A DNA stretch of 64,000 nucleotides, from the NCBI GenBank assembly GCA_026399025.1, contig JAPLRU010000118.1, positions 32,927 to 96,926 on the forward strand. The letters are read 5' to 3'. The stretch comes from Methylobacter sp. Its GTDB lineage: Bacteria; Pseudomonadota; Gammaproteobacteria; Methylococcales; Methylomonadaceae. Below, piece after piece: positions 1-64,000 of this stretch; positions within the stretch are counted from its first letter, which is position 1, and every line of letters begins with the position of its first letter. The translations under genes were made by a program, and so were the position numbers. Under the pieces are notes generated by a model. That model was given only the letters and a program-made list of their open reading frames with translations. It was not told the origin of the DNA and did no database searches.

Positions 1-128
1 AACCCGAAAGTATGATTTTTTCAAGTTTCATAGTACAGGTATGAATATCCCGGCAGTTGAATTAAAATAACCGGGTATTATTAACGATAATCCGCCGAGA
101 TTCGAACTTTTTCGCCTAAAGCGTTCAG

Positions 129-208
129 TCCCCCTCTTTGTAAAAGAGGGGTTAGGGGAGATTTGATTAGATAAATCCCCCCTCAATCCCCCTTTTACAA
201 AGGGGGAG
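129..208. repeat. 80-bp palindromic MITE-like repeat
   Basis: Two long arms, 129-164 and 173-208, are imperfect inverted copies of each other. Each arm has a small internal hairpin (CCCCTCTTTGTAAAAGAGGGG type) followed by a G-rich tail (GGTTAGGGGAGATTT). The pair is bracketed by a near-identical 17-18 bp direct repeat, ACTTTTT(C)GCCTAAAGCG, at 106-123 and 219-235, which may be a target duplication. It lies upstream of queF. The rest of positions 1-276 holds no gene that I can support. The architecture (hairpin plus G-rich tail, paired head to head) matches the repeats at 21525-21562/21922-21959 and at 52678. Confidence 0.75.
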
Positions 209-276
209 GTGATCGCTTACTTTTTGCCTAAAGCGCTTACTTTCGGTATATCCCCTCCTTTATATATAAGCTGAAA

Positions 277-666
277 ATGACAACACAACCAAGCAAAGAC
301 CTGGAAACTTTCGACAACCCGAAACCGGGCCGCGACTACACCATCCGCATCGACGTCCCCGAGTTCACCTGCCTGTGTCCGAAAACCGGCCAACCGGATT
401 TTGCCACTCTCCGAATCGAATACGTACCGGCAAAACTGTGCGTGGAACTTAAAGCGCTTAAGCTGTACATGTGGGCGTTCAGGGATCAAGGCGCATTCCA
501 TGAAGCCGTCACTAATGAAATTCTTGACGATCTGGTTAAAGTCACCGCACCCAATTTCATGCGCATCCGCGCTGAATTTAATGTGCGCGGCGGCATCTAC
601 ACCACCGTCGTTGTCGAACACAGAAATCCCGATTGGCGAGCGCCGGAACCGGTTCACTTGCCTTAA
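277..666 (+). CDS. queF: NADPH-dependent 7-cyano-7-deazaguanine reductase QueF (short form)
   Basis: It reduces preQ0 to preQ1 in the cytoplasm, the last step before queuosine precursor insertion into tRNA. The 129-residue protein is the unimodular, YkvM-like form. The active-site segment [11 protein letters not shown] starts near residue 33, with the thioimide-forming Cys34 and the general acid Asp41. The QueF motif [14 protein letters not shown] spans residues 57-70 and holds the NADPH-binding lysines. The start is ATG 277, the only sensible start. It is followed by a small FlhB-like gene (6 bp gap) and psd (4 bp overlap), so the three are probably co-transcribed. The family assignment is secure from the motifs. 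Confidence 0.95.
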
Positions 667-672
667 GCCGTC

Positions 673-957
673 ATGGCCAAGACCTACTACACCTCGGACA
701 TTGCCGTTGCGCTAAAATACGACGGCAAAAACGCGCCCAAGGTGACCGCCAAAGGCTCGGGTCTTACTGCCGAACAAATCCTGCAAATCGCCGAAGCCCA
801 CGGCATACCGCTGCAAACCGAGCCGGAACTGGCCAGAATTCTGGCGCAAATTCCGTTAGGCGATGAAATCCCCAATGAACTTTATGTTGCCGTCGCAGAA
901 ATCATCGCCTTTGCGTATTACTTAAGCGGCAAAACACCCGACAATTACCGACCATGA
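673..957 (+). CDS. FlhB C-terminal-domain-like protein (EscU/YscU/FlhB cytoplasmic domain homologue)
   Basis: This 94-residue cytoplasmic protein resembles the stand-alone cytoplasmic domain of FlhB, the export-gate specificity switch. The hallmarks are VALKYDGKNAPKVTAKG near residues 12-28, then a helical segment ending in GIPLQTEPELARIL with the typical acidic/proline positions, and a final AEIIAFAYYL helix. The membrane part of FlhB is absent, and so is the autocleaved NPTH motif (the equivalent stretch is absent or lies before the start). Small FlhB-like proteins of this kind occur in many proteobacteria and their job is not well defined. The gene overlaps psd by the ATGA arrangement, so the two are translationally coupled. 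Confidence 0.8.
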   Translation: MAKTYYTSDIAVALKYDGKNAPKVTAKGSGLTAEQILQIAEAHGIPLQTEPELARILAQIPLGDEIPNELYVAVAEIIAFAYYLSGKTPDNYRP

Positions 958-1823
958 ATTTTAAACAAGCCCTAACTACTTTGCCCCAATACGTGCTGCC
1001 TCATCACGCGCTGTCGCAACTGATGAGCAAACTGACCCACTGCGAAAACAAAGCCTTTAAAAACCTGTTTATCAAGCAGATTATCAGGCATTACGGGGTC
1101 AACATGGATGAAGCATTGGAACAAGACATCAATGCCTACAAGAGCTTTAACCATTTTTTCACCCGCGAACTAAAACCCGGCGTTAGAGCGTTCAGCAGCG
1201 AAAGCAATGCGATTGTTTGCCCGGCCGACGGCGCAGTCAGCCAAGCCGGACATATTTCAGGCGGCCGAATCTTTCAAGCCAAAGGCAAAAGCTTTTCCGC
1301 GACCGACTTGCTGGGCGGCGATGCGGACCGCGCCGAACCGTTTAATGACGGTATCTTCACGACTATTTATCTGTCGCCGAAAGATTATCACCGTCTGCAC
1401 ATGCCGTTGACCGGCACTTTAACGGAAATGGTGCATATCCCCGGCCGCTTGTTCAGCGTGAATACCGCGACTACCAATTCCGTGCCGGGATTATTCGCCC
1501 GGAACGAGCGCGTCGCGGCGATATTCGACACTGAGATAGGACCGATGGCTTTGGTGCTGGTCGGTGCAATCTTCGTGTCCAGCGTAGAAACCGTCTGGCA
1601 TGGCGTGGTTACGCCGCCGAGCGTTAGTTCAGTGCAAAATTGGCGGTATGGCGATGATGCGCCTACCTTGAAAATCGGCGAGGAAATGGGCCGGTTTAAT
1701 ATGGGTTCTACGATTATTGTGTTGTTCGGCAAGGATAAGGCGCAGTGGGATGTCGGGTTTAAAGCGGAGAAGACGGTTAAGTTGGGGGAGTTGATTGGTC
1801 GGGTTATTGGTAACGCAACATAA
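954..1823 (+). CDS. psd: Phosphatidylserine decarboxylase proenzyme
   Basis: It converts phosphatidylserine to phosphatidylethanolamine at the inner membrane, and it self-cleaves to form a pyruvoyl group on the small subunit. The catalytic aspartate lies in CPADGAVSQAG near residue 92, and the YHRLHMPLTG histidines follow near residue 145. The self-cleavage site is near residue 254 and reads NMGSTIIVLF, that is MGST instead of the usual LGST. The conservative first residue should not block cleavage at Gly-Ser. Length (289 aa) is normal for the proteobacterial type I enzyme. Its start ATG overlaps the stop of the FlhB-like gene. Confidence 0.95.
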   Translation: MNFKQALTTLPQYVLPHHALSQLMSKLTHCENKAFKNLFIKQIIRHYGVNMDEALEQDINAYKSFNHFFTRELKPGVRAFSSESNAIVCPADGAVSQAGHISGGRIFQAKGKSFSATDLLGGDADRAEPFNDGIFTTIYLSPKDYHRLHMPLTGTLTEMVHIPGRLFSVNTATTNSVPGLFARNERVAAIFDTEIGPMALVLVGAIFVSSVETVWHGVVTPPSVSSVQNWRYGDDAPTLKIGEEMGRFNMGSTIIVLFGKDKAQWDVGFKAEKTVKLGELIGRVIGNAT

Positions 1824-1904
1824 CCTGCAGCATGATCTCTTACGCTATCATTCAATCGCTTATTATTTTTTTGAAAATAAATTCCAACACTCAAGGTATT
1901 TAGA

Positions 1905-2678
1905 TTGAATCCGATCTCGGCAACTGATTTGTACAACACAAACACTCACGCAAAAAATGTATTGATTACCGGCGCCGCCAAACGTATAGGTGCCGCTTGC
2001 GCGCGGCTGTTGCATGGCGAAGGCTGTAATGTTGTTATACATTACCGGTCTTCGGCGCTTGAAGCGCTACAGCTTGGTGATGAGCTGAATCAACAGCGGC
2101 CCAATTCGGCAAGGATCATACAGGCCGATTTGCTGAATATAGCCGAACTTGACGCGGTTGCTAAGGACGCTTGTGCTGTCTGGGGCGGGATAGATGTGTT
2201 GGTGAACAATGCCTCATCTTTTTATCCGACGGCTATGCCCGGTGTAACCGAACAACAATGGGATGAGTTATTGGGCGGCAATTTAAAAGCGCCGTTTTTT
2301 CTGGCGCAAGCGTTGGCGGAGACTTTAGCCGAAAACAACGGCTGTATAGTCAATATTGTCGACATTCACGCCGAACGCGGACTCAAAGATTATCCGGTGT
2401 ACAGCATCGCCAAAGCCGGACTGGCCGCCCTGACCAAAATTTTAGCCAAGGAATTGGGACCGGCGGTCAGGGTCAACGGCGTGGCGCCGGGGGCTATCCT
2501 CTGGCCCGATAACGACTTATCCGATTCGGCTAAGCTGGAGATACTGCAACGGGTGATGTTAAAACGGAGCGGCGATTCCGTCGATATTGCCAAGGCAGTG
2601 CTTTTTTTGATTAAAGATGCCGATTACATCACCGGCCAAATACTGACGGTGGATGGCGGGCGCAGCCTATTTTGCTGA
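1905..2678 (+). CDS. FolM-like pteridine reductase (short-chain dehydrogenase)
   Basis: This short-chain dehydrogenase/reductase has an N-terminal Rossmann motif (VLITGAAKRIGAACARLL, from about residue 19), then NNASSFYP near residue 105, the catalytic YSIAKAG (Tyr-x3-Lys) and a C-terminal TGQILTVDGG. The TGAAKRIG form with the Arg-Ile turn is typical of pteridine reductases rather than FabG. These reduce dihydrobiopterin or dihydrofolate with NADPH. No ATG fits, so the start is probably TTG 1905 (another TTG lies at 1929). The gene is convergent with folK, with their 3' ends overlapping by 12 bp, and folB follows on that strand. All three therefore form a pterin/folate neighbourhood, which supports the reductase assignment. 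Confidence 0.82.
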   Translation: MNPISATDLYNTNTHAKNVLITGAAKRIGAACARLLHGEGCNVVIHYRSSALEALQLGDELNQQRPNSARIIQADLLNIAELDAVAKDACAVWGGIDVLVNNASSFYPTAMPGVTEQQWDELLGGNLKAPFFLAQALAETLAENNGCIVNIVDIHAERGLKDYPVYSIAKAGLAALTKILAKELGPAVRVNGVAPGAILWPDNDLSDSAKLEILQRVMLKRSGDSVDIAKAVLFLIKDADYITGQILTVDGGRSLFC

Positions 2679-3167
2679 GGCCCAAGGCGGGTTGATGCGC
2701 TTTTGCCTAAGGTCGGTCTTGTCGAAGCGTTGCCAAAGCTCGGCATAGCTCAGCTGACTGACCGGATGCTTCAGGGTGGGCGCAATTTCCGCTAAAGGCT
2801 CCAGCACAAAAGCGTAATGTTCAATTTCATTCCGAGGTATTTGTAAACGGCCATCGTTGAAAATCAGATCGCCGTATAGAATCAGGTCTAGATCAAGCGT
2901 TCGCGCGGCGAATTTTCGGCTATCGCGGGTGCGGCCGTTATCCAGCTCAATTTGCCTGAGTTGCTTGGCAACCGCCTTCACTTCCAAATCGGAATCGAAG
3001 CCCACCACGAGATTGTAAAAAACATCGCCGATAAAGCCGACCGCTTCGGATTCGTAAATACTCGAAACCGTCAACTCGCCAAAAGCGTGCTCAAGCGCCC
3101 GTAGACTGGCAGAAATATGCTCATCTTTGTTGATATTGCTGCCGATGCTGATATAGCCCCTGGTCAC
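2667..3167 (-). CDS. folK: 6-hydroxymethyl-7,8-dihydropterin pyrophosphokinase
   Basis: It transfers pyrophosphate from ATP to 6-hydroxymethyl-dihydropterin, the step before dihydropteroate synthase in folate synthesis. The N-terminus YISIGSNI, the pterin-contacting YNLVVGF segment and the signature RKFAARTLDLDLILYGD are all present in order in 166 residues. The paired aspartates of DLDLILYGD bind the two magnesium ions. It is probably translated from the same transcript as the upstream folB, two bases away. The 3' end overlaps the convergent FolM-like gene. Confidence 0.94.
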   Translation of the reverse strand: MTRGYISIGSNINKDEHISASLRALEHAFGELTVSSIYESEAVGFIGDVFYNLVVGFDSDLEVKAVAKQLRQIELDNGRTRDSRKFAARTLDLDLILYGDLIFNDGRLQIPRNEIEHYAFVLEPLAEIAPTLKHPVSQLSYAELWQRFDKTDLRQKRINPPWASAK

Positions 3168-3169
3168 GA

Positions 3170-3523
3170 TTAGCGCGCTCCCCGCTCAATGATAATGCCG
3201 ACGTCGCTGGCGCCGCTGATCGCGCCTTTTTTATTCAGGGTTATTTTTACCCACGACACATTAAATTCATTGCGGATAATATCGGCGATTTCCGAAATTA
3301 ACTTTTCGACCAAATAAAATTGGCTGCCTTCGACAAAAGAAATAATGCGGTGAGAAACCGTTTTGTAATCAAGCGCGTATTGAATGTCGTCGGTTTCGGC
3401 GGCTTTTTGAATATCGAAAGCCATCTCAATATCAAGGATAACGGTCTGCTTGGTGACTCTTTCCCAGTCGTAAATGCCGATGATAGTTTGAATTTCCAGG
3501 CCGCCTAAAAATATGATGTCCAT
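3170..3523 (-). CDS. folB: Dihydroneopterin aldolase (FolB)
   Basis: This 117-residue T-fold enzyme acts in folate synthesis. It converts dihydroneopterin to 6-hydroxymethyl-dihydropterin, the substrate of the adjacent FolK. The characteristic segments are GLEIQTIIGIYDWER near residue 8 (with the pterin-pocket glutamate/tyrosine region), ALDYKTVSHRI near residue 50, the substrate-binding FYLVEKLISEIADII, and the C-terminal VKITLNKKGAISGASDVG. It is the first gene of a two-gene minus-strand unit with folK. The 146 bp upstream (3524-3669), shared with plsY, contain a small hairpin at 3593-3608. Confidence 0.93.
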   Translation of the reverse strand: MDIIFLGGLEIQTIIGIYDWERVTKQTVILDIEMAFDIQKAAETDDIQYALDYKTVSHRIISFVEGSQFYLVEKLISEIADIIRNEFNVSWVKITLNKKGAISGASDVGIIIERGAR

Positions 3524-3669
3524 TTTAATTTCCGGTTATGATGCGTGTTTTTTAAAAGTCGCTCGGCAAGTTGCTCCTGCATTGCTCTACCTCCTGCATC
3601 CATGCAGGCGTAAGTATCAGGGAAAGCCCCGATGCTTACAAGTTCAAAATAACAAAATAAGGTTACGCA

Positions 3670-4239
3670 ATGGTTGAATGGTTGTTTGTTCCGGCTGCCT
3701 ATTTAATAGGCTCTATTTCCAGTGCCATCATTATCTGCCGCTTGATGGGTCTGCCGGATCCGCGCGGACAGGGTTCGGGCAATCCGGGAGCGACCAATGT
3801 GATGCGTATCGGCGGAAAAAAAGCGGCGGCGATTACCCTGCTGGGCGATATGTTAAAAGGTTTAATACCGGTCTATGCGGCAAATACGCTGGGACTGCCG
3901 GTCGAGTTAGTGGCAATGACCGGATTAGCGGCGTTCATGGGCCATCTCTATCCGGTATTTTTCGGCTTTAAAGGCGGCAAGGGCGTTGCAACATCGGTCG
4001 GCGTGTTGCTGGGTTTTTTCTGGGCTTTGGGCCTTGCGTTCATGGCCACATGGTATTTGATTTATAAGTTGGGCAAGATTTCATCCTTGTCGGCATTAGT
4101 CGCTTCAACCTTGTCGCCGATTTTTGCCTGGTTTTTACTTGGCGATAAGGCTATTGTTGCCGCGTCCTTAGTAATGATGACTTTGTTGTTATGGCGGCAT
4201 AAAAGCAATATTCAGCGATTGCTGGCCGGCGAAGAGTAA
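3670..4239 (+). CDS. plsY: Glycerol-3-phosphate acyltransferase PlsY
   Basis: This integral membrane enzyme transfers the acyl group from acyl-phosphate to glycerol-3-phosphate, the first step of phospholipid synthesis. The 189-residue protein has the expected five hydrophobic spans. The three conserved motifs appear in order: the serine motif YLIGSISSAI near residue 12, the glycine motif RGQGSGNPGATNVMR near residue 33, and the FGFKGGKGVATSVGV loop near residue 98. It starts at ATG 3670. It is divergent from folB and convergent with dcd, with a palindromic repeat between the two stop codons. Confidence 0.96.
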   Translation: MVEWLFVPAAYLIGSISSAIIICRLMGLPDPRGQGSGNPGATNVMRIGGKKAAAITLLGDMLKGLIPVYAANTLGLPVELVAMTGLAAFMGHLYPVFFGFKGGKGVATSVGVLLGFFWALGLAFMATWYLIYKLGKISSLSALVASTLSPIFAWFLLGDKAIVAASLVMMTLLLWRHKSNIQRLLAGEE

Positions 4240-4274
4240 AGTTCATCATTCAGTACCTCTGTAAAAGCACAAAA

Positions 4275-4313
4275 CCACGAAGACGCGAAGAAAACTTCAT
4301 GTCTTCGTGGTGA
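4275..4313. repeat. CCACGAAG-type inverted repeat between convergent genes
   Basis: The arms CCACGAAGACGCGAAG (4275-4290) and CTTCATGTCTTCGTGGTGA (4295-4313) form a hairpin with a loop of about four bases. It sits exactly between the convergent stops of plsY and dcd. It may act as a bidirectional terminator or be a mobile palindrome. Related copies are at 5022-5091, 14886-15095 and 42581-42627. Confidence 0.75.
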
Positions 4314-4330
4314 ATGATTAAAACTACCGC

Positions 4331-4897
4331 TTATGCTTTCGGCAAAGTGACGCCTATTTGTCCCTGATATTTACCGCCCCGGTCTTTGTAAGAGGTTTCG
4401 CAAACTTCGTCGCCACCGAAAAACAGCATTTGCGCGACGCCTTCATTGGCATAAATTTTTGCCGGCAGCGTGGTGGTATTGGAAAACTCCAATGTCACAT
4501 GGCCTTCCCATTCAGGTTCTAAAGGCGTTACATTCACAATAATGCCGCAACGCGCATAAGTTGATTTTCCGAGGCAAATCGTCAATACGTCGCGGGGAAT
4601 ACGAAAGTATTCAACGGTTCTGGCTAAGGCGAATGAGTTTGGCGGAATAATACAGATGTCGGATTTAACATCGACAAAGCTGTTGGAATCGAAGTCTTTC
4701 GGATCGACGATAGCGGAATTGATATTGGTAAAAATCTTGAATTCGTCCGAACACCGGACATCGTAGCCGTAACTGGAGGTGCCGTAAGAAATAACCCGGC
4801 CGTGTTCCGAATCCCTGACCTGCCCGCTTTCAAACGGTTCGATCATGCCTTGTTGTTCCGCCATGCGACGTATCCACTTGTCCGACTTAATGCTCAT
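4331..4897 (-). CDS. dcd: dCTP deaminase
   Basis: It deaminates dCTP to dUTP, feeding thymidylate synthesis. The trimeric beta-barrel protein shows [16 protein letters not shown] near residues 39-54, the catalytic region [30 protein letters not shown] near residues 110-139 (split here as [12 protein letters not shown] and [16 protein letters not shown]; the glutamate of the second part is the catalytic base), and the C-terminal YQGQ nucleotide-binding lid. Its 188 aa is the normal length of the monofunctional enzyme. It lies downstream of apbC on the same strand, with a palindromic repeat between them. Confidence 0.96.
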
Positions 4898-5021
4898 GAA
4901 ATATTGCTATCCGGTTGGTTTAAAAAACCGGATTTTAACACAGAAGTTCATAACTTCTTATTCCGGCAAGCGCGGGAATGAGACGGAAAAGAAGGGTAAG
5001 CGGATGATTAAAGGTTGTTTA

Positions 5022-5091
5022 TTCACCACGAAGACACGAAGGGTACAAAGTCTTATATTTTTCTTCGTGCTCTTCGTGTCTTCGTGGTGAA
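5022..5091. repeat. CCACGAAG-type inverted repeat, 20-bp arms
   Basis: The left arm TTCACCACGAAGACACGAAG (5022-5041) and the right arm CTTCGTGTCTTCGTGGTGAA (5072-5091) are perfect inverted copies. They surround about 30 AT-rich bases. The element lies between the stop of apbC and the start of dcd. It belongs to the same family as 4275-4313 but has a longer centre. Confidence 0.85.
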
Positions 5092-5100
5092 CAATTTTAA

Positions 5101-6192
5101 TTACGTGTTCTGCACGACGATCTTCGGAAATTTTGTAGTGAAATCCTTAGCCTTCAACGCCAGTCTGGCCGCCGTTTTGCGGGCGATTTGCTTGTAAATC
5201 TGCGCAGGCCGTCCATCCGGATCGGCAACGACCGTCGGATTGCCGGAATCCGCGAATTTCCGAATATTAATATCCAAAGGCAAGGAACCCAAAAACTCAA
5301 TCCGATTGCGCTCGGCCATCGCCAGCCCGCCGCCTTCGCCGAAAATGGCTTCTTCATGACCGCAATTGCTGCAAATATGGATGCTCATGTTTTCCACCAA
5401 GCCCAATACCGGCACATTCACTTTCTCGAACATACCCAAGCCGCGTTGCGCATCGATCAGAGCAATATCCTGCGGCGTGGTCACGATAATCGCGCCGCTA
5501 ACCGGAATCTGCTGAGATAGGGTTAACTGAATATCGCCGGTGCCCGGCGGTAAATCGATCACCAGATAATCCAGATTGTCCCAATTGGTGTCTTTAAGCA
5601 ATTGCTGCAACGCCGTGGTGACCATCGGACCGCGCCAGATCATGGCTTGGTCGGCTTCCACCAGATAACCGATAGAATTGGTTTGCACGCCGTAAGCGAT
5701 TTTAGGCAGCATGGTTTTATTGTCTTTACTTTCCGGGAGGCCCGAAAGCCCCAGCATCGTCGGAATGCTGGGGCCGTAAATATCCGCATCCAGAATGCCG
5801 ACATTAGCGCCTTCAGCAGCCAGCGCCAACGCCAAATTAACCGCCGTGGTGGATTTGCCGACGCCGCCTTTGCCGGACGCCACCGCAATAATATTTTTCA
5901 CATTGGGTAGCGGTTTTAATGCCTGCTGTACGGCATGGGAAAGGATTTTTACACCGACTTCAACGCTGACATTGCCAATGCCGTCCAAAGCGCTCAGATG
6001 TTGTTCAACCGCCGCTTTAAGTTCCGGCAGATAGCTTTTGGCAGGATAACCCAGCTCCAGTTTAACGCTGACGTTGGCGCCGTCTATTACGATGGCTTTA
6101 ACCGATTTTGCGGAAACCAGATCGGTTCCGTGATTGGGGTCGATAAATGTTTGCAGAAGGTTTTCTATATCGGTTTTGTCGATGCTCGCCAT
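5101..6192 (-). CDS. apbC: Iron-sulfur cluster carrier protein ApbC (Mrp/NBP35 family)
   Basis: This cytoplasmic P-loop ATPase carries and delivers [4Fe-4S] clusters. An N-terminal MIP18/DUF59-like domain (about residues 1-90) precedes the deviant Walker A VASGKGGVGKST near residue 105, with the signature lysine. Next come the DADIYGPSIP switch, the DYLVIDLPPGTGD Walker B and the cluster-binding CxxC in HICSNCGHEE near residue 275. The length of about 363 aa fits E. coli Mrp. ATG 6192 has a GAGGGAG ribosome-binding site at good spacing, and ATG 6198 is an alternative two codons earlier. It is transcribed divergently from metG. Confidence 0.94.
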   Translation of the reverse strand: MASIDKTDIENLLQTFIDPNHGTDLVSAKSVKAIVIDGANVSVKLELGYPAKSYLPELKAAVEQHLSALDGIGNVSVEVGVKILSHAVQQALKPLPNVKNIIAVASGKGGVGKSTTAVNLALALAAEGANVGILDADIYGPSIPTMLGLSGLPESKDNKTMLPKIAYGVQTNSIGYLVEADQAMIWRGPMVTTALQQLLKDTNWDNLDYLVIDLPPGTGDIQLTLSQQIPVSGAIIVTTPQDIALIDAQRGLGMFEKVNVPVLGLVENMSIHICSNCGHEEAIFGEGGGLAMAERNRIEFLGSLPLDINIRKFADSGNPTVVADPDGRPAQIYKQIARKTAARLALKAKDFTTKFPKIVVQNT

Positions 6193-6381
6193 GCTCATGC
6201 TCCCTCGTTGTGAATAAAATGCGCTTGATCAATAACCAAGCATAAAGCTCAAGATATGGACTATTTTACCGATTTAAACCTTAGTATGCACTTATTAGCG
6301 GGTCGAAAATCACAGACCGTATTTATTTTATGCCATAATACAAGGCCGATTTTGCCTTCGAATTGATTGAACTTTTAGCTT

Positions 6382-7617
6382 ATGCCAAATAGAAAAATTC
6401 TTGTCACCAGCGCCCTACCCTATGCTAACGGCCCTATTCATCTCGGTCATTTGGTTGAATACATTCAAACCGATATTTGGGTGCGTTTTCAAAAACAACG
6501 CGGCAATCTTTGCTATTACGTTTGCGCGGACGACACCCACGGCACCCCGATCATGCTCCGGGCGGATCGCGAAGGCATCACGCCGGAACAGCTTATCGCC
6601 CAAGTAGCGAAAGAACATTTGGCCGATTTTATCGAATTCGGCGTGGCCTTCGATAATTACCACAGCACCCATTCCGAAGAAAATAGAGCCTATTCGGAAC
6701 TGATCTACGAACGTTTACGCGATGCCGGGCATATCAGTTCGCGCAGCATTACCCAGGCCTTCGATCCGGTTAAGAACATGTTTTTATCCGACCGCTTCAT
6801 TAAAGGCGAGTGCCCTAAATGCGGCGCGGCCGATCAATACGGCGACGGCTGCGAAGTGTGCGGTACAACCTATGCGCCGACCGAGCTGAAAAACGCGGTT
6901 TCGGCGATTTCAGGCGCGAAACCCGTCGCCAAAGACTCGGTCCATTATTTTTTCGATTTGGCTAATTTTAGCGACATGCTGCGCGAATGGACCAACGCAG
7001 GTCACTTGCAAGCCGAGGTCAGCAACAAACTGGCCGAATGGCTGGACGGCGGTTTGCAGCAATGGGACATCAGCCGCGATGCGCCTTATTTCGGTTTTGA
7101 AATTCCCGATGCGCCCGGCAAATATTTTTATGTTTGGCTGGATGCGCCGATCGGTTACATGGCCAGTTTTAAAAATCTCTGCGATAAGCAGGGTTTGGAT
7201 TTTAATGAATTCTGGTCTAAAAACAGCAACGCCGAGTTGTATCATTTTATCGGCAAAGACATCATTTATTTCCACGCCCTGTTCTGGCCTGCGATGCTTA
7301 GCGGTGCGCATTTTCGGACGCCCAGCGCGATTTTCGCCCACGGTTTTTTAACCGTAAACGGCGAAAAAATGTCCAAATCCCGCGGCACCTTTATTAAAGC
7401 CCGAACCTATCTGGATCACTTAAACCCCGAATATTTACGCTATTATTTTGCCGCCAAGCTCAGCGCCGGGGTGGATGATATCGATTTGAATTTTGACGAT
7501 TTCAGCCAACGGGTTAATTCCGACTTGGTCGGCAAAGTGGTCAACATCGCCAGCCGATGCAGCGGCTTTATCGCCAAACGCTTTGCTAACAAGCTGTCCG
7601 AACAGTGTTCGGAGTAG
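6382..7617 (+). CDS. metG: Methionyl-tRNA synthetase, catalytic part, ended by an in-frame TAG
   Basis: This reading frame encodes the class I catalytic domain that joins methionine to tRNA-Met. It has the HLGH (HIGH-type) signature at residues 20-23, a zinc knuckle with Cys144, Cys147, Cys157 and Cys160, and the KMSKS loop near residue 330. At codon 412 (7615-7617) the frame meets TAG, early in the anticodon-binding helical bundle. The same frame then continues without gap to 8400 with the rest of MetRS. Compared with E. coli MetRS from memory, the segment from RF to REFG has 36 positions in both if TAG is counted as one residue. The stop therefore looks like a single substitution, not a natural gene boundary. 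The product alone would lack the anticodon-recognition domain. Confidence 0.9.
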
Positions 7618-7635
7618 GCTTTATTTCATGAATTC

Positions 7636-8400
7636 GTGAGCGCCAACACGCACATTGCCGAACTTTACGAAACCCGCGAATTCGGCAAAGCCATGCGTGA
7701 AATCATGGCGCTGGCCGATAAAGCCAACCAATATATCGATGAGCTTAAGCCCTGGCTGATCGCCAAGGAAGAAGGCAAAGATACCGAACTGCACGAAGTA
7801 TGCACTATGGGTCTCAACTTGTTTTGCCTGCTGGCTGCTTATTTGAAGCCGGTGCTTCCTGTCTTGGCCGAGAACGCGGAAAGCTTTTTAAACATCGAAG
7901 CGCAGGCTTGGCCGGCTCACGCCAAACCTTTGCTGGACCATGTTATTAATGACTTCAAGCCGTTAATGACGCGGGTTGAAGCCGATAAAATCGAAGCGAT
8001 TGTAGCGGCGTCCAAAGAAAACCTGGAAAAAACCGCCGAACCTGTACAAACCAAAAAATGCGAGCCGATTGCCGAAACCATCGAATTTGATGATTTCGCC
8101 AAGCTGGATTTGCGTATCGCCCGCATCATCAAGGCCGATCATGTCGAAGGCGCGGATAAGCTATTACAGCTGACCGTAGATATCGGCGACGAAACCCGCA
8201 ACATATTTGCCGGGATTAAATCCGCCTACAGCCCGGAAGATCTGGAAGGAAAATTAACCCTGGTTATCGCCAATCTTGCCCCACGGAAAATGCGTTTCGG
8301 CTTGTCCGAAGGCATGGTGCTAGCCGCAGGTCCGGGCGGCAAGGATATTTGGATATTGAGTCCCGATCAAGGGGCGCAGCCGGGGATGCGGGTTAAGTAG
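7636..8400 (+). CDS. metG: Methionyl-tRNA synthetase, anticodon-binding and C-terminal tRNA-binding part
   Basis: This is the downstream half of the interrupted metG, in the same frame as the first half. It holds the anticodon-binding helical bundle ([18 protein letters not shown] near residue 14, [12 protein letters not shown]) and the C-terminal dimerising EMAP/OB-fold domain. The latter has [14 protein letters not shown] near residue 152 and [15 protein letters not shown] near residue 213. The only start available in frame is GTG 7636. The closest GGAG is at 7611-7614, too far away (21 bases) to be a good ribosome-binding site. Translation would need readthrough of TAG 7615 or reinitiation 18 bases after it. 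The two halves together would give 672 codons, the normal full length (E. coli 677). Confidence 0.85.
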
Positions 8401-8440
8401 GCTTGGCATTGCTGCCATGCCCCGCTGTCATCGCCATTAT

Positions 8441-8524
8441 TGTAGGAGCGGGCCATGCCCGCGATGATGGCGCTGCAACTCCGCAATCGCTGTTCAAATA
8501 TCGCAGGCCTAGCCCGCTTCTACC
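8441..8524. repeat. REP-like GTAGGAGCGGG intergenic repeat pair
   Basis: TGTAGGAGCGGGCCATGCCCGCGAT (first half TGTAGGAGCGGG, second half CCATGCCCGCGAT) starts at 8441. An inverted relative, AGGCCTAGCCCGCTTCTACC, ends at 8524. The short GC-rich hairpin GCGGGCCATGCCCGC with a GTAG head is the classic layout of REP sequences seen in pseudomonads. It lies between metG and the RnfB-like gene. Confidence 0.6.
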
Positions 8525-8589
8525 GACACCATTGAGCCTACATCAGATGATCATTAACTTGCCGAATCGGTAAGACCTATATCCAAGAC

Positions 8590-9198
8590 ATGTCTGTTGC
8601 ACCTGAAAACGCCATTTTAATCGACCAAATCAATGCATTACTGCCGCAGACCCAATGCGTCCAATGCAGTTTCCAAGGCTGCCGCCCTTATGCCGAAGCC
8701 ATCGCATCGGACAGGGCGGACATTAACCAATGTCCGCCGGGCGGCGACGAAGGCATACGCGATATCGCCCATTTATTAGGCGTCCCGTCCAAGCCGCTGA
8801 ATACCGAATTCGGCCTACATAAGCCCCCAAGCGTCGCCTTTATCATTGAACAAGATTGCATCGGCTGCACAAAATGTATAGCGGCCTGCCCGGTGGACGC
8901 GATACTGGGCGCGTCAAAATTCATGCACACGGTTATCGCTTCGGAATGTACCGGCTGTGAATTGTGCATAGCGCCTTGTCCGGTAGACTGCATCATCATG
9001 ACCGCTCCACCGGAAATGAATCCTTCTTTATCCTCACCGCCAACTCATACCGACAGACTGAGCCAGCAACAATCGGCACAGGCAAAACGGCGTTACGAGG
9101 CGCGCTGTTTGCGCAAGGAAAAAGAAGAGGCCGAAAAAGCGGCGCGCGCCCAAAAGAAAAAACAGGCTTTGTTGAAAATGCAATCGGCAAAGAAATAA
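8590..9198 (+). CDS. RnfB/RsxB-type iron-sulfur electron-transfer protein, soluble form
   Basis: The 202-residue protein begins with the RnfB-type cluster motif [16 protein letters not shown] (Cys residues from about 23) and a fourth Cys in NQCPPGG. This is followed by two ferredoxin [4Fe-4S] motifs, [12 protein letters not shown] near residue 95 and [12 protein letters not shown] near residue 125. A lysine/alanine-rich tail of about 45 residues follows. The N-terminal membrane helix of genuine RnfB is missing, and no rnfACDGE genes are adjacent. It is therefore probably a soluble electron carrier of the RsxB-like group that occurs alone in many beta- and gammaproteobacteria. Its redox partner cannot be read from the context. 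Confidence 0.85.
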
Positions 9199-9527
9199 TA
9201 AAGGGCAACGTTTAAGTTCACTAAATTCCAGTTCAGGATAACAAAAGCGGGCATCCAGACAGACTTTGCGTTTACTATTAACCATGAGATAATTTTAGTT
9301 TCATCCATTTTAGCGGTTGGCTGTTGCTGCTTTAGATTAGATTTCCATATATTTAAAGCGCCGACCAAGCCGATTCCTCCCTAAAAACAGCGTTTCAGAT
9401 CGTATACAATGACGCTGAAATAATGCGGTAACTATGAATTTCCAGCGAAGACTGCCAAACAAGGACAGTTCTTAGACAAGACTCCAGTTTCCCGAATTCT
9501 TTTTCACTAAGTGAATTTCATTTGACC
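9199..9527. other. Intergenic region before the glycan operon
   Basis: This holds about 330 bases with no gene that I recognise. The middle (about 9285-9400) is AT-rich, and GTATACAAT at about 9398-9406 could serve as a -10 element. It is a likely place for the promoter of the five downstream genes, but I see no convincing -35. Confidence 0.4.
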
Positions 9528-11075
9528 ATGCTACTGAGCGATACTCTTGAACAAGTTTTGGCGGAGCCTCAGTGCGCATTGATTTGGCATCGGCTACTCG
9601 AACTTTGGCGCAAACCAAACGAGGAAGTAGCGCAGCAACAAATTCTGCAAAAATTACTGAGTTCCGTTCTGTCCGATCATAAGGCGGAAATACTACGGCT
9701 AACTTTCTTGGCGGCGGCAACCGAAGACAATCGTTTTGTAGAGAATGCAGCGCTGCAAACACTGTGCATTTCACCTTCCAATCCAGACCGCTTAGCCGGT
9801 TTCATGGCTTATGCCTGGGGGTTTGCATTAAAAAACCAGGTGTCCAGGGAAAGTTTTGTCGCCACTCTGGTTCGTTTTATGTTGCCCGACTTAGCGGCTA
9901 GATTGGCCCGCAGCGCCGACTCTCTTTTGCCGGACAACTTACCGCCGAGGCTGCCGCAAACCATTGAGCGTATTGCCGTCATTGCACCCTACCTAGGCAA
10001 CGAATTCCATACCCCCAGCAGCATGGTGACGAATCAATGCGAGGTACTGGCCCGGGAAGGCAAACGCGTCCATGTCTTTAGTTGTCAGGAACTCTTGTCG
10101 CCGGACATGACTCTGTTTAGCGGGAGCACAGACCGCGTCTTACTCGCCCCCTTTGAAATTCCCTATTGGCAACACGCATTGCCGCCGGGAACCAAGCTGA
10201 CTTGCAGCGACAACACTTTCAGCCTTGCGAAACGTTGGCGCGAAATGTTCTCTTTGATTGCCGCATTCGATCCCGATGCCATCCTATTCTGTGGTTTATA
10301 CTCGCCACTTGCAGCGGCTCTTTATAGCCGGCGGCCTGTGGTGGGATTAAATGTTCACGCGCTTCCTCCGATGTCGCCGGTTGACGTTTGGTTAAGTTCA
10401 GACGATCCTTCCGCCCCCGATAATCCCTGGAATAATATATTCGGAACGCCTAAAAATTATTTTCACCCCTACCGGATTAAATCTATGCAAGGCCCCTGGT
10501 CTATATCGCGTGCCGATTTGGGAATCGCGGACGATGCCATTATTTGGATCACGGTTGGCGGTCGTCTTGAAAGCGAGATAACTGACCCTTGGGCTAAGCG
10601 GATAGGTGAGGTGCTTAACCACAACCCGCAAGTAATCTGGTTGCTGGTCGGTGGTCCCGGTCATTTGCCTGCGACGCTGAGTCATCTGCCAACAAATCGG
10701 ATCAAGCTCTTGGCTAAACGAAACGATATAGGCGGTTTGTTGCAGTTATCGGATATCTATGTGAATCCGCCGCGAATGGGCGGAGGTTACAGTGTCGCGG
10801 AAGCGATGTCAGTGGCGCTGCCTGTCGTATCCTTTGCCGATTGCGATGGTGGCGACAAGGTGGGAGCTTACGCGGCAAGGGATACTGACGACTACCTGGT
10901 GCGTTTATCCGAGCTGACCGAGAACCCGGATTTACGTAAGCAAATCGGTGAGGAACTGCTTGAGCGCTTCACTCGCCGTCTTGATCTCGCTTCCTCCGGC
11001 CCGAGTCTTTTAGCGGCCTTTGACCAAGCCAAACGCTGCGCGCAGGATCGCCTTTGTCAAACGTCTCTCGATTAA
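9528..11075 (+). CDS. GT-B fold glycosyltransferase (GT4-like C-terminal domain)
   Basis: This 515-residue protein has no signal peptide or membrane span. An N-terminal helical region (about 1-140) has no family I recognise. From about residue 150 a GT-B architecture follows: RIAVIAPYLGNEFHTPSSM (acceptor-side Rossmann start) and later IWITVGGRLE near residue 345. The GT4-like donor site is PPRMGGGYSVAEAMSVALP near residue 415, where the glutamate binds the nucleotide sugar. ATG 9528 is preferred over TTG 9522, which is in the same frame two codons earlier. It is the first gene of a five-gene operon that makes a modified sugar, so it is the likely transferase for that sugar. The acceptor is unknown. 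Confidence 0.75.
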   Translation: MLLSDTLEQVLAEPQCALIWHRLLELWRKPNEEVAQQQILQKLLSSVLSDHKAEILRLTFLAAATEDNRFVENAALQTLCISPSNPDRLAGFMAYAWGFALKNQVSRESFVATLVRFMLPDLAARLARSADSLLPDNLPPRLPQTIERIAVIAPYLGNEFHTPSSMVTNQCEVLAREGKRVHVFSCQELLSPDMTLFSGSTDRVLLAPFEIPYWQHALPPGTKLTCSDNTFSLAKRWREMFSLIAAFDPDAILFCGLYSPLAAALYSRRPVVGLNVHALPPMSPVDVWLSSDDPSAPDNPWNNIFGTPKNYFHPYRIKSMQGPWSISRADLGIADDAIIWITVGGRLESEITDPWAKRIGEVLNHNPQVIWLLVGGPGHLPATLSHLPTNRIKLLAKRNDIGGLLQLSDIYVNPPRMGGGYSVAEAMSVALPVVSFADCDGGDKVGAYAARDTDDYLVRLSELTENPDLRKQIGEELLERFTRRLDLASSGPSLLAAFDQAKRCAQDRLCQTSLD

Positions 11076-11100
11076 TAATTATGATGCACACACCTAAACA

Positions 11101-11787
11101 ATGATTAACAAATGTCCACCTTTGGTCATCTTTGGCTCAAGCAATATCCTCTCCGACCTATTCGATGCCGCATTGGCAACCGGCATTCGCCCGACCAAAG
11201 TGGTGTTGGATGAACCTGAACAATGCGGCCCGCGAGATATTCCTCTACAGCATCGATTACAGGCCTTGGCGCCGTTATGCCCTCCGCCCTTGTTGTTACC
11301 GATGGACAGCTTCGTTCCAGAGGAAAACGAGCTTTATCTTTTGGGCCCTACGACGCCAACACGCGCTCGCCTCGCCGCATTTTTGGAAGACAAGTGGCGC
11401 TTGAGTTTTCATACATTAATACATCCGACCGCCTATGTGTCGCCCTTGGCAACGCTATCGGAAGGCGTATTCATCGGCGCTAATTCGGTTATCGCGCCCG
11501 GTGCGATGCTGGAACGGCATGTCTTCATCAACCGTGGCGTAACGATAGGGCACGACAACCGCATTGGCGCTTTTTCCCGTATTCAGCCGGGCGTTAATCT
11601 CGGCGGGCTTTCGGTTATTGGCGAACGGGTAACGATAGGTCTGGGCGCCACGGTTCTGGAACGACTGCGTATCGGCCATGATGCCGTCATTGCCGGCGGC
11701 GCCGTGGTGCTTAATGATGTGCCGCCGTCCGTTATGGTTGCAGGGATTCCCGCCACGGTACGTAAGCAGTTGGAGGCCGGACAATAA
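11101..11787 (+). CDS. NeuD/PglD-like sugar O- or N-acyltransferase (left-handed beta-helix)
   Basis: This 228-residue protein has a small Rossmann-like N-terminus (LVIFGSSNILSDLFDAAL) followed by hexapeptide repeats. The repeats run from about residue 105 (HPTAYVSPLATLSEGVFIGA) to 220. The GVTIGHDNRIGAFSRIQPG segment near residue 145 carries the His that serves as the catalytic base in PglD/NeuD acetyltransferases. Most relatives acetylate an amino sugar or sialic acid with acetyl-CoA. Here the sequence gives no direct clue to the acyl group. The start is ATG 11101, 25 bases after the glycosyltransferase. The next gene begins one base after its stop codon. Confidence 0.82.
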   Translation: MINKCPPLVIFGSSNILSDLFDAALATGIRPTKVVLDEPEQCGPRDIPLQHRLQALAPLCPPPLLLPMDSFVPEENELYLLGPTTPTRARLAAFLEDKWRLSFHTLIHPTAYVSPLATLSEGVFIGANSVIAPGAMLERHVFINRGVTIGHDNRIGAFSRIQPGVNLGGLSVIGERVTIGLGATVLERLRIGHDAVIAGGAVVLNDVPPSVMVAGIPATVRKQLEAGQ

Positions 11788-11788
11788 T

Positions 11789-12628
11789 ATGGACAAACGG
11801 GAATACATTATCAACCTGGCCTGTACGGGTCTGGTACCGACCAAGGCAATGAACCCTCATATCCCCTTGACACATCATGAAATCGTCGACGATGTCGCGA
11901 GGTGTTTGGAACTGGGGGTTCAGATGGTGCATCTTCATGCCCGTAGCGAAGACGGCGGCCATACAGGCGATCCCGAACCCTACGGCCGGCTGATTGAGGC
12001 TATACGCCAACTGCCTGGCGGAAAAAATGCGGTGTTGTGCGTAACCACGAGCGGACGCCAGGATGTCAGCTTTGAGTCGCGCGCCCGAGTACTTGATCTT
12101 GACGGACAGATGAAGCCGGACATGGCCAGCCTGACCTTGGGCTCCCTCAATTTTCTTCAGCAAGCCAGTATAAACGCGCCCAAAACGATCCGGAGCTTGG
12201 CACAGCGCATGCTTGAGCGCGGCATTCGTCCCGAACTTGAGGTGTTCGATCTGGGAATGGCTAATTTTATACGGGTTCTTGCTAAGGAAGGGCTGCTCGA
12301 GCCGCCGTTTTACGCCAATTTGTTTTTGGGAAATATTGCCGGAGCACAGGTCGAGGATCTGCATCTCGCCGCGCTGCGCTCCCCGCTTCCGCCCGACGCC
12401 GTTGTTTCGGTTGCCGGTATCGGTCGCGGCCAATTGCCTGCCAATATGCTTGGGTTACTGTTTACCGACGGCGTGCGTATCGGCCTGGAAGATAACTTGT
12501 GGCTTGACAGCGCTAGAACAAAACCTGCGACTAATCTAACCCTGACGCAACGGATTCAACGGATTGCCGACGAGCTGGAACGGCCGCTGGCATCGAGAAG
12601 CACAGTGCGCGCCATGCTTGGACTGTAA
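11789..12628 (+). CDS. BKACE-family (DUF849) beta-keto acid cleavage enzyme
   Basis: This 279-residue TIM-barrel protein belongs to the 3-keto-5-aminohexanoate cleavage enzyme family. It splits beta-keto acids with acetyl-CoA to acetoacetate and a new acyl-CoA. The metal ligands are visible as VHLHAR near residue 48 and VRIGLEDNLW near residue 230. GIGRGQLP supplies the conserved arginine, and PDMASLTLGSLNF and PELEVFDLGM are further family segments. ATG 11789 follows the preceding stop at 11787. Its place inside a nucleotide-sugar operon is unusual for an enzyme known from lysine and carnitine-type catabolism. It may make or recycle the acyl-CoA used by the neighbouring acyltransferase, but that is inference. 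Its true substrate is not evident. Confidence 0.85.
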   Translation: MDKREYIINLACTGLVPTKAMNPHIPLTHHEIVDDVARCLELGVQMVHLHARSEDGGHTGDPEPYGRLIEAIRQLPGGKNAVLCVTTSGRQDVSFESRARVLDLDGQMKPDMASLTLGSLNFLQQASINAPKTIRSLAQRMLERGIRPELEVFDLGMANFIRVLAKEGLLEPPFYANLFLGNIAGAQVEDLHLAALRSPLPPDAVVSVAGIGRGQLPANMLGLLFTDGVRIGLEDNLWLDSARTKPATNLTLTQRIQRIADELERPLASRSTVRAMLGL

Positions 12629-12637
12629 AACCACACC

Positions 12638-13789
12638 ATGACCGAACCGATTATTTCCATTGCGATGACTTCCCCGCCTTTTTTGCCCTTTACACGTCCT
12701 TCGATCGACGAGCCAACGATTACCGAAGTTGCTCAGGTACTCCGCTCAGGCTGGCTGACCGGCGGCCCTAAAGTGCTCGAATTCGAGGCCGCGCTGTCGC
12801 GTTATTGCCAAGGCCGGACGGTCAGGACTTTTAACTCCGGCAGCGCAGCGCTGACTATCGCCCTGCGTCTCGCCGGGATTGGTCCCGACGATGAAGTACT
12901 GACCTCCCCGCTCACCTGGGTTGCTACGCCAAACGTCGTTCTGGAAGTGGGTGCGCGACCGGTGTTTGTCGATGTTGACCCGGTCAGCCGGAACATCGAC
13001 CTATCGGCCGTTGAGGCGAATATCGGGCCTCGAACTCGAGCACTGCTCCCTGTCGATCTTGCCGGACTGCCTGTTAACCGTGAGCTCTTATACGCCATCG
13101 CATCGAAGCACCGGTTGAGAGTTATCGAAGATGCCGCACAATCGCTAGGGGCGCAATGGCATGGGCAACCGATAGGCGCATCCGGCGACTTTGTCGCGTT
13201 TAGTTTCCATGCGAATAAAAATATCACCACCGGCGAGGGCGGCGCCTTGGTTATTCCGGACGACATCGACAGTGCCTTATGCGAACGGATGCGCTTACAG
13301 GGCGTGTTCCGCAATCAAAACGGCGATATGGATGTCGATATCCGCGGCACGAAATCCAATCTCACCGATATTGCGGCGGCCATCGGGATTGGGCAATTAA
13401 AGCGTTTGTCCGAACTGACCCATCGACGAAGAGAATTGGCGCGATATTATTTTGAATGCATCCGTCAGGATATGGGGCTCGACTTGCCCGCCGCTGATTT
13501 TGTGCAGAGTAACTGGCACATGTTTCAAGTGCTCCTTCCCATCGGGACTGACCGTAGAGCCTTTATAGAAGCCATGAAGACGGAAGGAATCGGGGTCGGC
13601 GTGCATTACCCGGCGGCTCATCTTTTCACCTTATACCGCACTCTGGGATACGCGCCGGGCGACTTTCCCGTCGCTGAAGACATTGGCCGGAGGACGGTTA
13701 CACTGCCGCTCTTTGCCGCCATGAGTCATGCCGATGTACAGCGCGTGTGCATTGCTTTAGAAAAAACATTACTCAATGCGGGATGCTAA
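12638..13789 (+). CDS. DegT/DnrJ/EryC1/StrS (ArnB-like) sugar aminotransferase
   Basis: This PLP enzyme transfers an amino group from glutamate to a keto-sugar nucleotide. The 383 residues show the FLPFTRPSIDEPTI substrate-end start, GSGWL-like RSGWLTGGPKVLEFE, FNSGSAALTIAL, EDAAQSLGA near residue 167, and FHANKNITTGEGGAL near residue 190 with the PLP-binding lysine. The C-terminal GVGVHYPAAHLFTLY is typical of ArnB and WbpE relatives. It lies directly upstream of an ArnA-type UDP-glucuronate decarboxylase. The 4-keto-pentose product of that enzyme is the natural substrate of ArnB, so a UDP-4-amino-4-deoxy-L-arabinose product is plausible. Confidence 0.87.
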   Translation: MTEPIISIAMTSPPFLPFTRPSIDEPTITEVAQVLRSGWLTGGPKVLEFEAALSRYCQGRTVRTFNSGSAALTIALRLAGIGPDDEVLTSPLTWVATPNVVLEVGARPVFVDVDPVSRNIDLSAVEANIGPRTRALLPVDLAGLPVNRELLYAIASKHRLRVIEDAAQSLGAQWHGQPIGASGDFVAFSFHANKNITTGEGGALVIPDDIDSALCERMRLQGVFRNQNGDMDVDIRGTKSNLTDIAAAIGIGQLKRLSELTHRRRELARYYFECIRQDMGLDLPAADFVQSNWHMFQVLLPIGTDRRAFIEAMKTEGIGVGVHYPAAHLFTLYRTLGYAPGDFPVAEDIGRRTVTLPLFAAMSHADVQRVCIALEKTLLNAGC

Positions 13790-13797
13790 ACAGCAAT

Positions 13798-14844
13798 ATG
13801 AAAAAAATACTCATACTCGGCGTAAACGGTTTCATCGGTCACCATTTATCGCGCCGTATTCTGGATTCAACGCCTTGGGAAATCTACGGTATGGATATGA
13901 ATTCGGATCGAGTGACCGAAGAACTCGGTAACGCGCGCTTTCATTTTTTTGAAGGCGATATCACAATCAACCGGGAGTGGGTTGAATATCACGTCAAGAA
14001 ATGCGATATCGTTATTCCACTAGTTGCTATCGCCACGCCCGCGATCTATATTTCCGATCCCTTGAGCGTGTTCGAACTCGATTTTGAAGCTAATTTGCCG
14101 ATAGTCCGTGCCGCAGTGCGTTACGGTAAGCGGGTGATTTTTCCCTCGACTTCGGAGGTCTATGGAATGGCTACTGACGAAGAATTCGATCCCGAGACGA
14201 CTCACCTAGTGTATGGTCCAATCGCCAAGTCGCGCTGGATTTACGCCTGCGCCAAGCAGATGATGGATAGAGTCATCTTTGCCTACGGTCAGCAAGAAGG
14301 ATTGCGTTTTACTTTATTTCGCCCGTTTAATTGGATAGGGCCAAGACTCGATTCCGTTCACGCCACCAAAGAGGGTTCAAGCCGGGTCATTACTCAATTT
14401 CTCGGGCAGATTATTCGCGGCGAGACGATAAAACTAGTCTCAGGCGGTGAGCAACGCCGATGTTTTACCTATATTTCCGACGGAATTGACGCGCTGCTGC
14501 GCATCATCGAAAACCCCGGCAATGTGGCGGACGGAAAAATCTATAATATCGGCAACCCGGCGAACGATTTCTCCGTTCGCGAAGTTGCCTCAAAAATGAT
14601 AACGCTTGCGATGAATTATCCGGAGTTTGCCGAAGCGGCCGCGCAGGTCCGAATGGAAACCGTCACGCCGGAAGACTTTTACGGCACCGGTTATCAGGAT
14701 GCATCAAGGCGTGTGCCTAATATTGCAGGTACCGTGCGCGATCTAGGCTGGACGCCTTATGTCGACATGGATGTTGCATTGCGTTTGATTTTTGATGATT
14801 ACCGGAAAGATGCCGCGGCTGAAAATTATATGATCGACAGATGA
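13798..14844 (+). CDS. UDP-glucuronate oxidative decarboxylase (stand-alone ArnA dehydrogenase domain)
   Basis: This 348-residue NAD-dependent short-chain dehydrogenase closely resembles the C-terminal half of ArnA. That half converts UDP-glucuronate to UDP-4-keto-pentose and CO2. Visible features are ILILGVNGFIGHHL (dinucleotide motif), YHVKKCDIVIPLVAIATP, FPSTSEVYGM with the catalytic Ser/Glu, RWIYACAKQMMDRVI with Tyr-x3-Lys, FRPFNWIGPRLD, and GYQDASRR, whose arginine is conserved in the decarboxylase. The formyltransferase half of ArnA is absent. ATG 13798 is chosen because MKKILILG is the natural start; ATG 13783 is an alternative. It is the last gene of the operon. Confidence 0.9.
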   Translation: MKKILILGVNGFIGHHLSRRILDSTPWEIYGMDMNSDRVTEELGNARFHFFEGDITINREWVEYHVKKCDIVIPLVAIATPAIYISDPLSVFELDFEANLPIVRAAVRYGKRVIFPSTSEVYGMATDEEFDPETTHLVYGPIAKSRWIYACAKQMMDRVIFAYGQQEGLRFTLFRPFNWIGPRLDSVHATKEGSSRVITQFLGQIIRGETIKLVSGGEQRRCFTYISDGIDALLRIIENPGNVADGKIYNIGNPANDFSVREVASKMITLAMNYPEFAEAAAQVRMETVTPEDFYGTGYQDASRRVPNIAGTVRDLGWTPYVDMDVALRLIFDDYRKDAAAENYMIDR

Positions 14845-14885
14845 GACTGTGAAAGTATTCGTTTTAGAACAAAAAGCAAAGGCAC

Positions 14886-15095
14886 TCACCACGAAGGCAC
14901 GAAGGAAAAATAATTATTTAAATGTGAATTAAGAGCTAAAAATGTCCAGTCATGTAATTTCAAGACGTTACAAGCAGAACATTTTTAACGTGACCATTAC
15001 TTAGAGCTAACTATCTGATTTTTAATTATCGAATTTAGCTCTTAATTCATATTTAAACTTTTAGTGTATTGAAAACTTCGTGTCCTTCGTGGTGA
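14886..15095. mobile_element. 210-bp nested-palindrome element (MITE-like)
   Basis: Two inverted repeat pairs are nested. The outer arms are TCACCACGAAGGCACGAAG from 14886 and CTTCGTGTCCTTCGTGGTGA ending 15095, differing by one base indel. The inner arms (14917-14940 and 15034-15057) are 24 bases long with one mismatch and contain GAATTAAGAGCTAAA. About 90 AT-rich bases lie between the inner arms. It sits between the convergent ends of the decarboxylase and the AAA ATPase genes, within 330 bases (14845-15174) that hold no gene. The outer arms are those of the 4275 and 5022 repeats, so a shared ancestor with an extra inner segment is likely. Confidence 0.75.
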
Positions 15096-15174
15096 AGAGT
15101 TTTTTTAACCGATTTTGATCATACATTCACAGTCTCCGGGGCGTAGGAACGATAACAAGCATCGATTCGTAGCG

Positions 15175-16374
15175 CTAACCGACGCCTAATTCCTCATCGA
15201 TACCAAATATTTCGTTCAAAATAAGCCGATAGCTTTTGCCCGCGCAGGACGGTACGCCTTCGATAATCCCACCGCCCTGGCCGGGTTCCGGCAAACAATA
15301 AACCCAAGCGTCTTGCACCGATCCGACCACAAGCGGCGAATCGGTGGTGGCAAAAATCTGGGCATGAGGTAACAGGGTTTGAATCGCGGGTAAAATCCGC
15401 CGTTGCCATTTGGGATGGAGATGAATATCCACTTCGTCCAGCAACAGAATAACAGGCTGAGCAAACACATCGCGCTGTTCCTGCCAAGGAATGGCTTCCA
15501 GCCTTAGCGATAAATCCGCCACCCAGCTGATGATCGATTTGAGACCGTCGGACAGAGCATCAAGATGAATGCTATCGCCGTTCACCCGGACGGTCACGGC
15601 AAAAGGCGAGCGTTCCAGGCGAAACTCAAGTTCCAAGCCGCAGATGTCGCGAATCAAGGCGGAGATTCTGTTCAAGACCCGATCATAAACCAAAGCGGCC
15701 GTCTCATCGCCGTCCGCCTTAGCCAAAGCGGATTGGGTGCGATTGTTGGCGATCCACTGCAATAACACCGGCGAGCGGACGGCGCCGTCAAAAGACAACG
15801 CGGCTTCAAAAGGCGAGCTGGTGATTGGGTTAATCGACGGCATTCGGGTCTCGCGTAAGGTCCGTTGCCCGGAATAGGCGAAGGCGGCATAAGAAAATCG
15901 GCTTTGGCTATGGCCATGAGTCGGTTGAAACGCATGGACTAAGGTTTTATACAGATGCAAATCTTGTTTGGCATCTTTCAAGCCGTGCCCGAAAAAGTAA
16001 TTGTGCGGAAGATCGCTGGTTTGAACCGCATATTCACCGTAACGATTGGAAAAGGTGCTGTGCGACGGCAGCGCGCTACGCGAATAGCGAAAACCGTAAG
16101 ATCCGGCTTTGCCGTCGAAAATAAAATCCGCACCGCTGTTCGAGCCGCGAAACCTCCGGCGGATAAAGCTGTTGGTGTTGTTAATGTCGAAAATATCGGC
16201 CAACGCATACAGCAAGGTACTCTTGCCGCAACCATTCGGCCCGGTAAACAAATGAATTTCGGCTTTTTCGGCGTCTCGTTCGACCGACGCCAGGGGTTTA
16301 AAATCGATGGAAACATCGTCGAATACTCCCACTTGATGTAAAGCAAGAGATTCCACGCGATACGGCTTTGACAT
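15175..16374 (-). CDS. Solitary AAA family ATPase (RecF/SMC/OLD-like)
   Basis: The 399-residue protein has Walker A GPNGCGKST at residues 45-53, a DALSDGLKSIISWVADL signature region near residue 285, and Walker B VILLLDEVDIHLHP near residue 320 followed by the FATTDSPLVV sensor-like stretch. No TOPRIM, helicase or nuclease domain is visible. The fold is that of the AAA_21/AAA_23 group of ABC-like ATPases common in DNA repair and anti-phage systems. I see no partner gene: the neighbours are a glycan operon and a carbon-uptake operon, both on the other strand. The start is ATG 16374 (MSKPYRVESL). Longer upstream reading runs into non-coding sequence. Confidence 0.75.
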   Translation of the reverse strand: MSKPYRVESLALHQVGVFDDVSIDFKPLASVERDAEKAEIHLFTGPNGCGKSTLLYALADIFDINNTNSFIRRRFRGSNSGADFIFDGKAGSYGFRYSRSALPSHSTFSNRYGEYAVQTSDLPHNYFFGHGLKDAKQDLHLYKTLVHAFQPTHGHSQSRFSYAAFAYSGQRTLRETRMPSINPITSSPFEAALSFDGAVRSPVLLQWIANNRTQSALAKADGDETAALVYDRVLNRISALIRDICGLELEFRLERSPFAVTVRVNGDSIHLDALSDGLKSIISWVADLSLRLEAIPWQEQRDVFAQPVILLLDEVDIHLHPKWQRRILPAIQTLLPHAQIFATTDSPLVVGSVQDAWVYCLPEPGQGGGIIEGVPSCAGKSYRLILNEIFGIDEELGVG

Positions 16375-16418
16375 GAGAGCGCTCCAATAAAGTGATTGAG
16401 TTAATTCGGGGCAAGTTA

Positions 16419-16449
16419 GAGTGCAGGCGAAGCCTGCACTCCGGATGCC
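16419..16449. repeat. Short palindromic repeat (GCAGGCGAAGCCTGC)
   Basis: The hairpin GTGCAGGCGAAGCCTGCAC with the tail TCCGGATGCC at 16421-16449 lies in the 351 bases between the AAA ATPase and the NuoM-like gene. A close relative, ACAGGCAAAGCCTGTT followed by CTCCGGATGA, is at about 54988-55012. Apart from this hairpin and the promoter candidate at 16649, I see no gene in the gap 16375-16725. Confidence 0.6.
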
Positions 16450-16648
16450 TGAATGAATGTTGCTTGAGCAACGATGGCATCTATAAGACCGACAACGATT
16501 CTTGCATGACCTTGAAAGGATGCTGAAAGGTTGCAATGCTAAACTCCCATACCAAAAGGCTGTTGTAAATATGTGCAATCACTAAGCATGCAATCTCTCG
16601 TAACCGACAAAAATATGAAACGGCTATCGCCATTACGCGGGTTAATGC

Positions 16649-16676
16649 TTGCACCGGCTCAACCTTAACGTACAAT
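16649..16676 (+). promoter_or_regulatory. Candidate sigma-70 promoter of the DAB operon
   Basis: TTGCAC (16649-16654) and TACAAT (16671-16676) are separated by 16 bases. They lie about 50 bases upstream of the first NuoM-like gene. Both hexamers are near consensus, and the position suits transcription of the whole carbon-uptake operon. Confidence 0.4.
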
Positions 16677-16725
16677 TTAGCCTTCGACATCACCCGGCCG
16701 CAGCACATAAGGAACACTAAAAATC

Positions 16726-18216
16726 ATGGGGATACTCAGCATATTACTGTGGACGCCGGCGGCCGGAGTCTTGCTCTTGGCTTTAACGCCCGGCCGAAAC
16801 ATTCAGCTCATCCGCTACATTGCCAATCTGTTTACCACGATTGCGTTTTTATTGGTCTGTTGGCTACTCAGCATTTATAACGCGCACGATGCGGGTTTAC
16901 AGTTTGGTGAATATTATCCGCTTAACCCTAAATTAGGCAGCGCTTACGCCTTGGGCGTGGACGGTTTATCGATGCCGATGCTGGCGCTGGCGACCTTGCT
17001 CAGTTCGATAGCGTTGCTGGCCTCGTTCACGGTAGCGCACAGCATCAAGGGTTACCATGTCTGCATCTTGTTGCTTGAATTTGGCATGTTGGGCGTGTTT
17101 TTGGCTCAAGACTGGGCCTTGTTCTATATTTTCTGGGAAGTCACGTTAATCCCGCTGTTTTTCTTGATCGGCCGCTGGGGCGGCAAACGGCGACATGCGG
17201 CGAGCTTGAATTTTGTGCTGTACACAATGGGCGGCTCGATTTTCATGCTGATCAGTTTGCTGGCGGTCAGTCAATACGATCTTGAGCACGGCGGTTCTTT
17301 GATGTCGTCGATGCATCAGGCCGCGCAAGACATGCCACGGATTGAGCAGGTGTTAGTGCTGCTCGGTTTTTTGATCGGTTTCGGCGTAAAAATGCCGGTT
17401 TTTCCTCTGCACGGCTGGTTGCCGCTGGCGCACGTCGAAGCGCCCAGTCCGGTCAGTATTTTGCTGTCCGGTATTTTGCTGAAAATGGGCGCTTACGGTT
17501 TGATCCGGGCCGTGGTGATGCTGCCGGAAGCGGCCTTATTGTTGCAGCCGGTGCTGATTTTTCTGGGCTTGTTCGGCATGCTTTACGGTGGCCTTTTAGC
17601 TTGGCGGCAAAGCGACCTTAAAGCGATGGTGGCTTATTCTTCAATCAGCCATATGGGCATCGTGTTGCTGGGCATCGCTACATTGAATGAAGCGGGCATG
17701 ACCGGCGCGGTGCTGCAAATGACCGCGCACGGCCTGATTGCAGCGGCGCTGTTTCTGCTGGTCGGCCTGCTGTATGAGCGCACCCATACCCGCAACATCC
17801 AGGATTACAGTTGTTTAATTCAAGTGATGCCGCGCTTCACGCTGTTCTTAACTTTAGCCTTATTGGCGGCGATGGGCTTGCCGGGTTCGGTCGGCTTTAT
17901 TGCCGAATTGCATACCTTGATCGGCAGCTTTCGCATCTTCCCAAACGTCGGTTTGGGCATCGCTTTAATGGCGTTTTTTAGCGTCAGCATCTTAATCGGC
18001 GCCGCTTACGCGCTACGCACCATCAGCCTGCTGTTTACCGGACCGGGCAAGCCGCGAATGCAGCAGCTTGACGATATGACCGCGCCGGAATTACTGGCGG
18101 CCGGAATACTGGTGTCGGGCATCGTCTTGTTCGGCCTGTTGCCCGCGCCGCTGCTGGAACTGTCGGCCGCCACCCTTAGCCAGATGAACGCTACAATCAG
18201 TCAACGGATTTTGTAG
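16726..18216 (+). CDS. NuoM-like proton-conducting membrane subunit of the DAB-type complex
   Basis: This 496-residue integral membrane protein of the complex I / Mrp antiporter family has about 14 hydrophobic spans. The ion-path residues typical of NuoM are visible: the glutamate in FWEVTLIPLFFLIG near residue 142, and the lysine in GFGVKMPVFPLHGWLP near residue 222. ILLKMGAYGLIR and SHMGIVLLG follow further on. It is not part of a nuo operon: the next gene, nine bases on, is a DUF2309 (DabA) gene. The two together match DabB-DabA-type inorganic-carbon uptake units. Membrane coupling to the proton gradient is inferred from this family relation. Confidence 0.87.
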   Translation: MGILSILLWTPAAGVLLLALTPGRNIQLIRYIANLFTTIAFLLVCWLLSIYNAHDAGLQFGEYYPLNPKLGSAYALGVDGLSMPMLALATLLSSIALLASFTVAHSIKGYHVCILLLEFGMLGVFLAQDWALFYIFWEVTLIPLFFLIGRWGGKRRHAASLNFVLYTMGGSIFMLISLLAVSQYDLEHGGSLMSSMHQAAQDMPRIEQVLVLLGFLIGFGVKMPVFPLHGWLPLAHVEAPSPVSILLSGILLKMGAYGLIRAVVMLPEAALLLQPVLIFLGLFGMLYGGLLAWRQSDLKAMVAYSSISHMGIVLLGIATLNEAGMTGAVLQMTAHGLIAAALFLLVGLLYERTHTRNIQDYSCLIQVMPRFTLFLTLALLAAMGLPGSVGFIAELHTLIGSFRIFPNVGLGIALMAFFSVSILIGAAYALRTISLLFTGPGKPRMQQLDDMTAPELLAAGILVSGIVLFGLLPAPLLELSAATLSQMNATISQRIL

Positions 18217-18224
18217 AATTAGCC

Positions 18225-21200
18225 ATGCAAGAGTCTTCTTTAACATTACGCGAACACGTCACCGCGACGCTCAATCATCTGGATCATGTGCTGCCGGGAC
18301 AGGCGCCGATCCTCGATTTCGTCCATCACAATACTTTGCACGGCTTTCAACATTTGCCGTTTGAGCAAGCTTTGGCTGAATTCGAAGCGTTGACCGGTAT
18401 TCACGGTTACCTTCCCGAAGCCCGAAACCGGGAGTTTTACCGGCAAGGCCGTATTGATGAGGTCGATCTGTCCGCCGCGTTTGCGCAATGTCCGAACCTG
18501 CAACCGGAGCACATCGTTTGCACCTTGAAAGACCGGACCATCACCCGGCAGGCGATTTATCGCATTGCTTTGTTATTCGATTTGCAGGCGGTCAGCGTCA
18601 GCCGGTTGAATTGGCAAATAGAAGAGATGGCGGCGCTGGATGCGGTGCAAGCCGATGTACCCGAGCCGATTCGGCAACGCCTGCCGACCGAAGACAGCCA
18701 GGTTATCCGGCAGTTGTGGGAAAGCATTTTAACCAAGCTCGGCTTAGAACAAGCGGCTTTACATCCTGAAAATATGCTCGATCTGTCGCTGGAACAGGCC
18801 GAAGACTGGCTGGCGCAACGTCAACAACAGGCACGCTCCGCGCCTGCTCCCGACAGACTTTCGGCAGATACACCCTCCATGGCGATGCATCAGCAGATGC
18901 AGCAACAAGCAGGCGCGGAGCTGGATCGATTACTCGGCGAAATAGGCAACAACATTAGCTTACGAGGCTTTATCCTAACCTTGAGCGGCATCGATATTCT
19001 CGAGGCTATTAGGTCGCAGCTGATACGTTTTTGCGCCTCCGGGCTGGATGAAGGCATCGCGGCGTGGCAATTGCCCGAGCGCAGCCGCTTAGGTCTTTAT
19101 GCCGCTTGGCGGACAACCGCTCAATATGACGCTAATCCTTTTCTGCATGAATTGATCGACTGGCAACAAATTATCGCCGAATTGCCCGAAGATGCGGTCG
19201 ATACCATCATCCTGCAACTGGCTCACCTGGAAATACCGCAAACGCAGTGGGAAGGCTATCTGCGTCGACTGGCCTTGGAAATACCCGGCTGGTCCGGGCT
19301 GATTAACTGGCGGCAGCATCACCTGAACTATCAAACCGGCAATGACGCCGCGCCCACGCTGGCCGATTATCTGGCTATTCGCCTGACCTTGGATAGGCTC
19401 TGGCTGAATCAGATTTGCCGCGACACCTGGAAAATCGAAGCCAAGCTCAGTTCAATCACCGGCTATTTTCGTAAGAATCTGTCCGAATTCATGGTGCGCA
19501 GCCGTTTGTATCGGGGCGATTTACCGGAATATCTGGCTCACCGCGCCCAGGCACAGACTTTACACGCCGGTTCCGAGCGGTATGACCGCAGCGATTGGCA
19601 GCAACTGGCCGACCTGATTTGGACTTGGCAATGCAGTCCGTTAGCGGGCAACAGCCTTGTTACTCATTTCCCACATAACAGCGGCTGGCGTTTATTTCGT
19701 TTATGCCAACATCTGGGGCTTAGCGCGGCCGACCTGCAACCCTTGGTCGCACAAGATTTACACGCCCTATTGGCGGTATTGGACGCGTTCACCCTGACCG
19801 AGCGCAGCAAAGTCTGGCTGCTTGCTTACGAGCATCATTACCGGGAGGATTTTTTCCAGGCGGTGCGCGCCAATCATCATCGCGGCCGCTGGGCCGAACG
19901 AAACAACCGTCCTGACGCGCAAATCATCTTTTGCATGGACGACCGCGAGGAAGGCTTTCGCCGCCATCTTGAAGAACTCAATCCCGCGCTTGAAACCTTG
20001 GGCGCGGCCGGATTTTTCGGAGTCGCGATGAATTACAAGGGTTTGGACGACAGCAAGGTCACGCCCTTATGTCCGGTGGTGGTGACGCCTGCGCACGAAG
20101 TCCATGAAATCCCTAAACCGGGCAGTGAGCCTCTGTTGCTTAAGCATAAGCGCGGACGCAAGTTGAAACATCGGTTTGCCGGTCTGCTGCATCGAGGCTT
20201 GCGCCGCAACCTGCTGTTGTCGCATGCGCTTATCGATGCGATTGCACCGATTACTTTCGCCGGGCTATTGGCCAAATCGCTATTGCCCAAAGCCCAGCAA
20301 AGCTTGATTTCCGGCGTAGCCCGGCGGGTGTCTGCCGACGTTGACACGCAATTACTGTTTACCTCTGAAGATGAATCAACGCTTGCCACGCCGGAGCGCA
20401 CAAAACTGGGCTTTACCGACCGCGAACAAGCCGACCGGGTTGCAGGCTTACTGCGCAACACCGGTTTGACTTACGGCTTCTCGGAACTGGTTGTGCTGAT
20501 GGGACACGGTTCGATCAGCCAAAATAACCCGCATTTGGCGGCTTACGATTGCGGCGCGTGTAGCGGTCGGCACGGCGGACCCAATGCCAGAGTGTTTGCG
20601 GCGATGGCGAATCGCCCGGAGGTACGCGAGCTGTTAGCGGAACGCGGCATCGAGATTCCCTCCGACACATGGTTTATCGGCGCCGAGCACAACACCTGCA
20701 ATGAAGAAATCGAGTGGTATGACCTTGACCGGCTTCCGTCCGGACGACTCAACCGGCTCAACACGTTACAGCAGGAGTTAGGCCATGCCCAGCGGATGTC
20801 GGCGCACGAGCGTTGCCGCCGCTTGGCTTCGGCTCCGCGCAACCCGACGCCCGAACAGGCCTTGACCCATATACAACAACGCGCCGCCGATTTCTCCCAA
20901 GCGCGGCCTGAACTCGGTCATGCTACCAATGCCTCTGCGCTAGTGGGTCGTCGTTCCTTAAGCCAAGGCGCATTCTTTGACCGGCGAGTCTTTTTGATTT
21001 CCTATGATCCGACGCAAGACCCCGAAGGCAAGGTGCTGGAAGGTATTTTGCTGGCCGTGGCTCCCGTTGGGGCAGGTATTAATCTTGAGTATTATTTTTC
21101 CACCGTCAATAACGAACGTTTCGGCTGCGGTTCTAAAGTACCGCATAACGTCACCGGTTTTTTCGGCGTCATGGAAGGAGCAAGCAGCGATTTGCGAACC

Positions 21201-21566
21201 GGCCTGCCCCAGCAAATGGTTGAAATTCACGAGCCGATGCGTCTTTTGCTTATGGTTGAGGCCAAAACCTCGGTGTTGGAGCAAATTTACCACCGGCAGG
21301 AAAGCATACGCGAACTGGTCGCGGGCGGCTGGGTGCAGCTTAGCGCTAAAGACCCGGACAGCGGCGAGATTTTCTTGTTTCAAGCGAATGCGGGATTTGT
21401 ACGTTGGCAAGCCGAAGCAAAAGACTTGCCGGTTCGAGAGAATTCACCGGATTGTTACCGGGGGCAAACGCTGCCGGTATCGCCGATGCTTATTAAACAA
21501 CCTGACATAAAGAGAGCTACGGACAAGCCCTCTCCAGAGGGAGAGGGTTGGGTGAGGGGAAAATGA
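18225..21566 (+). CDS. dabA: DabA-type (DUF2309) inorganic-carbon uptake protein
   Basis: This large 1113-residue soluble protein belongs to DUF2309. DabA is the carbonic-anhydrase-like partner of a NuoL/M-like membrane subunit, converting CO2 to bicarbonate in an energised, one-way manner. The candidate zinc ligands are Cys570 and Asp572 in FCMDDREEGFRRH, His761 in MGHGSISQ, and Cys776 in YDCGACSGRHGG. The His-to-Cys spacing of 15 equals that remembered for Halothiobacillus DabA (H524, C539). The C-terminal CGSKVPHNVTGFFGVMEG and PQQMVEIHEPMRL are typical. The final residues, KPSPEGEGWVRGK, are encoded by an inserted repeat (21525-21562), so the native C-terminus has been replaced. Its length is that of the long DabA class. 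Confidence 0.92.
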   Translation: MQESSLTLREHVTATLNHLDHVLPGQAPILDFVHHNTLHGFQHLPFEQALAEFEALTGIHGYLPEARNREFYRQGRIDEVDLSAAFAQCPNLQPEHIVCTLKDRTITRQAIYRIALLFDLQAVSVSRLNWQIEEMAALDAVQADVPEPIRQRLPTEDSQVIRQLWESILTKLGLEQAALHPENMLDLSLEQAEDWLAQRQQQARSAPAPDRLSADTPSMAMHQQMQQQAGAELDRLLGEIGNNISLRGFILTLSGIDILEAIRSQLIRFCASGLDEGIAAWQLPERSRLGLYAAWRTTAQYDANPFLHELIDWQQIIAELPEDAVDTIILQLAHLEIPQTQWEGYLRRLALEIPGWSGLINWRQHHLNYQTGNDAAPTLADYLAIRLTLDRLWLNQICRDTWKIEAKLSSITGYFRKNLSEFMVRSRLYRGDLPEYLAHRAQAQTLHAGSERYDRSDWQQLADLIWTWQCSPLAGNSLVTHFPHNSGWRLFRLCQHLGLSAADLQPLVAQDLHALLAVLDAFTLTERSKVWLLAYEHHYREDFFQAVRANHHRGRWAERNNRPDAQIIFCMDDREEGFRRHLEELNPALETLGAAGFFGVAMNYKGLDDSKVTPLCPVVVTPAHEVHEIPKPGSEPLLLKHKRGRKLKHRFAGLLHRGLRRNLLLSHALIDAIAPITFAGLLAKSLLPKAQQSLISGVARRVSADVDTQLLFTSEDESTLATPERTKLGFTDREQADRVAGLLRNTGLTYGFSELVVLMGHGSISQNNPHLAAYDCGACSGRHGGPNARVFAAMANRPEVRELLAERGIEIPSDTWFIGAEHNTCNEEIEWYDLDRLPSGRLNRLNTLQQELGHAQRMSAHERCRRLASAPRNPTPEQALTHIQQRAADFSQARPELGHATNASALVGRRSLSQGAFFDRRVFLISYDPTQDPEGKVLEGILLAVAPVGAGINLEYYFSTVNNERFGCGSKVPHNVTGFFGVMEGASSDLRTGLPQQMVEIHEPMRLLLMVEAKTSVLEQIYHRQESIRELVAGGWVQLSAKDPDSGEIFLFQANAGFVRWQAEAKDLPVRENSPDCYRGQTLPVSPMLIKQPDIKRATDKPSPEGEGWVRGK

Positions 21567-21959
21567 AACCAACCTCCAACGCTAGGTTGCTAAGAAAGAA
21601 CCAAACTGACGTTGAACATTTGCTCTGGCAGAAACTAAGAAACAGACAAATATTAAACTTCAAATTTCGCCGACAATTTCCTATTGATCCGTTTATTGTT
21701 GATTTTTGCTGTCTTGAATTAAAGTTAATTATCGAACTAGACGGTTCACAGCATTTTGAACAAGTAACTTATGATGAAAAAAGGTCTGTTTCCCTTGGGC
21801 AACGTGGATTTAAAGTGATTCGTTTCTGGAATAACGATGTAATTAATAATATTGAAGGGGTTTTGGAAAAAATTTATTTAGTTATTTTAGAGATTACAGG
21901 TAAGGAAAGATGGCTTTAGTATTTCCCCTCACCCAACCCTCTCCCTCTGGAGAGGGCTT
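21525..21959 (+). mobile_element. 435-bp unit: DUF559 nuclease gene between perfect 38-bp inverted repeats
   Basis: Positions 21525-21562 and 21922-21959 are exact reverse complements over 38 bases. Each arm contains the hairpin CCCTCTCCAGAGGGAGAGGG and the tail TTGGGTGAGGGGAAA. The gene between starts one base past the left arm and stops two bases before the right arm, so the unit contains nothing else. It has landed at the 3' end of dabA, inside the DAB operon. The same arm occurs without the gene at 52678-52715. Confidence 0.85.
21563..21919 (+). CDS. DUF559 (Vsr-like PD-(D/E)XK) endonuclease-domain protein
   Basis: This 118-residue protein shows LLRKNQTDVEHLLWQKLRNR near residues 9-28, FRRQFPIDPFIVDFCC, KLIIELDGSQHF (with the acidic/QH active-site residues of the fold) near residue 55, GFKVIRFWNNDVINNIEGVL, and a short tail. 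It is the DUF559 fold, related to very-short-patch repair nucleases. Its DNA is visibly richer in A and T than dabA around it, a sign of transfer. The ATG at 21563 overlaps the dabA stop codon, so it may be translated by coupling to dabA. Its enclosure by perfect inverted repeats suggests a role in moving the unit, but that is inference. Confidence 0.85.
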   Translation: MKPTSNARLLRKNQTDVEHLLWQKLRNRQILNFKFRRQFPIDPFIVDFCCLELKLIIELDGSQHFEQVTYDEKRSVSLGQRGFKVIRFWNNDVINNIEGVLEKIYLVILEITGKERWL

Positions 21960-22016
21960 TTTCTTGGCGTTAATAAAATCTGCGCTTAGATTCATAACTT
22001 GCCGGGAGTTTAATTA

Positions 22017-23570
22017 ATGGACTCATTAGTCGTTCTAATCCCCTTAATGCCCTTGGCCGCCGCTTTGGTTATCGGCCTCGGTCATCTGTTTGGCGCGATC
22101 AGCGGTGAAGCCGATGAAACCCTAACGGCGGACATTGCAAGCTGGAGCATCATCATGTCCAGTTTGCTAACGCTGACTTTGCTGATTGCGGACTGGCTGG
22201 GTAAAAATAGCGCTTCCTATACCGTAGGCCATTGGCTGAACAGCGATACGCTGGACATATCGCTAAACTTTATCACGACCGGTTTTAATGTTCGCTTGGC
22301 CGCGCTGTTTTCAGTGTTGCTGGCCATCGTCACCCACTTTTCGATTAACTATATGCACCGGGAAACCGGCTATCACCGCTTCTTTTTTATCTTGAGCCTG
22401 TTTTCGTTTGCAATGTTGCTGCTGGTGTTATCGGGCAACGCGGTCGGCACTTTTATCGGCTGGGAACTGGCGGGGCTCTGCTCCTATTTTTTAATAGCTT
22501 ACGCTTACGACCGACCGGTTGCGGCCGCCAATGCAACGCGCGTGTTTGTGACCAACCGTATCGGCGACGCGGCCTTCGTATTGGGCGTGGGCTTAAGCTA
22601 CGCTTGGGCCGGCAGCGTTAACTGGGACATTATCGGTGCGGCATCGGCACAATTAACCCCAGGCGAAGCCACTTCAATTGCGCTGTGTTTCGCGGTCGCC
22701 GCCTTTGCCAAATCGGCGCAGCTGCCGTTCACGCCCTGGTTGGCGAGAGCAATGGAAGGGCCTACGCCCTCAAGCGCGGTCTTTTACGGCGCGGTCATGG
22801 TTCATGCCGGCGTCTATCTGATTATTTTATTAAAGCCGGTTTTCGAACATGCGCCTTTGGCTATGGCCGTGGTCGCCATCGTCGGATTGATCACAGCGCT
22901 TTATGCTTTTGTGGTTGGCTTGACCCAGACCGATGTTAAAAGCTCATTGATTTTTGCAACCTCCGGCCAATTGGGCTTGATGTTCCTGGAATGCGGCTTG
23001 GGCTTTTGGCGATTGGCCGCTTGGCATCTTTGCGCTCATGCGGCAGTTCGCGGCTATCAATTCCTGACCGCGCCGTCCTTGATGCATAATGTGCAGGGAT
23101 TGGATACGGCTCCTACGAACAAGGTTCCGACTTGGCTGTTCGTGGCGTCTTTGCAACGTTTCTGGCTGGACCCCATGACCGACTGGGCGCTGGTCAAGCC
23201 GGTACGCGGCTTGGCCCACGATCTGAGCTATTTTGACGATCATATCGTTGACCCGATGATGGGCGGGGCGGCTCCCGCAATCCGGGCAATATCGTCGTTG
23301 GCGCAACTGGAAGAACGGGTCATCGGCGCTCATCTGGATAACGATTCGGATACCTTTGCCCAAGGCAGCGGTTTGGCGGGAAAACTTACCGAATGGACAG
23401 CGGCTGTGCTGCACTGGTTCGAAGATCGCTTTGTCTTGCGCGGCATCGGCAAAAATGCAATTAATTACGGCCGACGGCTTGGCCATATTGCCAACAAGTT
23501 TGAACAATCCGTGCTCAGGCCCCGCTATCTGGTGCTGTTTGTCTTTATAACATTGCTCGTTGCATTTTGA
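22017..23570 (+). CDS. NuoL-like proton-conducting membrane subunit
   Basis: This 517-residue membrane protein is of the NuoL/MrpA-type antiporter family. It shows GWELAGLCSYFLIAYAYDRP with the key glutamate near residue 154, NRIGDAAFVLG, AAFAKSAQLPFTPWLARAMEGPT (split as AAFAKSAQLPFTPW and LARAMEGPTPSS) with the lysine near residue 229, and TQTDVKSSLIFATSGQLG. The C-terminus has a single span after a soluble stretch (about 360-500), resembling the distal part of NuoL, but it lacks the long lateral helix. It is separated from dabA by the DUF559 unit plus about 55 bases, yet belongs to the same cluster. ATG 22017 is the start. Confidence 0.85.
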   Translation: MDSLVVLIPLMPLAAALVIGLGHLFGAISGEADETLTADIASWSIIMSSLLTLTLLIADWLGKNSASYTVGHWLNSDTLDISLNFITTGFNVRLAALFSVLLAIVTHFSINYMHRETGYHRFFFILSLFSFAMLLLVLSGNAVGTFIGWELAGLCSYFLIAYAYDRPVAAANATRVFVTNRIGDAAFVLGVGLSYAWAGSVNWDIIGAASAQLTPGEATSIALCFAVAAFAKSAQLPFTPWLARAMEGPTPSSAVFYGAVMVHAGVYLIILLKPVFEHAPLAMAVVAIVGLITALYAFVVGLTQTDVKSSLIFATSGQLGLMFLECGLGFWRLAAWHLCAHAAVRGYQFLTAPSLMHNVQGLDTAPTNKVPTWLFVASLQRFWLDPMTDWALVKPVRGLAHDLSYFDDHIVDPMMGGAAPAIRAISSLAQLEERVIGAHLDNDSDTFAQGSGLAGKLTEWTAAVLHWFEDRFVLRGIGKNAINYGRRLGHIANKFEQSVLRPRYLVLFVFITLLVAF

Positions 23571-23764
23571 GGGTTGCAACTATTCCGCCACAGATTGGCA
23601 CGGATGCATACCGATTAAAGAGTGAGATAAAAGGCGAAAAGTTAAGAGCGGGCGTGTTGAAGCTCGGTTTTTTCGCCTTTAGCCCTGCGCCTTTCGCCTG
23701 TTTAATCGGTGCCGGTCGGTGGCTGAACAATTTTTTTAATTTTTTATAACCGAACCTACTCCTG

Positions 23765-25318
23765 ATGGATATTACTGTTACTCCTTGGTCAGCATCGGTG
23801 GCTTTCCCATTGCTGACCGCGCTGACGCTGGTGCCGCTGGCGGCCACCATCGCTATCCTGTTTTCACGGTCATCGAAGGTTGCACTGCGTTTCGGTTTTG
23901 CCGGAGCGCTGTTGACGCTATTGCTGAGCATCTATCTGTTGACGGTGTTCGATTCCGCCAGCCCCGGCATTCATTTGGTTGAGGATGTGCATGTTGCCGG
24001 ACTCAGTTACCGGGTCGGCGTCGATGGCAGCAATATTCTATTTATCCCGTTGACCGCGGTATTAACTTTGCTGGCGTTAATTTATACCTTGATTACCCGG
24101 CATGTCACCGACCGGCTGTTTATCGGCTGCCTATTGGGCTACGAAACCGTGTTAATCGGCGCTTTTGCCGCGTTGAATGTGATGCAATTTTGGCTATGGT
24201 GCGTGCTGGAACTGATTCCTGTCGCACTGTTGACGGCTCATGCCGGAACCGGGCAAAACCGGCGCTGGGTGGTCGTGCAATTATTGCAATATTGGGTCAG
24301 CGGTTTGCTGATGACCTTGGCCGGTTTTTTATTACTGGCTTTCGGCTTAATCGATTCCGAACATGCGCTGACCTTCGATTGGTTGACACTCAAACAAAAT
24401 AACGCTTATTTAAACGATGAAGTATTGATTTTTATTTTGCTGTTTTTGGGCTTTGCGATTCGGATGCCGTTATTTCCGTTTCACGGCTGGCTACCGGTGC
24501 TGGCCGAACAAGGCACGGTCGCCAGTGCCGCCATTTTTCTGGTGGGCCTGAAATTGGGTATTTATGCGCTGATTCGTTTCATCTTGCCGATGGTGCCCGG
24601 CGTTGCCGAACAATGGTCCGGATTCGTGGTCACGCTGGGCTTGATCAGTATCTTCTACGGCGCCTTGCTGGCGTTGATGCAAATCAATATTCGCCGATTA
24701 TTGGCTTTTGCGGTGATCAGCCAAACCGGTATGCTGGTTATCGGCACGTTTTGTTTTAACGAAAACGGCCTGGAAGGCAGCCTGTTGTTGTCGGTAGCCT
24801 ACGGTCTGGCGACGGCGGGCATGTTGTTCAGTGTCGGCCTGATTTATGAGCGTTGCCGTACCGCTTATCTGCCGCGCTTGGGTGGACTGTTCGACACCAA
24901 CGGTACGCTGGCGTTGCTGTTTTTGATTTCCGCGCTGAGCACTATGGTTATGCCCGGTACGCCGGGGTTCGATGCGGCGCATTTGCTGGTGGAAGGAATT
25001 ATCGAGGAAGACGGCTGGTTGCTGGCTATCGCCATTTTACTTGGCAATGTGATGTCCGCCGCGTTCTTATTATGGGCTTTCCAGCAGATATTTATGGCCG
25101 CCCCTAAACGTGCGGCGCAACCTTACAGCTGCGCGCACCACCCGGTTTGGAAGGAGCGAGTTATCACCGCCGTGATTTGCCTGTTGCTGATCGGCACCGG
25201 TTTTTATACGACGCCGTGGCTGAATTTTATCGATCAGGATGCCGCCGCTATCGGCAAGCAATTTCCGATTCATGCCACGCAGCCTACCGGCGCTACCCAG
25301 GACGGCCCACATGAATAA
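23765..25318 (+). CDS. NuoM-like membrane subunit with an arginine in place of the TM7 lysine
   Basis: This 517-residue antiporter-like membrane protein starts at ATG 23765, 194 bases after the NuoL-like gene. The gap carries no recognisable gene. It keeps the glutamate in CVLELIPVALL near residue 152. The motif that is usually GFxxKMPxxPxHxWLP reads GFAIRMPLFPFHGWLPVLAEQ, with arginine where the proton-path lysine is expected. GLKLGIYALIRF follows. It overlaps the next NuoM-like gene by eight bases. Loss of the lysine may mean altered or structural function. I cannot tell which from sequence alone. Confidence 0.82.
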   Translation: MDITVTPWSASVAFPLLTALTLVPLAATIAILFSRSSKVALRFGFAGALLTLLLSIYLLTVFDSASPGIHLVEDVHVAGLSYRVGVDGSNILFIPLTAVLTLLALIYTLITRHVTDRLFIGCLLGYETVLIGAFAALNVMQFWLWCVLELIPVALLTAHAGTGQNRRWVVVQLLQYWVSGLLMTLAGFLLLAFGLIDSEHALTFDWLTLKQNNAYLNDEVLIFILLFLGFAIRMPLFPFHGWLPVLAEQGTVASAAIFLVGLKLGIYALIRFILPMVPGVAEQWSGFVVTLGLISIFYGALLALMQINIRRLLAFAVISQTGMLVIGTFCFNENGLEGSLLLSVAYGLATAGMLFSVGLIYERCRTAYLPRLGGLFDTNGTLALLFLISALSTMVMPGTPGFDAAHLLVEGIIEEDGWLLAIAILLGNVMSAAFLLWAFQQIFMAAPKRAAQPYSCAHHPVWKERVITAVICLLLIGTGFYTTPWLNFIDQDAAAIGKQFPIHATQPTGATQDGPHE

Positions 25319-26843
25319 TGCTTGCTTTCCTGTTCTCAGCCTGATTATTTTGCTGCCTTTATTCGGCGCGATGACTGTAGCCGTCAGCCGTAACATTCGA
25401 CTCGCTAAAAACATTGCTCTTGGGGTGGCGGCCCTGGAGTTAATTGCAACCTTGGCCGCAGTGCTGTTATTTAACGCCGAACTCGGCAATGACTTTCAGT
25501 TAGTCGAACGCCACGCCTGGATACCCAGCCTGAATATCGAATATCTGATCGGCGTGGACGGTATTTCTATTTTGTTTTTGCCGATGTCCGCGCTGCTGAC
25601 ATTAATGGCAATTATCGCGTCATGGAATTCGGTGCAACATCTGACCCGCTTGCATTTTGCCTTGTTGCTGGTCCTGGAAAGTATCACCCTCGGCGTATTT
25701 TTGGCGCTGGATATGGCGCTGTTCTTCTTGTTCTGGGAACTCACCTTGCCGCCGATTTTCTTTTTAATCAGCTTATGGGGCATCGGTTCGGGACGACGTA
25801 GCGCTGCAATAAAATACACGCTGTTTATGCTGTTCGGCGGCGTGCCGTTATTGTTTGCAATCCTCATATTGGCAATCAATCATGCCACCGCAGTGGGCGG
25901 TACGGTTCCGCAAGATATGGCTTTCAGCTTGCCGGTGTTATTGGCAACGCCATTGCCGGATAAGCTGCAAGCGCTGGTGTTTTTATTGTTATTGCTCGGT
26001 TTCGCCGTTAAAACGCCGTTGGCGCCGTTTCATACTTGGTTGCCTACGGTTGCGATGGAAGGTCCGGCGCAACTGACCGCGCTATTGACCGGCTTAAAAC
26101 TCGGCGCTTTCGGCATCATTCGTTTTGCGATGCCGTTGGCGCCTTCCGCAGCCGTTCAATACAGTTGGGTGCTGGGCATACTCGGCGCGATCACACTGGT
26201 TTACAGCGCGCTGATTGCGTTGCAGCAAACCAACCTGCGCCGCTTGCTGGCTTACGCCAGCATCAGTCATGTCGGCTTGGTTATCGTCGGCGTCGCCTCG
26301 TTAAATATGCAAGGTCTGCAAGGCGCCATTTTTCAATTACTGAATTTCACTATGGTGGCCGGCTCATTGATGCTGGTAGCCGGTTTTATTCAGCATCGTT
26401 TAGGCAGCACCGAAACCATTCATCTGGGCGGTTTGGCTAAAACGATGCCGCAATTGACTTGTTTTTATTTTCTATTCGCGCTGGCCAGCATAGGTTTGCC
26501 CGGAACCAGCGGCTTCCCGGCCGAATTACTGTTGATAGTCAGCACCATGCTGGCGCATCCCAGCATCAGCATCGCGGCCTTGGTCGGCGCGGTACTCAGC
26601 GCGGCCTATATGTTGTCCTTTACCCGCCGCGCTTTTTTCGGTCCCGTCACTCAGACCGAGGTCGAACAAGTGCAGGACTTACGTCCCCGCGAATTGACGT
26701 TGTTGTGCGTGTCAGCTTTATTAATAGTGGCTTTCGGTTTTTTTCCGAATAGCGTATTGAAAACCAACCGGGCAAGCGCAGAGGCTTGGCTGGCGCGGTT
26801 ACTGGATCAGCCGGTGTTGGCAAGTAAGGGTGATCGGGATTAA
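25311..26843 (+). CDS. NuoM-like membrane subunit, last of the DAB-type cluster
   Basis: This 510-residue antiporter-like membrane protein starts at ATG 25311, overlapping the preceding gene by eight bases. The proton-path residues are intact: glutamate in FWELTLPPIFFLISLWG near residue 143, and lysine in GFAVKTPLAPFHTWLPTVA near residue 230. GLKLGAFGIIRF and ASISHVGLVIVG follow. It closes the operon of four antiporter-like subunits and DabA. The following gene, alkB, starts 31 bases later and is unrelated in function. Confidence 0.86.
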   Translation: MNNACFPVLSLIILLPLFGAMTVAVSRNIRLAKNIALGVAALELIATLAAVLLFNAELGNDFQLVERHAWIPSLNIEYLIGVDGISILFLPMSALLTLMAIIASWNSVQHLTRLHFALLLVLESITLGVFLALDMALFFLFWELTLPPIFFLISLWGIGSGRRSAAIKYTLFMLFGGVPLLFAILILAINHATAVGGTVPQDMAFSLPVLLATPLPDKLQALVFLLLLLGFAVKTPLAPFHTWLPTVAMEGPAQLTALLTGLKLGAFGIIRFAMPLAPSAAVQYSWVLGILGAITLVYSALIALQQTNLRRLLAYASISHVGLVIVGVASLNMQGLQGAIFQLLNFTMVAGSLMLVAGFIQHRLGSTETIHLGGLAKTMPQLTCFYFLFALASIGLPGTSGFPAELLLIVSTMLAHPSISIAALVGAVLSAAYMLSFTRRAFFGPVTQTEVEQVQDLRPRELTLLCVSALLIVAFGFFPNSVLKTNRASAEAWLARLLDQPVLASKGDRD

Positions 26844-26873
26844 AAGGTTTTATCCTGTAACAGGGTCAAGCCC

Positions 26874-27470
26874 GTGGACAATCTTATCCCTTTTGACGGC
26901 GAGCTTTACTTATACCGCAATTTTTACAGCCTGCCGGAATCGGATTGCCTGTTTGCCCGCTTGCAAGCCGAGCTGGCTTGGCAAGAAGAAAGCATTTTTA
27001 TCTATGGCCGCCAAGTGAAAGTGCCCCGGCTGATGTGCTGGTATGGCGATAGCGATGCCTGGTACCAGTATTCGGGCGTCAATCATCAACCGCTGCCGTG
27101 GACGCCGACGCTACAGACCATCAGGAAAAGCATTGAACGGCAATGCCGGTGTAGATTTAACAGCGTATTGGCCAATTTGTACCGGGACGGTAACGATTCG
27201 ATGGGTTGTCATGCCGATGATGAAAAAGAGTTGGGGCAAAATCCGGTGATTGCATCCTTGAGTCTGGGCGATCAACGGGTGTTTAAGTTGCACCATAAAA
27301 AATGCCGGGAAAAACTGGACATCGTTTTAAGCCACGGCGATTTATTAGTAATGGCCGGAAGCTTGCAGCACCACTGGCTGCATTCGGTGCCTAAAACGAA
27401 GAAATTGAAAACGCCGCGGATTAATTTGACCTTTCGGGAGATTGAGGCGGCGACTCGAGGAACAAACTAA
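26874..27470 (+). CDS. alkB: Alpha-ketoglutarate-dependent dioxygenase AlkB
   Basis: This Fe(II)/2-oxoglutarate dioxygenase repairs alkylated bases in DNA or RNA by oxidative demethylation. The metal ligands are His113 and Asp115 in MGCHADDEKELG, with the distal histidine in LQHHWLHSVPK near residue 165. The 2-oxoglutarate arginine lies in PRINLTFRE near residue 184. The PRLMCWYGD stretch is typical of the ALKBH2/3-like subgroup. No ATG fits the start. GTG 26874 is used here. It stands alone after the DAB operon. Confidence 0.9.
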   Translation: MDNLIPFDGELYLYRNFYSLPESDCLFARLQAELAWQEESIFIYGRQVKVPRLMCWYGDSDAWYQYSGVNHQPLPWTPTLQTIRKSIERQCRCRFNSVLANLYRDGNDSMGCHADDEKELGQNPVIASLSLGDQRVFKLHHKKCREKLDIVLSHGDLLVMAGSLQHHWLHSVPKTKKLKTPRINLTFREIEAATRGTN

Positions 27471-27524
27471 AAACCGCCTGCATTTAGCTTGTTCCGAAAG
27501 CCGGGGCCTTCTATTGTTGAACCT

Positions 27525-28073
27525 TTACCAAATCAAATCATCAGGAACCTGATACGCTGCATAAGCATCCTCTACCGCTGTATCGACTGCTTTACCGGGC
27601 TCATTAAAAACAATCACACTGGCCGTATCGCGCGCTTGTATTTTTCTCGCCACCTCGGCGGAGACCACTTCATAGTATTGCCCGAGCTTTACGATAGCCA
27701 GCCGCCCCTGGGCAAGTTGATCGCGCATTGCCTCTGAGACATACAAGCGCTTGACCTTATTATCATCGGTAAAATTAAAAGCCAAGCCTTCTGCATCCCT
27801 AGGCAGCTTGTTCGCATCAATCATCTGTTTTACTTGAGCGGCCAACTCTTTTTGCTCTTCCTGCTGCCTGCGTAACTGGTTAAGCTCCCTGTCCCTTTCT
27901 ATTTTTTCAGCTTGTGCTTTTTGCGCCAGCTCTTTGGCTTCATCAACCACTTCAACTTTATTTTTGCGCTGCTGCTGAGTTTGTTTACGTTTATCGGTTT
28001 TAACGCTTTTAGCTTGAGCGGCGCTGACTAAACCGGATTTGAGCAATTGCTCTTGTAGTGATAACTTTGCCAC
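27525..28073 (-). CDS. DUF2058 family protein (YaiL-like)
   Basis: This 182-residue protein begins AKLSLQEQLLKSGLVSAAQAKSV after a GTG start (28071-28073). It then has a strongly charged, probably coiled-coil segment (about residues 25-90, rich in K, Q and E). A compact C-terminal part with NFTDDNKVKRLYVSEAM and GQYYEVVSAEVARKI follows. It matches the DUF2058 family found widely in gammaproteobacteria. Its function is not known to me. It lies two bases downstream of glmS on the same strand and may share its transcript. Confidence 0.8.
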   Translation of the reverse strand: MAKLSLQEQLLKSGLVSAAQAKSVKTDKRKQTQQQRKNKVEVVDEAKELAQKAQAEKIERDRELNQLRRQQEEQKELAAQVKQMIDANKLPRDAEGLAFNFTDDNKVKRLYVSEAMRDQLAQGRLAIVKLGQYYEVVSAEVARKIQARDTASVIVFNEPGKAVDTAVEDAYAAYQVPDDLIW

Positions 28074-28075
28074 AA

Positions 28076-29905
28076 TTATTCCACCGTAACTGATTTTGCA
28101 AGATTTCTGGGCTGATCGACATCCGTCCCCTTTAAAACCGCGACATGATAAGCCAGCAGTTGCAAGGGGATCGTGTACACAATAGGCGAAATCTCATTGC
28201 CGACTTGAGGTACTTTTAAGATTTGTACATTTTCATCATTTGCGGTCGCTAAGGTTTCATCCATAAATACGATAAGTTGTCCGCCTCTGGCGCTGACTTC
28301 CTGCATATTCGATTTCAGTTTTTCCAGCAGGCTGTTGTTCGGCGCGACGGTCACCACCGGCATATCGGCATCGATTAACGCCAAGGGGCCGTGTTTTAAC
28401 TCACCTGCCGGGTAAGCCTCGGCATGAATATAAGAAATTTCCTTTAATTTTAACGCGCCTTCCATCGCGATCGGATAATGGGTGCCGCGGCCTAAAAACA
28501 AGGCATGCTGTTTTTCGGCAAACCGTTCGGACAGGTTTTTAACTTCATCATCCAGCTGTAACGCTTTTTCAATTTTTCCCGGCAAACTGAATAATTCCGA
28601 GGTAATTTTTTGCTCCATCATATCGCTCAGCTGAAACCGCCTGCCGATTGCAATGACCAACAGCATTAATGTTGTGAGCTGGGTGGTGAACGCTTTGGTT
28701 GAGGCAACGCCGATTTCAGGACCGGCGCGCGTCATTAAGACCAAGTCGGATTCCCTGACCAGCGAACTTTCCGGCACATTGCAAATAGCAAGTGAATATT
28801 TTGCACCCAATTTTTTGGCTTCTAATAATGCGGCCAAGGTATCGGCGGTTTCGCCGGATTGTGAGATGGTAACAACCAAGGTATCCGGCGCTAAGACCGG
28901 ATTTCTATAGCGGAATTCACTCGCTACTTCGATGTTGCAGGGCACATGAGCCAACTCCTCGAACCAGTAACGCGCGACCAAACCTGCATGGTAGCTGGTT
29001 CCGCACGCTAATATCTGGATAGCTTTTATGTTGTCGAACACTTCGGCGGCGTTATGCCCGAATGCGTTTTCCTGTAAGCGGTTGTTGATGAATCTGCCCT
29101 CCAGCGTTTGCGCGATAGCGACCGGCTGCTCATAGATTTCTTTGAGCATGTAATGACGGTATTCGCCTTTATCAACGGCGTCTGCGGTGAGTTGGCTTTG
29201 TTTAATCGGACGCTTGACGAGTTGATCTTCCGCATCGTAAATCAACAGCTCGTTGATACTGATCTTGGCGATGTCGCCTTCTTCGAGAAAGATAAAGCGT
29301 TGCGTCACCGGCAATAAGGCGGCAACATCGGAAGCGATAAAATACTCGCCAAAACCGACACCTATCACCAAAGGACTGCCTTTTCGGCAGGCTATCAAGG
29401 TATCGGGTTCATCAGTGCTGATTATGCCCAAAGCATAAGCGCCATCCAATTTTTGCACGGTCTGTTTAACGGCACTCAGCAAATCATTTGTAGCTTCCAT
29501 GGCGTGGTAAATTTCATGCACGATCACTTCAGTATCGGTTTCCGAAGTGAACTCGTAGCCATTTTGCAGCTGTACTTCTCTTAAATGCTCATGGTTTTCG
29601 ATAATACCGTTATGAACTACCGCCACTTTATGCCGGCAAATATGAGGATGCGCATTGGCCGTACTGGGCTTTCCGTGAGTAGCCCAGCGGGTATGGGCGA
29701 TACCGATAACACCTGAAATGGGATCGGTCTCCAGCAACATTTCCAGGCCTTTGACTTTACCTAGTTCACGCTTCCGGTAGATTTGCCGATTGCTGATAAC
29801 GGCCAATCCAGCCGAATCATAGCCGCGATATTCCAGCCGTTTCAGCCCCTCCAATAAAATGGGTACTACGTTTCGCTGCGCGATACCACCTACAATTCCA
29901 CACAT
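28076..29905 (-). CDS. glmS: Glutamine--fructose-6-phosphate aminotransferase (isomerizing)
   Basis: It makes glucosamine-6-phosphate from fructose-6-phosphate and glutamine, the entry to amino sugars for peptidoglycan and LPS. The N-terminal Ntn glutaminase domain begins with the catalytic Cys after the initiator (MCGIVGG). GRGTHYPIAMEGALKLKEIS, SQSGETADTLAAL and AEAYPAGELKHGPLALI mark the two SIS sugar-isomerase domains. The C-terminus ends in the typical KSVTVE. The start is ATG 29905, and 609 aa is the normal length. The stop of glmU is one base away, so the two are coupled, as in many gammaproteobacteria. Confidence 0.97.
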   Translation of the reverse strand: MCGIVGGIAQRNVVPILLEGLKRLEYRGYDSAGLAVISNRQIYRKRELGKVKGLEMLLETDPISGVIGIAHTRWATHGKPSTANAHPHICRHKVAVVHNGIIENHEHLREVQLQNGYEFTSETDTEVIVHEIYHAMEATNDLLSAVKQTVQKLDGAYALGIISTDEPDTLIACRKGSPLVIGVGFGEYFIASDVAALLPVTQRFIFLEEGDIAKISINELLIYDAEDQLVKRPIKQSQLTADAVDKGEYRHYMLKEIYEQPVAIAQTLEGRFINNRLQENAFGHNAAEVFDNIKAIQILACGTSYHAGLVARYWFEELAHVPCNIEVASEFRYRNPVLAPDTLVVTISQSGETADTLAALLEAKKLGAKYSLAICNVPESSLVRESDLVLMTRAGPEIGVASTKAFTTQLTTLMLLVIAIGRRFQLSDMMEQKITSELFSLPGKIEKALQLDDEVKNLSERFAEKQHALFLGRGTHYPIAMEGALKLKEISYIHAEAYPAGELKHGPLALIDADMPVVTVAPNNSLLEKLKSNMQEVSARGGQLIVFMDETLATANDENVQILKVPQVGNEISPIVYTIPLQLLAYHVAVLKGTDVDQPRNLAKSVTVE

Positions 29906-29906
29906 A

Positions 29907-31277
29907 TTATGTCTCCTTTTTAACGGGTCGCTGCCATCCGGCAAGTGATATCTGTTTGGCTCGGCTTAAAGTCAACTGATTTTCAGGGCTGTCTTTGGTA
30001 ATAGTCGATCCTGCGCCTATCGTCGCATTTTTGCCTATCCTAACCGGAGCGACTAACTGACTGTCGGAGCCTATAAAAGCGCCGTCTTCAATAACGGTTC
30101 TAAACTTGTTGGCACCATCATAATTACAGGTAATGGTGCCGGCGCCGATATTGACTTTACTGCCCACCGTCGTGTCGCCGATATAACTTAAGTGATTTAT
30201 TTTACTGCCCGAGGCTACCGACGATTTCTTAATTTCTACAAAATTACCTATATGAACATCATTAGCCAGAACGCTTTCCGGTCTTAATCTGGCAAACGGA
30301 CCTATCTTGCTGCCTTGTCCTATCGTCGCATCTTCAATAATACAGTTGGCAAGAATCTCTACATTATCGCCAATAATAGAGTTTTTGATAGTAGTATTAG
30401 CACCTATCTTGACATGGCTGCCGATACTGTTCCTCCCTTCCAGGATCACATTAATATCGATTTCTATATCTTGGCCCAAACTTTCTAGGGTCCCCCGCTG
30501 ATCGAAACGCATCGGATCCCTTAAGGTAACGCCCCGCGCCATCAAGCTATTGGCTTGCTCTTGCTGATAGATGCGCTCCAAATAACTGAGCTGCATACGA
30601 TTATTAACTCCGAGCACCTCATCCTCGGTTTCCGGCCAGCTGGTCACGATATTGATTTGGTCGGCTACCGCCATTTCAATGACATCTGTCAAGTAATATT
30701 CACCTTGAGCGTTACTATTGTTCAACCGGCTCAGCCATTTTTTTAATTGTTTGCCTTGCACCGCCATGATGCCGGTATTGACCTCATTGATCTTTTTTTG
30801 ATCAGGCGTCGCATCTTTTTCTTCGATAATTTTGGTGACCTGTCCGGCATCATTTCGGATTATTCTTCCGTAACCGGATGGGTCGGCAAGGTTCACGGTC
30901 AGTAAAGCCAAAGACCGGTCATTGACATTATTGATCAGCAATTTGACCGTTGTTAATTTTAACAACGGTACATCGCCATACAGTATCAGGACCGTATCGG
31001 AATCGGCAATTTGATCACTGGTTTGTTGCACGGCATGACCTGTGCCTAATTGCTGCTTTTGTTCTATCCAGTCGGCTTCCAAGTGACTTAGAGCCTCTGT
31101 AACCAGCTCCGCACCGTGGCCGATCACGATTTTAATAGTATTGTTTTCCAAGTCGCTACTCATGTCGTAGACATGTTGCAGCAAAGGTCTATTGGCAATT
31201 TTATGCAAAATCTTAGGCAACTCCGAACACATACGCGTTCCTTTGCCTGCAGCTAATATAATGGTGGTTATTTTCAT
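29907..31277 (-). CDS. glmU: Bifunctional UDP-N-acetylglucosamine pyrophosphorylase / glucosamine-1-phosphate acetyltransferase
   Basis: It acetylates glucosamine-1-phosphate and joins it to UMP, giving UDP-GlcNAc for cell wall and LPS. The N-terminal Rossmann-like domain starts with IILAAGKGTRM near residue 6. YGDVPLL and EVNTGIM follow. From about residue 250 there is a left-handed beta-helix with VHIGNFVEIKKS, NHLSYIGDTTVGSKVNIGAG and NYDGANKFRT, holding the acetyltransferase site. Length is 456 aa (E. coli 456). It lies downstream of the atp operon terminator and is followed by glmS. Confidence 0.97.
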   Translation of the reverse strand: MKITTIILAAGKGTRMCSELPKILHKIANRPLLQHVYDMSSDLENNTIKIVIGHGAELVTEALSHLEADWIEQKQQLGTGHAVQQTSDQIADSDTVLILYGDVPLLKLTTVKLLINNVNDRSLALLTVNLADPSGYGRIIRNDAGQVTKIIEEKDATPDQKKINEVNTGIMAVQGKQLKKWLSRLNNSNAQGEYYLTDVIEMAVADQINIVTSWPETEDEVLGVNNRMQLSYLERIYQQEQANSLMARGVTLRDPMRFDQRGTLESLGQDIEIDINVILEGRNSIGSHVKIGANTTIKNSIIGDNVEILANCIIEDATIGQGSKIGPFARLRPESVLANDVHIGNFVEIKKSSVASGSKINHLSYIGDTTVGSKVNIGAGTITCNYDGANKFRTVIEDGAFIGSDSQLVAPVRIGKNATIGAGSTITKDSPENQLTLSRAKQISLAGWQRPVKKET

Positions 31278-31296
31278 TGTCGTATCCCGTTAAACT

Positions 31297-31337
31297 AAAA
31301 AAGCCCGATAGCGCTTCAATTCGCTATCGGGCTTTTT
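31297..31337. terminator. Bidirectional-looking intrinsic terminator after the atp operon
   Basis: AGCCCGATAGCG pairs with CGCTATCGGGCT around an eight-base loop. It is flanked by A-runs and T-runs on the two sides, as expected for a rho-independent terminator. It sits between atpC and glmU, both on the minus strand, so it ends the atp transcript. Confidence 0.9.
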
Positions 31338-31375
31338 AATCAAAAAGGGTAGAAGACTGCCATGCTATATTTCAA

Positions 31376-31798
31376 CTACCCGCCGCGTTTTCTAAGTCTA
31401 TCTACAGACCTTAATTGCATAACAGCTTCCTGCAATTGTGCCTGGGCAACGGCAAAATCAATTTTGCCTGATTTGTCAGCCAATGCTTCTTCAGCCCTGG
31501 CTTTTGCTTGTATCGCAGCCGCTTCATCAATATCTTTCGCTCTTATCGCCGTATCAGCCAGGATGGTAACCAGATGCGGTTGTATCTCCAGCATACCGCC
31601 TGATACATAAAACGGATAAACTTCCTTATCGTTGACTTGTACCCGTACTTCACCGGGCTTGAGCTTTGTTATTAATGGCGCATGCCGAGGCGAAATACCC
31701 ACTTCGCCGAGTTCGGCAGGAGCAAATACCATTTCCGCCAATCCGGAAAATATTTCCTTTTCTGCACTAACGATGTCTACATGTACGGTCATGGTCAT
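31376..31798 (-). CDS. atpC: ATP synthase F1 subunit epsilon
   Basis: This central-stalk subunit couples rotation and can inhibit ATP hydrolysis. The N-terminal beta-sandwich shows VDIVSAEKEIFSG, ELGEVGISPRHAPLIT and GGMLEIQPHLVTILADTA. The C-terminal helical hairpin is rich in Ala/Glu/Lys and ends in RLRKRGG. It is the last gene of the operon. ATG 31798 has GGTAGGT upstream; ATG 31792 is two codons later. Confidence 0.95.
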   Translation of the reverse strand: MTMTVHVDIVSAEKEIFSGLAEMVFAPAELGEVGISPRHAPLITKLKPGEVRVQVNDKEVYPFYVSGGMLEIQPHLVTILADTAIRAKDIDEAAAIQAKARAEEALADKSGKIDFAVAQAQLQEAVMQLRSVDRLRKRGG

Positions 31799-31824
31799 GT
31801 TTGTTACCTACCAGTTTTTATTGC

Positions 31825-34106
<2,282 letters not shown>

Positions 34107-34141
34107 TTTAAGACCCTTCGCCTAGAGGCGCCTACTTTTGG

Positions 34142-35683
34142 TTACCAGCTATGAGTTTTGACGAAAGTTTGGATTGCAGTCAGCATACCCGTTCTTATGT
34201 CATCATTGAAATCGCCGGTTGCATTAATATTGTTCATTAATTCAGAATGCTCTGACGTCATGTACGACTGTAAGGCAGCTTCAAAAGCAAGAACCTTGTT
34301 AACTTCTATGCTATCCAGGAATCCTTCGTTAGCAGCAAACAATGAAACCGCCATTTGCGCAACTGACATCGGAGAATACTGATTCTGCTTCATCAATTCG
34401 GTAACACGTTGACCGCGTTCAATCTGCTTGCGAGTATTTTCGTCCAAGTCGGATGCAAACTGAGCGAAAGCCGCCAACTCACGGTATTGCGCCAAATCGA
34501 GACGCGTACCGCCACCCAATTTCTTGATGATTTTGGTTTGAGCCGCACCACCGACACGCGATACCGATAAACCTGCGTTCACCGCCGGACGAATACCGGA
34601 GTTAAACAAATTACTTTCTAAAAAGATTTGCCCGTCGGTAATAGAAATTACGTTCGTCGGTACGAAAGCCGATACGTCGCCGCCTTGCGTTTCAATAATA
34701 GGCAATGCGGTTAATGAGCCTGTTTTGCCTTTTACTTTACCGCCGGTTAATTTCTCAACCTCAGCTGCATTGATGCGAGAAGCTCTTTCCAATAAACGGG
34801 AATGCAAATAGAACACGTCCCCTGGATATGCTTCGCGGCCTGGCGGACGGCGTAATAACAAGGAAATCTGACGATAAGCCCAAGCTTGTTTGGTTAAATC
34901 GTCATAAATGATCAACGCGTCTTCGCCGCGATCCCTGAAGAATTCGCCCATGGAACAGCCGGTATACGGTGCGATAAATTGCAGTGCAGCTGACTCAGAT
35001 GCCGATGCCGAAACCACAATCGTATGAGCCATCGCGCCATGTTCTTCAAGCTTGCGAACTACGTTAGCAATCGACGCGCGCTTTTGACCGATGGCCACAT
35101 AGATACATTTAATACCGGTACCTTTTTGATTGATAATCGCATCAATCGCAATAGCGGTTTTACCGGTTTGTCTATCGCCAATGATCAACTCACGTTGACC
35201 GCGGCCGACCGGAATCATCGCATCAATCGATTTCAAACCCAATTGCACAGGTTGATCAACCGATTGACGGGCAATAACACCGGGAGCAATTTTTTCAATT
35301 GGCGAAGTTTCAGTGGTTTCGATAGCGCCTTTGCCATCGATAGGATTACCCAGCGCATCAACGACGCGGCCCAGCAATGCTTCCCCAACCGGTACTTCCA
35401 GAATTTTTCCGGTACATTTTACAGTATCGCCTTCGGAGATATGCTGGTATGAACCTAATACCACCACACCCACGGAATCTCTTTCGAGGTTAAGCGCCAT
35501 GCCAAAGGTGTTGCCGGGAAACTCCAGCATTTCGCCTTGCATCGCTTCCGAAAGACCATGTACTCTAACAATACCGTCAGTCACACTGACTACGGTACCT
35601 TCTGTATGAGACTCTGCGCTCAGGTCGAAGTTTTCGATCTTCTTTTTAATCAGATCACTTATTTCAGATGGGTTTAATTGCAT
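34142..35683 (-). CDS. atpA: ATP synthase F1 subunit alpha
   Basis: This is the regulatory, non-catalytic nucleotide-binding subunit of F1. The P-loop GDRQTGKT is near residue 169 and [20 protein letters not shown] near residue 267. [19 protein letters not shown] and [10 protein letters not shown] are further hallmarks. It is 513 aa long. The order atpH-atpA-atpG is kept. Confidence 0.98.
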
Positions 35684-35702
35684 GTTCTTTTCTCGCTCTG
35701 GT

Positions 35703-36233
35703 TTAGAGTCGTTTTGCTAATTGTTGAAGCTGGCCTTTAATGGAACCGTCAATCACTCTGTCGCCTGCACGTACCAGAACGCCACCAATTAATGATTTAT
35801 CCACGGTCACATTCATATGGACTTTTTTGCTTAGCGTTTTTTCCAGCGTTGAAGTGAATCGTTGCTTTTCCTCTTTGGTGAAGGCGTAAGCAGTTGCTAC
35901 TTCAACATCGACATAACCTTCACTTTCCGCCTTTAAGGCTTCGAACAGCTGCGCAACAGTCGGTGCTAAGGTTAGCCGGTTGTTTTGAACCAGTAATTTC
36001 AGAAAATTTGCACCTTCTTCATCTACTTGCCCCTGGCAAATATCAAGCATCAGCGCCGATAACCGCTCTTTACTAACTTTAGGGTTATTCACTACGACAG
36101 AAGTTTCTTTATCATTCAGGACAGCCGATATAAACGCCAAACTTTTCGACCACTTTTCAGTGCTCCCGGTTTCTTTGGATCGTTTAAATACCGCTGCTGC
36201 ATAAGGCCTTGCCAATGTTGCCAGTTCGCTCAT
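35703..36233 (-). CDS. atpH: ATP synthase F1 subunit delta
   Basis: This peripheral-stalk subunit ties F1 to the b subunits. It starts [19 protein letters not shown] near residue 3, has the helical bundle over about 1-105, and ends in the conserved [20 protein letters not shown] near residue 145. It is 176 aa long and is separated from atpF by five bases. Confidence 0.96.
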
Positions 36234-36238
36234 TATGC

Positions 36239-36712
36239 TTAACCCAGTTGATTAGAGATTTTGTTCAGGAGGTCCTGGTGCTTGGTTTTATCGATTTCCG
36301 CACTCAGAATCTGTTCCGCAGCCTGTAAAGCCAAGGCCGACACTTCTTTACGCAAACTTTCTTTCGCCTGTTGCTTCTCTTGCTCAATTTGCGCTTTTGC
36401 TACAAGGATCAAACGCTCGCCTTCTTTTTTGGCAGTGTCTTTCGATGCTTCAACAATTTCATTCGCGCGTTTTTGAGCCAGATTCACAATATCAGAAGAT
36501 TGTTCTTTGGCTTCCTTCAAAACACCTTTGGCCTTTTTCTCCGCCAAGTGCATTTCTTCCTGACCTCGTTCAGCCGCAGCCAAACCGTCAGCAATTTTCT
36601 TTTTACGTTGTTCTAAAGAGTCAAATAAAGGCGGCCAGATGTACTTCATGGTAAACCATACCAGAAGTGCAAAGGTAATCATTTGCCCAATCAGAGTAGC
36701 ATTGATACTCAC
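36239..36712 (-). CDS. atpF: ATP synthase Fo subunit b
   Basis: This subunit forms the peripheral stalk. A single N-terminal membrane span, IGQMITFALLVWFTMKYIWP, begins near residue 8. A long charged coiled-coil helix follows, rich in Glu/Lys/Ala (about residues 30-150). Length 157 aa matches the usual 156 aa. Confidence 0.96.
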   Translation of the reverse strand: MSINATLIGQMITFALLVWFTMKYIWPPLFDSLEQRKKKIADGLAAAERGQEEMHLAEKKAKGVLKEAKEQSSDIVNLAQKRANEIVEASKDTAKKEGERLILVAKAQIEQEKQQAKESLRKEVSALALQAAEQILSAEIDKTKHQDLLNKISNQLG

Positions 36713-36751
36713 GATGCGTTCCTCTTGTTGCTATTAAGGTTAAACGGCCGA

Positions 36752-37081
<330 letters not shown>

Positions 37082-37091
37082 TTAAAAAATC

Positions 37092-37877
<786 letters not shown>

Positions 37878-37891
37878 CTATTATATGAATG

Positions 37892-38263
37892 TCAACGCAT
37901 CAAAAGCGCAAACCAAAAAACGGATAAGGCTGCTATATATACTGTCAGCAGCGGTAATATGTGTATGTTTGGAAGTTGAAAAATCATAAAGAACAGCGCG
38001 GCTGTTAACAATAACTTGCCTGATTCCCCCGCGTAAAAAGATCTGACAATCTTTCTTGCTTCCTGCCCGACAGACTTATAGACCCGCAATGCAAAATATA
38101 GATTTGGGATAAATGCCGCCGCTCCGCCTAAAACCGCCGATAGGGCTTCAGACCGACCGCCTGTCAGGGCAAATCCTATAGTCATTACAATGATCGTCAG
38201 AACTTGGTAGCTTATGACCTTGCTGACAGTAGAATATTGCCTATCTGTCACATCCAACTCCAT
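37892..38263 (-). CDS. atpI: ATP synthase accessory protein AtpI
   Basis: This small membrane protein is thought to aid c-ring assembly, and it is not essential in E. coli. The 123-residue product has four hydrophobic segments: VISYQVLTIIVMTIGFALTG, then ALSAVLGGAAAFIPNLYFAL, LLLTAALFFMIFQ and LPLLTVYIAALSVFWFALLM. ATG 38263 is chosen; an in-frame TTG at 38269 gives two more residues. Only about ten bases separate this start from the expected transcription start, so the leader is very short. First gene of the atp operon. Confidence 0.85.
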   Translation of the reverse strand: MELDVTDRQYSTVSKVISYQVLTIIVMTIGFALTGGRSEALSAVLGGAAAFIPNLYFALRVYKSVGQEARKIVRSFYAGESGKLLLTAALFFMIFQLPNIHILPLLTVYIAALSVFWFALLMR

Positions 38264-38279
38264 ACTCAACAGGTAGGGA

Positions 38280-38308
38280 ATTATATATAGCGACCCTGAT
38301 TAAATCAA
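38280..38308 (-). promoter_or_regulatory. Near-consensus sigma-70 promoter of the atp operon
   Basis: Reading the minus strand, TTGATT (38308-38303) and a perfect TATAAT (38285-38280) are spaced by 17 bases. Transcription would begin about at 38273, only some ten bases before the atpI ATG at 38263. This position and quality fit a strong promoter for the nine atp genes. Confidence 0.7.
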
Positions 38309-38465
38309 GGGAGATTGGAAATTAAACTTACAATTGACATTGTTTTTACCCGTAAATCAGCTCCTCTGTCCAGGTGGGCATTTGACTGACCGAAGAAATT
38401 GACTCTAATGCAAACTCAAACCCTGTTTACAGACGGTAGTAACTGAAGCATTGTATAAGTTTAAT

Positions 38466-39410
38466 TCATTCGGCAACGACTTGCATAAACCAATTATTGG
38501 ATATTCGATCATGCAGTTCTCCCAACTTGTTTTGCAAGTCGTCGAGAATCTCCCGCAATTGCGCTTGACTGGTCTGCTGGGTATCGATGGCTTGTACGTA
38601 AGCTTGCAGTTTAGCAAGCTCTTCCGGCAAAGCATCGCTATTGGGCAAGGCATTGATACAACTGTCAATTTCAGCAATACAACAGCTGACTGAACGTGGC
38701 AAGTTGGCATTCAGCAATAAAAAGTTGAGCACATCGTCGCCGTTAACGCTGCTTCTGACATGCTGGCGATACATTAACTGGGCGTTGAGCGATTTCAATA
38801 TATTCACCCATAAAATGGTCTCATATTGGCGCATTTCATCGCTACGCGATTCAGCCAAAAGCAAAGAGGCTAAATCCAGGATCCGGCTGGTCATATCGGC
38901 GCGCTCGATATTTTTACCCAAGCGGATAAATCGGTAAGGGTTATTGTGGCTCATATAGCCCGACAACAAGCCGGTAAAGCGTTGACAGCCTTTGAGGATT
39001 TCGTTAAGCAATAACACGCGATTGCTGCGGTTGTATACCGAATCGGTATGATTAAAATTTTTGACAAACAGATACATTTCATTGACCTGCTCCCACGCTT
39101 CATCAGGCAATAAATCCCTGGACGTGCGGATGTTTTCTCTAGCCGCGCTTAATGACGAAAACAATGAGCCGGTATGACTCTTATCGATTAAAAGAAAACG
39201 GGTGATGTTGCGCTCGTTGGCAATTTTGTATTTTTCATAAAATTGCTGCTCTAAAGCATTGATGCGTACCAGCTGTAGCCAGCCCATTTCGACGCCGTTA
39301 GGCAAATCCATCAATAAATTCATATGCACACTGACCAGCCTAGCGATATTTTCAGTGCGTTCGAGATAACGTGCCAGCCAATACAGGCGTTCCGCTGAAC
39401 GGGATAACAT
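38466..39410 (-). CDS. Alpha-E (DUF403) helical protein, partner of ATP-grasp
   Basis: This 314-residue all-helical protein starts at ATG 39410 with MLSRSAERLYWLARYLERTE, the signature of the alpha-E domain (DUF403). ATG 39437 would add nine residues. The protein continues with LIDKSHTGSLFSSLSAARENIR and GYMSHNNPYRFIRLGKNIERADM (split as GYMSHNNPYRFIRLGK and NIERADM), typical of the family. Its stop lies upstream of atpI. The start overlaps the stop of the ATP-grasp gene by one base (TAATG). Alpha-E proteins are known from Aravind-type analyses of amidoligase gene clusters, where their exact role is open. Confidence 0.85.
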   Translation of the reverse strand: MLSRSAERLYWLARYLERTENIARLVSVHMNLLMDLPNGVEMGWLQLVRINALEQQFYEKYKIANERNITRFLLIDKSHTGSLFSSLSAARENIRTSRDLLPDEAWEQVNEMYLFVKNFNHTDSVYNRSNRVLLLNEILKGCQRFTGLLSGYMSHNNPYRFIRLGKNIERADMTSRILDLASLLLAESRSDEMRQYETILWVNILKSLNAQLMYRQHVRSSVNGDDVLNFLLLNANLPRSVSCCIAEIDSCINALPNSDALPEELAKLQAYVQAIDTQQTSQAQLREILDDLQNKLGELHDRISNNWFMQVVAE

Positions 39411-40861
39411 TAGTTGAGCTCCATGTTGATGATCCAAGTGTCTTTACTACCGCCGCCTTGCGAGGAATTAACCACCAGCGAGCCTTTCTTTAGCGCTACA
39501 CGGGTCAAGCCTCCGGCAGTAACAAAGGTATTTTCGCCCTGCAAAATAAACGGCCGCAGGTCGATATGCCTGGGTTCAAGCTTACCTTTACATAAAGTCG
39601 GGGCGGTCGAAATCGATAATGTCGGCTGACCGATATAATTTCGAGGATTTTGCTGGATAATTTTCCGAAATTCGGCTATTTCTTTCGTTGTTGAATGCGG
39701 CCCTACCAACATGCCGTAGCCGCCCGATTCATTGGCCGGTTTAACCACCAATTCCGGCAAATGCGCCAACACATATTCCAGATGTTCCGGATTATCACAC
39801 AGGTAAGTTTGCACATTAGGCAAAATCGGTTCTTCGTTCAGGTAATAACGGATCATTTCCGGAACGTAAGCATAAACCACTTTATCGTCGGCAACACCGG
39901 CTCCCGGCGCATTAGCCAACGACACATTACCGGCTTTCCAGGCGCGCATCAAGCCTGGAACCCCTAATGCGGAATCTTTACGGAATACTTCCGGGTCAAG
40001 AAAGTCATCGTCGATGCGCCGGTAAATAACATCGACTTTTTCCAAGCCTTCGATGGTGCGCATATAAACGCAATCATCGTCGTTGACCACCAGATCGCCG
40101 CCTTCGACCAGCTGAGCGCCCATTTGTTGAGCCAAATAAGCGTGTTCAAAATAGGCGGAGTTATAAATGCCGGGCGTTAACACCACAATTTGCGGCTTGA
40201 CAATATGCTCGGGCGCAAGCGAGGCCAGCATATCCTGCAAGCGGCTGGGGTAGTCGTCGATAGGCAGAATGTCTATATCTTGTAATAACTCGGGAAACAC
40301 CCGCTTGGTGATAACGCGGTTTTCCAGCATGTAGGAAACGCCCGAGGGAACGCGTAAATTATCTTCCAGCACATACATCACGCCGTCTTTGTCGCGGACC
40401 AAATCGGTGCCGCAAATATTGGCCCAGACATTGTGACGGGGCTTCATGCCGATACATTCTTTGCGGAAGTTTTTGGAACTATGAATAATCTCGGCAGGCA
40501 TTTTGCCTGCTTTGATGAATTCTTGCTGATCGTAAACATCCGAGATAAAGCAATTGAGAGCAGTCAAACGTTGCTTTAAGCCCTTCTCTATCATCCGCCA
40601 CTCTGTCGAACTAATAATGCGGGGAATAATGTCAAACGGCCAAGCCCGATCTATGTTGCCTTCGTCGCTGTAGACGGTAAAACTGATGCCCATTTCCAAA
40701 ATAGCCAGTTCGGCGGCGATTTTGCGCTTATCAATATCACTCTTATTGAGTGAATTTAAATATTGACACAAGCGGTAGCTGATTTGTCTAGGTTGAAACT
40801 CTGAACTCATCAGTTCATCGTAAGCGATCTCGGTGTTGTAGTTTTCCCAGATTGATTTCAT
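39410..40861 (-). CDS. Circularly permuted ATP-grasp ligase (DUF404/DUF407 type)
   Basis: This 483-residue protein has the N-terminal RLTALNCFISDVYDQQEFIK and the ATP-grasp-like core with CGTDLVRDKDGVMYVLEDNL and PSGVSYMLENR. ESGGYGMLVGPHST near residue 375 and QPTLSISTAPTL follow, and the C-terminus reads LVVNSSQGGGSKDTWIINME. Members of this family are predicted to form peptide-like amide bonds using ATP. Its start is ATG 40861. It overlaps the alpha-E gene by one base, so the two form a translation unit. A fused version with the same domains lies at 47783. Confidence 0.87.
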   Translation of the reverse strand: MKSIWENYNTEIAYDELMSSEFQPRQISYRLCQYLNSLNKSDIDKRKIAAELAILEMGISFTVYSDEGNIDRAWPFDIIPRIISSTEWRMIEKGLKQRLTALNCFISDVYDQQEFIKAGKMPAEIIHSSKNFRKECIGMKPRHNVWANICGTDLVRDKDGVMYVLEDNLRVPSGVSYMLENRVITKRVFPELLQDIDILPIDDYPSRLQDMLASLAPEHIVKPQIVVLTPGIYNSAYFEHAYLAQQMGAQLVEGGDLVVNDDDCVYMRTIEGLEKVDVIYRRIDDDFLDPEVFRKDSALGVPGLMRAWKAGNVSLANAPGAGVADDKVVYAYVPEMIRYYLNEEPILPNVQTYLCDNPEHLEYVLAHLPELVVKPANESGGYGMLVGPHSTTKEIAEFRKIIQQNPRNYIGQPTLSISTAPTLCKGKLEPRHIDLRPFILQGENTFVTAGGLTRVALKKGSLVVNSSQGGGSKDTWIINMELN

Positions 40862-41240
40862 AACATTTTACAAGGCTAGTTGGCTTTGTTAATAAAACAG
40901 CATGATTTATGCCATTTGTTGTTTGACTTAGACTGTCTATGTAATTCAATTTTTCGCCCCAAAGCCTAGCGAACCGTTCACCGACTTTATTCAGCCCGGC
41001 AAGACCTAATACGACCCTGGGTTGAGAGGCGAGACCGGCACCGGCCGGCAGAGCCGATTAAGTAAAACCGCTTTAATCACCCTATTTTGGGCCTTAGCCG
41101 CTCCAAATTGGTGCAAACTCAGAGACTAAATGACTCATTCACGTTACGCGGAAGAGTCGCGCCGATACGATGCCGATAAATTAAGTGTTTGGTATGGCAT
41201 TTGCTTTAACTTTAGGGATAAAACTTATAGAGAGCATACT
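40862..41240. other. Divergent intergenic region of the ATP-grasp cluster
   Basis: This is about 380 bases between the minus-strand ATP-grasp gene and the plus-strand VOC gene. It holds the likely divergent promoters. TTGACT at 40923-40928 is a possible -35 but has no good -10 partner. The frame at 41130-41240 is an open extension of the VOC gene and could be translated from ATG 41130, but it has no clear ribosome-binding site. Confidence 0.4.
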
Positions 41241-42497
41241 ATGCCGACCGGTAGCCATTCCTTATCTTTTCCTGTACAGGGCGACAAAGAAAACTCATCG
41301 TTCTTTACCGAATACTTGAATAAGCTGCTCGAAGAGCGTGACAGCTTAGGTTTGAGCGACATGATTCATGAAATCGACGCCATGATGCTGACCGTCGAAC
41401 CCGGAAATTCAGTTGAATATATCGAAGAGCTATGCTTAATGTCGCCTTATCATTATCTGGTCACGCTGGAAAGCGAGTCGCATTGGACCCACGTCCTGCG
41501 CATTGATATGACGGCTCCGGATCTGATTATCCGCGAAGTCAAAAATGATGACACCAAAGGTATTTTCCGCAGCCTGAACGAAGTTTTTCCGATAGGTTCA
41601 AGCAAGCCGCACAGCCGCTATATGGGGGAAATTTTGAGGGTAACTAACCGACATGACGTGGTTAAACTACAGCAACGCCGAGGCATTCTGTTTTTCTCCC
41701 AAGATGATATCGGTAAGTTGGAGTTGCCGGGCAACTTAGCGATCACCAAGCCTTCGCCTTACACCCACAATGTGGTTGCCTATTTAGAGCGAAAACCCGA
41801 AGAACCTCGCGTTTATGCATTGGGTGTCAGCAGCATTCGCAACGATGCCCGGCAAGCTTGCGAACGCGCCAAACAACGGCAACAAGCCTTAGCTATCGCC
41901 GAGCTGATTTTACCGGTGGACCATTTAGCGACCCGCATTTACAGCCAAAACAGGGAAGTGGCGATTTTAGAATGGCTGTCGTTGTCGAGTTATTACTACT
42001 GGGGCTCGTTCGATATCGTCGATCAGAATTCATCGACCAATGTCACCAAAAGCATTCATTATGCCGATGAGCTGCGCAGTCCGGCCAAAGTATTTACCGC
42101 CAATAACACCCCTTATTTTGTCAATCATTTCAAAATATTTCCTTCGCCGACTGAAAACTTTGTCCGCAATTACGGGCCCAGATTGCACCATATCGCTCTG
42201 GCGGTTAAAGACGGCAATCGGCAGGGTATAGAAAACATCGATTTTGTCGTTGACGCGATTCGAGAACAAGGCAAAAGCTTTTTGCTGGATGTGATCGGCT
42301 CCAAAGACGAAGGCTTAAAACAGATTTTTTCCAGCGCGTCCGAGCATTCGTCGTTGATTATCGAGTATGTGCAGCGCTTTGGCGGCTTTCAAGGCTTTTT
42401 TACCAAAGATAATGTCGCCGAACTAACCCATGCGGCGGGTATCGAAGAAGAATTACTGCGCATGCAAACCGAAGCGCAAAAAGCCGTTCGGGTTTAA
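41241..42497 (+). CDS. Two-domain VOC-superfamily (HPPD-like) protein in the ATP-grasp cluster
   Basis: This 418-residue protein has no close family that I know. Its later half reads like two vicinal-oxygen-chelate modules. Candidate metal residues are His228 in ILPVDHLATRI, His316 or His317 in GPRLHHIALAVKDG, and Glu375 in LIIEYVQRFGGFQGFF. The latter two stretches closely recall the C-terminal half of 4-hydroxyphenylpyruvate dioxygenase. The N-terminal half (about 1-190) looks unlike known families. ATG 41241 is preferred because of GAGAG at 41230-41234; ATG 41130 is an alternative that adds 37 residues. The position between ATP-grasp and transglutaminase genes suggests an oxidising or isomerising step in the same pathway. 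Confidence 0.6.
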   Translation: MPTGSHSLSFPVQGDKENSSFFTEYLNKLLEERDSLGLSDMIHEIDAMMLTVEPGNSVEYIEELCLMSPYHYLVTLESESHWTHVLRIDMTAPDLIIREVKNDDTKGIFRSLNEVFPIGSSKPHSRYMGEILRVTNRHDVVKLQQRRGILFFSQDDIGKLELPGNLAITKPSPYTHNVVAYLERKPEEPRVYALGVSSIRNDARQACERAKQRQQALAIAELILPVDHLATRIYSQNREVAILEWLSLSSYYYWGSFDIVDQNSSTNVTKSIHYADELRSPAKVFTANNTPYFVNHFKIFPSPTENFVRNYGPRLHHIALAVKDGNRQGIENIDFVVDAIREQGKSFLLDVIGSKDEGLKQIFSSASEHSSLIIEYVQRFGGFQGFFTKDNVAELTHAAGIEEELLRMQTEAQKAVRV

Positions 42498-42580
42498 CCC
42501 TTCACAGCAGTAGTAAAGCATACCGTTACACAGTATTTAGAATTAATTCTTACAACAACAATGAATTGGGCTCAAAAACA

Positions 42581-42627
42581 TCACCACGAAGACACCACGC
42601 GAAGTTTTATTGGTGTCTTCGTGGCGA
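42581..42627. repeat. CCACGAAG-type inverted repeat
   Basis: TCACCACGAAGACACCACGCGAAG (first part TCACCACGAAGACACC, second CACGCGAAG) at 42581-42604 pairs with GGTGTCTTCGTGGCGA at 42612-42627. It lies between the VOC gene and the transglutaminase gene and may form a hairpin in the transcript. Confidence 0.7.
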
Positions 42628-42687
42628 ATAAAACGCTTTTAATTTTGGTTCCGGCTTGTTCGGCTTAGGCAATAGGAAAAAAAAATC

Positions 42688-45600
42688 ATGACCATTCGAG
42701 TCGCTGTCCGTCACAAAACCGTCTACAGCTTTGATAGATCGGTATCCCTGTCGCCGCATGTATTCAGACTTCGCCCGGCGGTGCATAGCCGAACGCCGAT
42801 AAAAGGCTACAGCTTGCGCATTACACCTGAAAACCATTTCATCAACTGGCAGCAGGATCCGTTCGGCAACTTGCTGGCGCGGGTGGTCTTCCCGGAAAAA
42901 TGCCGAAAACTCAGCGTTGAGGTTGAAGTCATCGCGGATATGACGGTCATCAATCCCTTCGATTTCTTTGTCGAAGATTACGCGGAACACTATCCGTTTA
43001 AATACGATGCGCTATTGCTGAAAGAATTGCAGCCTTATCTGGAAATAGCCGAGCAAGGCCCGTTACTGAAGCAATGGGTCGCCGATTTCGATCTAAGCCA
43101 ACGCAATATCAACGATTTTCTGGTTGACGTTAACCGCAAAGTGTTTCAGGCGATTAGCTACAACATCCGCATGGAAGTCGGCATCCAAAGCTGCGAGGAC
43201 ACGCTAGGCAAGCTCAGCGGATCGTGCCGCGATTCGGCCTGGTTGCTGGTGCAAATATTTCGTCATTTAGGTTTGGCGGCACGCTTCGTATCCGGTTACT
43301 TGGTGCAATTGACCGCCGACGTCAAATCGCTGGACGGCCCTTCCGGGCCGGAACAGGACTTCACCGATTTGCATGCCTGGACTGAAGTTTATATTCCGGG
43401 AGCCGGTTGGATAGGGCTTGATCCGACCTCCGGCTTATTGGCCGGAGAAGGCCATATTCCTCTGGCTTGTACGCCCGACCCCGCCGGCGCCGCACCGGTC
43501 ACCGGCGGCACCGATAAGTGCGAAGTGGAATTCGAATTCAGCAATACAGTCATACGTTTACATGAAGACCCGCGCGTCACCAAGCCTTATACCGATGAGC
43601 AATGGTACCGCATTGACGCGTTGGGCCGGCAGGTCGACCGGCAATTGCTGGCTGACGATGTGCGCTTAACCATGGGCGGCGAGCCGACCTTTGTATCGAT
43701 TGACGACATGGAAGGCGCGGAGTGGAACGTTGACGCCGACGGCGCGCACAAACGCGAGCTTGCCAATGCACTGACCAAACGCTTGCGCGATCAGTTTGCA
43801 CAAGGCGCGATGCTGCATTACGGCCAAGGCAAATGGTATCCGGGCGAAGCGCTGCCGCGCTGGCAGTACGGCATTTTCTGGCGCAAAGACGGCGCACCGA
43901 TTTGGCGCAACCCCGAATTGCTGGCCGATATTAACCACGATTACGGTCATAGCGTTGAACAGGCCGAGTCATTTATCAAGCAATTGACCTTACGCTTAGG
44001 CTTACAACCGCGCTATATCAAGACCGCTTTTGAAGACAGCTTTTACTATCTCTGGCAGGAAGGTTCATTGCCGGACAATATCGATCCGTTAACAAGCAAC
44101 CTGAAAGATTCCATTGAACGCAAGACCTTGGCGCACTTGCTGGATGCGGATTTAGGCAAGCCCGCGGGCTTTACCTTGCCGATTAAATGGAACTGGACCC
44201 TGCAAAAATGGCAGAGCGGCCCCTGGGACTTTCGGCGCAAACAGATGTTTTTGATCCCCGGCAATTCGCCGATGGGCATGCGTTTGCCTTTGGGCAGCTT
44301 ACCTTGGCTGGCTCCGGACAAACGCGACAGCCAGGAAGAGCAAAGCCTGTTTGAAGCATTGCCTGAACTTGGCGATTATTACGGCGAAGTCACGCGCCGT
44401 TACAGCCATATCGAGAAAAAACTCAAGGCTCATCCCGAACTTACCGAGCAAGACGCAGGCGACGATCAAAGCGTTGAAGTCGAAGTGCCCCATACCGCCA
44501 TTTGCGTCGAAGCCCGCGAAGGCCGCGTGCATATATTCATGCCGCCGCTGACTTCACTGGAACATTATCTGGAGTTGATCGCCGCGGTTGAAGCCAGCGC
44601 GGAAAACCTGTCGATTCCGGTCGTATTGGAAGGTTATGAACCACCGCGAGACTATCGCATTGAGCGCTTGATGGTAACGCCTGACCCCGGCGTGATTGAA
44701 GTCAATATTCATCCGTCGAAAACCTGGCAAGAGTTGGTCGACAAAACCACCGTGCTTTATGAGCACGCGCGCCAAGTCAGATTGGGCACCGAAAAATTCA
44801 TGCTCGACGGCCGCCATACCGGTACCGGCGGCGGCAACCATATCACCATGGGCGCGGAAACGCCGACCGACAGCCCGTTGCTGCGCCGTCCCGATTTATT
44901 GCGCAGTTTGCTGACCTATTGGCAGCATCATCCGGGCCTGTCGTATCTGTTCTCGGGCATGTTTATCGGCCCGACCAGCCAAGCGCCGCGGGGTGACGAA
45001 GGCCGCGACGAAAAGCTGTATGAACTGGAAATCGCCTTCCAGCAAATGCCGGAAGGCGAAGTGCCGGCACCCTGGCTGGTCGATCGATTACTGCGCCATT
45101 TACTGACCGACATCACCGGCAACACGCATCGGTCCGAATTCTGCATCGATAAACTCTACTCGCCGGACAGTTCGACCGGACGTTTAGGTATTTTGGAATT
45201 ACGCGCGTTTGAAATGCCGCCTCATGCCCGAATGTCATTGGTGCAAACCTTACTATTGCGTTCGTTGATTGCCTGGTTTTGGCGGGAACCTTACAAACAC
45301 GATTTAATCCGTTGGGGCACCGAATTGCATGATCGGTTTATGCTGCCGCATTATGTCCGTGAAGATATGAAGCAAGTCGCTAAAGATTTGCAACGGGCCG
45401 GATACGGCTTTGAACTGGACTGGCTGGAACCGTTTTTCGAATTCCGCTTTCCGCGTTACGGCAACACCTTGATCGACGGCATTGACCTGGAAATGCGTTT
45501 TGCGATTGAACCTTGGCATGTATTGGGCGAAGAAGTCAGCAGCACCGGCACCGCGCGTTATGTCGACTCATCGGTGGAACGGGTGCAGATTAAAGTTACC

Positions 45601-46086
45601 GGTTTTACCGAAGGGCGTTACGTATTGACCTGTAACGGCAGACGTTTGCCGTTGCGCAACACCGGCCGCAAAGGCGAATATGTTGCAGGAGTCCGTTACC
45701 GCGCTTGGCAACCGCCGTCCGCATTGCATCCGACGATCAGTCCGCATGTGCCGCTGGTGATCGATGTGATCGATACCTGGAACGGGCATTCGGTCGGCGG
45801 CTGTACCTATCATGTCGCTCATCCGGGAGGCCGTAGTTACGACGCGTTTCCGGTGAACAGCTATGAAGCCGAAGCGCGGCGCGTCACCCGCTTTTGGGAT
45901 TTCGGCCATACGCCCGATGTTATCATGCCTGCGCCGATGATAATGCCGACGGTTACGGCCTCCGATCAACCGGGAGTCGCCACGTTTAGCGCCAACGAAA
46001 CCGCACCGAGACCGATGTCGCCGCCTATTGAAGAGCTAAATCACGAATATCCGTTTACAATGGACTTGCGGCACCGAGGCGGATAA
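42688..46086 (+). CDS. Large transglutaminase-like protein with DUF2126 domain
   Basis: This 1132-residue cytosolic-looking protein joins a transglutaminase/cysteine-protease N-terminal module (about 1-270) to a very long DUF2126 domain. The catalytic triad is Cys180 in GSCRDSAWLLV, His229 in DLHAWTEVY, and Asp245 in GLDPTSG. After that come LTMGGEPTFVSIDD, LRLGLQPRYIKTAFEDSFYY (split as LRLGLQPRYIK and TAFEDSFYY) and DGRHTGTGGGNHITMG, typical of DUF2126. No signal peptide is seen. It is a member of the ATP-grasp/alpha-E neighbourhood. A peptidase or amide-cleaving role is inferred from the triad. The DUF2126 function is unknown. Confidence 0.88.
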   Translation: MTIRVAVRHKTVYSFDRSVSLSPHVFRLRPAVHSRTPIKGYSLRITPENHFINWQQDPFGNLLARVVFPEKCRKLSVEVEVIADMTVINPFDFFVEDYAEHYPFKYDALLLKELQPYLEIAEQGPLLKQWVADFDLSQRNINDFLVDVNRKVFQAISYNIRMEVGIQSCEDTLGKLSGSCRDSAWLLVQIFRHLGLAARFVSGYLVQLTADVKSLDGPSGPEQDFTDLHAWTEVYIPGAGWIGLDPTSGLLAGEGHIPLACTPDPAGAAPVTGGTDKCEVEFEFSNTVIRLHEDPRVTKPYTDEQWYRIDALGRQVDRQLLADDVRLTMGGEPTFVSIDDMEGAEWNVDADGAHKRELANALTKRLRDQFAQGAMLHYGQGKWYPGEALPRWQYGIFWRKDGAPIWRNPELLADINHDYGHSVEQAESFIKQLTLRLGLQPRYIKTAFEDSFYYLWQEGSLPDNIDPLTSNLKDSIERKTLAHLLDADLGKPAGFTLPIKWNWTLQKWQSGPWDFRRKQMFLIPGNSPMGMRLPLGSLPWLAPDKRDSQEEQSLFEALPELGDYYGEVTRRYSHIEKKLKAHPELTEQDAGDDQSVEVEVPHTAICVEAREGRVHIFMPPLTSLEHYLELIAAVEASAENLSIPVVLEGYEPPRDYRIERLMVTPDPGVIEVNIHPSKTWQELVDKTTVLYEHARQVRLGTEKFMLDGRHTGTGGGNHITMGAETPTDSPLLRRPDLLRSLLTYWQHHPGLSYLFSGMFIGPTSQAPRGDEGRDEKLYELEIAFQQMPEGEVPAPWLVDRLLRHLLTDITGNTHRSEFCIDKLYSPDSSTGRLGILELRAFEMPPHARMSLVQTLLLRSLIAWFWREPYKHDLIRWGTELHDRFMLPHYVREDMKQVAKDLQRAGYGFELDWLEPFFEFRFPRYGNTLIDGIDLEMRFAIEPWHVLGEEVSSTGTARYVDSSVERVQIKVTGFTEGRYVLTCNGRRLPLRNTGRKGEYVAGVRYRAWQPPSALHPTISPHVPLVIDVIDTWNGHSVGGCTYHVAHPGGRSYDAFPVNSYEAEARRVTRFWDFGHTPDVIMPAPMIMPTVTASDQPGVATFSANETAPRPMSPPIEELNHEYPFTMDLRHRGG

Positions 46087-46358
46087 AGCCGAAGTGCAGC
46101 GTTAACGTAGGCACCCATTTGCGTCACTTACGAGTCGGAAGCGAAGCGCCGGCCTCGCCTAGTGACAAGCGGGAGCTTTTTAAAACGCGGCTTCTCAAGC
46201 CGGAACCTGAGAATCCGCAGATAACATGAGCGATAACAAAATCAAGTGCTGATCATGCCATCAGTCGCGTAGCACTGCGTACTCTTGAGTAGCAACGGCC
46301 TACGCGGCTAAATAAAATTAAACGATGGTTGAACCATCAGCTTAGGAGATTGATTCAA

Positions 46359-47663
46359 ATGACCGAAAAACTAAAACAACTACCTCCGGCCATATTGACG
46401 CTGGATAACAAAAATTACGAATTGCCTGCGTTGATAGGCATTGAGGGTGAAAAAGCCGTCGACATTTCCAAGTTGCGCAGTCAGAGCGGTTACGTAACCT
46501 TGGATGAAGGCTACGGTAACACCGCCAGTTGTGAAAGCGCCATTACCTATATTGACGGCGAGAAAGGCATCCTTCGTTATCGCGGTTATCCCATTGAGGA
46601 ATTGGCTGAAAGTTCGCGTTTTGTTGAAGTCGCCTATTTGCTGCTGAATGGCGAGTTACCTAACAGCCGACAATTATTGGAGTTTTCGACCAATCTTAAC
46701 GAGTCTTCGATTATTCACGAAGACATGCATCATTTTTTTAACGGCTTTCCGCGCGGCTCGCACCCGATGGGCATTTTGGCGACCATGGTCGCGTCTTTAT
46801 CCACGTTCTATCCGATTCCCGATCATCTCGATAGCGCGACGGAACAGCAAATTGTTATTAATTTAATCTCCCAAGTGCGTACTATCGCGGCTTTTTCTTA
46901 TAAGAAATCGATTGGCGAACCGTTGATTTATCCGTCTTATAAGCTTAAGTACGTGCGCAATTTTCTGAACATGATGTTCTCGTCTCCGGTGCGCGATTAC
47001 CAACTGGACGAAGATATCGTCAGGGCCATCGATATGTTCCTGATTCTGCATGCCGATCATGAGCAAAATTGCAGCACCTCTTCGGTGCGCACCGCGGGTT
47101 CCAGCATGGCGAACGTGTATGCGGTGGCTTCGGCGGGGATTTCGGCGCTTTGGGGGCCGCGTCATGGCGGCGCCAATCAGCAAGTGATACAGATGCTTGA
47201 GCAAATACATGCCGATGGCGGCGACGGCACTGAATTTATCAATCAGGCCAAAGACAAAAACTCCTCAAGCCGGTTAATGGGTTTTGGCCACCGCGTCTAT
47301 AAAAATTTCGACCCCCGTGCAATGGTATTAAAAAAACAGTGCGATAAATTATTCGATAAAGCCGGGGTTAGCGATCCTCTGTTCGATATTGCCCGAAAAC
47401 TGGAAGAAATTGCGTTAAAAGACGACTATTTCATTTCCCGCAAACTGTATCCGAACGTCGATTTCTATTCCGGACTGATTCTTCGCGCGGCAGGCATACC
47501 CACCAACATGTATACCGTATTATTCGCTATCGGCCGCATGCCCGGTTGGATGGCGCATTGGCGGGAAATGCTGCACGGCGAGCAAGTACTGATTACCCGG
47601 CCTCGGCAGATTTATGTGGGCGAGCCCTTACGTCATTATCAGGATATTGATCAACGCCCTTGA
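46359..47663 (+). CDS. gltA: Citrate synthase (type II, hexameric-type)
   Basis: It condenses acetyl-CoA and oxaloacetate to citrate, the entry to the TCA cycle. Features are the N-terminal beta-strand domain (about 1-50, seen in gram-negative NADH-sensitive enzymes), HADHEQNCSTSSVRTAGSS near residue 228 with an active-site histidine, and GFGHRVYKNFDPRA near residue 305 with another. RPRQIYVGE is at the C-terminus. ATG 46359 has TTAGGAGATT upstream. The 272 bases before it (46087-46358) hold no gene; a small palindrome, GATGGTTGAACCATC, sits at 46324-46338. It lies inside the ATP-grasp cluster, which is unusual. Confidence 0.95.
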   Translation: MTEKLKQLPPAILTLDNKNYELPALIGIEGEKAVDISKLRSQSGYVTLDEGYGNTASCESAITYIDGEKGILRYRGYPIEELAESSRFVEVAYLLLNGELPNSRQLLEFSTNLNESSIIHEDMHHFFNGFPRGSHPMGILATMVASLSTFYPIPDHLDSATEQQIVINLISQVRTIAAFSYKKSIGEPLIYPSYKLKYVRNFLNMMFSSPVRDYQLDEDIVRAIDMFLILHADHEQNCSTSSVRTAGSSMANVYAVASAGISALWGPRHGGANQQVIQMLEQIHADGGDGTEFINQAKDKNSSSRLMGFGHRVYKNFDPRAMVLKKQCDKLFDKAGVSDPLFDIARKLEEIALKDDYFISRKLYPNVDFYSGLILRAAGIPTNMYTVLFAIGRMPGWMAHWREMLHGEQVLITRPRQIYVGEPLRHYQDIDQRP

Positions 47664-47782
47664 GCGCGCCGATGAAGATGATGAACATCGGCCATTCGCG
47701 TAGGCCGCGTCTTGGGGGAACGCTTTCATACATGTTACAAGGCGCGCCCGGCGCGCCCTACGTCGGCAGTTGAGTCGTAGCC

Positions 47783-50338
47783 ATGAATAAATCGGCCAAC
47801 GATATTGGCGCGCAGTTCTACGCCACCAAACTTGGCGCTTACGATGCAATGCTTGCCAAAGACCATAAAGCGCCCCACTGGGAGCGCTTTATGGACGCTA
47901 TTGCCGCATTGGGCAGCGAACAACTGGAGCTGCGCCGCCGGGAAGCCCAGCGTCTGTTAAGGGAAAACAGCGTTACCTACAATGTGTACGGCGATACCCA
48001 ACACCCGACCCGGCCTTGGCGGCTCGACCCGGTCCCGCTGCTGATCAGTAGCGAAGAATGGCTGCTGATTGAAGCGGGCCTTAAACAGCGGGCCGAGCTG
48101 CTCGATTTAATCCTAAAAGACATCTACGGCAAACAACAACTGCTGAAAAAAGGCCTGCTGCCCAGTGAATTGATCTGGGCGCATGACGGTTTCCTGCATC
48201 CTTGCACGGGCACTTTGCGAAATCAGCAACGCCAACTGATTCTTTATTCAGCCAACCTGGCTCGCGGCCATAATGGCCGCATGTGGGTATTGGATGACCG
48301 TAGCCAAGCGCCTTCCGGCACCGGTTATGCTTTGGAAAATCGCACGGTGATGACGCAAGTGCTTCCGGGTATTTTCCGAGACATGCAAGTGCATCGGCTG
48401 TCCGGTTTTTTTAAAGCGCTGCGTAAAGGACTGATGGATTTGGCGCACCGGAAAGAAGACCCGCGCATTGTGATATTAACGCCGGGCTCGCTTAACGAAA
48501 CCTACTTTGAGCATGCCTATTTATCGTCTTACCTGGGTTTTTCCCTGGTCCAGGGCGACGACCTGACCGTGCGCGACGGCCGCGTCTGGCTGAAATCGCT
48601 GGACGGCTTGCAAGCGGTCGACGTTATTTTGCGCCGCGTCGACGATTCTTTTTGCGATCCGCTGGAATTGCGCAGCGCTTCCCGCTTGGGCGTTGCCGGC
48701 TTGCTTGAAGCCGTCCGCCGAAACAATGTCGCGATTGCCAATCCGTTGGGCAGCAGTGTTCTGGAAAATCCCGGATTGTTGGCGTTTTTGCCCCGGCTCT
48801 CGCGCTATTTTTTAAACCAGGAATTGATGCTGCCTTCGGTTGCGACTTGGTGGTGCGGTCAACGCCGGGAACGGGATTTTGTATTGCAAAATCTTGACCG
48901 CTTAGTCATTAAACCCATCAATCGGCGTTCGGAACATCATGCTCTTTTTGGCGGTCTGTTAAGCACTAAGGAAAAAGAGCTTTTACGCGCCCATATTATC
49001 GCTAAACCCCATCATTATGTCGGCCAGGAGCATGTCAGTTTTTCCACCGTACCGGCGCTGATCGAGCACCATATCGAGCCGCGATTTGCGGTGTTACGCA
49101 GCTTTGCGGTTGCCAACGACGACGGCTATCAGGTCATGCCCGGCGGTTTGACGCGGGTTGCCCGCCAGCAAGACGATTTTATTGTGTCCAATCAGGCGGG
49201 CGGCATCAGTAAAGACACCTGGGTATTGGCGGACAGGCCCGAGCGGCAGGTTAGCTTATGGTTCCAGCCCGGCCGGGATGCGGTGGTATCGGCGGTCGCC
49301 GAACCGTTGACCAGCCGTGCCGCGAATAATCTGTTTTGGGTGGGGCGTTATTTGGAGCGCATTAAAGCGTCTACCCGCTTGATCCGCACGATCTTGCTCA
49401 AGTTAGCCGAAAACAAGGAGTTTAACGATCCGCTGGGCAGCCAGTGCCTGAACGTATTATTGTGTGCGGCCACTCAAGTAACCGGCACCCATCCGGGCTT
49501 TGTCTTAGATAATGCGCCCTTATTAAAAGAGCCCCAAAATGAATTATTGGCGCTGGCTAAAAATGTCCATCGCATGGGCACACTGGCAGCCAATATTCAA
49601 GCGTTTGCCCAAACGGCCTTCAGTATTCGCGACGTCTGGTCCCAAGATACCTGGCGTTGCGTCGACAATATTCAACGGCGCTGGCAACAGCGGGTAGTCC
49701 ATAGTCATTGCGATTTGGAACAACTGCAAAAACACCTGGACGATTTAATCACCGGCTTTGTCGCCTTTATCGGCTTAACCACCGAAAGCATGACGCGTGA
49801 AGCCGGTTGGCTGATGTTGGATGGCGGTCGGCGTTTAGAACATGCGCAAGCCTTGATCGCTTTGCTGCGCGCCACCGTGGTGCCGCGTCATGAAATGGCC
49901 TTACAAAACCAGCTGCTGGAAGCGGTCCTGGTGTCCACCGACAGTTTAAGCATTTACCGCCGCCGCTATCGTTCCTTTATCCAGTTGCCGATGGTGCTGG
50001 AATTGTTACTGATGGATGAAACCCACCCGCGCTCATTGGCTTATCAGTTACATCAATTGTCCATCCATATCGGCGCATTGCCGCGAGAGCGGGGCAAAGG
50101 CCAGTTGAGCGAAGAAGAATGCCTGATTCTCAGAGCCTACACCGACTTACGCTTGGTCAAAGTGTCCGAACTGGTTAAAGCCGATGACGAGGCGGGCATT
50201 TACAGCGAGCTGGAAAAGGTTCTATCGGCGATGGCCGAACGCTTATGGCAACTCTATGAAGTACTGGCGCAAGCCTATTTTAGCCACTCCCAAGTGCAAA
50301 AATTGATGACGCCGATTCAACCGGAGGATGAACTGTGA
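47783..50338 (+). CDS. Fused circularly permuted ATP-grasp and alpha-E (DUF404/407-DUF403) protein
   Basis: This 851-residue protein joins in one chain the two proteins encoded separately at 38466-40861. Residues 1 to about 490 are the ATP-grasp part, with LKDIYGKQQLLKKGLLPSEL, GRMWVLDDRSQAPSGTGYAL and GGLTRVARQQDDFIVSNQAGG (split as GGLTRVARQQDD and FIVSNQAGG). From about residue 510 to the end is the alpha-E part, starting RAANNLFWVGRYLERI. The stop overlaps the next gene's start by four bases (GTGA). The fused architecture supports a physical complex of the split pair too. Its ligase target is unknown. Confidence 0.9.
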   Translation: MNKSANDIGAQFYATKLGAYDAMLAKDHKAPHWERFMDAIAALGSEQLELRRREAQRLLRENSVTYNVYGDTQHPTRPWRLDPVPLLISSEEWLLIEAGLKQRAELLDLILKDIYGKQQLLKKGLLPSELIWAHDGFLHPCTGTLRNQQRQLILYSANLARGHNGRMWVLDDRSQAPSGTGYALENRTVMTQVLPGIFRDMQVHRLSGFFKALRKGLMDLAHRKEDPRIVILTPGSLNETYFEHAYLSSYLGFSLVQGDDLTVRDGRVWLKSLDGLQAVDVILRRVDDSFCDPLELRSASRLGVAGLLEAVRRNNVAIANPLGSSVLENPGLLAFLPRLSRYFLNQELMLPSVATWWCGQRRERDFVLQNLDRLVIKPINRRSEHHALFGGLLSTKEKELLRAHIIAKPHHYVGQEHVSFSTVPALIEHHIEPRFAVLRSFAVANDDGYQVMPGGLTRVARQQDDFIVSNQAGGISKDTWVLADRPERQVSLWFQPGRDAVVSAVAEPLTSRAANNLFWVGRYLERIKASTRLIRTILLKLAENKEFNDPLGSQCLNVLLCAATQVTGTHPGFVLDNAPLLKEPQNELLALAKNVHRMGTLAANIQAFAQTAFSIRDVWSQDTWRCVDNIQRRWQQRVVHSHCDLEQLQKHLDDLITGFVAFIGLTTESMTREAGWLMLDGGRRLEHAQALIALLRATVVPRHEMALQNQLLEAVLVSTDSLSIYRRRYRSFIQLPMVLELLLMDETHPRSLAYQLHQLSIHIGALPRERGKGQLSEEECLILRAYTDLRLVKVSELVKADDEAGIYSELEKVLSAMAERLWQLYEVLAQAYFSHSQVQKLMTPIQPEDEL

Positions 50339-51276
50339 AATACCGCATCACCCATAGCACTCTCTACCAATACAGCCAACTGGTCGGTTTATGCCAGAAT
50401 GAAGCGCGCTTGCAACCCCGCGATTTCTGGCGTCAACAATGTCAAAACAGCCGCTTCGATATTAGCCCCGACCCTAGCGACTTCCAGGAACGCAAGGATT
50501 TTTTCGGCAATCGCGTGGCTTATTTCGCCATACAGCAAGCGCATCAACGCTTAATGGTGACCGCAGTGAGCGAAGTCACGTTATTTCCGAAGCAAAGCCG
50601 TGACGACCTGACAAATTTAACCGCTTGGGAGCACGTGCGAGATCAATTGCAGGAAGGTCCCGGACAAACACAAGCGCAAACGCAAACCCTGCACGGGCAG
50701 AGCCAGTCTCAGCAGCAAGGCCAAGATAATGAAATGCTGGACGCCAAACTATTTTTGCTGGATTCGCCGATGGTGATTACCAGTGCCGAACTGGCTGATT
50801 ACGCGCAAAGCTCATTTTTGCCGAATCGGCCTTTGGTGCATGTGGTCACCGATTTAATGCAACGGATTCATAGCGATTTTATCTATGATCCGAGCAGTAC
50901 CACCATTGCGACACCGTTATCCGACGTACTTCGTTTTCGCCGCGGCGTGTGCCAAGATTTTGCCCATCTGGCGATTGCTTGTTTACGTTCGTTCGGTATT
51001 GCGGCGCGTTATGTCAGCGGTTATGTCGAGACGCAGCCCGAGCCCGGTCGACAACGTTTAGTCGGAGCGGATGCGTCTCATGCCTGGTTTTCGGTTTATG
51101 TGCCGGGTAGCGGCTGGCTGGATTTCGACCCGACCAATAATAAATTACCGTTCGATCAGCATATTACCTTGGCTTGGGGGCGGGATTATACCGATGTCAC
51201 ACCGCTCAAAGGCATTGCTTTCGGCGGCGGTCAACATACCTTGTCGGTGTCGGTGGATGTGCTTAGGTTGGAATAG
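50335..51276 (+). CDS. Transglutaminase-like (bact_transglu_N) cysteine protease homologue
   Basis: This 313-residue protein with a GTG start overlaps the preceding gene. The N-terminal beta-domain (1 to about 95) precedes a glutamine-rich linker near residues 102-133. The transglutaminase core follows, with Cys206 in RRGVCQDFAHLA, His249 in DASHAWFSVY, and Asp265 in WLDFDPTNN. The spacing of His to Asp (16) is the same as in the large protein at 42688. It completes a full set with ATP-grasp and alpha-E, and it probably works on the same product. Confidence 0.88.
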   Translation: MKYRITHSTLYQYSQLVGLCQNEARLQPRDFWRQQCQNSRFDISPDPSDFQERKDFFGNRVAYFAIQQAHQRLMVTAVSEVTLFPKQSRDDLTNLTAWEHVRDQLQEGPGQTQAQTQTLHGQSQSQQQGQDNEMLDAKLFLLDSPMVITSAELADYAQSSFLPNRPLVHVVTDLMQRIHSDFIYDPSSTTIATPLSDVLRFRRGVCQDFAHLAIACLRSFGIAARYVSGYVETQPEPGRQRLVGADASHAWFSVYVPGSGWLDFDPTNNKLPFDQHITLAWGRDYTDVTPLKGIAFGGGQHTLSVSVDVLRLE

Positions 51277-51337
51277 CCTCCATATCGCTCCGGCAAATTA
51301 CACCTACGCGATGTATCCCCGCTCTATTGCCAAACCC

Positions 51338-52588
51338 TTAACGCAAGGCTTTCTCCCAACGGCTTACCAGCGCGGCGGCGATGCTGTTACCGAACACATT
51401 GGTTGCGCTACGGCCCATGTCCAGCACCTGATCGACGGCCAGCAGCAACAGTAAACCGGCTTCGGGAATGTCAAACATCGACAAGGTGGCCGAAATGACG
51501 ATTAACGACGCTCTGGGCACACCGGCCACGCCTTTGCTGGTAAACAGCAACACCAGCAACATGATCAATTGATCGCCCAAAGCCATGTCGATGCCGTAAG
51601 CCTGGGCGATAAACAGCACCGCGAAGGTCATGTACATCATGCTGCCGTCTAAATTAAACGAATAACCCAGCGGCAGCACCAACCCGCAGATTTTCTCATC
51701 GCAGCCGAAGCGTTCCAGTTGTTGCAACAGTTTCGGGTAGGCGCTCTCGCTGCTGGCGGTGCCGAAAGCCAGCAACATTGGTTCGCGAATGTGGCGAAAC
51801 AACGATAAGATCCGCCGCCCCAGAATCAAAAAACCGGCGCAACCGAGCGCGCAACACAGCAACACCAGCCCTAAATAAAACTCCCCGATAAAGCGGCCGT
51901 AAGACAGCAGCACGCCAAGACCGTTTTGCGCGATCACCGAGGCGACCGCCGAAAACACCGCGACCGGGGCGGTATGCATAATGTAGCCGGTGACTTTCAG
52001 CATGATATGGGTCAACGAATCGAGCAATTTGACGGTCGGATGGGCCAATTCGCCCAGCGAGGCGCAAGCGACGCCGAAAAACATCGAAAATATCACGATC
52101 TGTAAAATCTCGTTAGCGGCCATGGCTTCGATGATGCTTTTCGGAAACATGTGCGCGATAAAATTATTCAGCGTCGGCGTCGCTTGCGGCAATCCGGTCT
52201 TGGCGCCGATCTCGGGCAAGGCCATATGCAAAGAACTGCCCGGCTCAAAACCGTTCACCAGCAACATGCCCAGCAGCAAACTGAATAGCGATGCCGAGAA
52301 AAACCACAGCATCGCTTTGATGCCGACGCGTCCGACGGTCTGAATATCGCCCATCTTAGCCATGCCCACCACCAGCGTGGAAAACACCAACGGCGCGATG
52401 ATCATCTTGACCAGGCGCAGAAAAATATCGGTCAGCGCGGAAAAAATATTGATGCCCTGTTTTAACGCCGGGCCGGCTTCGGCGCCGCCCAATGTCAGGT
52501 TAAGCAATTCGCCGACGATAATGCCGAGCACCAGCGCGATAGCGACATAAAGAGTTTGGCGGTTGGGTTTCGAGGTATGAGCGGTCAT
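51338..52588 (-). CDS. Dicarboxylate/amino acid:cation symporter (SDF family, DctA/GltP-like)
   Basis: This 416-residue inner-membrane symporter of the SDF (DAACS) family has eight hydrophobic spans plus two re-entrant hairpins. Visible segments are FLRLVKMIIAPLVFSTLVVG near residue 56, GTASSESAYPKLLQQLERFG near residue 276 (substrate hairpin, with the serine-rich motif reading TASSES), GYSFNLDGSMMYM near residue 307, and DQVLDMGRSATNVFGNSIAA near residue 386. The substrate could be C4-dicarboxylate or glutamate/aspartate, and sequence alone does not separate these. The stop is convergent with the transglutaminase gene. Confidence 0.9.
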   Translation of the reverse strand: MTAHTSKPNRQTLYVAIALVLGIIVGELLNLTLGGAEAGPALKQGINIFSALTDIFLRLVKMIIAPLVFSTLVVGMAKMGDIQTVGRVGIKAMLWFFSASLFSLLLGMLLVNGFEPGSSLHMALPEIGAKTGLPQATPTLNNFIAHMFPKSIIEAMAANEILQIVIFSMFFGVACASLGELAHPTVKLLDSLTHIMLKVTGYIMHTAPVAVFSAVASVIAQNGLGVLLSYGRFIGEFYLGLVLLCCALGCAGFLILGRRILSLFRHIREPMLLAFGTASSESAYPKLLQQLERFGCDEKICGLVLPLGYSFNLDGSMMYMTFAVLFIAQAYGIDMALGDQLIMLLVLLFTSKGVAGVPRASLIVISATLSMFDIPEAGLLLLLAVDQVLDMGRSATNVFGNSIAAALVSRWEKALR

Positions 52589-52677
52589 ATAAGAGCCTTA
52601 TTAAACTGGAAATTTTGGCTCTTAACGGATTCCGGGAGATATACAAATATAGACCACGCAGTTGGTAAAACGATAAA

Positions 52678-52782
52678 AAGCCCTCTCCAGAGGGAGAGGG
52701 TTGGGTGAGGGGAAATTAAAATAAGGAAAAAAGCTTATTTAAATCCCCTCATCCCAGCCTTCTCCCTGAGGGAGAAGGAGCC
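52678..52782. mobile_element. Gene-less copy of the DUF559-unit inverted repeat (105 bp)
   Basis: Bases 52678-52715 are identical over 38 positions to the left repeat arm at 21525-21562. About 25 AT-rich bases follow, and then a diverged inverted partner (52741-52782, with CCTTCTCCCTGAGGGAGAAGG). There is no ORF between the arms. It sits between the SDF symporter and the DUF2171 gene. The 570-base gap 52589-53158 otherwise holds no gene. Two similar GGTTAAAATTT words at about 52956 and 53107 are noted but not interpreted. Confidence 0.85.
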
Positions 52783-53158
52783 AATGTCGTGTTACTAACG
52801 GCGGGCTCTATATTTGCACTCCTTCCCGGATAGAGCGGGCGTTTACAATACCTCAGCCGGCGGATAATACAAAATGCTTTGAAGTTATTATTGCCCGGTG
52901 TTGGCTTTGCCGGTTGAGGCCGATTATGGCTCGGCTATGCAAACATCGTGCAACGGTTAAAATTTCGCAAGCGCAAACGCGTTTCTATGTATGAAGTCGC
53001 ACAGACCGATTTTAATTATCCGTGTAAATTCAAATTACAGACAGCGGTTTTATCAGGTCGCTCAACATACCAAAACGGCTGTGATTTCAAACCGCGTCTG
53101 CATACCGGTTAAAATTTTCCAATAAAATCGGCTCAATTTGAGTGAACAGGAGAAGACG

Positions 53159-53401
53159 ATGATTAATACCGAACAAATTAAACCCGAGATGCCCGTGGTT
53201 TGCTCTCAAGGCGGCCAGTTTGCAACGGTCGACCATATGGAGGGGGCGGATGCGATCAAGCTGAAGAAAGATAAAAAGGGACAGCATCATTACATTCCGA
53301 TGAGTTGGGTAAGCTCAACCGAAGGCGGTCAAATTAAAGTGGATCGTCCGGGGGATCAAGCCATGCAGGAATGGTCGACCGTTCCTCCTTCGCTGCATTA
53401 A
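53159..53401 (+). CDS. DUF2171 family small protein
   Basis: The 80-residue protein has MPVVCSQGGQFATVDHMEGA near residue 11, then IKLKKDKKGQHHYIPMSWV, and a short acidic tail. It is a DUF2171 protein, a PRC-barrel-like fold that often occurs as a short stress-related gene. ATG 53159 has AGGAG at 53148-53152. An earlier ATG at 53138 lacks such a site. Function is not known to me. Confidence 0.75.
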   Translation: MINTEQIKPEMPVVCSQGGQFATVDHMEGADAIKLKKDKKGQHHYIPMSWVSSTEGGQIKVDRPGDQAMQEWSTVPPSLH

Positions 53402-53411
53402 ATGCAATAAC

Positions 53412-53436
53412 GCCGGGCATGTCGTTCATGCCCGGC
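53412..53436. terminator. Hairpin after the DUF2171 gene
   Basis: GCCGGGCATG pairs perfectly with CATGCCCGGC around TCGTT. There is no T-run directly after it, so it is a weak terminator candidate or an RNA 3' stabiliser. Confidence 0.5.
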
Positions 53437-53506
53437 ATGTTGCGGACTGAATATCAAAACAGCTAACTAAACCTTGGTTTTTTCAGCATCGCTTAAAGCA
53501 ATAAAC

Positions 53507-54859
53507 CTATGTCTCTTCTTGCAGATAGACTTTTTCTTGGTAATTCCGGCTATGCCAAACAAATCCCAAGGCTGTCGCCAACATCAAGGCGGCGAAAAAC
53601 CAAAAATAACCGGCTCCGGCCAGACGGCTGGAACCGTCCGGGTTCTGAATGAAAAAATTCACCGCGCTGGTAAACAAATTGCCCAGTGCAACTGCGCCCA
53701 TATACAGCGACATCACCAAGGATTTCATCGTTTTAGGCGCTTGGGTATAAGAAAACTCCAAGCAGGTGATCGACACCATGACTTCGGCGGAAGTCAATAA
53801 TAAGTAAGCCAATAACTGCCAGCCGATTCCGGGCTGAAAACCGGCATCGATGCGCACCTGAATACCGGCAACCAGCACAAACGACAAAACGGTAATAAAC
53901 AAACCGATAGCGATTTTATTCAGGTAGCCCAAGTGCAAATGCCTAGCCAATGCCGGATACAGGAATTTGTAAAACAAGGGCGTCAGCAGAACGATCAGCA
54001 AGGGATTGGCGGCTTGAATCTGCGAAGGCAATATCTCGATACCGAATAGATGCCTGTCCATTTGTTGCGCTTGCAACACCCAGGACGAGCCGTTTTGATC
54101 GAACAAGGCCCAAAACATCGCAATAAACACATAAATGCCGCTTAATCTCCCCAAGCAACGCAAACCTTCGCCGCTCAAAGCTTCGCGCACGAAACCCATG
54201 CCGGTCGGAGGAATATGCACAAAACGGTAGCGCCCGGACCAAAATATTGCGCTCGCCAACAGCATCAATACGCCCGGCACGGCAAAGGCGACCGAAGCAC
54301 CGTAAGTTTTGAGCAGCCAAGGCACCAGCAACATAGAAACAAAAGCGCCAAGGTTAACCGATAGATAAAACCAACTGAATACCTTACTGAGCCAATGCCG
54401 ATTACCGACGCCAAACTGATCGCCGAGATGAGCGGATACGCACGGCTTAATGCCGCCCGCGCCAAGAGCGATCAAGGCTTGCCCGACTAATAAACCGGTT
54501 CGCGTATCGTCCAGCGCCAAGCAAAAATGGCCTAAGCAATAAACCATCGATAACAAAATGATGGTCCGGTATTTACCCAATAAGCCGTCGGCCAGCAATG
54601 CGCCTAAAAAGGGGGTGAAATAGGTAATCGAAACGAATAAATGAAAATACGCCTGAGCCTCGCCGGCCGCCATCGGCGCGAATTTGCCCTCGGCATCCAT
54701 CAAGTATTGCGTCATGAATACCACCAAAACGGCCCGCATCCCGTAATAACTAAAGCGTTCCGCGAGTTCGTTAGCGATGATAAACGGAATGCCGCCGGGT
54801 ATGTCAGTGGAAGGAACGGGAGCGGTACGATAGGACGTTTTCATAAAATGAGGCTTCAT
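53507..54859 (-). CDS. POT-family proton-dependent oligopeptide transporter
   Basis: This 450-residue MFS protein has about 12 membrane spans. The POT marker, IPFIIANELAERFSYYGMRA, has the EXXERFxYY motif near residue 35. It is followed by FHLFVSITYFTPFLGALLAD and GALGxGGIKP-like IALGAGGIKPCVSAHLGDQF near residue 133. FSWFYLSVNLGAF near residue 161 is the family's second signature. Di- and tripeptides are the usual substrates, taken up with protons. ATG 54859 follows a CCGGAATCT site; ATG 54844 is an alternative. The convergent hairpin at 53412 sits beyond its stop. Confidence 0.9.
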   Translation of the reverse strand: MKPHFMKTSYRTAPVPSTDIPGGIPFIIANELAERFSYYGMRAVLVVFMTQYLMDAEGKFAPMAAGEAQAYFHLFVSITYFTPFLGALLADGLLGKYRTIILLSMVYCLGHFCLALDDTRTGLLVGQALIALGAGGIKPCVSAHLGDQFGVGNRHWLSKVFSWFYLSVNLGAFVSMLLVPWLLKTYGASVAFAVPGVLMLLASAIFWSGRYRFVHIPPTGMGFVREALSGEGLRCLGRLSGIYVFIAMFWALFDQNGSSWVLQAQQMDRHLFGIEILPSQIQAANPLLIVLLTPLFYKFLYPALARHLHLGYLNKIAIGLFITVLSFVLVAGIQVRIDAGFQPGIGWQLLAYLLLTSAEVMVSITCLEFSYTQAPKTMKSLVMSLYMGAVALGNLFTSAVNFFIQNPDGSSRLAGAGYFWFFAALMLATALGFVWHSRNYQEKVYLQEET

Positions 54860-54984
54860 AGATTCCGGTTCCAGTGCAACGTAGCCAACCGCCAAGCACA
54901 GCAAGTGGCGGCTGGGATGTTGATCTACTGTAACCGCATGAATCAAATGATTCAACAGGAAGCATCAAGGTAACGTGAAGTGTG

Positions 54985-55012
54985 CAAACAGGCAAAGCCT
55001 GTTCTCCGGATG
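54985..55012. repeat. Short palindromic repeat related to 16421-16449
   Basis: AACAGGCAAAGCCTGTT is followed by CTCCGGATGA. The layout is the same as at 16421 (hairpin with loop GAA/AA, then CTCCGGATG). It lies just beyond the SulP gene's stop. Confidence 0.5.
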
Positions 55013-55014
55013 AC

Positions 55015-56607
55015 TTATTTTTTAGCCCGCTCATTCAGCACGACCACGGCATCATGCTTTTTGATTTTTTCTTTGTCGTATAAATCGATGAGTTCAACGC
55101 TAATATTGTCGTCCGGCGCCGTCGCCAAAAAATCCTCGATAGTCTCCAAAATGTCATGATCGATGAACTTGGCTTTGCTCGCATCAATGACGACAGTGCT
55201 GTTTTCCTCAATACGCAGGATAAATTTTCTAAGCAAAGCCTTATTCAGGAAAGAAACGTCTTTGTTAAAGGACAGCACATAATGCGCATCGTCCTGAACC
55301 AAACTAATCGCCGCGGAATAATTGGCTTTAATCACAAAAAACAGACCGAAACCTAAGCCAATCGCCATACCTTTTAATAAATCGGTCAGCAAAATGGCAA
55401 GCACGGTAATCACAAACGGCAGCAGTTGGCTCATGCCTTTTCGGTAAAACTCTATAAACAATGCGGGTTTCGCCAGTTTATAACCGGTATGCAGCAGAAT
55501 GGCCGACAAGCAAGCCAACGGAATGTAGTTTAAAAAATGCGCGAAAAACATCACGCTTAGCAGCAAACACCAACCATGAATAAAACAGGACAGACTGGTT
55601 TGCCCGCCCGCGTTGATGTTGGCGGAACTGCGTACAATAACGGCGGTAATCGGCAAGCCGCCGAGCAGACCGCTGATAATATTGCCTACGCCTTGCGCCT
55701 TTAATTCCCGGTTGGTCGGGGCGAGCCGCTTCAAAGGGTCGAGTTTATCGGTCGCTTCAAGGCTTAATAGTGTTTCCAGACTGGCGATGATCGCCAGCGT
55801 CACCGCGATGATATAGACCTGCGGATTAGCCAGATAGCTGAAATCCGGGAGCATGAAGTTGTTGAAAAAATCGGAGGCTTGTTCCGAAACCGGCAATTTG
55901 ACCAAATGTTTTTCGCTGACCGCCCAGGCCGGTGTAAATCGTGTAGTCAATAAGTTGTAGCCGACGCCCCATATTACCGCGATTAACGGGCCGGGAATCA
56001 GTTTTAACAAGGGCTGTTTTTTAAACAGCGGCGTTTCCCAGATAATCAACAGTAACAATGCCACCCCGCTGATAATCATAGCGCCCGGACTAACGCCGTT
56101 GAAGGCGTCGAACAACTCCATAAAGCTTGATTCGGCGGTTTCTCGCATATAGCTTTCATCGCCTTCATAGCTGGTGTCGTAGCCGGTCGCGTGGGGAATT
56201 TGCTTGATAATTAAAATCAAGCCGATCGCCGCCAACATGCCTTTAATCACCGCGGAAGGAAAAAAAGCGCCGATAATCCCCGCTCTCAAATAACCCAATG
56301 CGAGTTGCATAACGCCCGCCAGAACACCGGCAACCAGCAAGCCCTGAAAACTGCCGAGGGTTTCAATCGCGTTGAACACAATGACGGTCAGTCCCGCCGC
56401 CGGACCCGAAACGCTCAGTTGCGAGCCGCTTAACCAGGAGACTACCAAGCCGCCGACCAAGCCCGCAATCAGCCCGGAAAACAGCGGCGCGCCGGAGGCC
56501 AGCGCGATGCCCAGACACAACGGCAGGGCGACCAGGAACACCACGATGCCGGCCGGAAGGTCATCTTTTAGATGACGGAAATAATATTGCGCGTGTTTAT
56601 GTATCAT
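55015..56607 (-). CDS. SulP family anion transporter with STAS domain
   Basis: This 530-residue membrane protein is related to BicA and other SulP bicarbonate or sulfate transporters. The N-terminal part has DDLPAGIVVFLVALPLCLGI near residue 13 and GLVGGLVVSWLSGSQLSVSGPAAG, typical of SulP spans. The C-terminal STAS domain starts about residue 430 and includes NSTVVIDASKAKFIDHDILE. The following gene (upstream on the same strand, 34 bases away) is a beta-carbonic anhydrase. That pairing is a common hint of bicarbonate uptake. Sulfate cannot be excluded. Confidence 0.87.
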   Translation of the reverse strand: MIHKHAQYYFRHLKDDLPAGIVVFLVALPLCLGIALASGAPLFSGLIAGLVGGLVVSWLSGSQLSVSGPAAGLTVIVFNAIETLGSFQGLLVAGVLAGVMQLALGYLRAGIIGAFFPSAVIKGMLAAIGLILIIKQIPHATGYDTSYEGDESYMRETAESSFMELFDAFNGVSPGAMIISGVALLLLIIWETPLFKKQPLLKLIPGPLIAVIWGVGYNLLTTRFTPAWAVSEKHLVKLPVSEQASDFFNNFMLPDFSYLANPQVYIIAVTLAIIASLETLLSLEATDKLDPLKRLAPTNRELKAQGVGNIISGLLGGLPITAVIVRSSANINAGGQTSLSCFIHGWCLLLSVMFFAHFLNYIPLACLSAILLHTGYKLAKPALFIEFYRKGMSQLLPFVITVLAILLTDLLKGMAIGLGFGLFFVIKANYSAAISLVQDDAHYVLSFNKDVSFLNKALLRKFILRIEENSTVVIDASKAKFIDHDILETIEDFLATAPDDNISVELIDLYDKEKIKKHDAVVVLNERAKK

Positions 56608-56641
56608 GTTGATAAACCTTTAGTTTTAAAGCATCTTGCAG

Positions 56642-57364
56642 TCATACCCGTGACGCCATCGGGTGTTGATCCACGGCCTTAAGTGGTAACGGCGAAGTTT
56701 TATAGTCGTCCGCAAAAGTTTCACTCGCCAATATTAAGGTATCATCATAAAAGCTGACTTTGCCCGTTGCAATATCATGATTGGCGCCAATAATGCCAAT
56801 CGCGCCGGTTTTAATCATGTCTTTTAAAATAGGGCTGCGTTCCATGATCGCATCCACTGTTCTTTTTATATTAATGACCGCCACTTTTTCCACAAACTCA
56901 TCGTTGCTTGAATTGCGGTTCTCCAGCACGGTTTTTTCACCGTAAACCGCAGGCTGTATTTTGTTTAACAGCGCGGTCAGGTTGCCCATCTCCATACAGT
57001 CGCAAGCGCCTTTTATCGCACCGCAACGGGTATGGCCCAACACCACGATAATTTTAGCGCCGGCTATTTTGCAGCCGAACTCCATGCTGCCTAAAATATC
57101 TTCATTAATAATATTACCGGCAATACGAATACTGAACACATCGCCCAAGCCTTGATCAAAAACCAGTTCAACCGAGGTGCGGGAATCGATGCAGCTTAAA
57201 ATAACCGCAAACGGATGCTGTCCGTCGGAGGTTTCATTTGCCTGTTGCAACAGGTTACGGTTTACTTTAAGGTTGTTTATGAATCTTTTATTGCCCTCTT
57301 TAAGTAAGTCCAATGCCATTGCCGGCGTAATGGACGCTTGTATTTCTTTAGTTAACGTTTTCAT
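56642..57364 (-). CDS. Beta-class carbonic anhydrase
   Basis: This 240-residue zinc enzyme interconverts CO2 and bicarbonate in the cytoplasm. The zinc ligands are Cys in ILSCIDSRTSVE, then His and Cys in VVLGHTRCGAIKGA; the SCIDSR aspartate and arginine form the active-site dyad. ATG 57364 gives MKTLTKEIQ; an upstream ATG is less likely. It precedes the SulP gene by 34 bases, probably in one transcript. It is divergent from the TctD-like gene. Confidence 0.92.
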   Translation of the reverse strand: MKTLTKEIQASITPAMALDLLKEGNKRFINNLKVNRNLLQQANETSDGQHPFAVILSCIDSRTSVELVFDQGLGDVFSIRIAGNIINEDILGSMEFGCKIAGAKIIVVLGHTRCGAIKGACDCMEMGNLTALLNKIQPAVYGEKTVLENRNSSNDEFVEKVAVINIKRTVDAIMERSPILKDMIKTGAIGIIGANHDIATGKVSFYDDTLILASETFADDYKTSPLPLKAVDQHPMASRV

Positions 57365-57477
57365 TTGTTTCCCCAATCTTGACCGCAGTTGTGAATTAAG
57401 CGGCATGCGCCGTTTATTCCGATGACCGTATCCTAGTCCTTTAACCTTTCAAAAACCTTTCGCAACTTCCTGAGTCT

Positions 57478-58152
57478 ATGAACATTTTATTAATAGAAGA
57501 CGACGCCGTTCTGGCTGACGGTTTGATACATACCTTAAGCGGCAGCGGTTATTCGGTGACCTCAGCCACCAACGGCGCTTATGCGGAACAGTTGCTGCCG
57601 GCGCAAGATTTCGATTTGATCATACTGGATTTAGGCTTGCCGGATATGGACGGCCTGGAGTTACTGCGCAAACTGCGCAGCCGCAAAATCCCGTTGCCGA
57701 TTTTAATCTTGACCGCGCGCGACGGCGTCAACGACAGGATCAACGGCATTCAACAAGGCGCGGACGACTATATGACCAAGCCCTTTGAGCTGCGCGAACT
57801 GGAAGCCCGCGTTCATGCGCTGATTCGGCGTTGTTACGGCGGCTTCAGCAACGATATTGTGATCGGCCGTTTGGCGCTGGACACCCATAATCATCAAATT
57901 TCGGTAGACGGACGGACCGTCAACCTGTCGGCGCGGGAATACGGTGTATTGGAAATCCTGCTGATTCAGGCCGGAAAAGTCGTCAGCAAGGACCGTATTG
58001 CGCAACGCTTGGCCGCGGACGGCGACGCGCTGACCGATAATGCGGTGGAAATTTACGTGCATCGCTTACGCAAACGCATCGAACCCTATGGCGCGGTGAT
58101 CAGAACGGTGCGCGGGCTCGGTTACTTGCTGGAGCGCTCTACCGATGACTAA
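57478..58152 (+). CDS. OmpR/TctD-like response regulator
   Basis: This 224-residue regulator has a receiver domain with the acidic cluster IEDD, phospho-acceptor Asp51 in LIILDLGLPDMDG, the ILTARDG threonine, and a lysine in MTKPFE near residue 101. The C-terminal winged-helix OmpR domain ends in VRGLGYLLER. It is closer to the TctD/QseB/PmrA group than to PhoB. The stop overlaps the kinase start by eight bases. It could control the adjacent porin or carbonic-anhydrase genes; the sequence does not decide. Confidence 0.88.
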   Translation: MNILLIEDDAVLADGLIHTLSGSGYSVTSATNGAYAEQLLPAQDFDLIILDLGLPDMDGLELLRKLRSRKIPLPILILTARDGVNDRINGIQQGADDYMTKPFELRELEARVHALIRRCYGGFSNDIVIGRLALDTHNHQISVDGRTVNLSAREYGVLEILLIQAGKVVSKDRIAQRLAADGDALTDNAVEIYVHRLRKRIEPYGAVIRTVRGLGYLLERSTDD

Positions 58153-59515
58153 AAAACGCAGCCTTAAAACTCAAATTCTGCTGCGCCTGGCGGTTCCGCT
58201 GATTTTTTTTATCGGCGTCGAGTCGGTGCTGTCTTATTTTGTCACCTTGCATCATGTTGACGTCGCTTACGATCGCTGGCTGCTGGATTCCGCGCGCTCC
58301 TTAACCCAAGAAATCAAAGTGCGCAAAGGCAAGGTATTTGTCGAATTGCCGCCCGCCGCGCTGGAGATTTTCAAATGGGACGAATCGGATAAAACTTATT
58401 TTAAAATCATCTCGGCGGAAAAAGGCCTGATAGCGGGCGATAAATTCGTTCCCGAGCCTTTTAACGCGGAAACCGACTGGACCCGGCCGGTTTATTTCGA
58501 TGATCAGATGTACGGCGAGCCGGTTCGGGTGGTTTCCATGCTGATAACCCCGGAAAACACCTCGGAACAGGTATTCGTCCATGTTGCGGAAACCTTAAAT
58601 AAACGGCGCAGCATGATGACGGATATTTTACTTGCCGATCTTGTGCCGCAAATGGTGCTGGTTTTACTGGCCGGCGTTTATCTGGTCATCGGCGTCAAGC
58701 GCGGCTTGCAACCCTTGCATGTATTGGCCGATGAAATTGCGCAACGCTCGTCGCGCGATTTGCGGCCCATTCCCGAGCAGCATATTTTCTTGGAAGTACG
58801 CGCGCTGACCGATACCATCAATGATCTACTGGAACGTTTGGCCTTAGCCATCGCGACCCAGCAACGCTTTATTGCCAACGCCGCCCATCAATTACGGACC
58901 CCACTGGCGGGTTTGAAGCTGCAAGTCGAACGCGCCCGGCGCGAGCAGGATGTGTCCGCGATGAAACCCGCCCTGCTGCACATCCAAGGTTGCGCCGACC
59001 GCATGTCGCATCTAACCACTCAGCTCTTAATGCTGGCCCGCTCGGAACCTGTCAATGGCGATTATGACTTGCGACCGGTGGATTTATGCAAACTCGCTAA
59101 AGAAACCTGCATGGACTGGGTGCCTAAAGCGTTACAGCGGCGGATGGAACTTAGCTTTGAAACTAAGGTTCAGTCGCTGCCGGTGCGCGGCGATGAAATT
59201 TTATTGCGGGAATTGCTGGCGAATGTGTTGGATAACGCCATTTGCTATGGTCGCGACAACGGCAATATTATCGTTAAAGTCGAACGTTTTCCGTCGCCTC
59301 GGTTGAGTATCGAAGACGACGGCGCCGGCATACCCGAAGTTGAAATGGACAAGGTGTTCGAGCGCTTTTACCGCATCCCCGGCAGCCCCGGCGACGGTTG
59401 CGGATTGGGCTTGGCTATCGTCAAGGAAATCGCCGATTTGCATCAAGCCAAGCTTCAGTTAAGCCGCGTCAATGAGGCGGGCGGCACTCGCGTTGATCTG
59501 ATCTTTAAGCAATAA
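58145..59515 (+). CDS. TctE-like sensor histidine kinase
   Basis: This 456-residue inner-membrane kinase has two spans (about 15-37 and 158-180) around a periplasmic domain with the TctE-like YDRWLLDSARSLTQEIKVR and LPPAALEIFK. A HAMP-like linker precedes the dimer domain with the phospho-histidine in ANAAHQLRTPLAGLKLQ near residue 248. The ATP-binding boxes are LLANVLDNAICYG, IEDDGAGIP and GCGLGLAIVKEIADLHQA. It starts at ATG 58145, inside the regulator's last codons. TctE senses tricarboxylates in other species; the ligand here is unknown. Confidence 0.87.
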   Translation: MTKKRSLKTQILLRLAVPLIFFIGVESVLSYFVTLHHVDVAYDRWLLDSARSLTQEIKVRKGKVFVELPPAALEIFKWDESDKTYFKIISAEKGLIAGDKFVPEPFNAETDWTRPVYFDDQMYGEPVRVVSMLITPENTSEQVFVHVAETLNKRRSMMTDILLADLVPQMVLVLLAGVYLVIGVKRGLQPLHVLADEIAQRSSRDLRPIPEQHIFLEVRALTDTINDLLERLALAIATQQRFIANAAHQLRTPLAGLKLQVERARREQDVSAMKPALLHIQGCADRMSHLTTQLLMLARSEPVNGDYDLRPVDLCKLAKETCMDWVPKALQRRMELSFETKVQSLPVRGDEILLRELLANVLDNAICYGRDNGNIIVKVERFPSPRLSIEDDGAGIPEVEMDKVFERFYRIPGSPGDGCGLGLAIVKEIADLHQAKLQLSRVNEAGGTRVDLIFKQ

Positions 59516-59695
59516 GCCGGTTGGCTTTATCCTCCGGGCAATGGGGGCCGTTGAAAAACAATAGATCACCGTAATTCAGTCGACCGCACTTTTTGTTGCT
59601 AAAAAAATACAAACAAGCTATTGATTTTTTATTAAAAGCCACAACAAAGAATCAGATTTTTTGTAAATAGGCAACGAAATTGCCGATGTGTTGCG

Positions 59696-59739
59696 TTGTC
59701 ATAAAACTGTAATAAATTTGTCATTAAGCTGTCATCTTG
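59696..59739 (+). promoter_or_regulatory. Tandem Pho-box-like repeats upstream of the porin
   Basis: Four contiguous 11-base units, TTGTCATAAAA, CTGTAATAAAT, TTGTCATTAAG and CTGTCATCTTG, match the PhoB recognition half-site (CTGTCAT followed by an AT-rich spacer). A possible -10, CATATT, lies at 59744-59749. This suggests phosphate-starvation control of the porin gene. The remaining part of 59516-59787 is AT-rich with no gene. Confidence 0.75.
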
Positions 59740-59787
59740 CTTCCATATTCTTGCTCAAACTTTTTGATAACAACCAAGAGCTAGAAC

Positions 59788-61431
59788 ATGAAAATATCTA
59801 AACTGACATTGGCAATCGCTACCGTTTTAGGTGCGAGCGCGACTTCCGGCGCTTTTGCGATGGATCTTTACGTTGATACCAAAACTAAGCAGATTTATGC
59901 CGAGCCGGGTCGCGGCCGCGAGCTTATGGGGTCATTCGAAAGAGTTCAGGATGCTCCTGCAAAAGCAGCAGAAAAATCAGACAAAGCCGAAATTGCGGCT
60001 ATTCGCGAAGACTTGGCCTTAAAAAATAATGAAATTAAAGCGTTGCAGGAACATGCCGCAGAAGCCTCAAGCCCTGAATCGGTTCATGTTAAGCTTGATG
60101 ACGGTATACATTTTGCGACTAAAAACGGCAATTTTACCGCGGGCATAAACGGACGTTTGCAAGTGGATTCACAGAGCAACGTTAACCAGCAATTCGCCAG
60201 CCCCTATTTGGCCGGAACAGCGCCGACATTGCCTTCAGAATTAAACGACGGCGCAACTCTTCGCCGCGCTCGTTTAGGTATTGAAGGCACCTTTTTCAAA
60301 AATACCGGCTATAAGTTCGAGTATGATTTCGCTAGAGGCAATGGTACGACAGCCAGCGGAATTACCGATGCTTACGTGAGTCATAATTTTTCCAAACCGT
60401 TCCAGGTTAAGTTTGGTGCGTTTAAAGAACCGTTCAGTTTAGAAGAAGCAACCAGTAACCGATACATCACGTTCATTGAACGTAACATGGCAACCAACAC
60501 CTTCGTCGACAACTTGAATACTTATAAAGTCGGGGCCGGCGCCAGCTACTCTGCCGAGCGCTGGCAAGCCGCCACTTCATTACAAACCGAAGGCGTCGGC
60601 GCTTACAGCAATGCCTATGGCACAGGCGCAAGCGCAAGCGCAACTAATGCTCAAGGTGGCGTCAATCGTAATGGCGGCGGTGGCGATACCAGTTGGGAAG
60701 TCAATGCTCGGGTGACGGGTATGCCGTGGATGGAAAGTAAAACAAAGTTCCTGCATGTAGGTACTTCGGGGTCATACATCAACATCAACAACAATTACAA
60801 CTCTCTAGGTGGGTTTAACAATGGCGGCATTATTTTCGCCAACGGTATTGGCAACAACGTAGACCGAAGCGCTATATTAAATACCGGCAATTTAACTCAA
60901 GGCGCCAAGAACGCCGCCGGTACATTTCAAGCAAATCACCTTACCCGATACGGCGCGGAATCCGCTCTGGTTTATGGGCCGTTTTCAGCGCAAGGCGAAT
61001 ATATTGCAACGAATGTTTCAGGTACCGGCTACGGGAATGGAGCGACTTTGGACGGTTACTACGGTTATATGACTTATTTTTTGACCGGCGAATCGCGTGC
61101 TTATAAGTCTAAAACCGGCGCTTGGGATCGTATCAAACCCAGTCGTAACTTTGATATGAAGGGCGGATGGGGCGCGTGGGAAATTGCCACAGGTTTTGAT
61201 GCTATTAATCTGAATGACGGCCCCGTTAAAGGTGGAAGAGCCAAAACCGCCAAACTGGGCATTAACTGGTATCCTAATTCGCATGTTCGCGTCATGGCTA
61301 ACTATGTTCATGCTTTGGATATTAATACCAGTGCAAACCAAAGTGTCATTGGCGCTGCGGAAAATACTAGCCGAGCCTTTAATAAGGCCGATTTGGACAT
61401 AATCGAAACACGTGTTCAACTCGATTGGTAA
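59788..61431 (+). CDS. OprP/OprO-like (phosphate-selective) outer-membrane porin
   Basis: This 547-residue protein has a Sec signal (KLTLAIATVLGASATSGAFA, cleaved near residue 24). A short coiled-coil-like stretch, AAIREDLALKNNEIKALQEH, lies near residues 71-90. The beta-barrel begins at GNFTAGINGRLQVD, and GATLRRARLGIEGTFFKN near residue 155 is characteristic of the OprO/OprP family. It ends with aromatic residues, IETRVQLDW, as outer-membrane porins do. A glycine/asparagine-rich middle (about 280-300 and 325-350) probably forms loops. The upstream Pho-box repeats support a phosphate role. The two-component genes just before it are not PhoBR by sequence. Confidence 0.86.
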   Translation: MKISKLTLAIATVLGASATSGAFAMDLYVDTKTKQIYAEPGRGRELMGSFERVQDAPAKAAEKSDKAEIAAIREDLALKNNEIKALQEHAAEASSPESVHVKLDDGIHFATKNGNFTAGINGRLQVDSQSNVNQQFASPYLAGTAPTLPSELNDGATLRRARLGIEGTFFKNTGYKFEYDFARGNGTTASGITDAYVSHNFSKPFQVKFGAFKEPFSLEEATSNRYITFIERNMATNTFVDNLNTYKVGAGASYSAERWQAATSLQTEGVGAYSNAYGTGASASATNAQGGVNRNGGGGDTSWEVNARVTGMPWMESKTKFLHVGTSGSYININNNYNSLGGFNNGGIIFANGIGNNVDRSAILNTGNLTQGAKNAAGTFQANHLTRYGAESALVYGPFSAQGEYIATNVSGTGYGNGATLDGYYGYMTYFLTGESRAYKSKTGAWDRIKPSRNFDMKGGWGAWEIATGFDAINLNDGPVKGGRAKTAKLGINWYPNSHVRVMANYVHALDINTSANQSVIGAAENTSRAFNKADLDIIETRVQLDW

Positions 61432-61495
61432 AAAGCACATAAAGTTCGCCGACTTAAAACCAAGCTGACAAACCTAAAAGTCGGCAATAGCCAAT

Positions 61496-61531
61496 AAAAA
61501 GCCGCGCCGGAAAATTCAGCGCGGCTTTTTT
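61496..61531. terminator. Intrinsic terminator after the porin gene
   Basis: GCCGCGC (61501-61507) pairs with GCGCGGC (61519-61525), flanked by five A and followed by six T. It ends the porin transcript on the plus strand, and may also serve moaE on the other strand. Confidence 0.9.
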
Positions 61532-61597
61532 ATGCGGAAAATTAATACTGAACGGAAATTTTCAAGAAGTTACTCACGGATTCTAAGCTTGCCGGAA

Positions 61598-62047
61598 TTA
61601 ATAGCCGCCAGTGTTTTTTACCAGCCAACGCTCGGCTTCGGATTTTAACAACTCTTTTTTCCAGAACGGCGCTCTCGACTTTAACGCTTCCATGATATAT
61701 CGGCTCGCGTCAAACGCAGCGGCGCGGTGCGCGGTCCAGACCGCCACCAGTACAATCGGCTCATTGGGCAGAATGTCACCGACCCGGTGCATGACTAAGG
61801 CGTCGATAACCGGCCAGTGTTGAAAGGCTTTGGCAACGATTTTTTCCAACTGTTTTTCGGTCATGCCGGGATAGTGTTCCAAGGTCATCCCTTTAACATC
61901 GTCGCCTTCATTGAAATCGCGCATGGTACCGATAAAAATGCTTGTTGCGCCGAATTTACCGCTCATGTCTTGTGCGGATTGTTGATATGCCTGAAGTGCC
62001 TGCCAAGGATCGAAAACTTCGGGGCAAATTGTTATTTGCATGGTCAA
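61598..62047 (-). CDS. moaE: Molybdopterin synthase catalytic subunit MoaE
   Basis: It inserts the dithiolene sulfurs into precursor Z, with MoaD as sulfur carrier, in molybdenum cofactor synthesis. The 149-residue protein has FIGTMRDFNEGDDVKGMTLE near residue 37 and HRVGDILPNEPIVLVAVWTAHRAAAFD near residue 85 (split as HRVGDILPNEPI and VLVAVWTAHRAAAF), with KSRAPFWKKE near residue 126. The overlap with moaD's stop is four bases, so they are coupled. Confidence 0.93.
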   Translation of the reverse strand: MTMQITICPEVFDPWQALQAYQQSAQDMSGKFGATSIFIGTMRDFNEGDDVKGMTLEHYPGMTEKQLEKIVAKAFQHWPVIDALVMHRVGDILPNEPIVLVAVWTAHRAAAFDASRYIMEALKSRAPFWKKELLKSEAERWLVKNTGGY

Positions 62048-62283
62048 CCCCCGGTCACCGGCGGAAAAAATGCCACTTCATCGCCGTCCTTAACGGCGCT
62101 GTTCAAGTCGACATAGTCCATGTTCACCGCCGCCAAGCAATTATTCGGCAATGCTTTATTCGGATTGGCGCACCGCCATACGTCGCCCACCGTAGCCAAA
62201 TCGACACAATCCAGCCGGTCTTCCGAACGGCCGATGCTTTCTTTCAAGCCGGCAAAATAGCGTACTTTAATTGACATAATCAT
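62044..62283 (-). CDS. moaD: Molybdopterin synthase sulfur carrier subunit MoaD
   Basis: This ubiquitin-like small protein is activated by adenylation and thiocarboxylation at its C-terminal Gly-Gly. It is 79 residues and ends in DGDEVAFFPPVTGG, as required. The start may be ATG 62283 or ATG 62277 (MSIKVRYFAGLKE). moaE lies downstream. moaC is divergent, 126 bases away; the gap has a small GC-rich hairpin but no gene. Confidence 0.92.
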   Translation of the reverse strand: MIMSIKVRYFAGLKESIGRSEDRLDCVDLATVGDVWRCANPNKALPNNCLAAVNMDYVDLNSAVKDGDEVAFFPPVTGG

Positions 62284-62409
62284 TCACTCAGTGACAAAAA
62301 TAAAACCGCCGCAAGCTGCATATAGCGGCGACTGCCTGCCTTTTTAGTTTTCTTAAGCCGCAGTTGTTATAATAAAACGCCTGCCCCTTGACCGATGATT
62401 TTACCGAAA

Positions 62410-62895
62410 ATGACTGCATTAACCCACTTTAATCAATCCGGCGAAGCCCATATGGTTGATGTCGGCGACAAAGCGATAACCCAGCGCACGGCTGTCACTG
62501 AAGGCTACATCGAAATGCAGGCGTCTACGCTTAAATTGATCATAGATGGCGGACACCAAAAAGGCGACGTACTGGGCATAGCAAGAATAGCCGGCATCAT
62601 GGCCAGCAAAAAAACGGCGGAACTGATTCCTCTTTGCCATCCGTTGCCGCTGACGCACGTAGAAATCCAGCTGAACGCGGAAGTCGAGCGCAATCGGATA
62701 CGCTGCCAAACCACGGTAAAAACCAACGGCCAAACCGGCGTGGAAATGGAAGCGTTAAATGCGACGCAGATTGCCTTACTCACGATTTACGATATGTGCA
62801 AAGCCGTCGATAGAGGCATGGTTATCCAGTCAGTCCGATTGCTGGAAAAAGAAGGCGGCAAATCGGGGCATTGGCAACACAATGCGGCAAGTTGA
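62410..62895 (+). CDS. moaC: Cyclic pyranopterin monophosphate synthase MoaC
   Basis: With MoaA it converts GTP to cyclic pyranopterin monophosphate, the first step of molybdenum cofactor synthesis. The 161-residue protein starts [20 protein letters not shown], the typical N-terminus, at ATG 62410 (ATG 62395 is five codons earlier). [32 protein letters not shown] and the C-terminal [11 protein letters not shown] are the family motifs. moaA is not in the window. Confidence 0.95.
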
Positions 62896-63022
62896 TTCAA
62901 CAATTGACATATAACTCTCTTATTATTTTGCCGCGTAACTCAAGCCATTCCATTAAACTTATATTTTCAACGATGTGCCTACCGACGGTGTGGCGCTATT
63001 TAGAATAACAACAGAGATAATT

Positions 63023-64000
63023 ATGCCGATTACATTAAAAGAACTTGCCGATTTTTGCGGTGCGCGGATTGAAGGCGGCGATCTATCCGCGACCATTCAT
63101 TCAGCGGCAGAGATTACATCCGCACATCAGGGTCAAGTCACGCAGCTGACCAACAGCCGCTATACTCGGTATATCAAGGATTCGACAGCTTCCGCCTGTT
63201 TTATTGCGGAAGGTTTCGGTGTGGAGCGCATCCCTGAAAGCATGTCGCTGTTAGTCTGCGCCGACCCGGAGATCGGCTTTATCAAAGCGGTCGAGTTACT
63301 GCATCCCGCCAGAGTTTATACCCGGCATATTGCGCCGCAGGCAGTGCTTGAAGCCAATGTGGTGCTGGGCGATGAGCTGTATATCGGGCCTTATGCGGTC
63401 ATCGGCGAAAACTCAAGCATAGGCGATCACAGCAAAATACATGCAGGCGCGTATCTCGGCAGCAATGTAAAAATAGGCAAAAACTGCCATATCTACCCTT
63501 ATGCGGTTATTTATGACGGCGTGGTCGTAGGCGACAATGTGATTATTCATTCGGGAGCCATCATCGGAGCCGACGGTTTCGGTTACAAATTCAGGAATGG
63601 CGGCCATGTGAAAGTTCCTCAAGTCGGCAATGTGGTGATTGAAGACAATGTCGAAATCGGTGCCAATACCTGTATAGACCGGGGCGCATTGGGCAGCACC
63701 TTAATAGGAGCCGGCAGCAAAATCGATAATCTGGTGCAGATCGGACACAACAACAAGGTCGGCAAAAACGTCATTATGTGCGGTTTAACCGGTGTGTCCG
63801 GTTCTTGCACGATTGAAGATTATGCGATTTTGGCCGGAAGTTCGGGGATTGCCGATCATGTAACGATCGGTCGCGGTGCCGTAGTCATGGCGCGCTCCGG
63901 GGTCGCGGGCGATGTCGAAGCGGGAGCGCACGTTTTCGGCAGTCCGGCTAAAGATAAGAAAACGGCTTATAAGGAACAAATTGCGCTCAGCAAATTGCCT
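63023..64000 (+). CDS. UDP-3-O-acylglucosamine N-acyltransferase LpxD-like (truncated by the window edge)
   Basis: The frame is open from ATG 63023 to the window end, 326 codons without a stop. The N-terminal uridine-binding domain ([19 protein letters not shown], about 1-100) precedes a left-handed beta-helix of hexapeptide repeats. The helix includes [20 protein letters not shown] near residue 188 and [10 protein letters not shown] near residue 214. The lpxD catalytic histidine is likely in [12 protein letters not shown] near residue 236. LpxD adds the second acyl chain in lipid A synthesis. Its motifs differ in places from typical LpxD (IGHNNKVG instead of IAHNVxIG), and bamA, fabZ and lpxA are not adjacent. 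It may be a second, paralogous copy. Confidence 0.8.

Follow-up and report, generated by a model that had tools for sequence, protein, structure and literature searches.

A putative Methylobacter form of the Anbu-associated amidoligase system with split and fused ATP-grasp/alpha-E sets and an HPPD-like companion

In a 64,000-nucleotide stretch of a Methylobacter sp. contig (hereafter the window), a gene block carries both a split and a fused set of circularly permuted (CP) ATP-grasp and alpha-E genes, together with transglutaminase-like genes and a gene for an HPPD-like protein (Table 1). We propose, with a probability of roughly 55%, that this block represents the Anbu-associated amidoligase system in its Methylobacter form, in which amide bonds would be made and broken under nitrogen limitation and a 2-oxo-acid dioxygenase would take part.

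Table 1. Features of the block, with positions in the window.
Feature	Position	Strand	Basis
Split alpha-E protein (PF04168)	38466-39437	-	Pfam Alpha-E, 275 bits, 1.5e-81
Split circularly permuted ATP-grasp, predicted active ligase	39410-40861	-	CP_ATPgrasp_2, 560 bits, 3e-168
NtrC-like palindrome CGCTCCAAATTGGTGCA	41099-41115		2 mismatches to TGCACC-N5-GGTGCA
Sigma54-type -24/-12 element TGGTATGGCATTTGC	41190-41204	+	Match to TGGYAYN5TTGC
HPPD-like (vicinal oxygen chelate) protein, predicted Fe(II) dioxygenase	41241-42497	+	Fold, Fe-ligand positions, gene linkage
Large transglutaminase-like + DUF2126 putative amidoligase	42688-46086	+	Pfam Bact_transglu_N, Transglut_core, DUF2126
Type I citrate synthase	46329-47663	+	Pfam/NCBIfam
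Fused ATP-grasp-alpha-E, predicted non-catalytic	47783-50338	+	CP_ATPgrasp_2, 503 bits; Alpha-E, 218 bits
Small transglutaminase-like protein	50335-51276	+	Pfam Bact_transglu_N, Transglut_core

Every gene named in an earlier sequence-only reading of this DNA was confirmed in its place. Pfam bore out the separate ATP-grasp and alpha-E pair on the minus strand, whose reading frames overlap, and both domains of the fused protein on the plus strand. The small and the very large transglutaminase-like proteins were also recognised by their Pfam domains, and their triads, C206/H249/D265 and C180/H229/D245, respectively, are at least 95% conserved in alignments of 56 and 63 sequences. The first 4 bases of the small transglutaminase-like gene are shared with the end of the fused gene. 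PF09899 was matched over its full length (positions 1-826) by the DUF2126 protein, with 1360 bits and above the cut-off. That reading had left unmentioned the citrate synthase gene inside the block, which is one of two copies in this genome; in several genera, a citrate synthase gene lies between the DUF2126 and fused genes. Both facts would suit a dedicated pathway enzyme that supplies citrate as the acyl part of the product. This appears quite unlikely, since the genomes G034 and G082 (99% complete) yielded no citrate synthase other than a close relative of this enzyme, which occurs also in G005, G050, and G073, three genomes that lack alpha-E, and since the clusters L046, L047, and L075 are devoid of it.

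The block had been read as the strongest candidate for an undescribed pathway, in which ligases and peptidases make and break an amide-linked product. The amide system fits the evidence, but 'undescribed' does not hold, because the system is in print, Anbu is encoded on another contig (C136) of the same genome, and a similar locus is annotated on a Caballeronia plasmid. An Anbu/ATP-grasp/alpha-E/transglutaminase system is discussed in the available text of PMC6376114 and PMC5666114, and CP ATP-grasp, alpha-E, and transglutaminase-like genes occur together in the window. Split ATP-grasp, alpha-E, and transglutaminase-like proteins of the same kinds are encoded by the Anbu operons of Yersinia bercovieri and Pseudomonas putida; in the latter, PP_2685-PP_2688 encode Anbu, a transglutaminase, an unnamed protein, and a CP ATP-grasp protein, and a nitrogen response is known. 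The Methylobacter block differs from these operons in its additional DUF2126, fused ATP-grasp-alpha-E, HPPD-like, and citrate synthase genes and in the separate position of Anbu, which was not found inside the window and hence not in the same operon. A query of the genome with an Anbu protein located the gene at 6404-7156 of C136, a 7.5-kb contig with a CRISPR array beside Anbu. Its product is 95% identical to a protein of Methylobacter tundripaludum, in which the Anbu gene adjoins a small transglutaminase gene, and keeps Thr1, Asp17, and Lys32 (numbered after the first Met), the candidate catalytic residues of Anbu according to the available text of PMC6376114. A PF00227 search of the genome, with one match to a 188-aa frame that is probably HslV, had suggested that Anbu was absent; this was overturned by the match to the Anbu query itself, a protein without any Pfam match.

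Among 151 genomes searched, Anbu was present in 82 of the 83 alpha-E-positive and none of the 68 alpha-E-negative ones. The fused gene was found in 50 genomes, all of them with DUF2126 and Anbu and 47 with the split set; the remaining three are 70-77% complete. In the 47 genomes with both sets, these lie within 15 kb of each other in 24, farther apart on one contig in 6, and on different contigs in 17. Thus, the presence of split and fused sets in one locus is not unique. On a plasmid of Caballeronia sp. Sq4a, a split pair is followed, by annotation, by a large transglutaminase, an ATP-grasp protein of fused length, and a small transglutaminase, with a zinc metallopeptidase gene inside the locus. 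The DUF2126/fused/transglutaminase locus of Granulicella tundricola has core genes in common with Methylobacter, in similar order. Unlike the Methylobacter block, the Caballeronia and Granulicella stretches compared gave no match to the HPPD-like protein or citrate synthase. The available text of PMC6376114 and PMC5666114 likewise mentions no dioxygenase, glyoxalase, or citrate synthase. Our literature search returned nothing on DUF2126 and nothing that joins Anbu, a dioxygenase, and ATP-grasp; an earlier account by Iyer et al. 2009 is possible and may already cover the HPPD-like gene or the inactivity of fused copies.

Judged by their residues, the split and fused sets are not equivalent. In the alignment, E166, N168, R170, D434, and N465 are kept in 62/62 split and 0/47 fused ATP-grasp sequences, of which 54 and 39, respectively, are distinct, each set including the protein of the window. 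The underlying locus sets, L037-L076 and L077-L156, share some genomes, and the split/fused, alpha-E, and triad sequences, with the window's own protein in every set, are accordingly not all independent; in L077-L156 with the window's own proteins, N168 is kept in 39/39 split and 0/35 fused sequences. With the S379-G383 loop also conserved in 62/62, the split enzyme has the E-x-N pair, the glycine loop, and the C-terminal Asp expected of an active ligase in every sequence. By analogy with the ATP-grasp family, we take the E-x-N pair to be Mg ligands, and the roles of the glycine loop and C-terminal Asp are assigned in the same way. Since mapping on E. coli Gss failed (hhalign of profile A3 against it, with a thin 14-sequence profile, gave a probability of 0.2% and no significant alignment), E166, N168, and the loop are given their roles by this analogy together with conservation. 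Residues 14-478 of the split protein aligned with PDB 3N6X (E 8e-157), a circularly permuted ATP-grasp structure whose name 'glutathionylspermidine synthase' is putative.

The fused proteins depart from this pattern in both halves. The E-x-N pair is gone in 47/47, the glycine loop is disrupted (G380 is retained in 1/47 and G383 in 3/47), and the same five residues are replaced in the fused proteins of Azospirillum, Shinella, Caballeronia, and Granulicella. In split alpha-E, R23, E26, R27, R100, E101, N102, R104, and E178 are kept in 58-59 of 59 sequences, while N30, R100, E101, and N102 are kept in 0/47 alpha-E halves of fused proteins. Since the five residues invariant in the split enzyme are absent from the fused protein, the latter is probably a non-catalytic copy; degenerate residues are, however, no proof of lost function. 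The sequence-only reading was to fall if the proteins could not bind ATP or lacked active triad residues; judged by residues, the fused ATP-grasp in part fails on this count, whereas the split ligase and both triads stand. The fused protein might instead be an active enzyme with changed chemistry, relying on another metal site or nucleotide. This would explain why new residues are fixed or nearly so in the fused clade (R170 to Q and S467 to Q in 47/47, P413 to E in 45/47) and why R281, R282, R436, and K473 remain in 47/47 and K374 in 44/47. We consider it unlikely, given the missing E-x-N pair and broken loop, the lack of R100-E101-N102 in all 47 alpha-E halves, and the loss of K374 and K473 as well in the Shinella and Caballeronia fused proteins.

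The HPPD-like protein matched no Pfam family above the cut-off, and a search of its genome with TIGR01263 (HPPD) gave 0 matches at E <= 0.001. Against PDB sequences, phmmer found nothing and a profile of the family gave a single match (E 1.7); hhalign against HPPD gave an E of 0.0013 and a probability of only 18%. The HPPD-like call was corroborated by the AlphaFold model, which matched hydroxymandelate synthase and HPPD structures in Foldseek (E 3e-14, target TM 0.69). A first model with a pLDDT of 65.8 already matched HPPD, and a wider alignment raised the value to 79.5, with residues 111-120, 291-315, and 400-410 below 50. The predicted Fe ligands H228/H317/E375 (numbered from 41241) fall on the three HPPD ligand positions, and this 2-His-1-Glu arrangement is invariant in 45 sequences. 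While the fold and ligand positions are common to HPPD and hydroxymandelate synthase, the protein lies outside TIGR01263, shares only about 15% identity with them, and has His316 before the second His ligand in place of a Gln that is invariant in 14 aligned HPPDs. These features place the modelled protein in the vicinal oxygen chelate Fe(II) dioxygenase superfamily, with enzyme activity predicted, and indicate that it is not HPPD. Its longest open reading frame begins at 41130; the start at 41241 is probably the correct one, since in many relatives the protein begins with this Met or a few residues later, although the open frames of some relatives are longer too.

Both alpha-E and Anbu were present in 38 of 39 carriers of the HPPD-like gene (HPPD-like versus alpha-E, Fisher p 2e-11). 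The remaining carrier, G148, has no more than fragments of the HPPD-like gene, and 3 of the 39 carriers lack DUF2126. A core gene was found in the flank of 60 of 80 HPPD-like loci (L077-L156, named records); this figure and the spacing of split and fused sets bear on the condition, set in the sequence-only reading, that the genes might lie mostly apart in other genomes. A CbiA-like neighbour was seen in 10 of the 80 loci, with 22.9 bits against a Pfam cut-off of 25.4. The HPPD-like gene could be a functionally unrelated passenger that shares a nitrogen-controlled promoter region; 20 of the 80 loci had no core gene within the fetched flank, and the gene lies apart from core genes in L048-L052, L055, L058, L061, L063, and L070. 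We regard this as very doubtful, since carriers hold alpha-E and Anbu even where the gene lies apart and since, where linked, it is flanked by core genes, arranged in various ways, in Gamma-, Beta-, and Zetaproteobacteria.

The elements upstream of the HPPD-like gene were identified with the patterns in Table 1, which we take to be the NtrC and sigma54 -24/-12 consensus sequences. TGGTATGGCATTTGC lies 51 nt 5' of the probable ATG and is the sole strict match within the window, and sigma54-type and NtrC-like elements are enriched ahead of HPPD-like genes in relatives. Sigma54-type sites preceded 18 of 78 HPPD-like, 11 of 39 split ATP-grasp, and 6 of 516 other genes in a comparison across L077-L156, restricted to genes with 200 or more bases of upstream sequence and, for the other genes, to products of 200 aa or more, with HPPD-like starts trimmed by rule to the Met ahead of a conserved GD. 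Strict matches precede a minority of genes, related sequences are not independent, and in divergent HPPD-like/ATP-grasp pairs one palindrome may count for both genes. Since a mismatch-tolerant sigma54 pattern gave 35 matches in the window alone, no more than the 39.9 expected by chance, weight was placed only on the strict pattern and on the relatives. These DNA elements hint at nitrogen-starvation control of the block. In P. putida, three studies report induction of PP_2685-PP_2688 on nitrate or under nitrogen limitation, and one of them credits NtrB/NtrC. However, an rpoN mutant still showed 14-, 16-, and 20-fold induction of PP_2686-PP_2688, against wild-type values of 13-, 11-, and 15-fold, and PP_2685 (Anbu) was nearly unchanged in the wild type (1.1-fold) (PMC7801951). 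The rpoN data argue against sigma54 dependence in P. putida and weigh on our confidence in the main explanation.

From the genes, their conserved active-site residues, their linkage, and the DNA elements, we infer the following chemistry and control. Under nitrogen limitation, the block headed by the HPPD-like gene would be switched on, most likely via NtrC and sigma54. The split ATP-grasp protein and its alpha-E partner would activate a carboxylate with ATP and join it to an amine, and DUF2126 would catalyse a second amidoligase step. Pseudoenzymes can serve as platforms for an active partner; the fused protein, having lost the presumed catalytic residues, may hold the DUF2126/transglutaminase module together as a scaffold or regulate it. 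Amide bonds would be cut or exchanged by the transglutaminase-like cysteine proteins and by Anbu, whose gene lies elsewhere in the genome, and the HPPD-like Fe(II) enzyme would oxidise a 2-oxo-acid from which the amide-linked compound is built or into which it breaks down. A more specific version is offered tentatively, as somewhat unlikely in full: a nitrogen-starvation pathway to an amide-linked small molecule with a 2-oxo-acid block oxidised by the HPPD-like enzyme, with a duplicated, fused, and dead copy as platform for the active ATP-grasp/alpha-E pair, and with Anbu and the cysteine hydrolases recovering the nitrogen.

Alternatively, the ligases could tag proteins with a peptide or an amino acid, and Anbu, a proteasome relative, and the transglutaminase-like peptidases would then untag or degrade those proteins. 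Such tagging is the hypothesis in the available text of PMC6376114, and that of PMC5666114 has a version with peptide synthesis and Anbu as peptidase; in both, the function of the operon is unproven. The available accounts also state that published Anbu proteins failed to cleave any tested peptide and that the Yersinia ATP-grasp protein released phosphate with no stimulation by glutamine or glutamate. No tag protein or unfoldase was recognised by Pfam among the block genes, and a co-varying small-molecule enzyme of the HPPD-like kind is easier to reconcile with a metabolite than with a protein tag. Tagging therefore seems improbable here compared with the amide make-and-break system proposed above. 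According to the available descriptions, RimK/RimB and Rlo share the logic of an ATP-grasp protein with a peptidase, and Rlo also has an inactive transglutaminase, but they differ in their aspartic peptidases, membrane-bound transglutaminase domain, and RimK-like ATP-grasp.

The additions to the known Anbu system are the probably non-catalytic fused copy, the HPPD-like companion, and the sigma54/NtrC-like elements. Since the fused ligase is probably dead, the split enzyme is the one to use in the search for substrates. A predicted dioxygenase that travels with the system points to a small oxidisable acid, and the nitrogen-control-like elements, along with the expression data from P. putida, indicate the condition under which the product may be sought.

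The window sits on contig C132 of the source genome (5.2 Mb), and the gene content that the sequence-only reading had given for the locus was confirmed, by Pfam/NCBIfam matches for all but the HPPD-like gene. The Cys-His-Asp triads it had assigned to the transglutaminase-like proteins were exact and, in the alignment, conserved among relatives. Its proposal of an undescribed pathway was not supported at the level of the gene set, which is of the published Anbu-type operon kind. According to the available text of PMC6376114 and PMC5666114, an Anbu operon consists of ATP-grasp, alpha-E, transglutaminase-like and Anbu genes, with tagging or peptide synthesis as proposed roles and a function that is still unproven. 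The same text contains no mention of a dioxygenase, a glyoxalase or a citrate synthase, and no mention of DUF2126, or of Anbu together with a dioxygenase and ATP-grasp, was found in the literature searched. As far as was checked, with Iyer 2009 outside the literature covered, the new features of the locus are the linked HPPD-like enzyme, a degenerate fused ligase and sigma54/NtrC-like elements.

Genes of the Anbu-type block in the window
Feature	Position	Strand	Pfam/NCBIfam
alpha-E	38466-39437	-	matched
ATP-grasp	39410-40861	-	matched
HPPD-like	about 41241-42497	+	unmatched
transglutaminase-DUF2126	42688-46086	+	matched
citrate synthase	46329-47663	+	matched
fused ATP-grasp-alpha-E	47783-50338	+	matched
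small transglutaminase-like	50335-51276	+	matched

Both alpha-E matches of the source genome lie inside the block, and the genome has one DUF2126 match. Methylobacter tundripaludum SV96 (L077) carries the same seven genes and, 100 bases beyond them, a gene for a 251-aa protein, a close relative of which (L089) matches solved Anbu structures. The Anbu gene of the source genome is on contig C136, away from the block; because Anbu lies directly downstream of the small transglutaminase gene in M. tundripaludum, a rearrangement probably separated the two in the source genome. Its neighbours on C136 (L166, 520-7156) are cas1, cas2, a reverse transcriptase gene, a Cas_NE0113 gene and a CRISPR array. 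Among 151 genomes, the source genome included, alpha-E was found in 83, Anbu in 82 (all with alpha-E), DUF2126 in 69 and the HPPD-like gene in 39.

Alpha-E and Anbu were both present in 38 of these 39 carriers (Fisher p 2e-11 and 1e-11, respectively, uncorrected for relatedness); the lone exception, G148, has the HPPD-like gene only as pieces and is one of three carriers lacking DUF2126. When the phylum was sampled evenly, 7/398 genomes, counting the source genome, had the HPPD-like gene. Relatives were encoded on 430 stretches of the genome_contigs collection, and the best 80 of these were kept. Within the best 80, the closest named relatives were from Methylobacter species, and the carriers by title included the methylotrophs Methylobacter, Methylovulum, Methylobacillus and Methylophilus, together with Mariprofundus, Sideroxydans, Thioalkalivibrio and many unnamed Gammaproteobacteria. 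Several of these genera are iron or sulfur oxidisers. At least one core gene of the system was in the fetched flank at 60 of the best 80 loci, with gene order varying among them. The remaining 20 include short contigs, a locus where no HPPD-like frame was called (L119) and two with Anbu nearby (L111 and L156). A CbiA/MinD-like protein of ~237 aa, below the Pfam cut-off, is encoded at 10 of the best 80 loci (e.g. L113:11288-12001); its gene recurs near HPPD-like, transglutaminase and Anbu genes, making it a further candidate component of the system.

The HPPD-like protein had no Pfam family above cut-off and no significant sequence match among PDB sequences. For its second AlphaFold model (pLDDT 79.5, pTM 0.83), all 50 listed PDB structure matches were HPPD or hydroxymandelate synthase chains, the best with E 3.2e-14 and TM scores of 0.56 (query) and 0.69 (target). 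By hhalign and in a joint alignment with 14 HPPDs, DHLATR, LHHIAL and IIEYVQR aligned with HPPD DHLTHN, IQHIAL and FFEIIQR; H228, H317 and E375 (counted from the start at 41241) therefore match the HPPD positions that we take to be its iron ligands, and all three are invariant across 45 HPPD-like sequences. Since TIGR01263 had no match anywhere in the source genome, the protein is not recognised as a tyrosine-pathway HPPD.

The fused gene occurs in 50/151 genomes, all with DUF2126 and Anbu, and is absent from 33 of the 83 alpha-E genomes. The split set accompanies it in 47/50, the three exceptions being genomes 70-77% complete. When 62 split proteins were aligned with 47 fused ones (split-protein numbering), E166, N168, R170, D434 and N465 were kept in 62/62 split and 0/47 fused ATP-grasp proteins, and N168 is replaced by Arg in 44/47 of the latter. 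ATP-grasp enzymes usually bind metal through an E-x-N pair. Loop residues G380, Y382 and G383, each present in 62/62 split proteins, remain in 1, 1 and 3 of 47 fused ones, and G381 in 23/47. Of nine such residues, every split protein keeps all and every fused protein at most one. Fused proteins from Azospirillum, Shinella, Caballeronia and Granulicella show the same losses, whereas split proteins from Paenibacillus and Acidithiobacillus retain the residues. In the alpha-E half, fused proteins keep N30, R100, E101 and N102 in 0/47 and R104 in 5/47, as against 58-59/59 split proteins, and R23, R27, R107 and E178 in 47/47. From these sequences, we infer that the fused protein is a predicted pseudo-ligase serving the DUF2126 module, although the retention of R281, R282, R436 and K473 in 47/47 fused ATP-grasp halves counts against this reading.

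The source genome encodes two citrate synthases that are 52% identical. In several genera, the copy in the block is placed between DUF2126 and the fused gene. A relative of this copy was the sole citrate synthase found in G034 and G082, and G005, G050 and G073 have such a relative but no alpha-E; we regard the block copy as an ordinary enzyme embedded among these genes. In L064 and L065, the neighbour of the HPPD-like gene is another citrate synthase gene (44-47% identical). After the block, on the minus strand at 51338-54955, are genes for a dicarboxylate/amino-acid symporter (SDF) and a POT-type peptide transporter; in 40 relative stretches (L037-L076), most ending ~3 kb past the block, SDF matched in L064 only (36%) and POT in none. 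Elsewhere, the window of this relative of methanotrophs encodes a DabA-type inorganic carbon transporter and, close to it, a Mrp-antiporter-like protein (18225-21566 and 25239-26843), as well as a carbonic anhydrase (56642-57406).

The ATP-grasp and HPPD-like genes are divergent, and the stretch that separates them contains an NtrC-like palindrome (41099-41115) and the window's sole match to TGGYAYN5TTGC. This match is at 41190, 51 nt upstream of the probable HPPD-like start codon. Across the 80 named HPPD-like loci (L077-L156), strict sigma54-type sites, scored up to 350 bases upstream, preceded 18/78 HPPD-like, 11/39 split ATP-grasp and 6/516 other genes, so the majority of the first two classes are without one; counts were 0/36 for alpha-E, 0/47 for DUF2126, 0/10 for citrate synthase, 0/35 for fused and 1/47 for small transglutaminase genes. 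Palindromes with at most two mismatches gave 21/78, 17/39 and 16/516, and 3/36, 2/47, 0/10, 1/35 and 2/47, in the same order. In the available text of PMC8050072, PMC7801951 and PMC3325844, the Pseudomonas putida genes PP_2685-PP_2688 are responsive to nitrate or to limiting nitrogen, and PMC7801951 considers them likely NtrB/NtrC-controlled. The part of PMC7801951 available also gives PP_2686-PP_2688 as induced 12.61, 11.04 and 14.66-fold in the wild type and still induced 14.16, 16.02 and 19.61-fold in an rpoN mutant, with hardly any change of PP_2685 in the wild type (1.12-fold). These data go against a simple sigma54 picture, and the link to nitrogen is therefore held more firmly than the sigma54 step. 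Shared nitrogen-carbon control is perhaps the reason for the presence of citrate synthase in the block.
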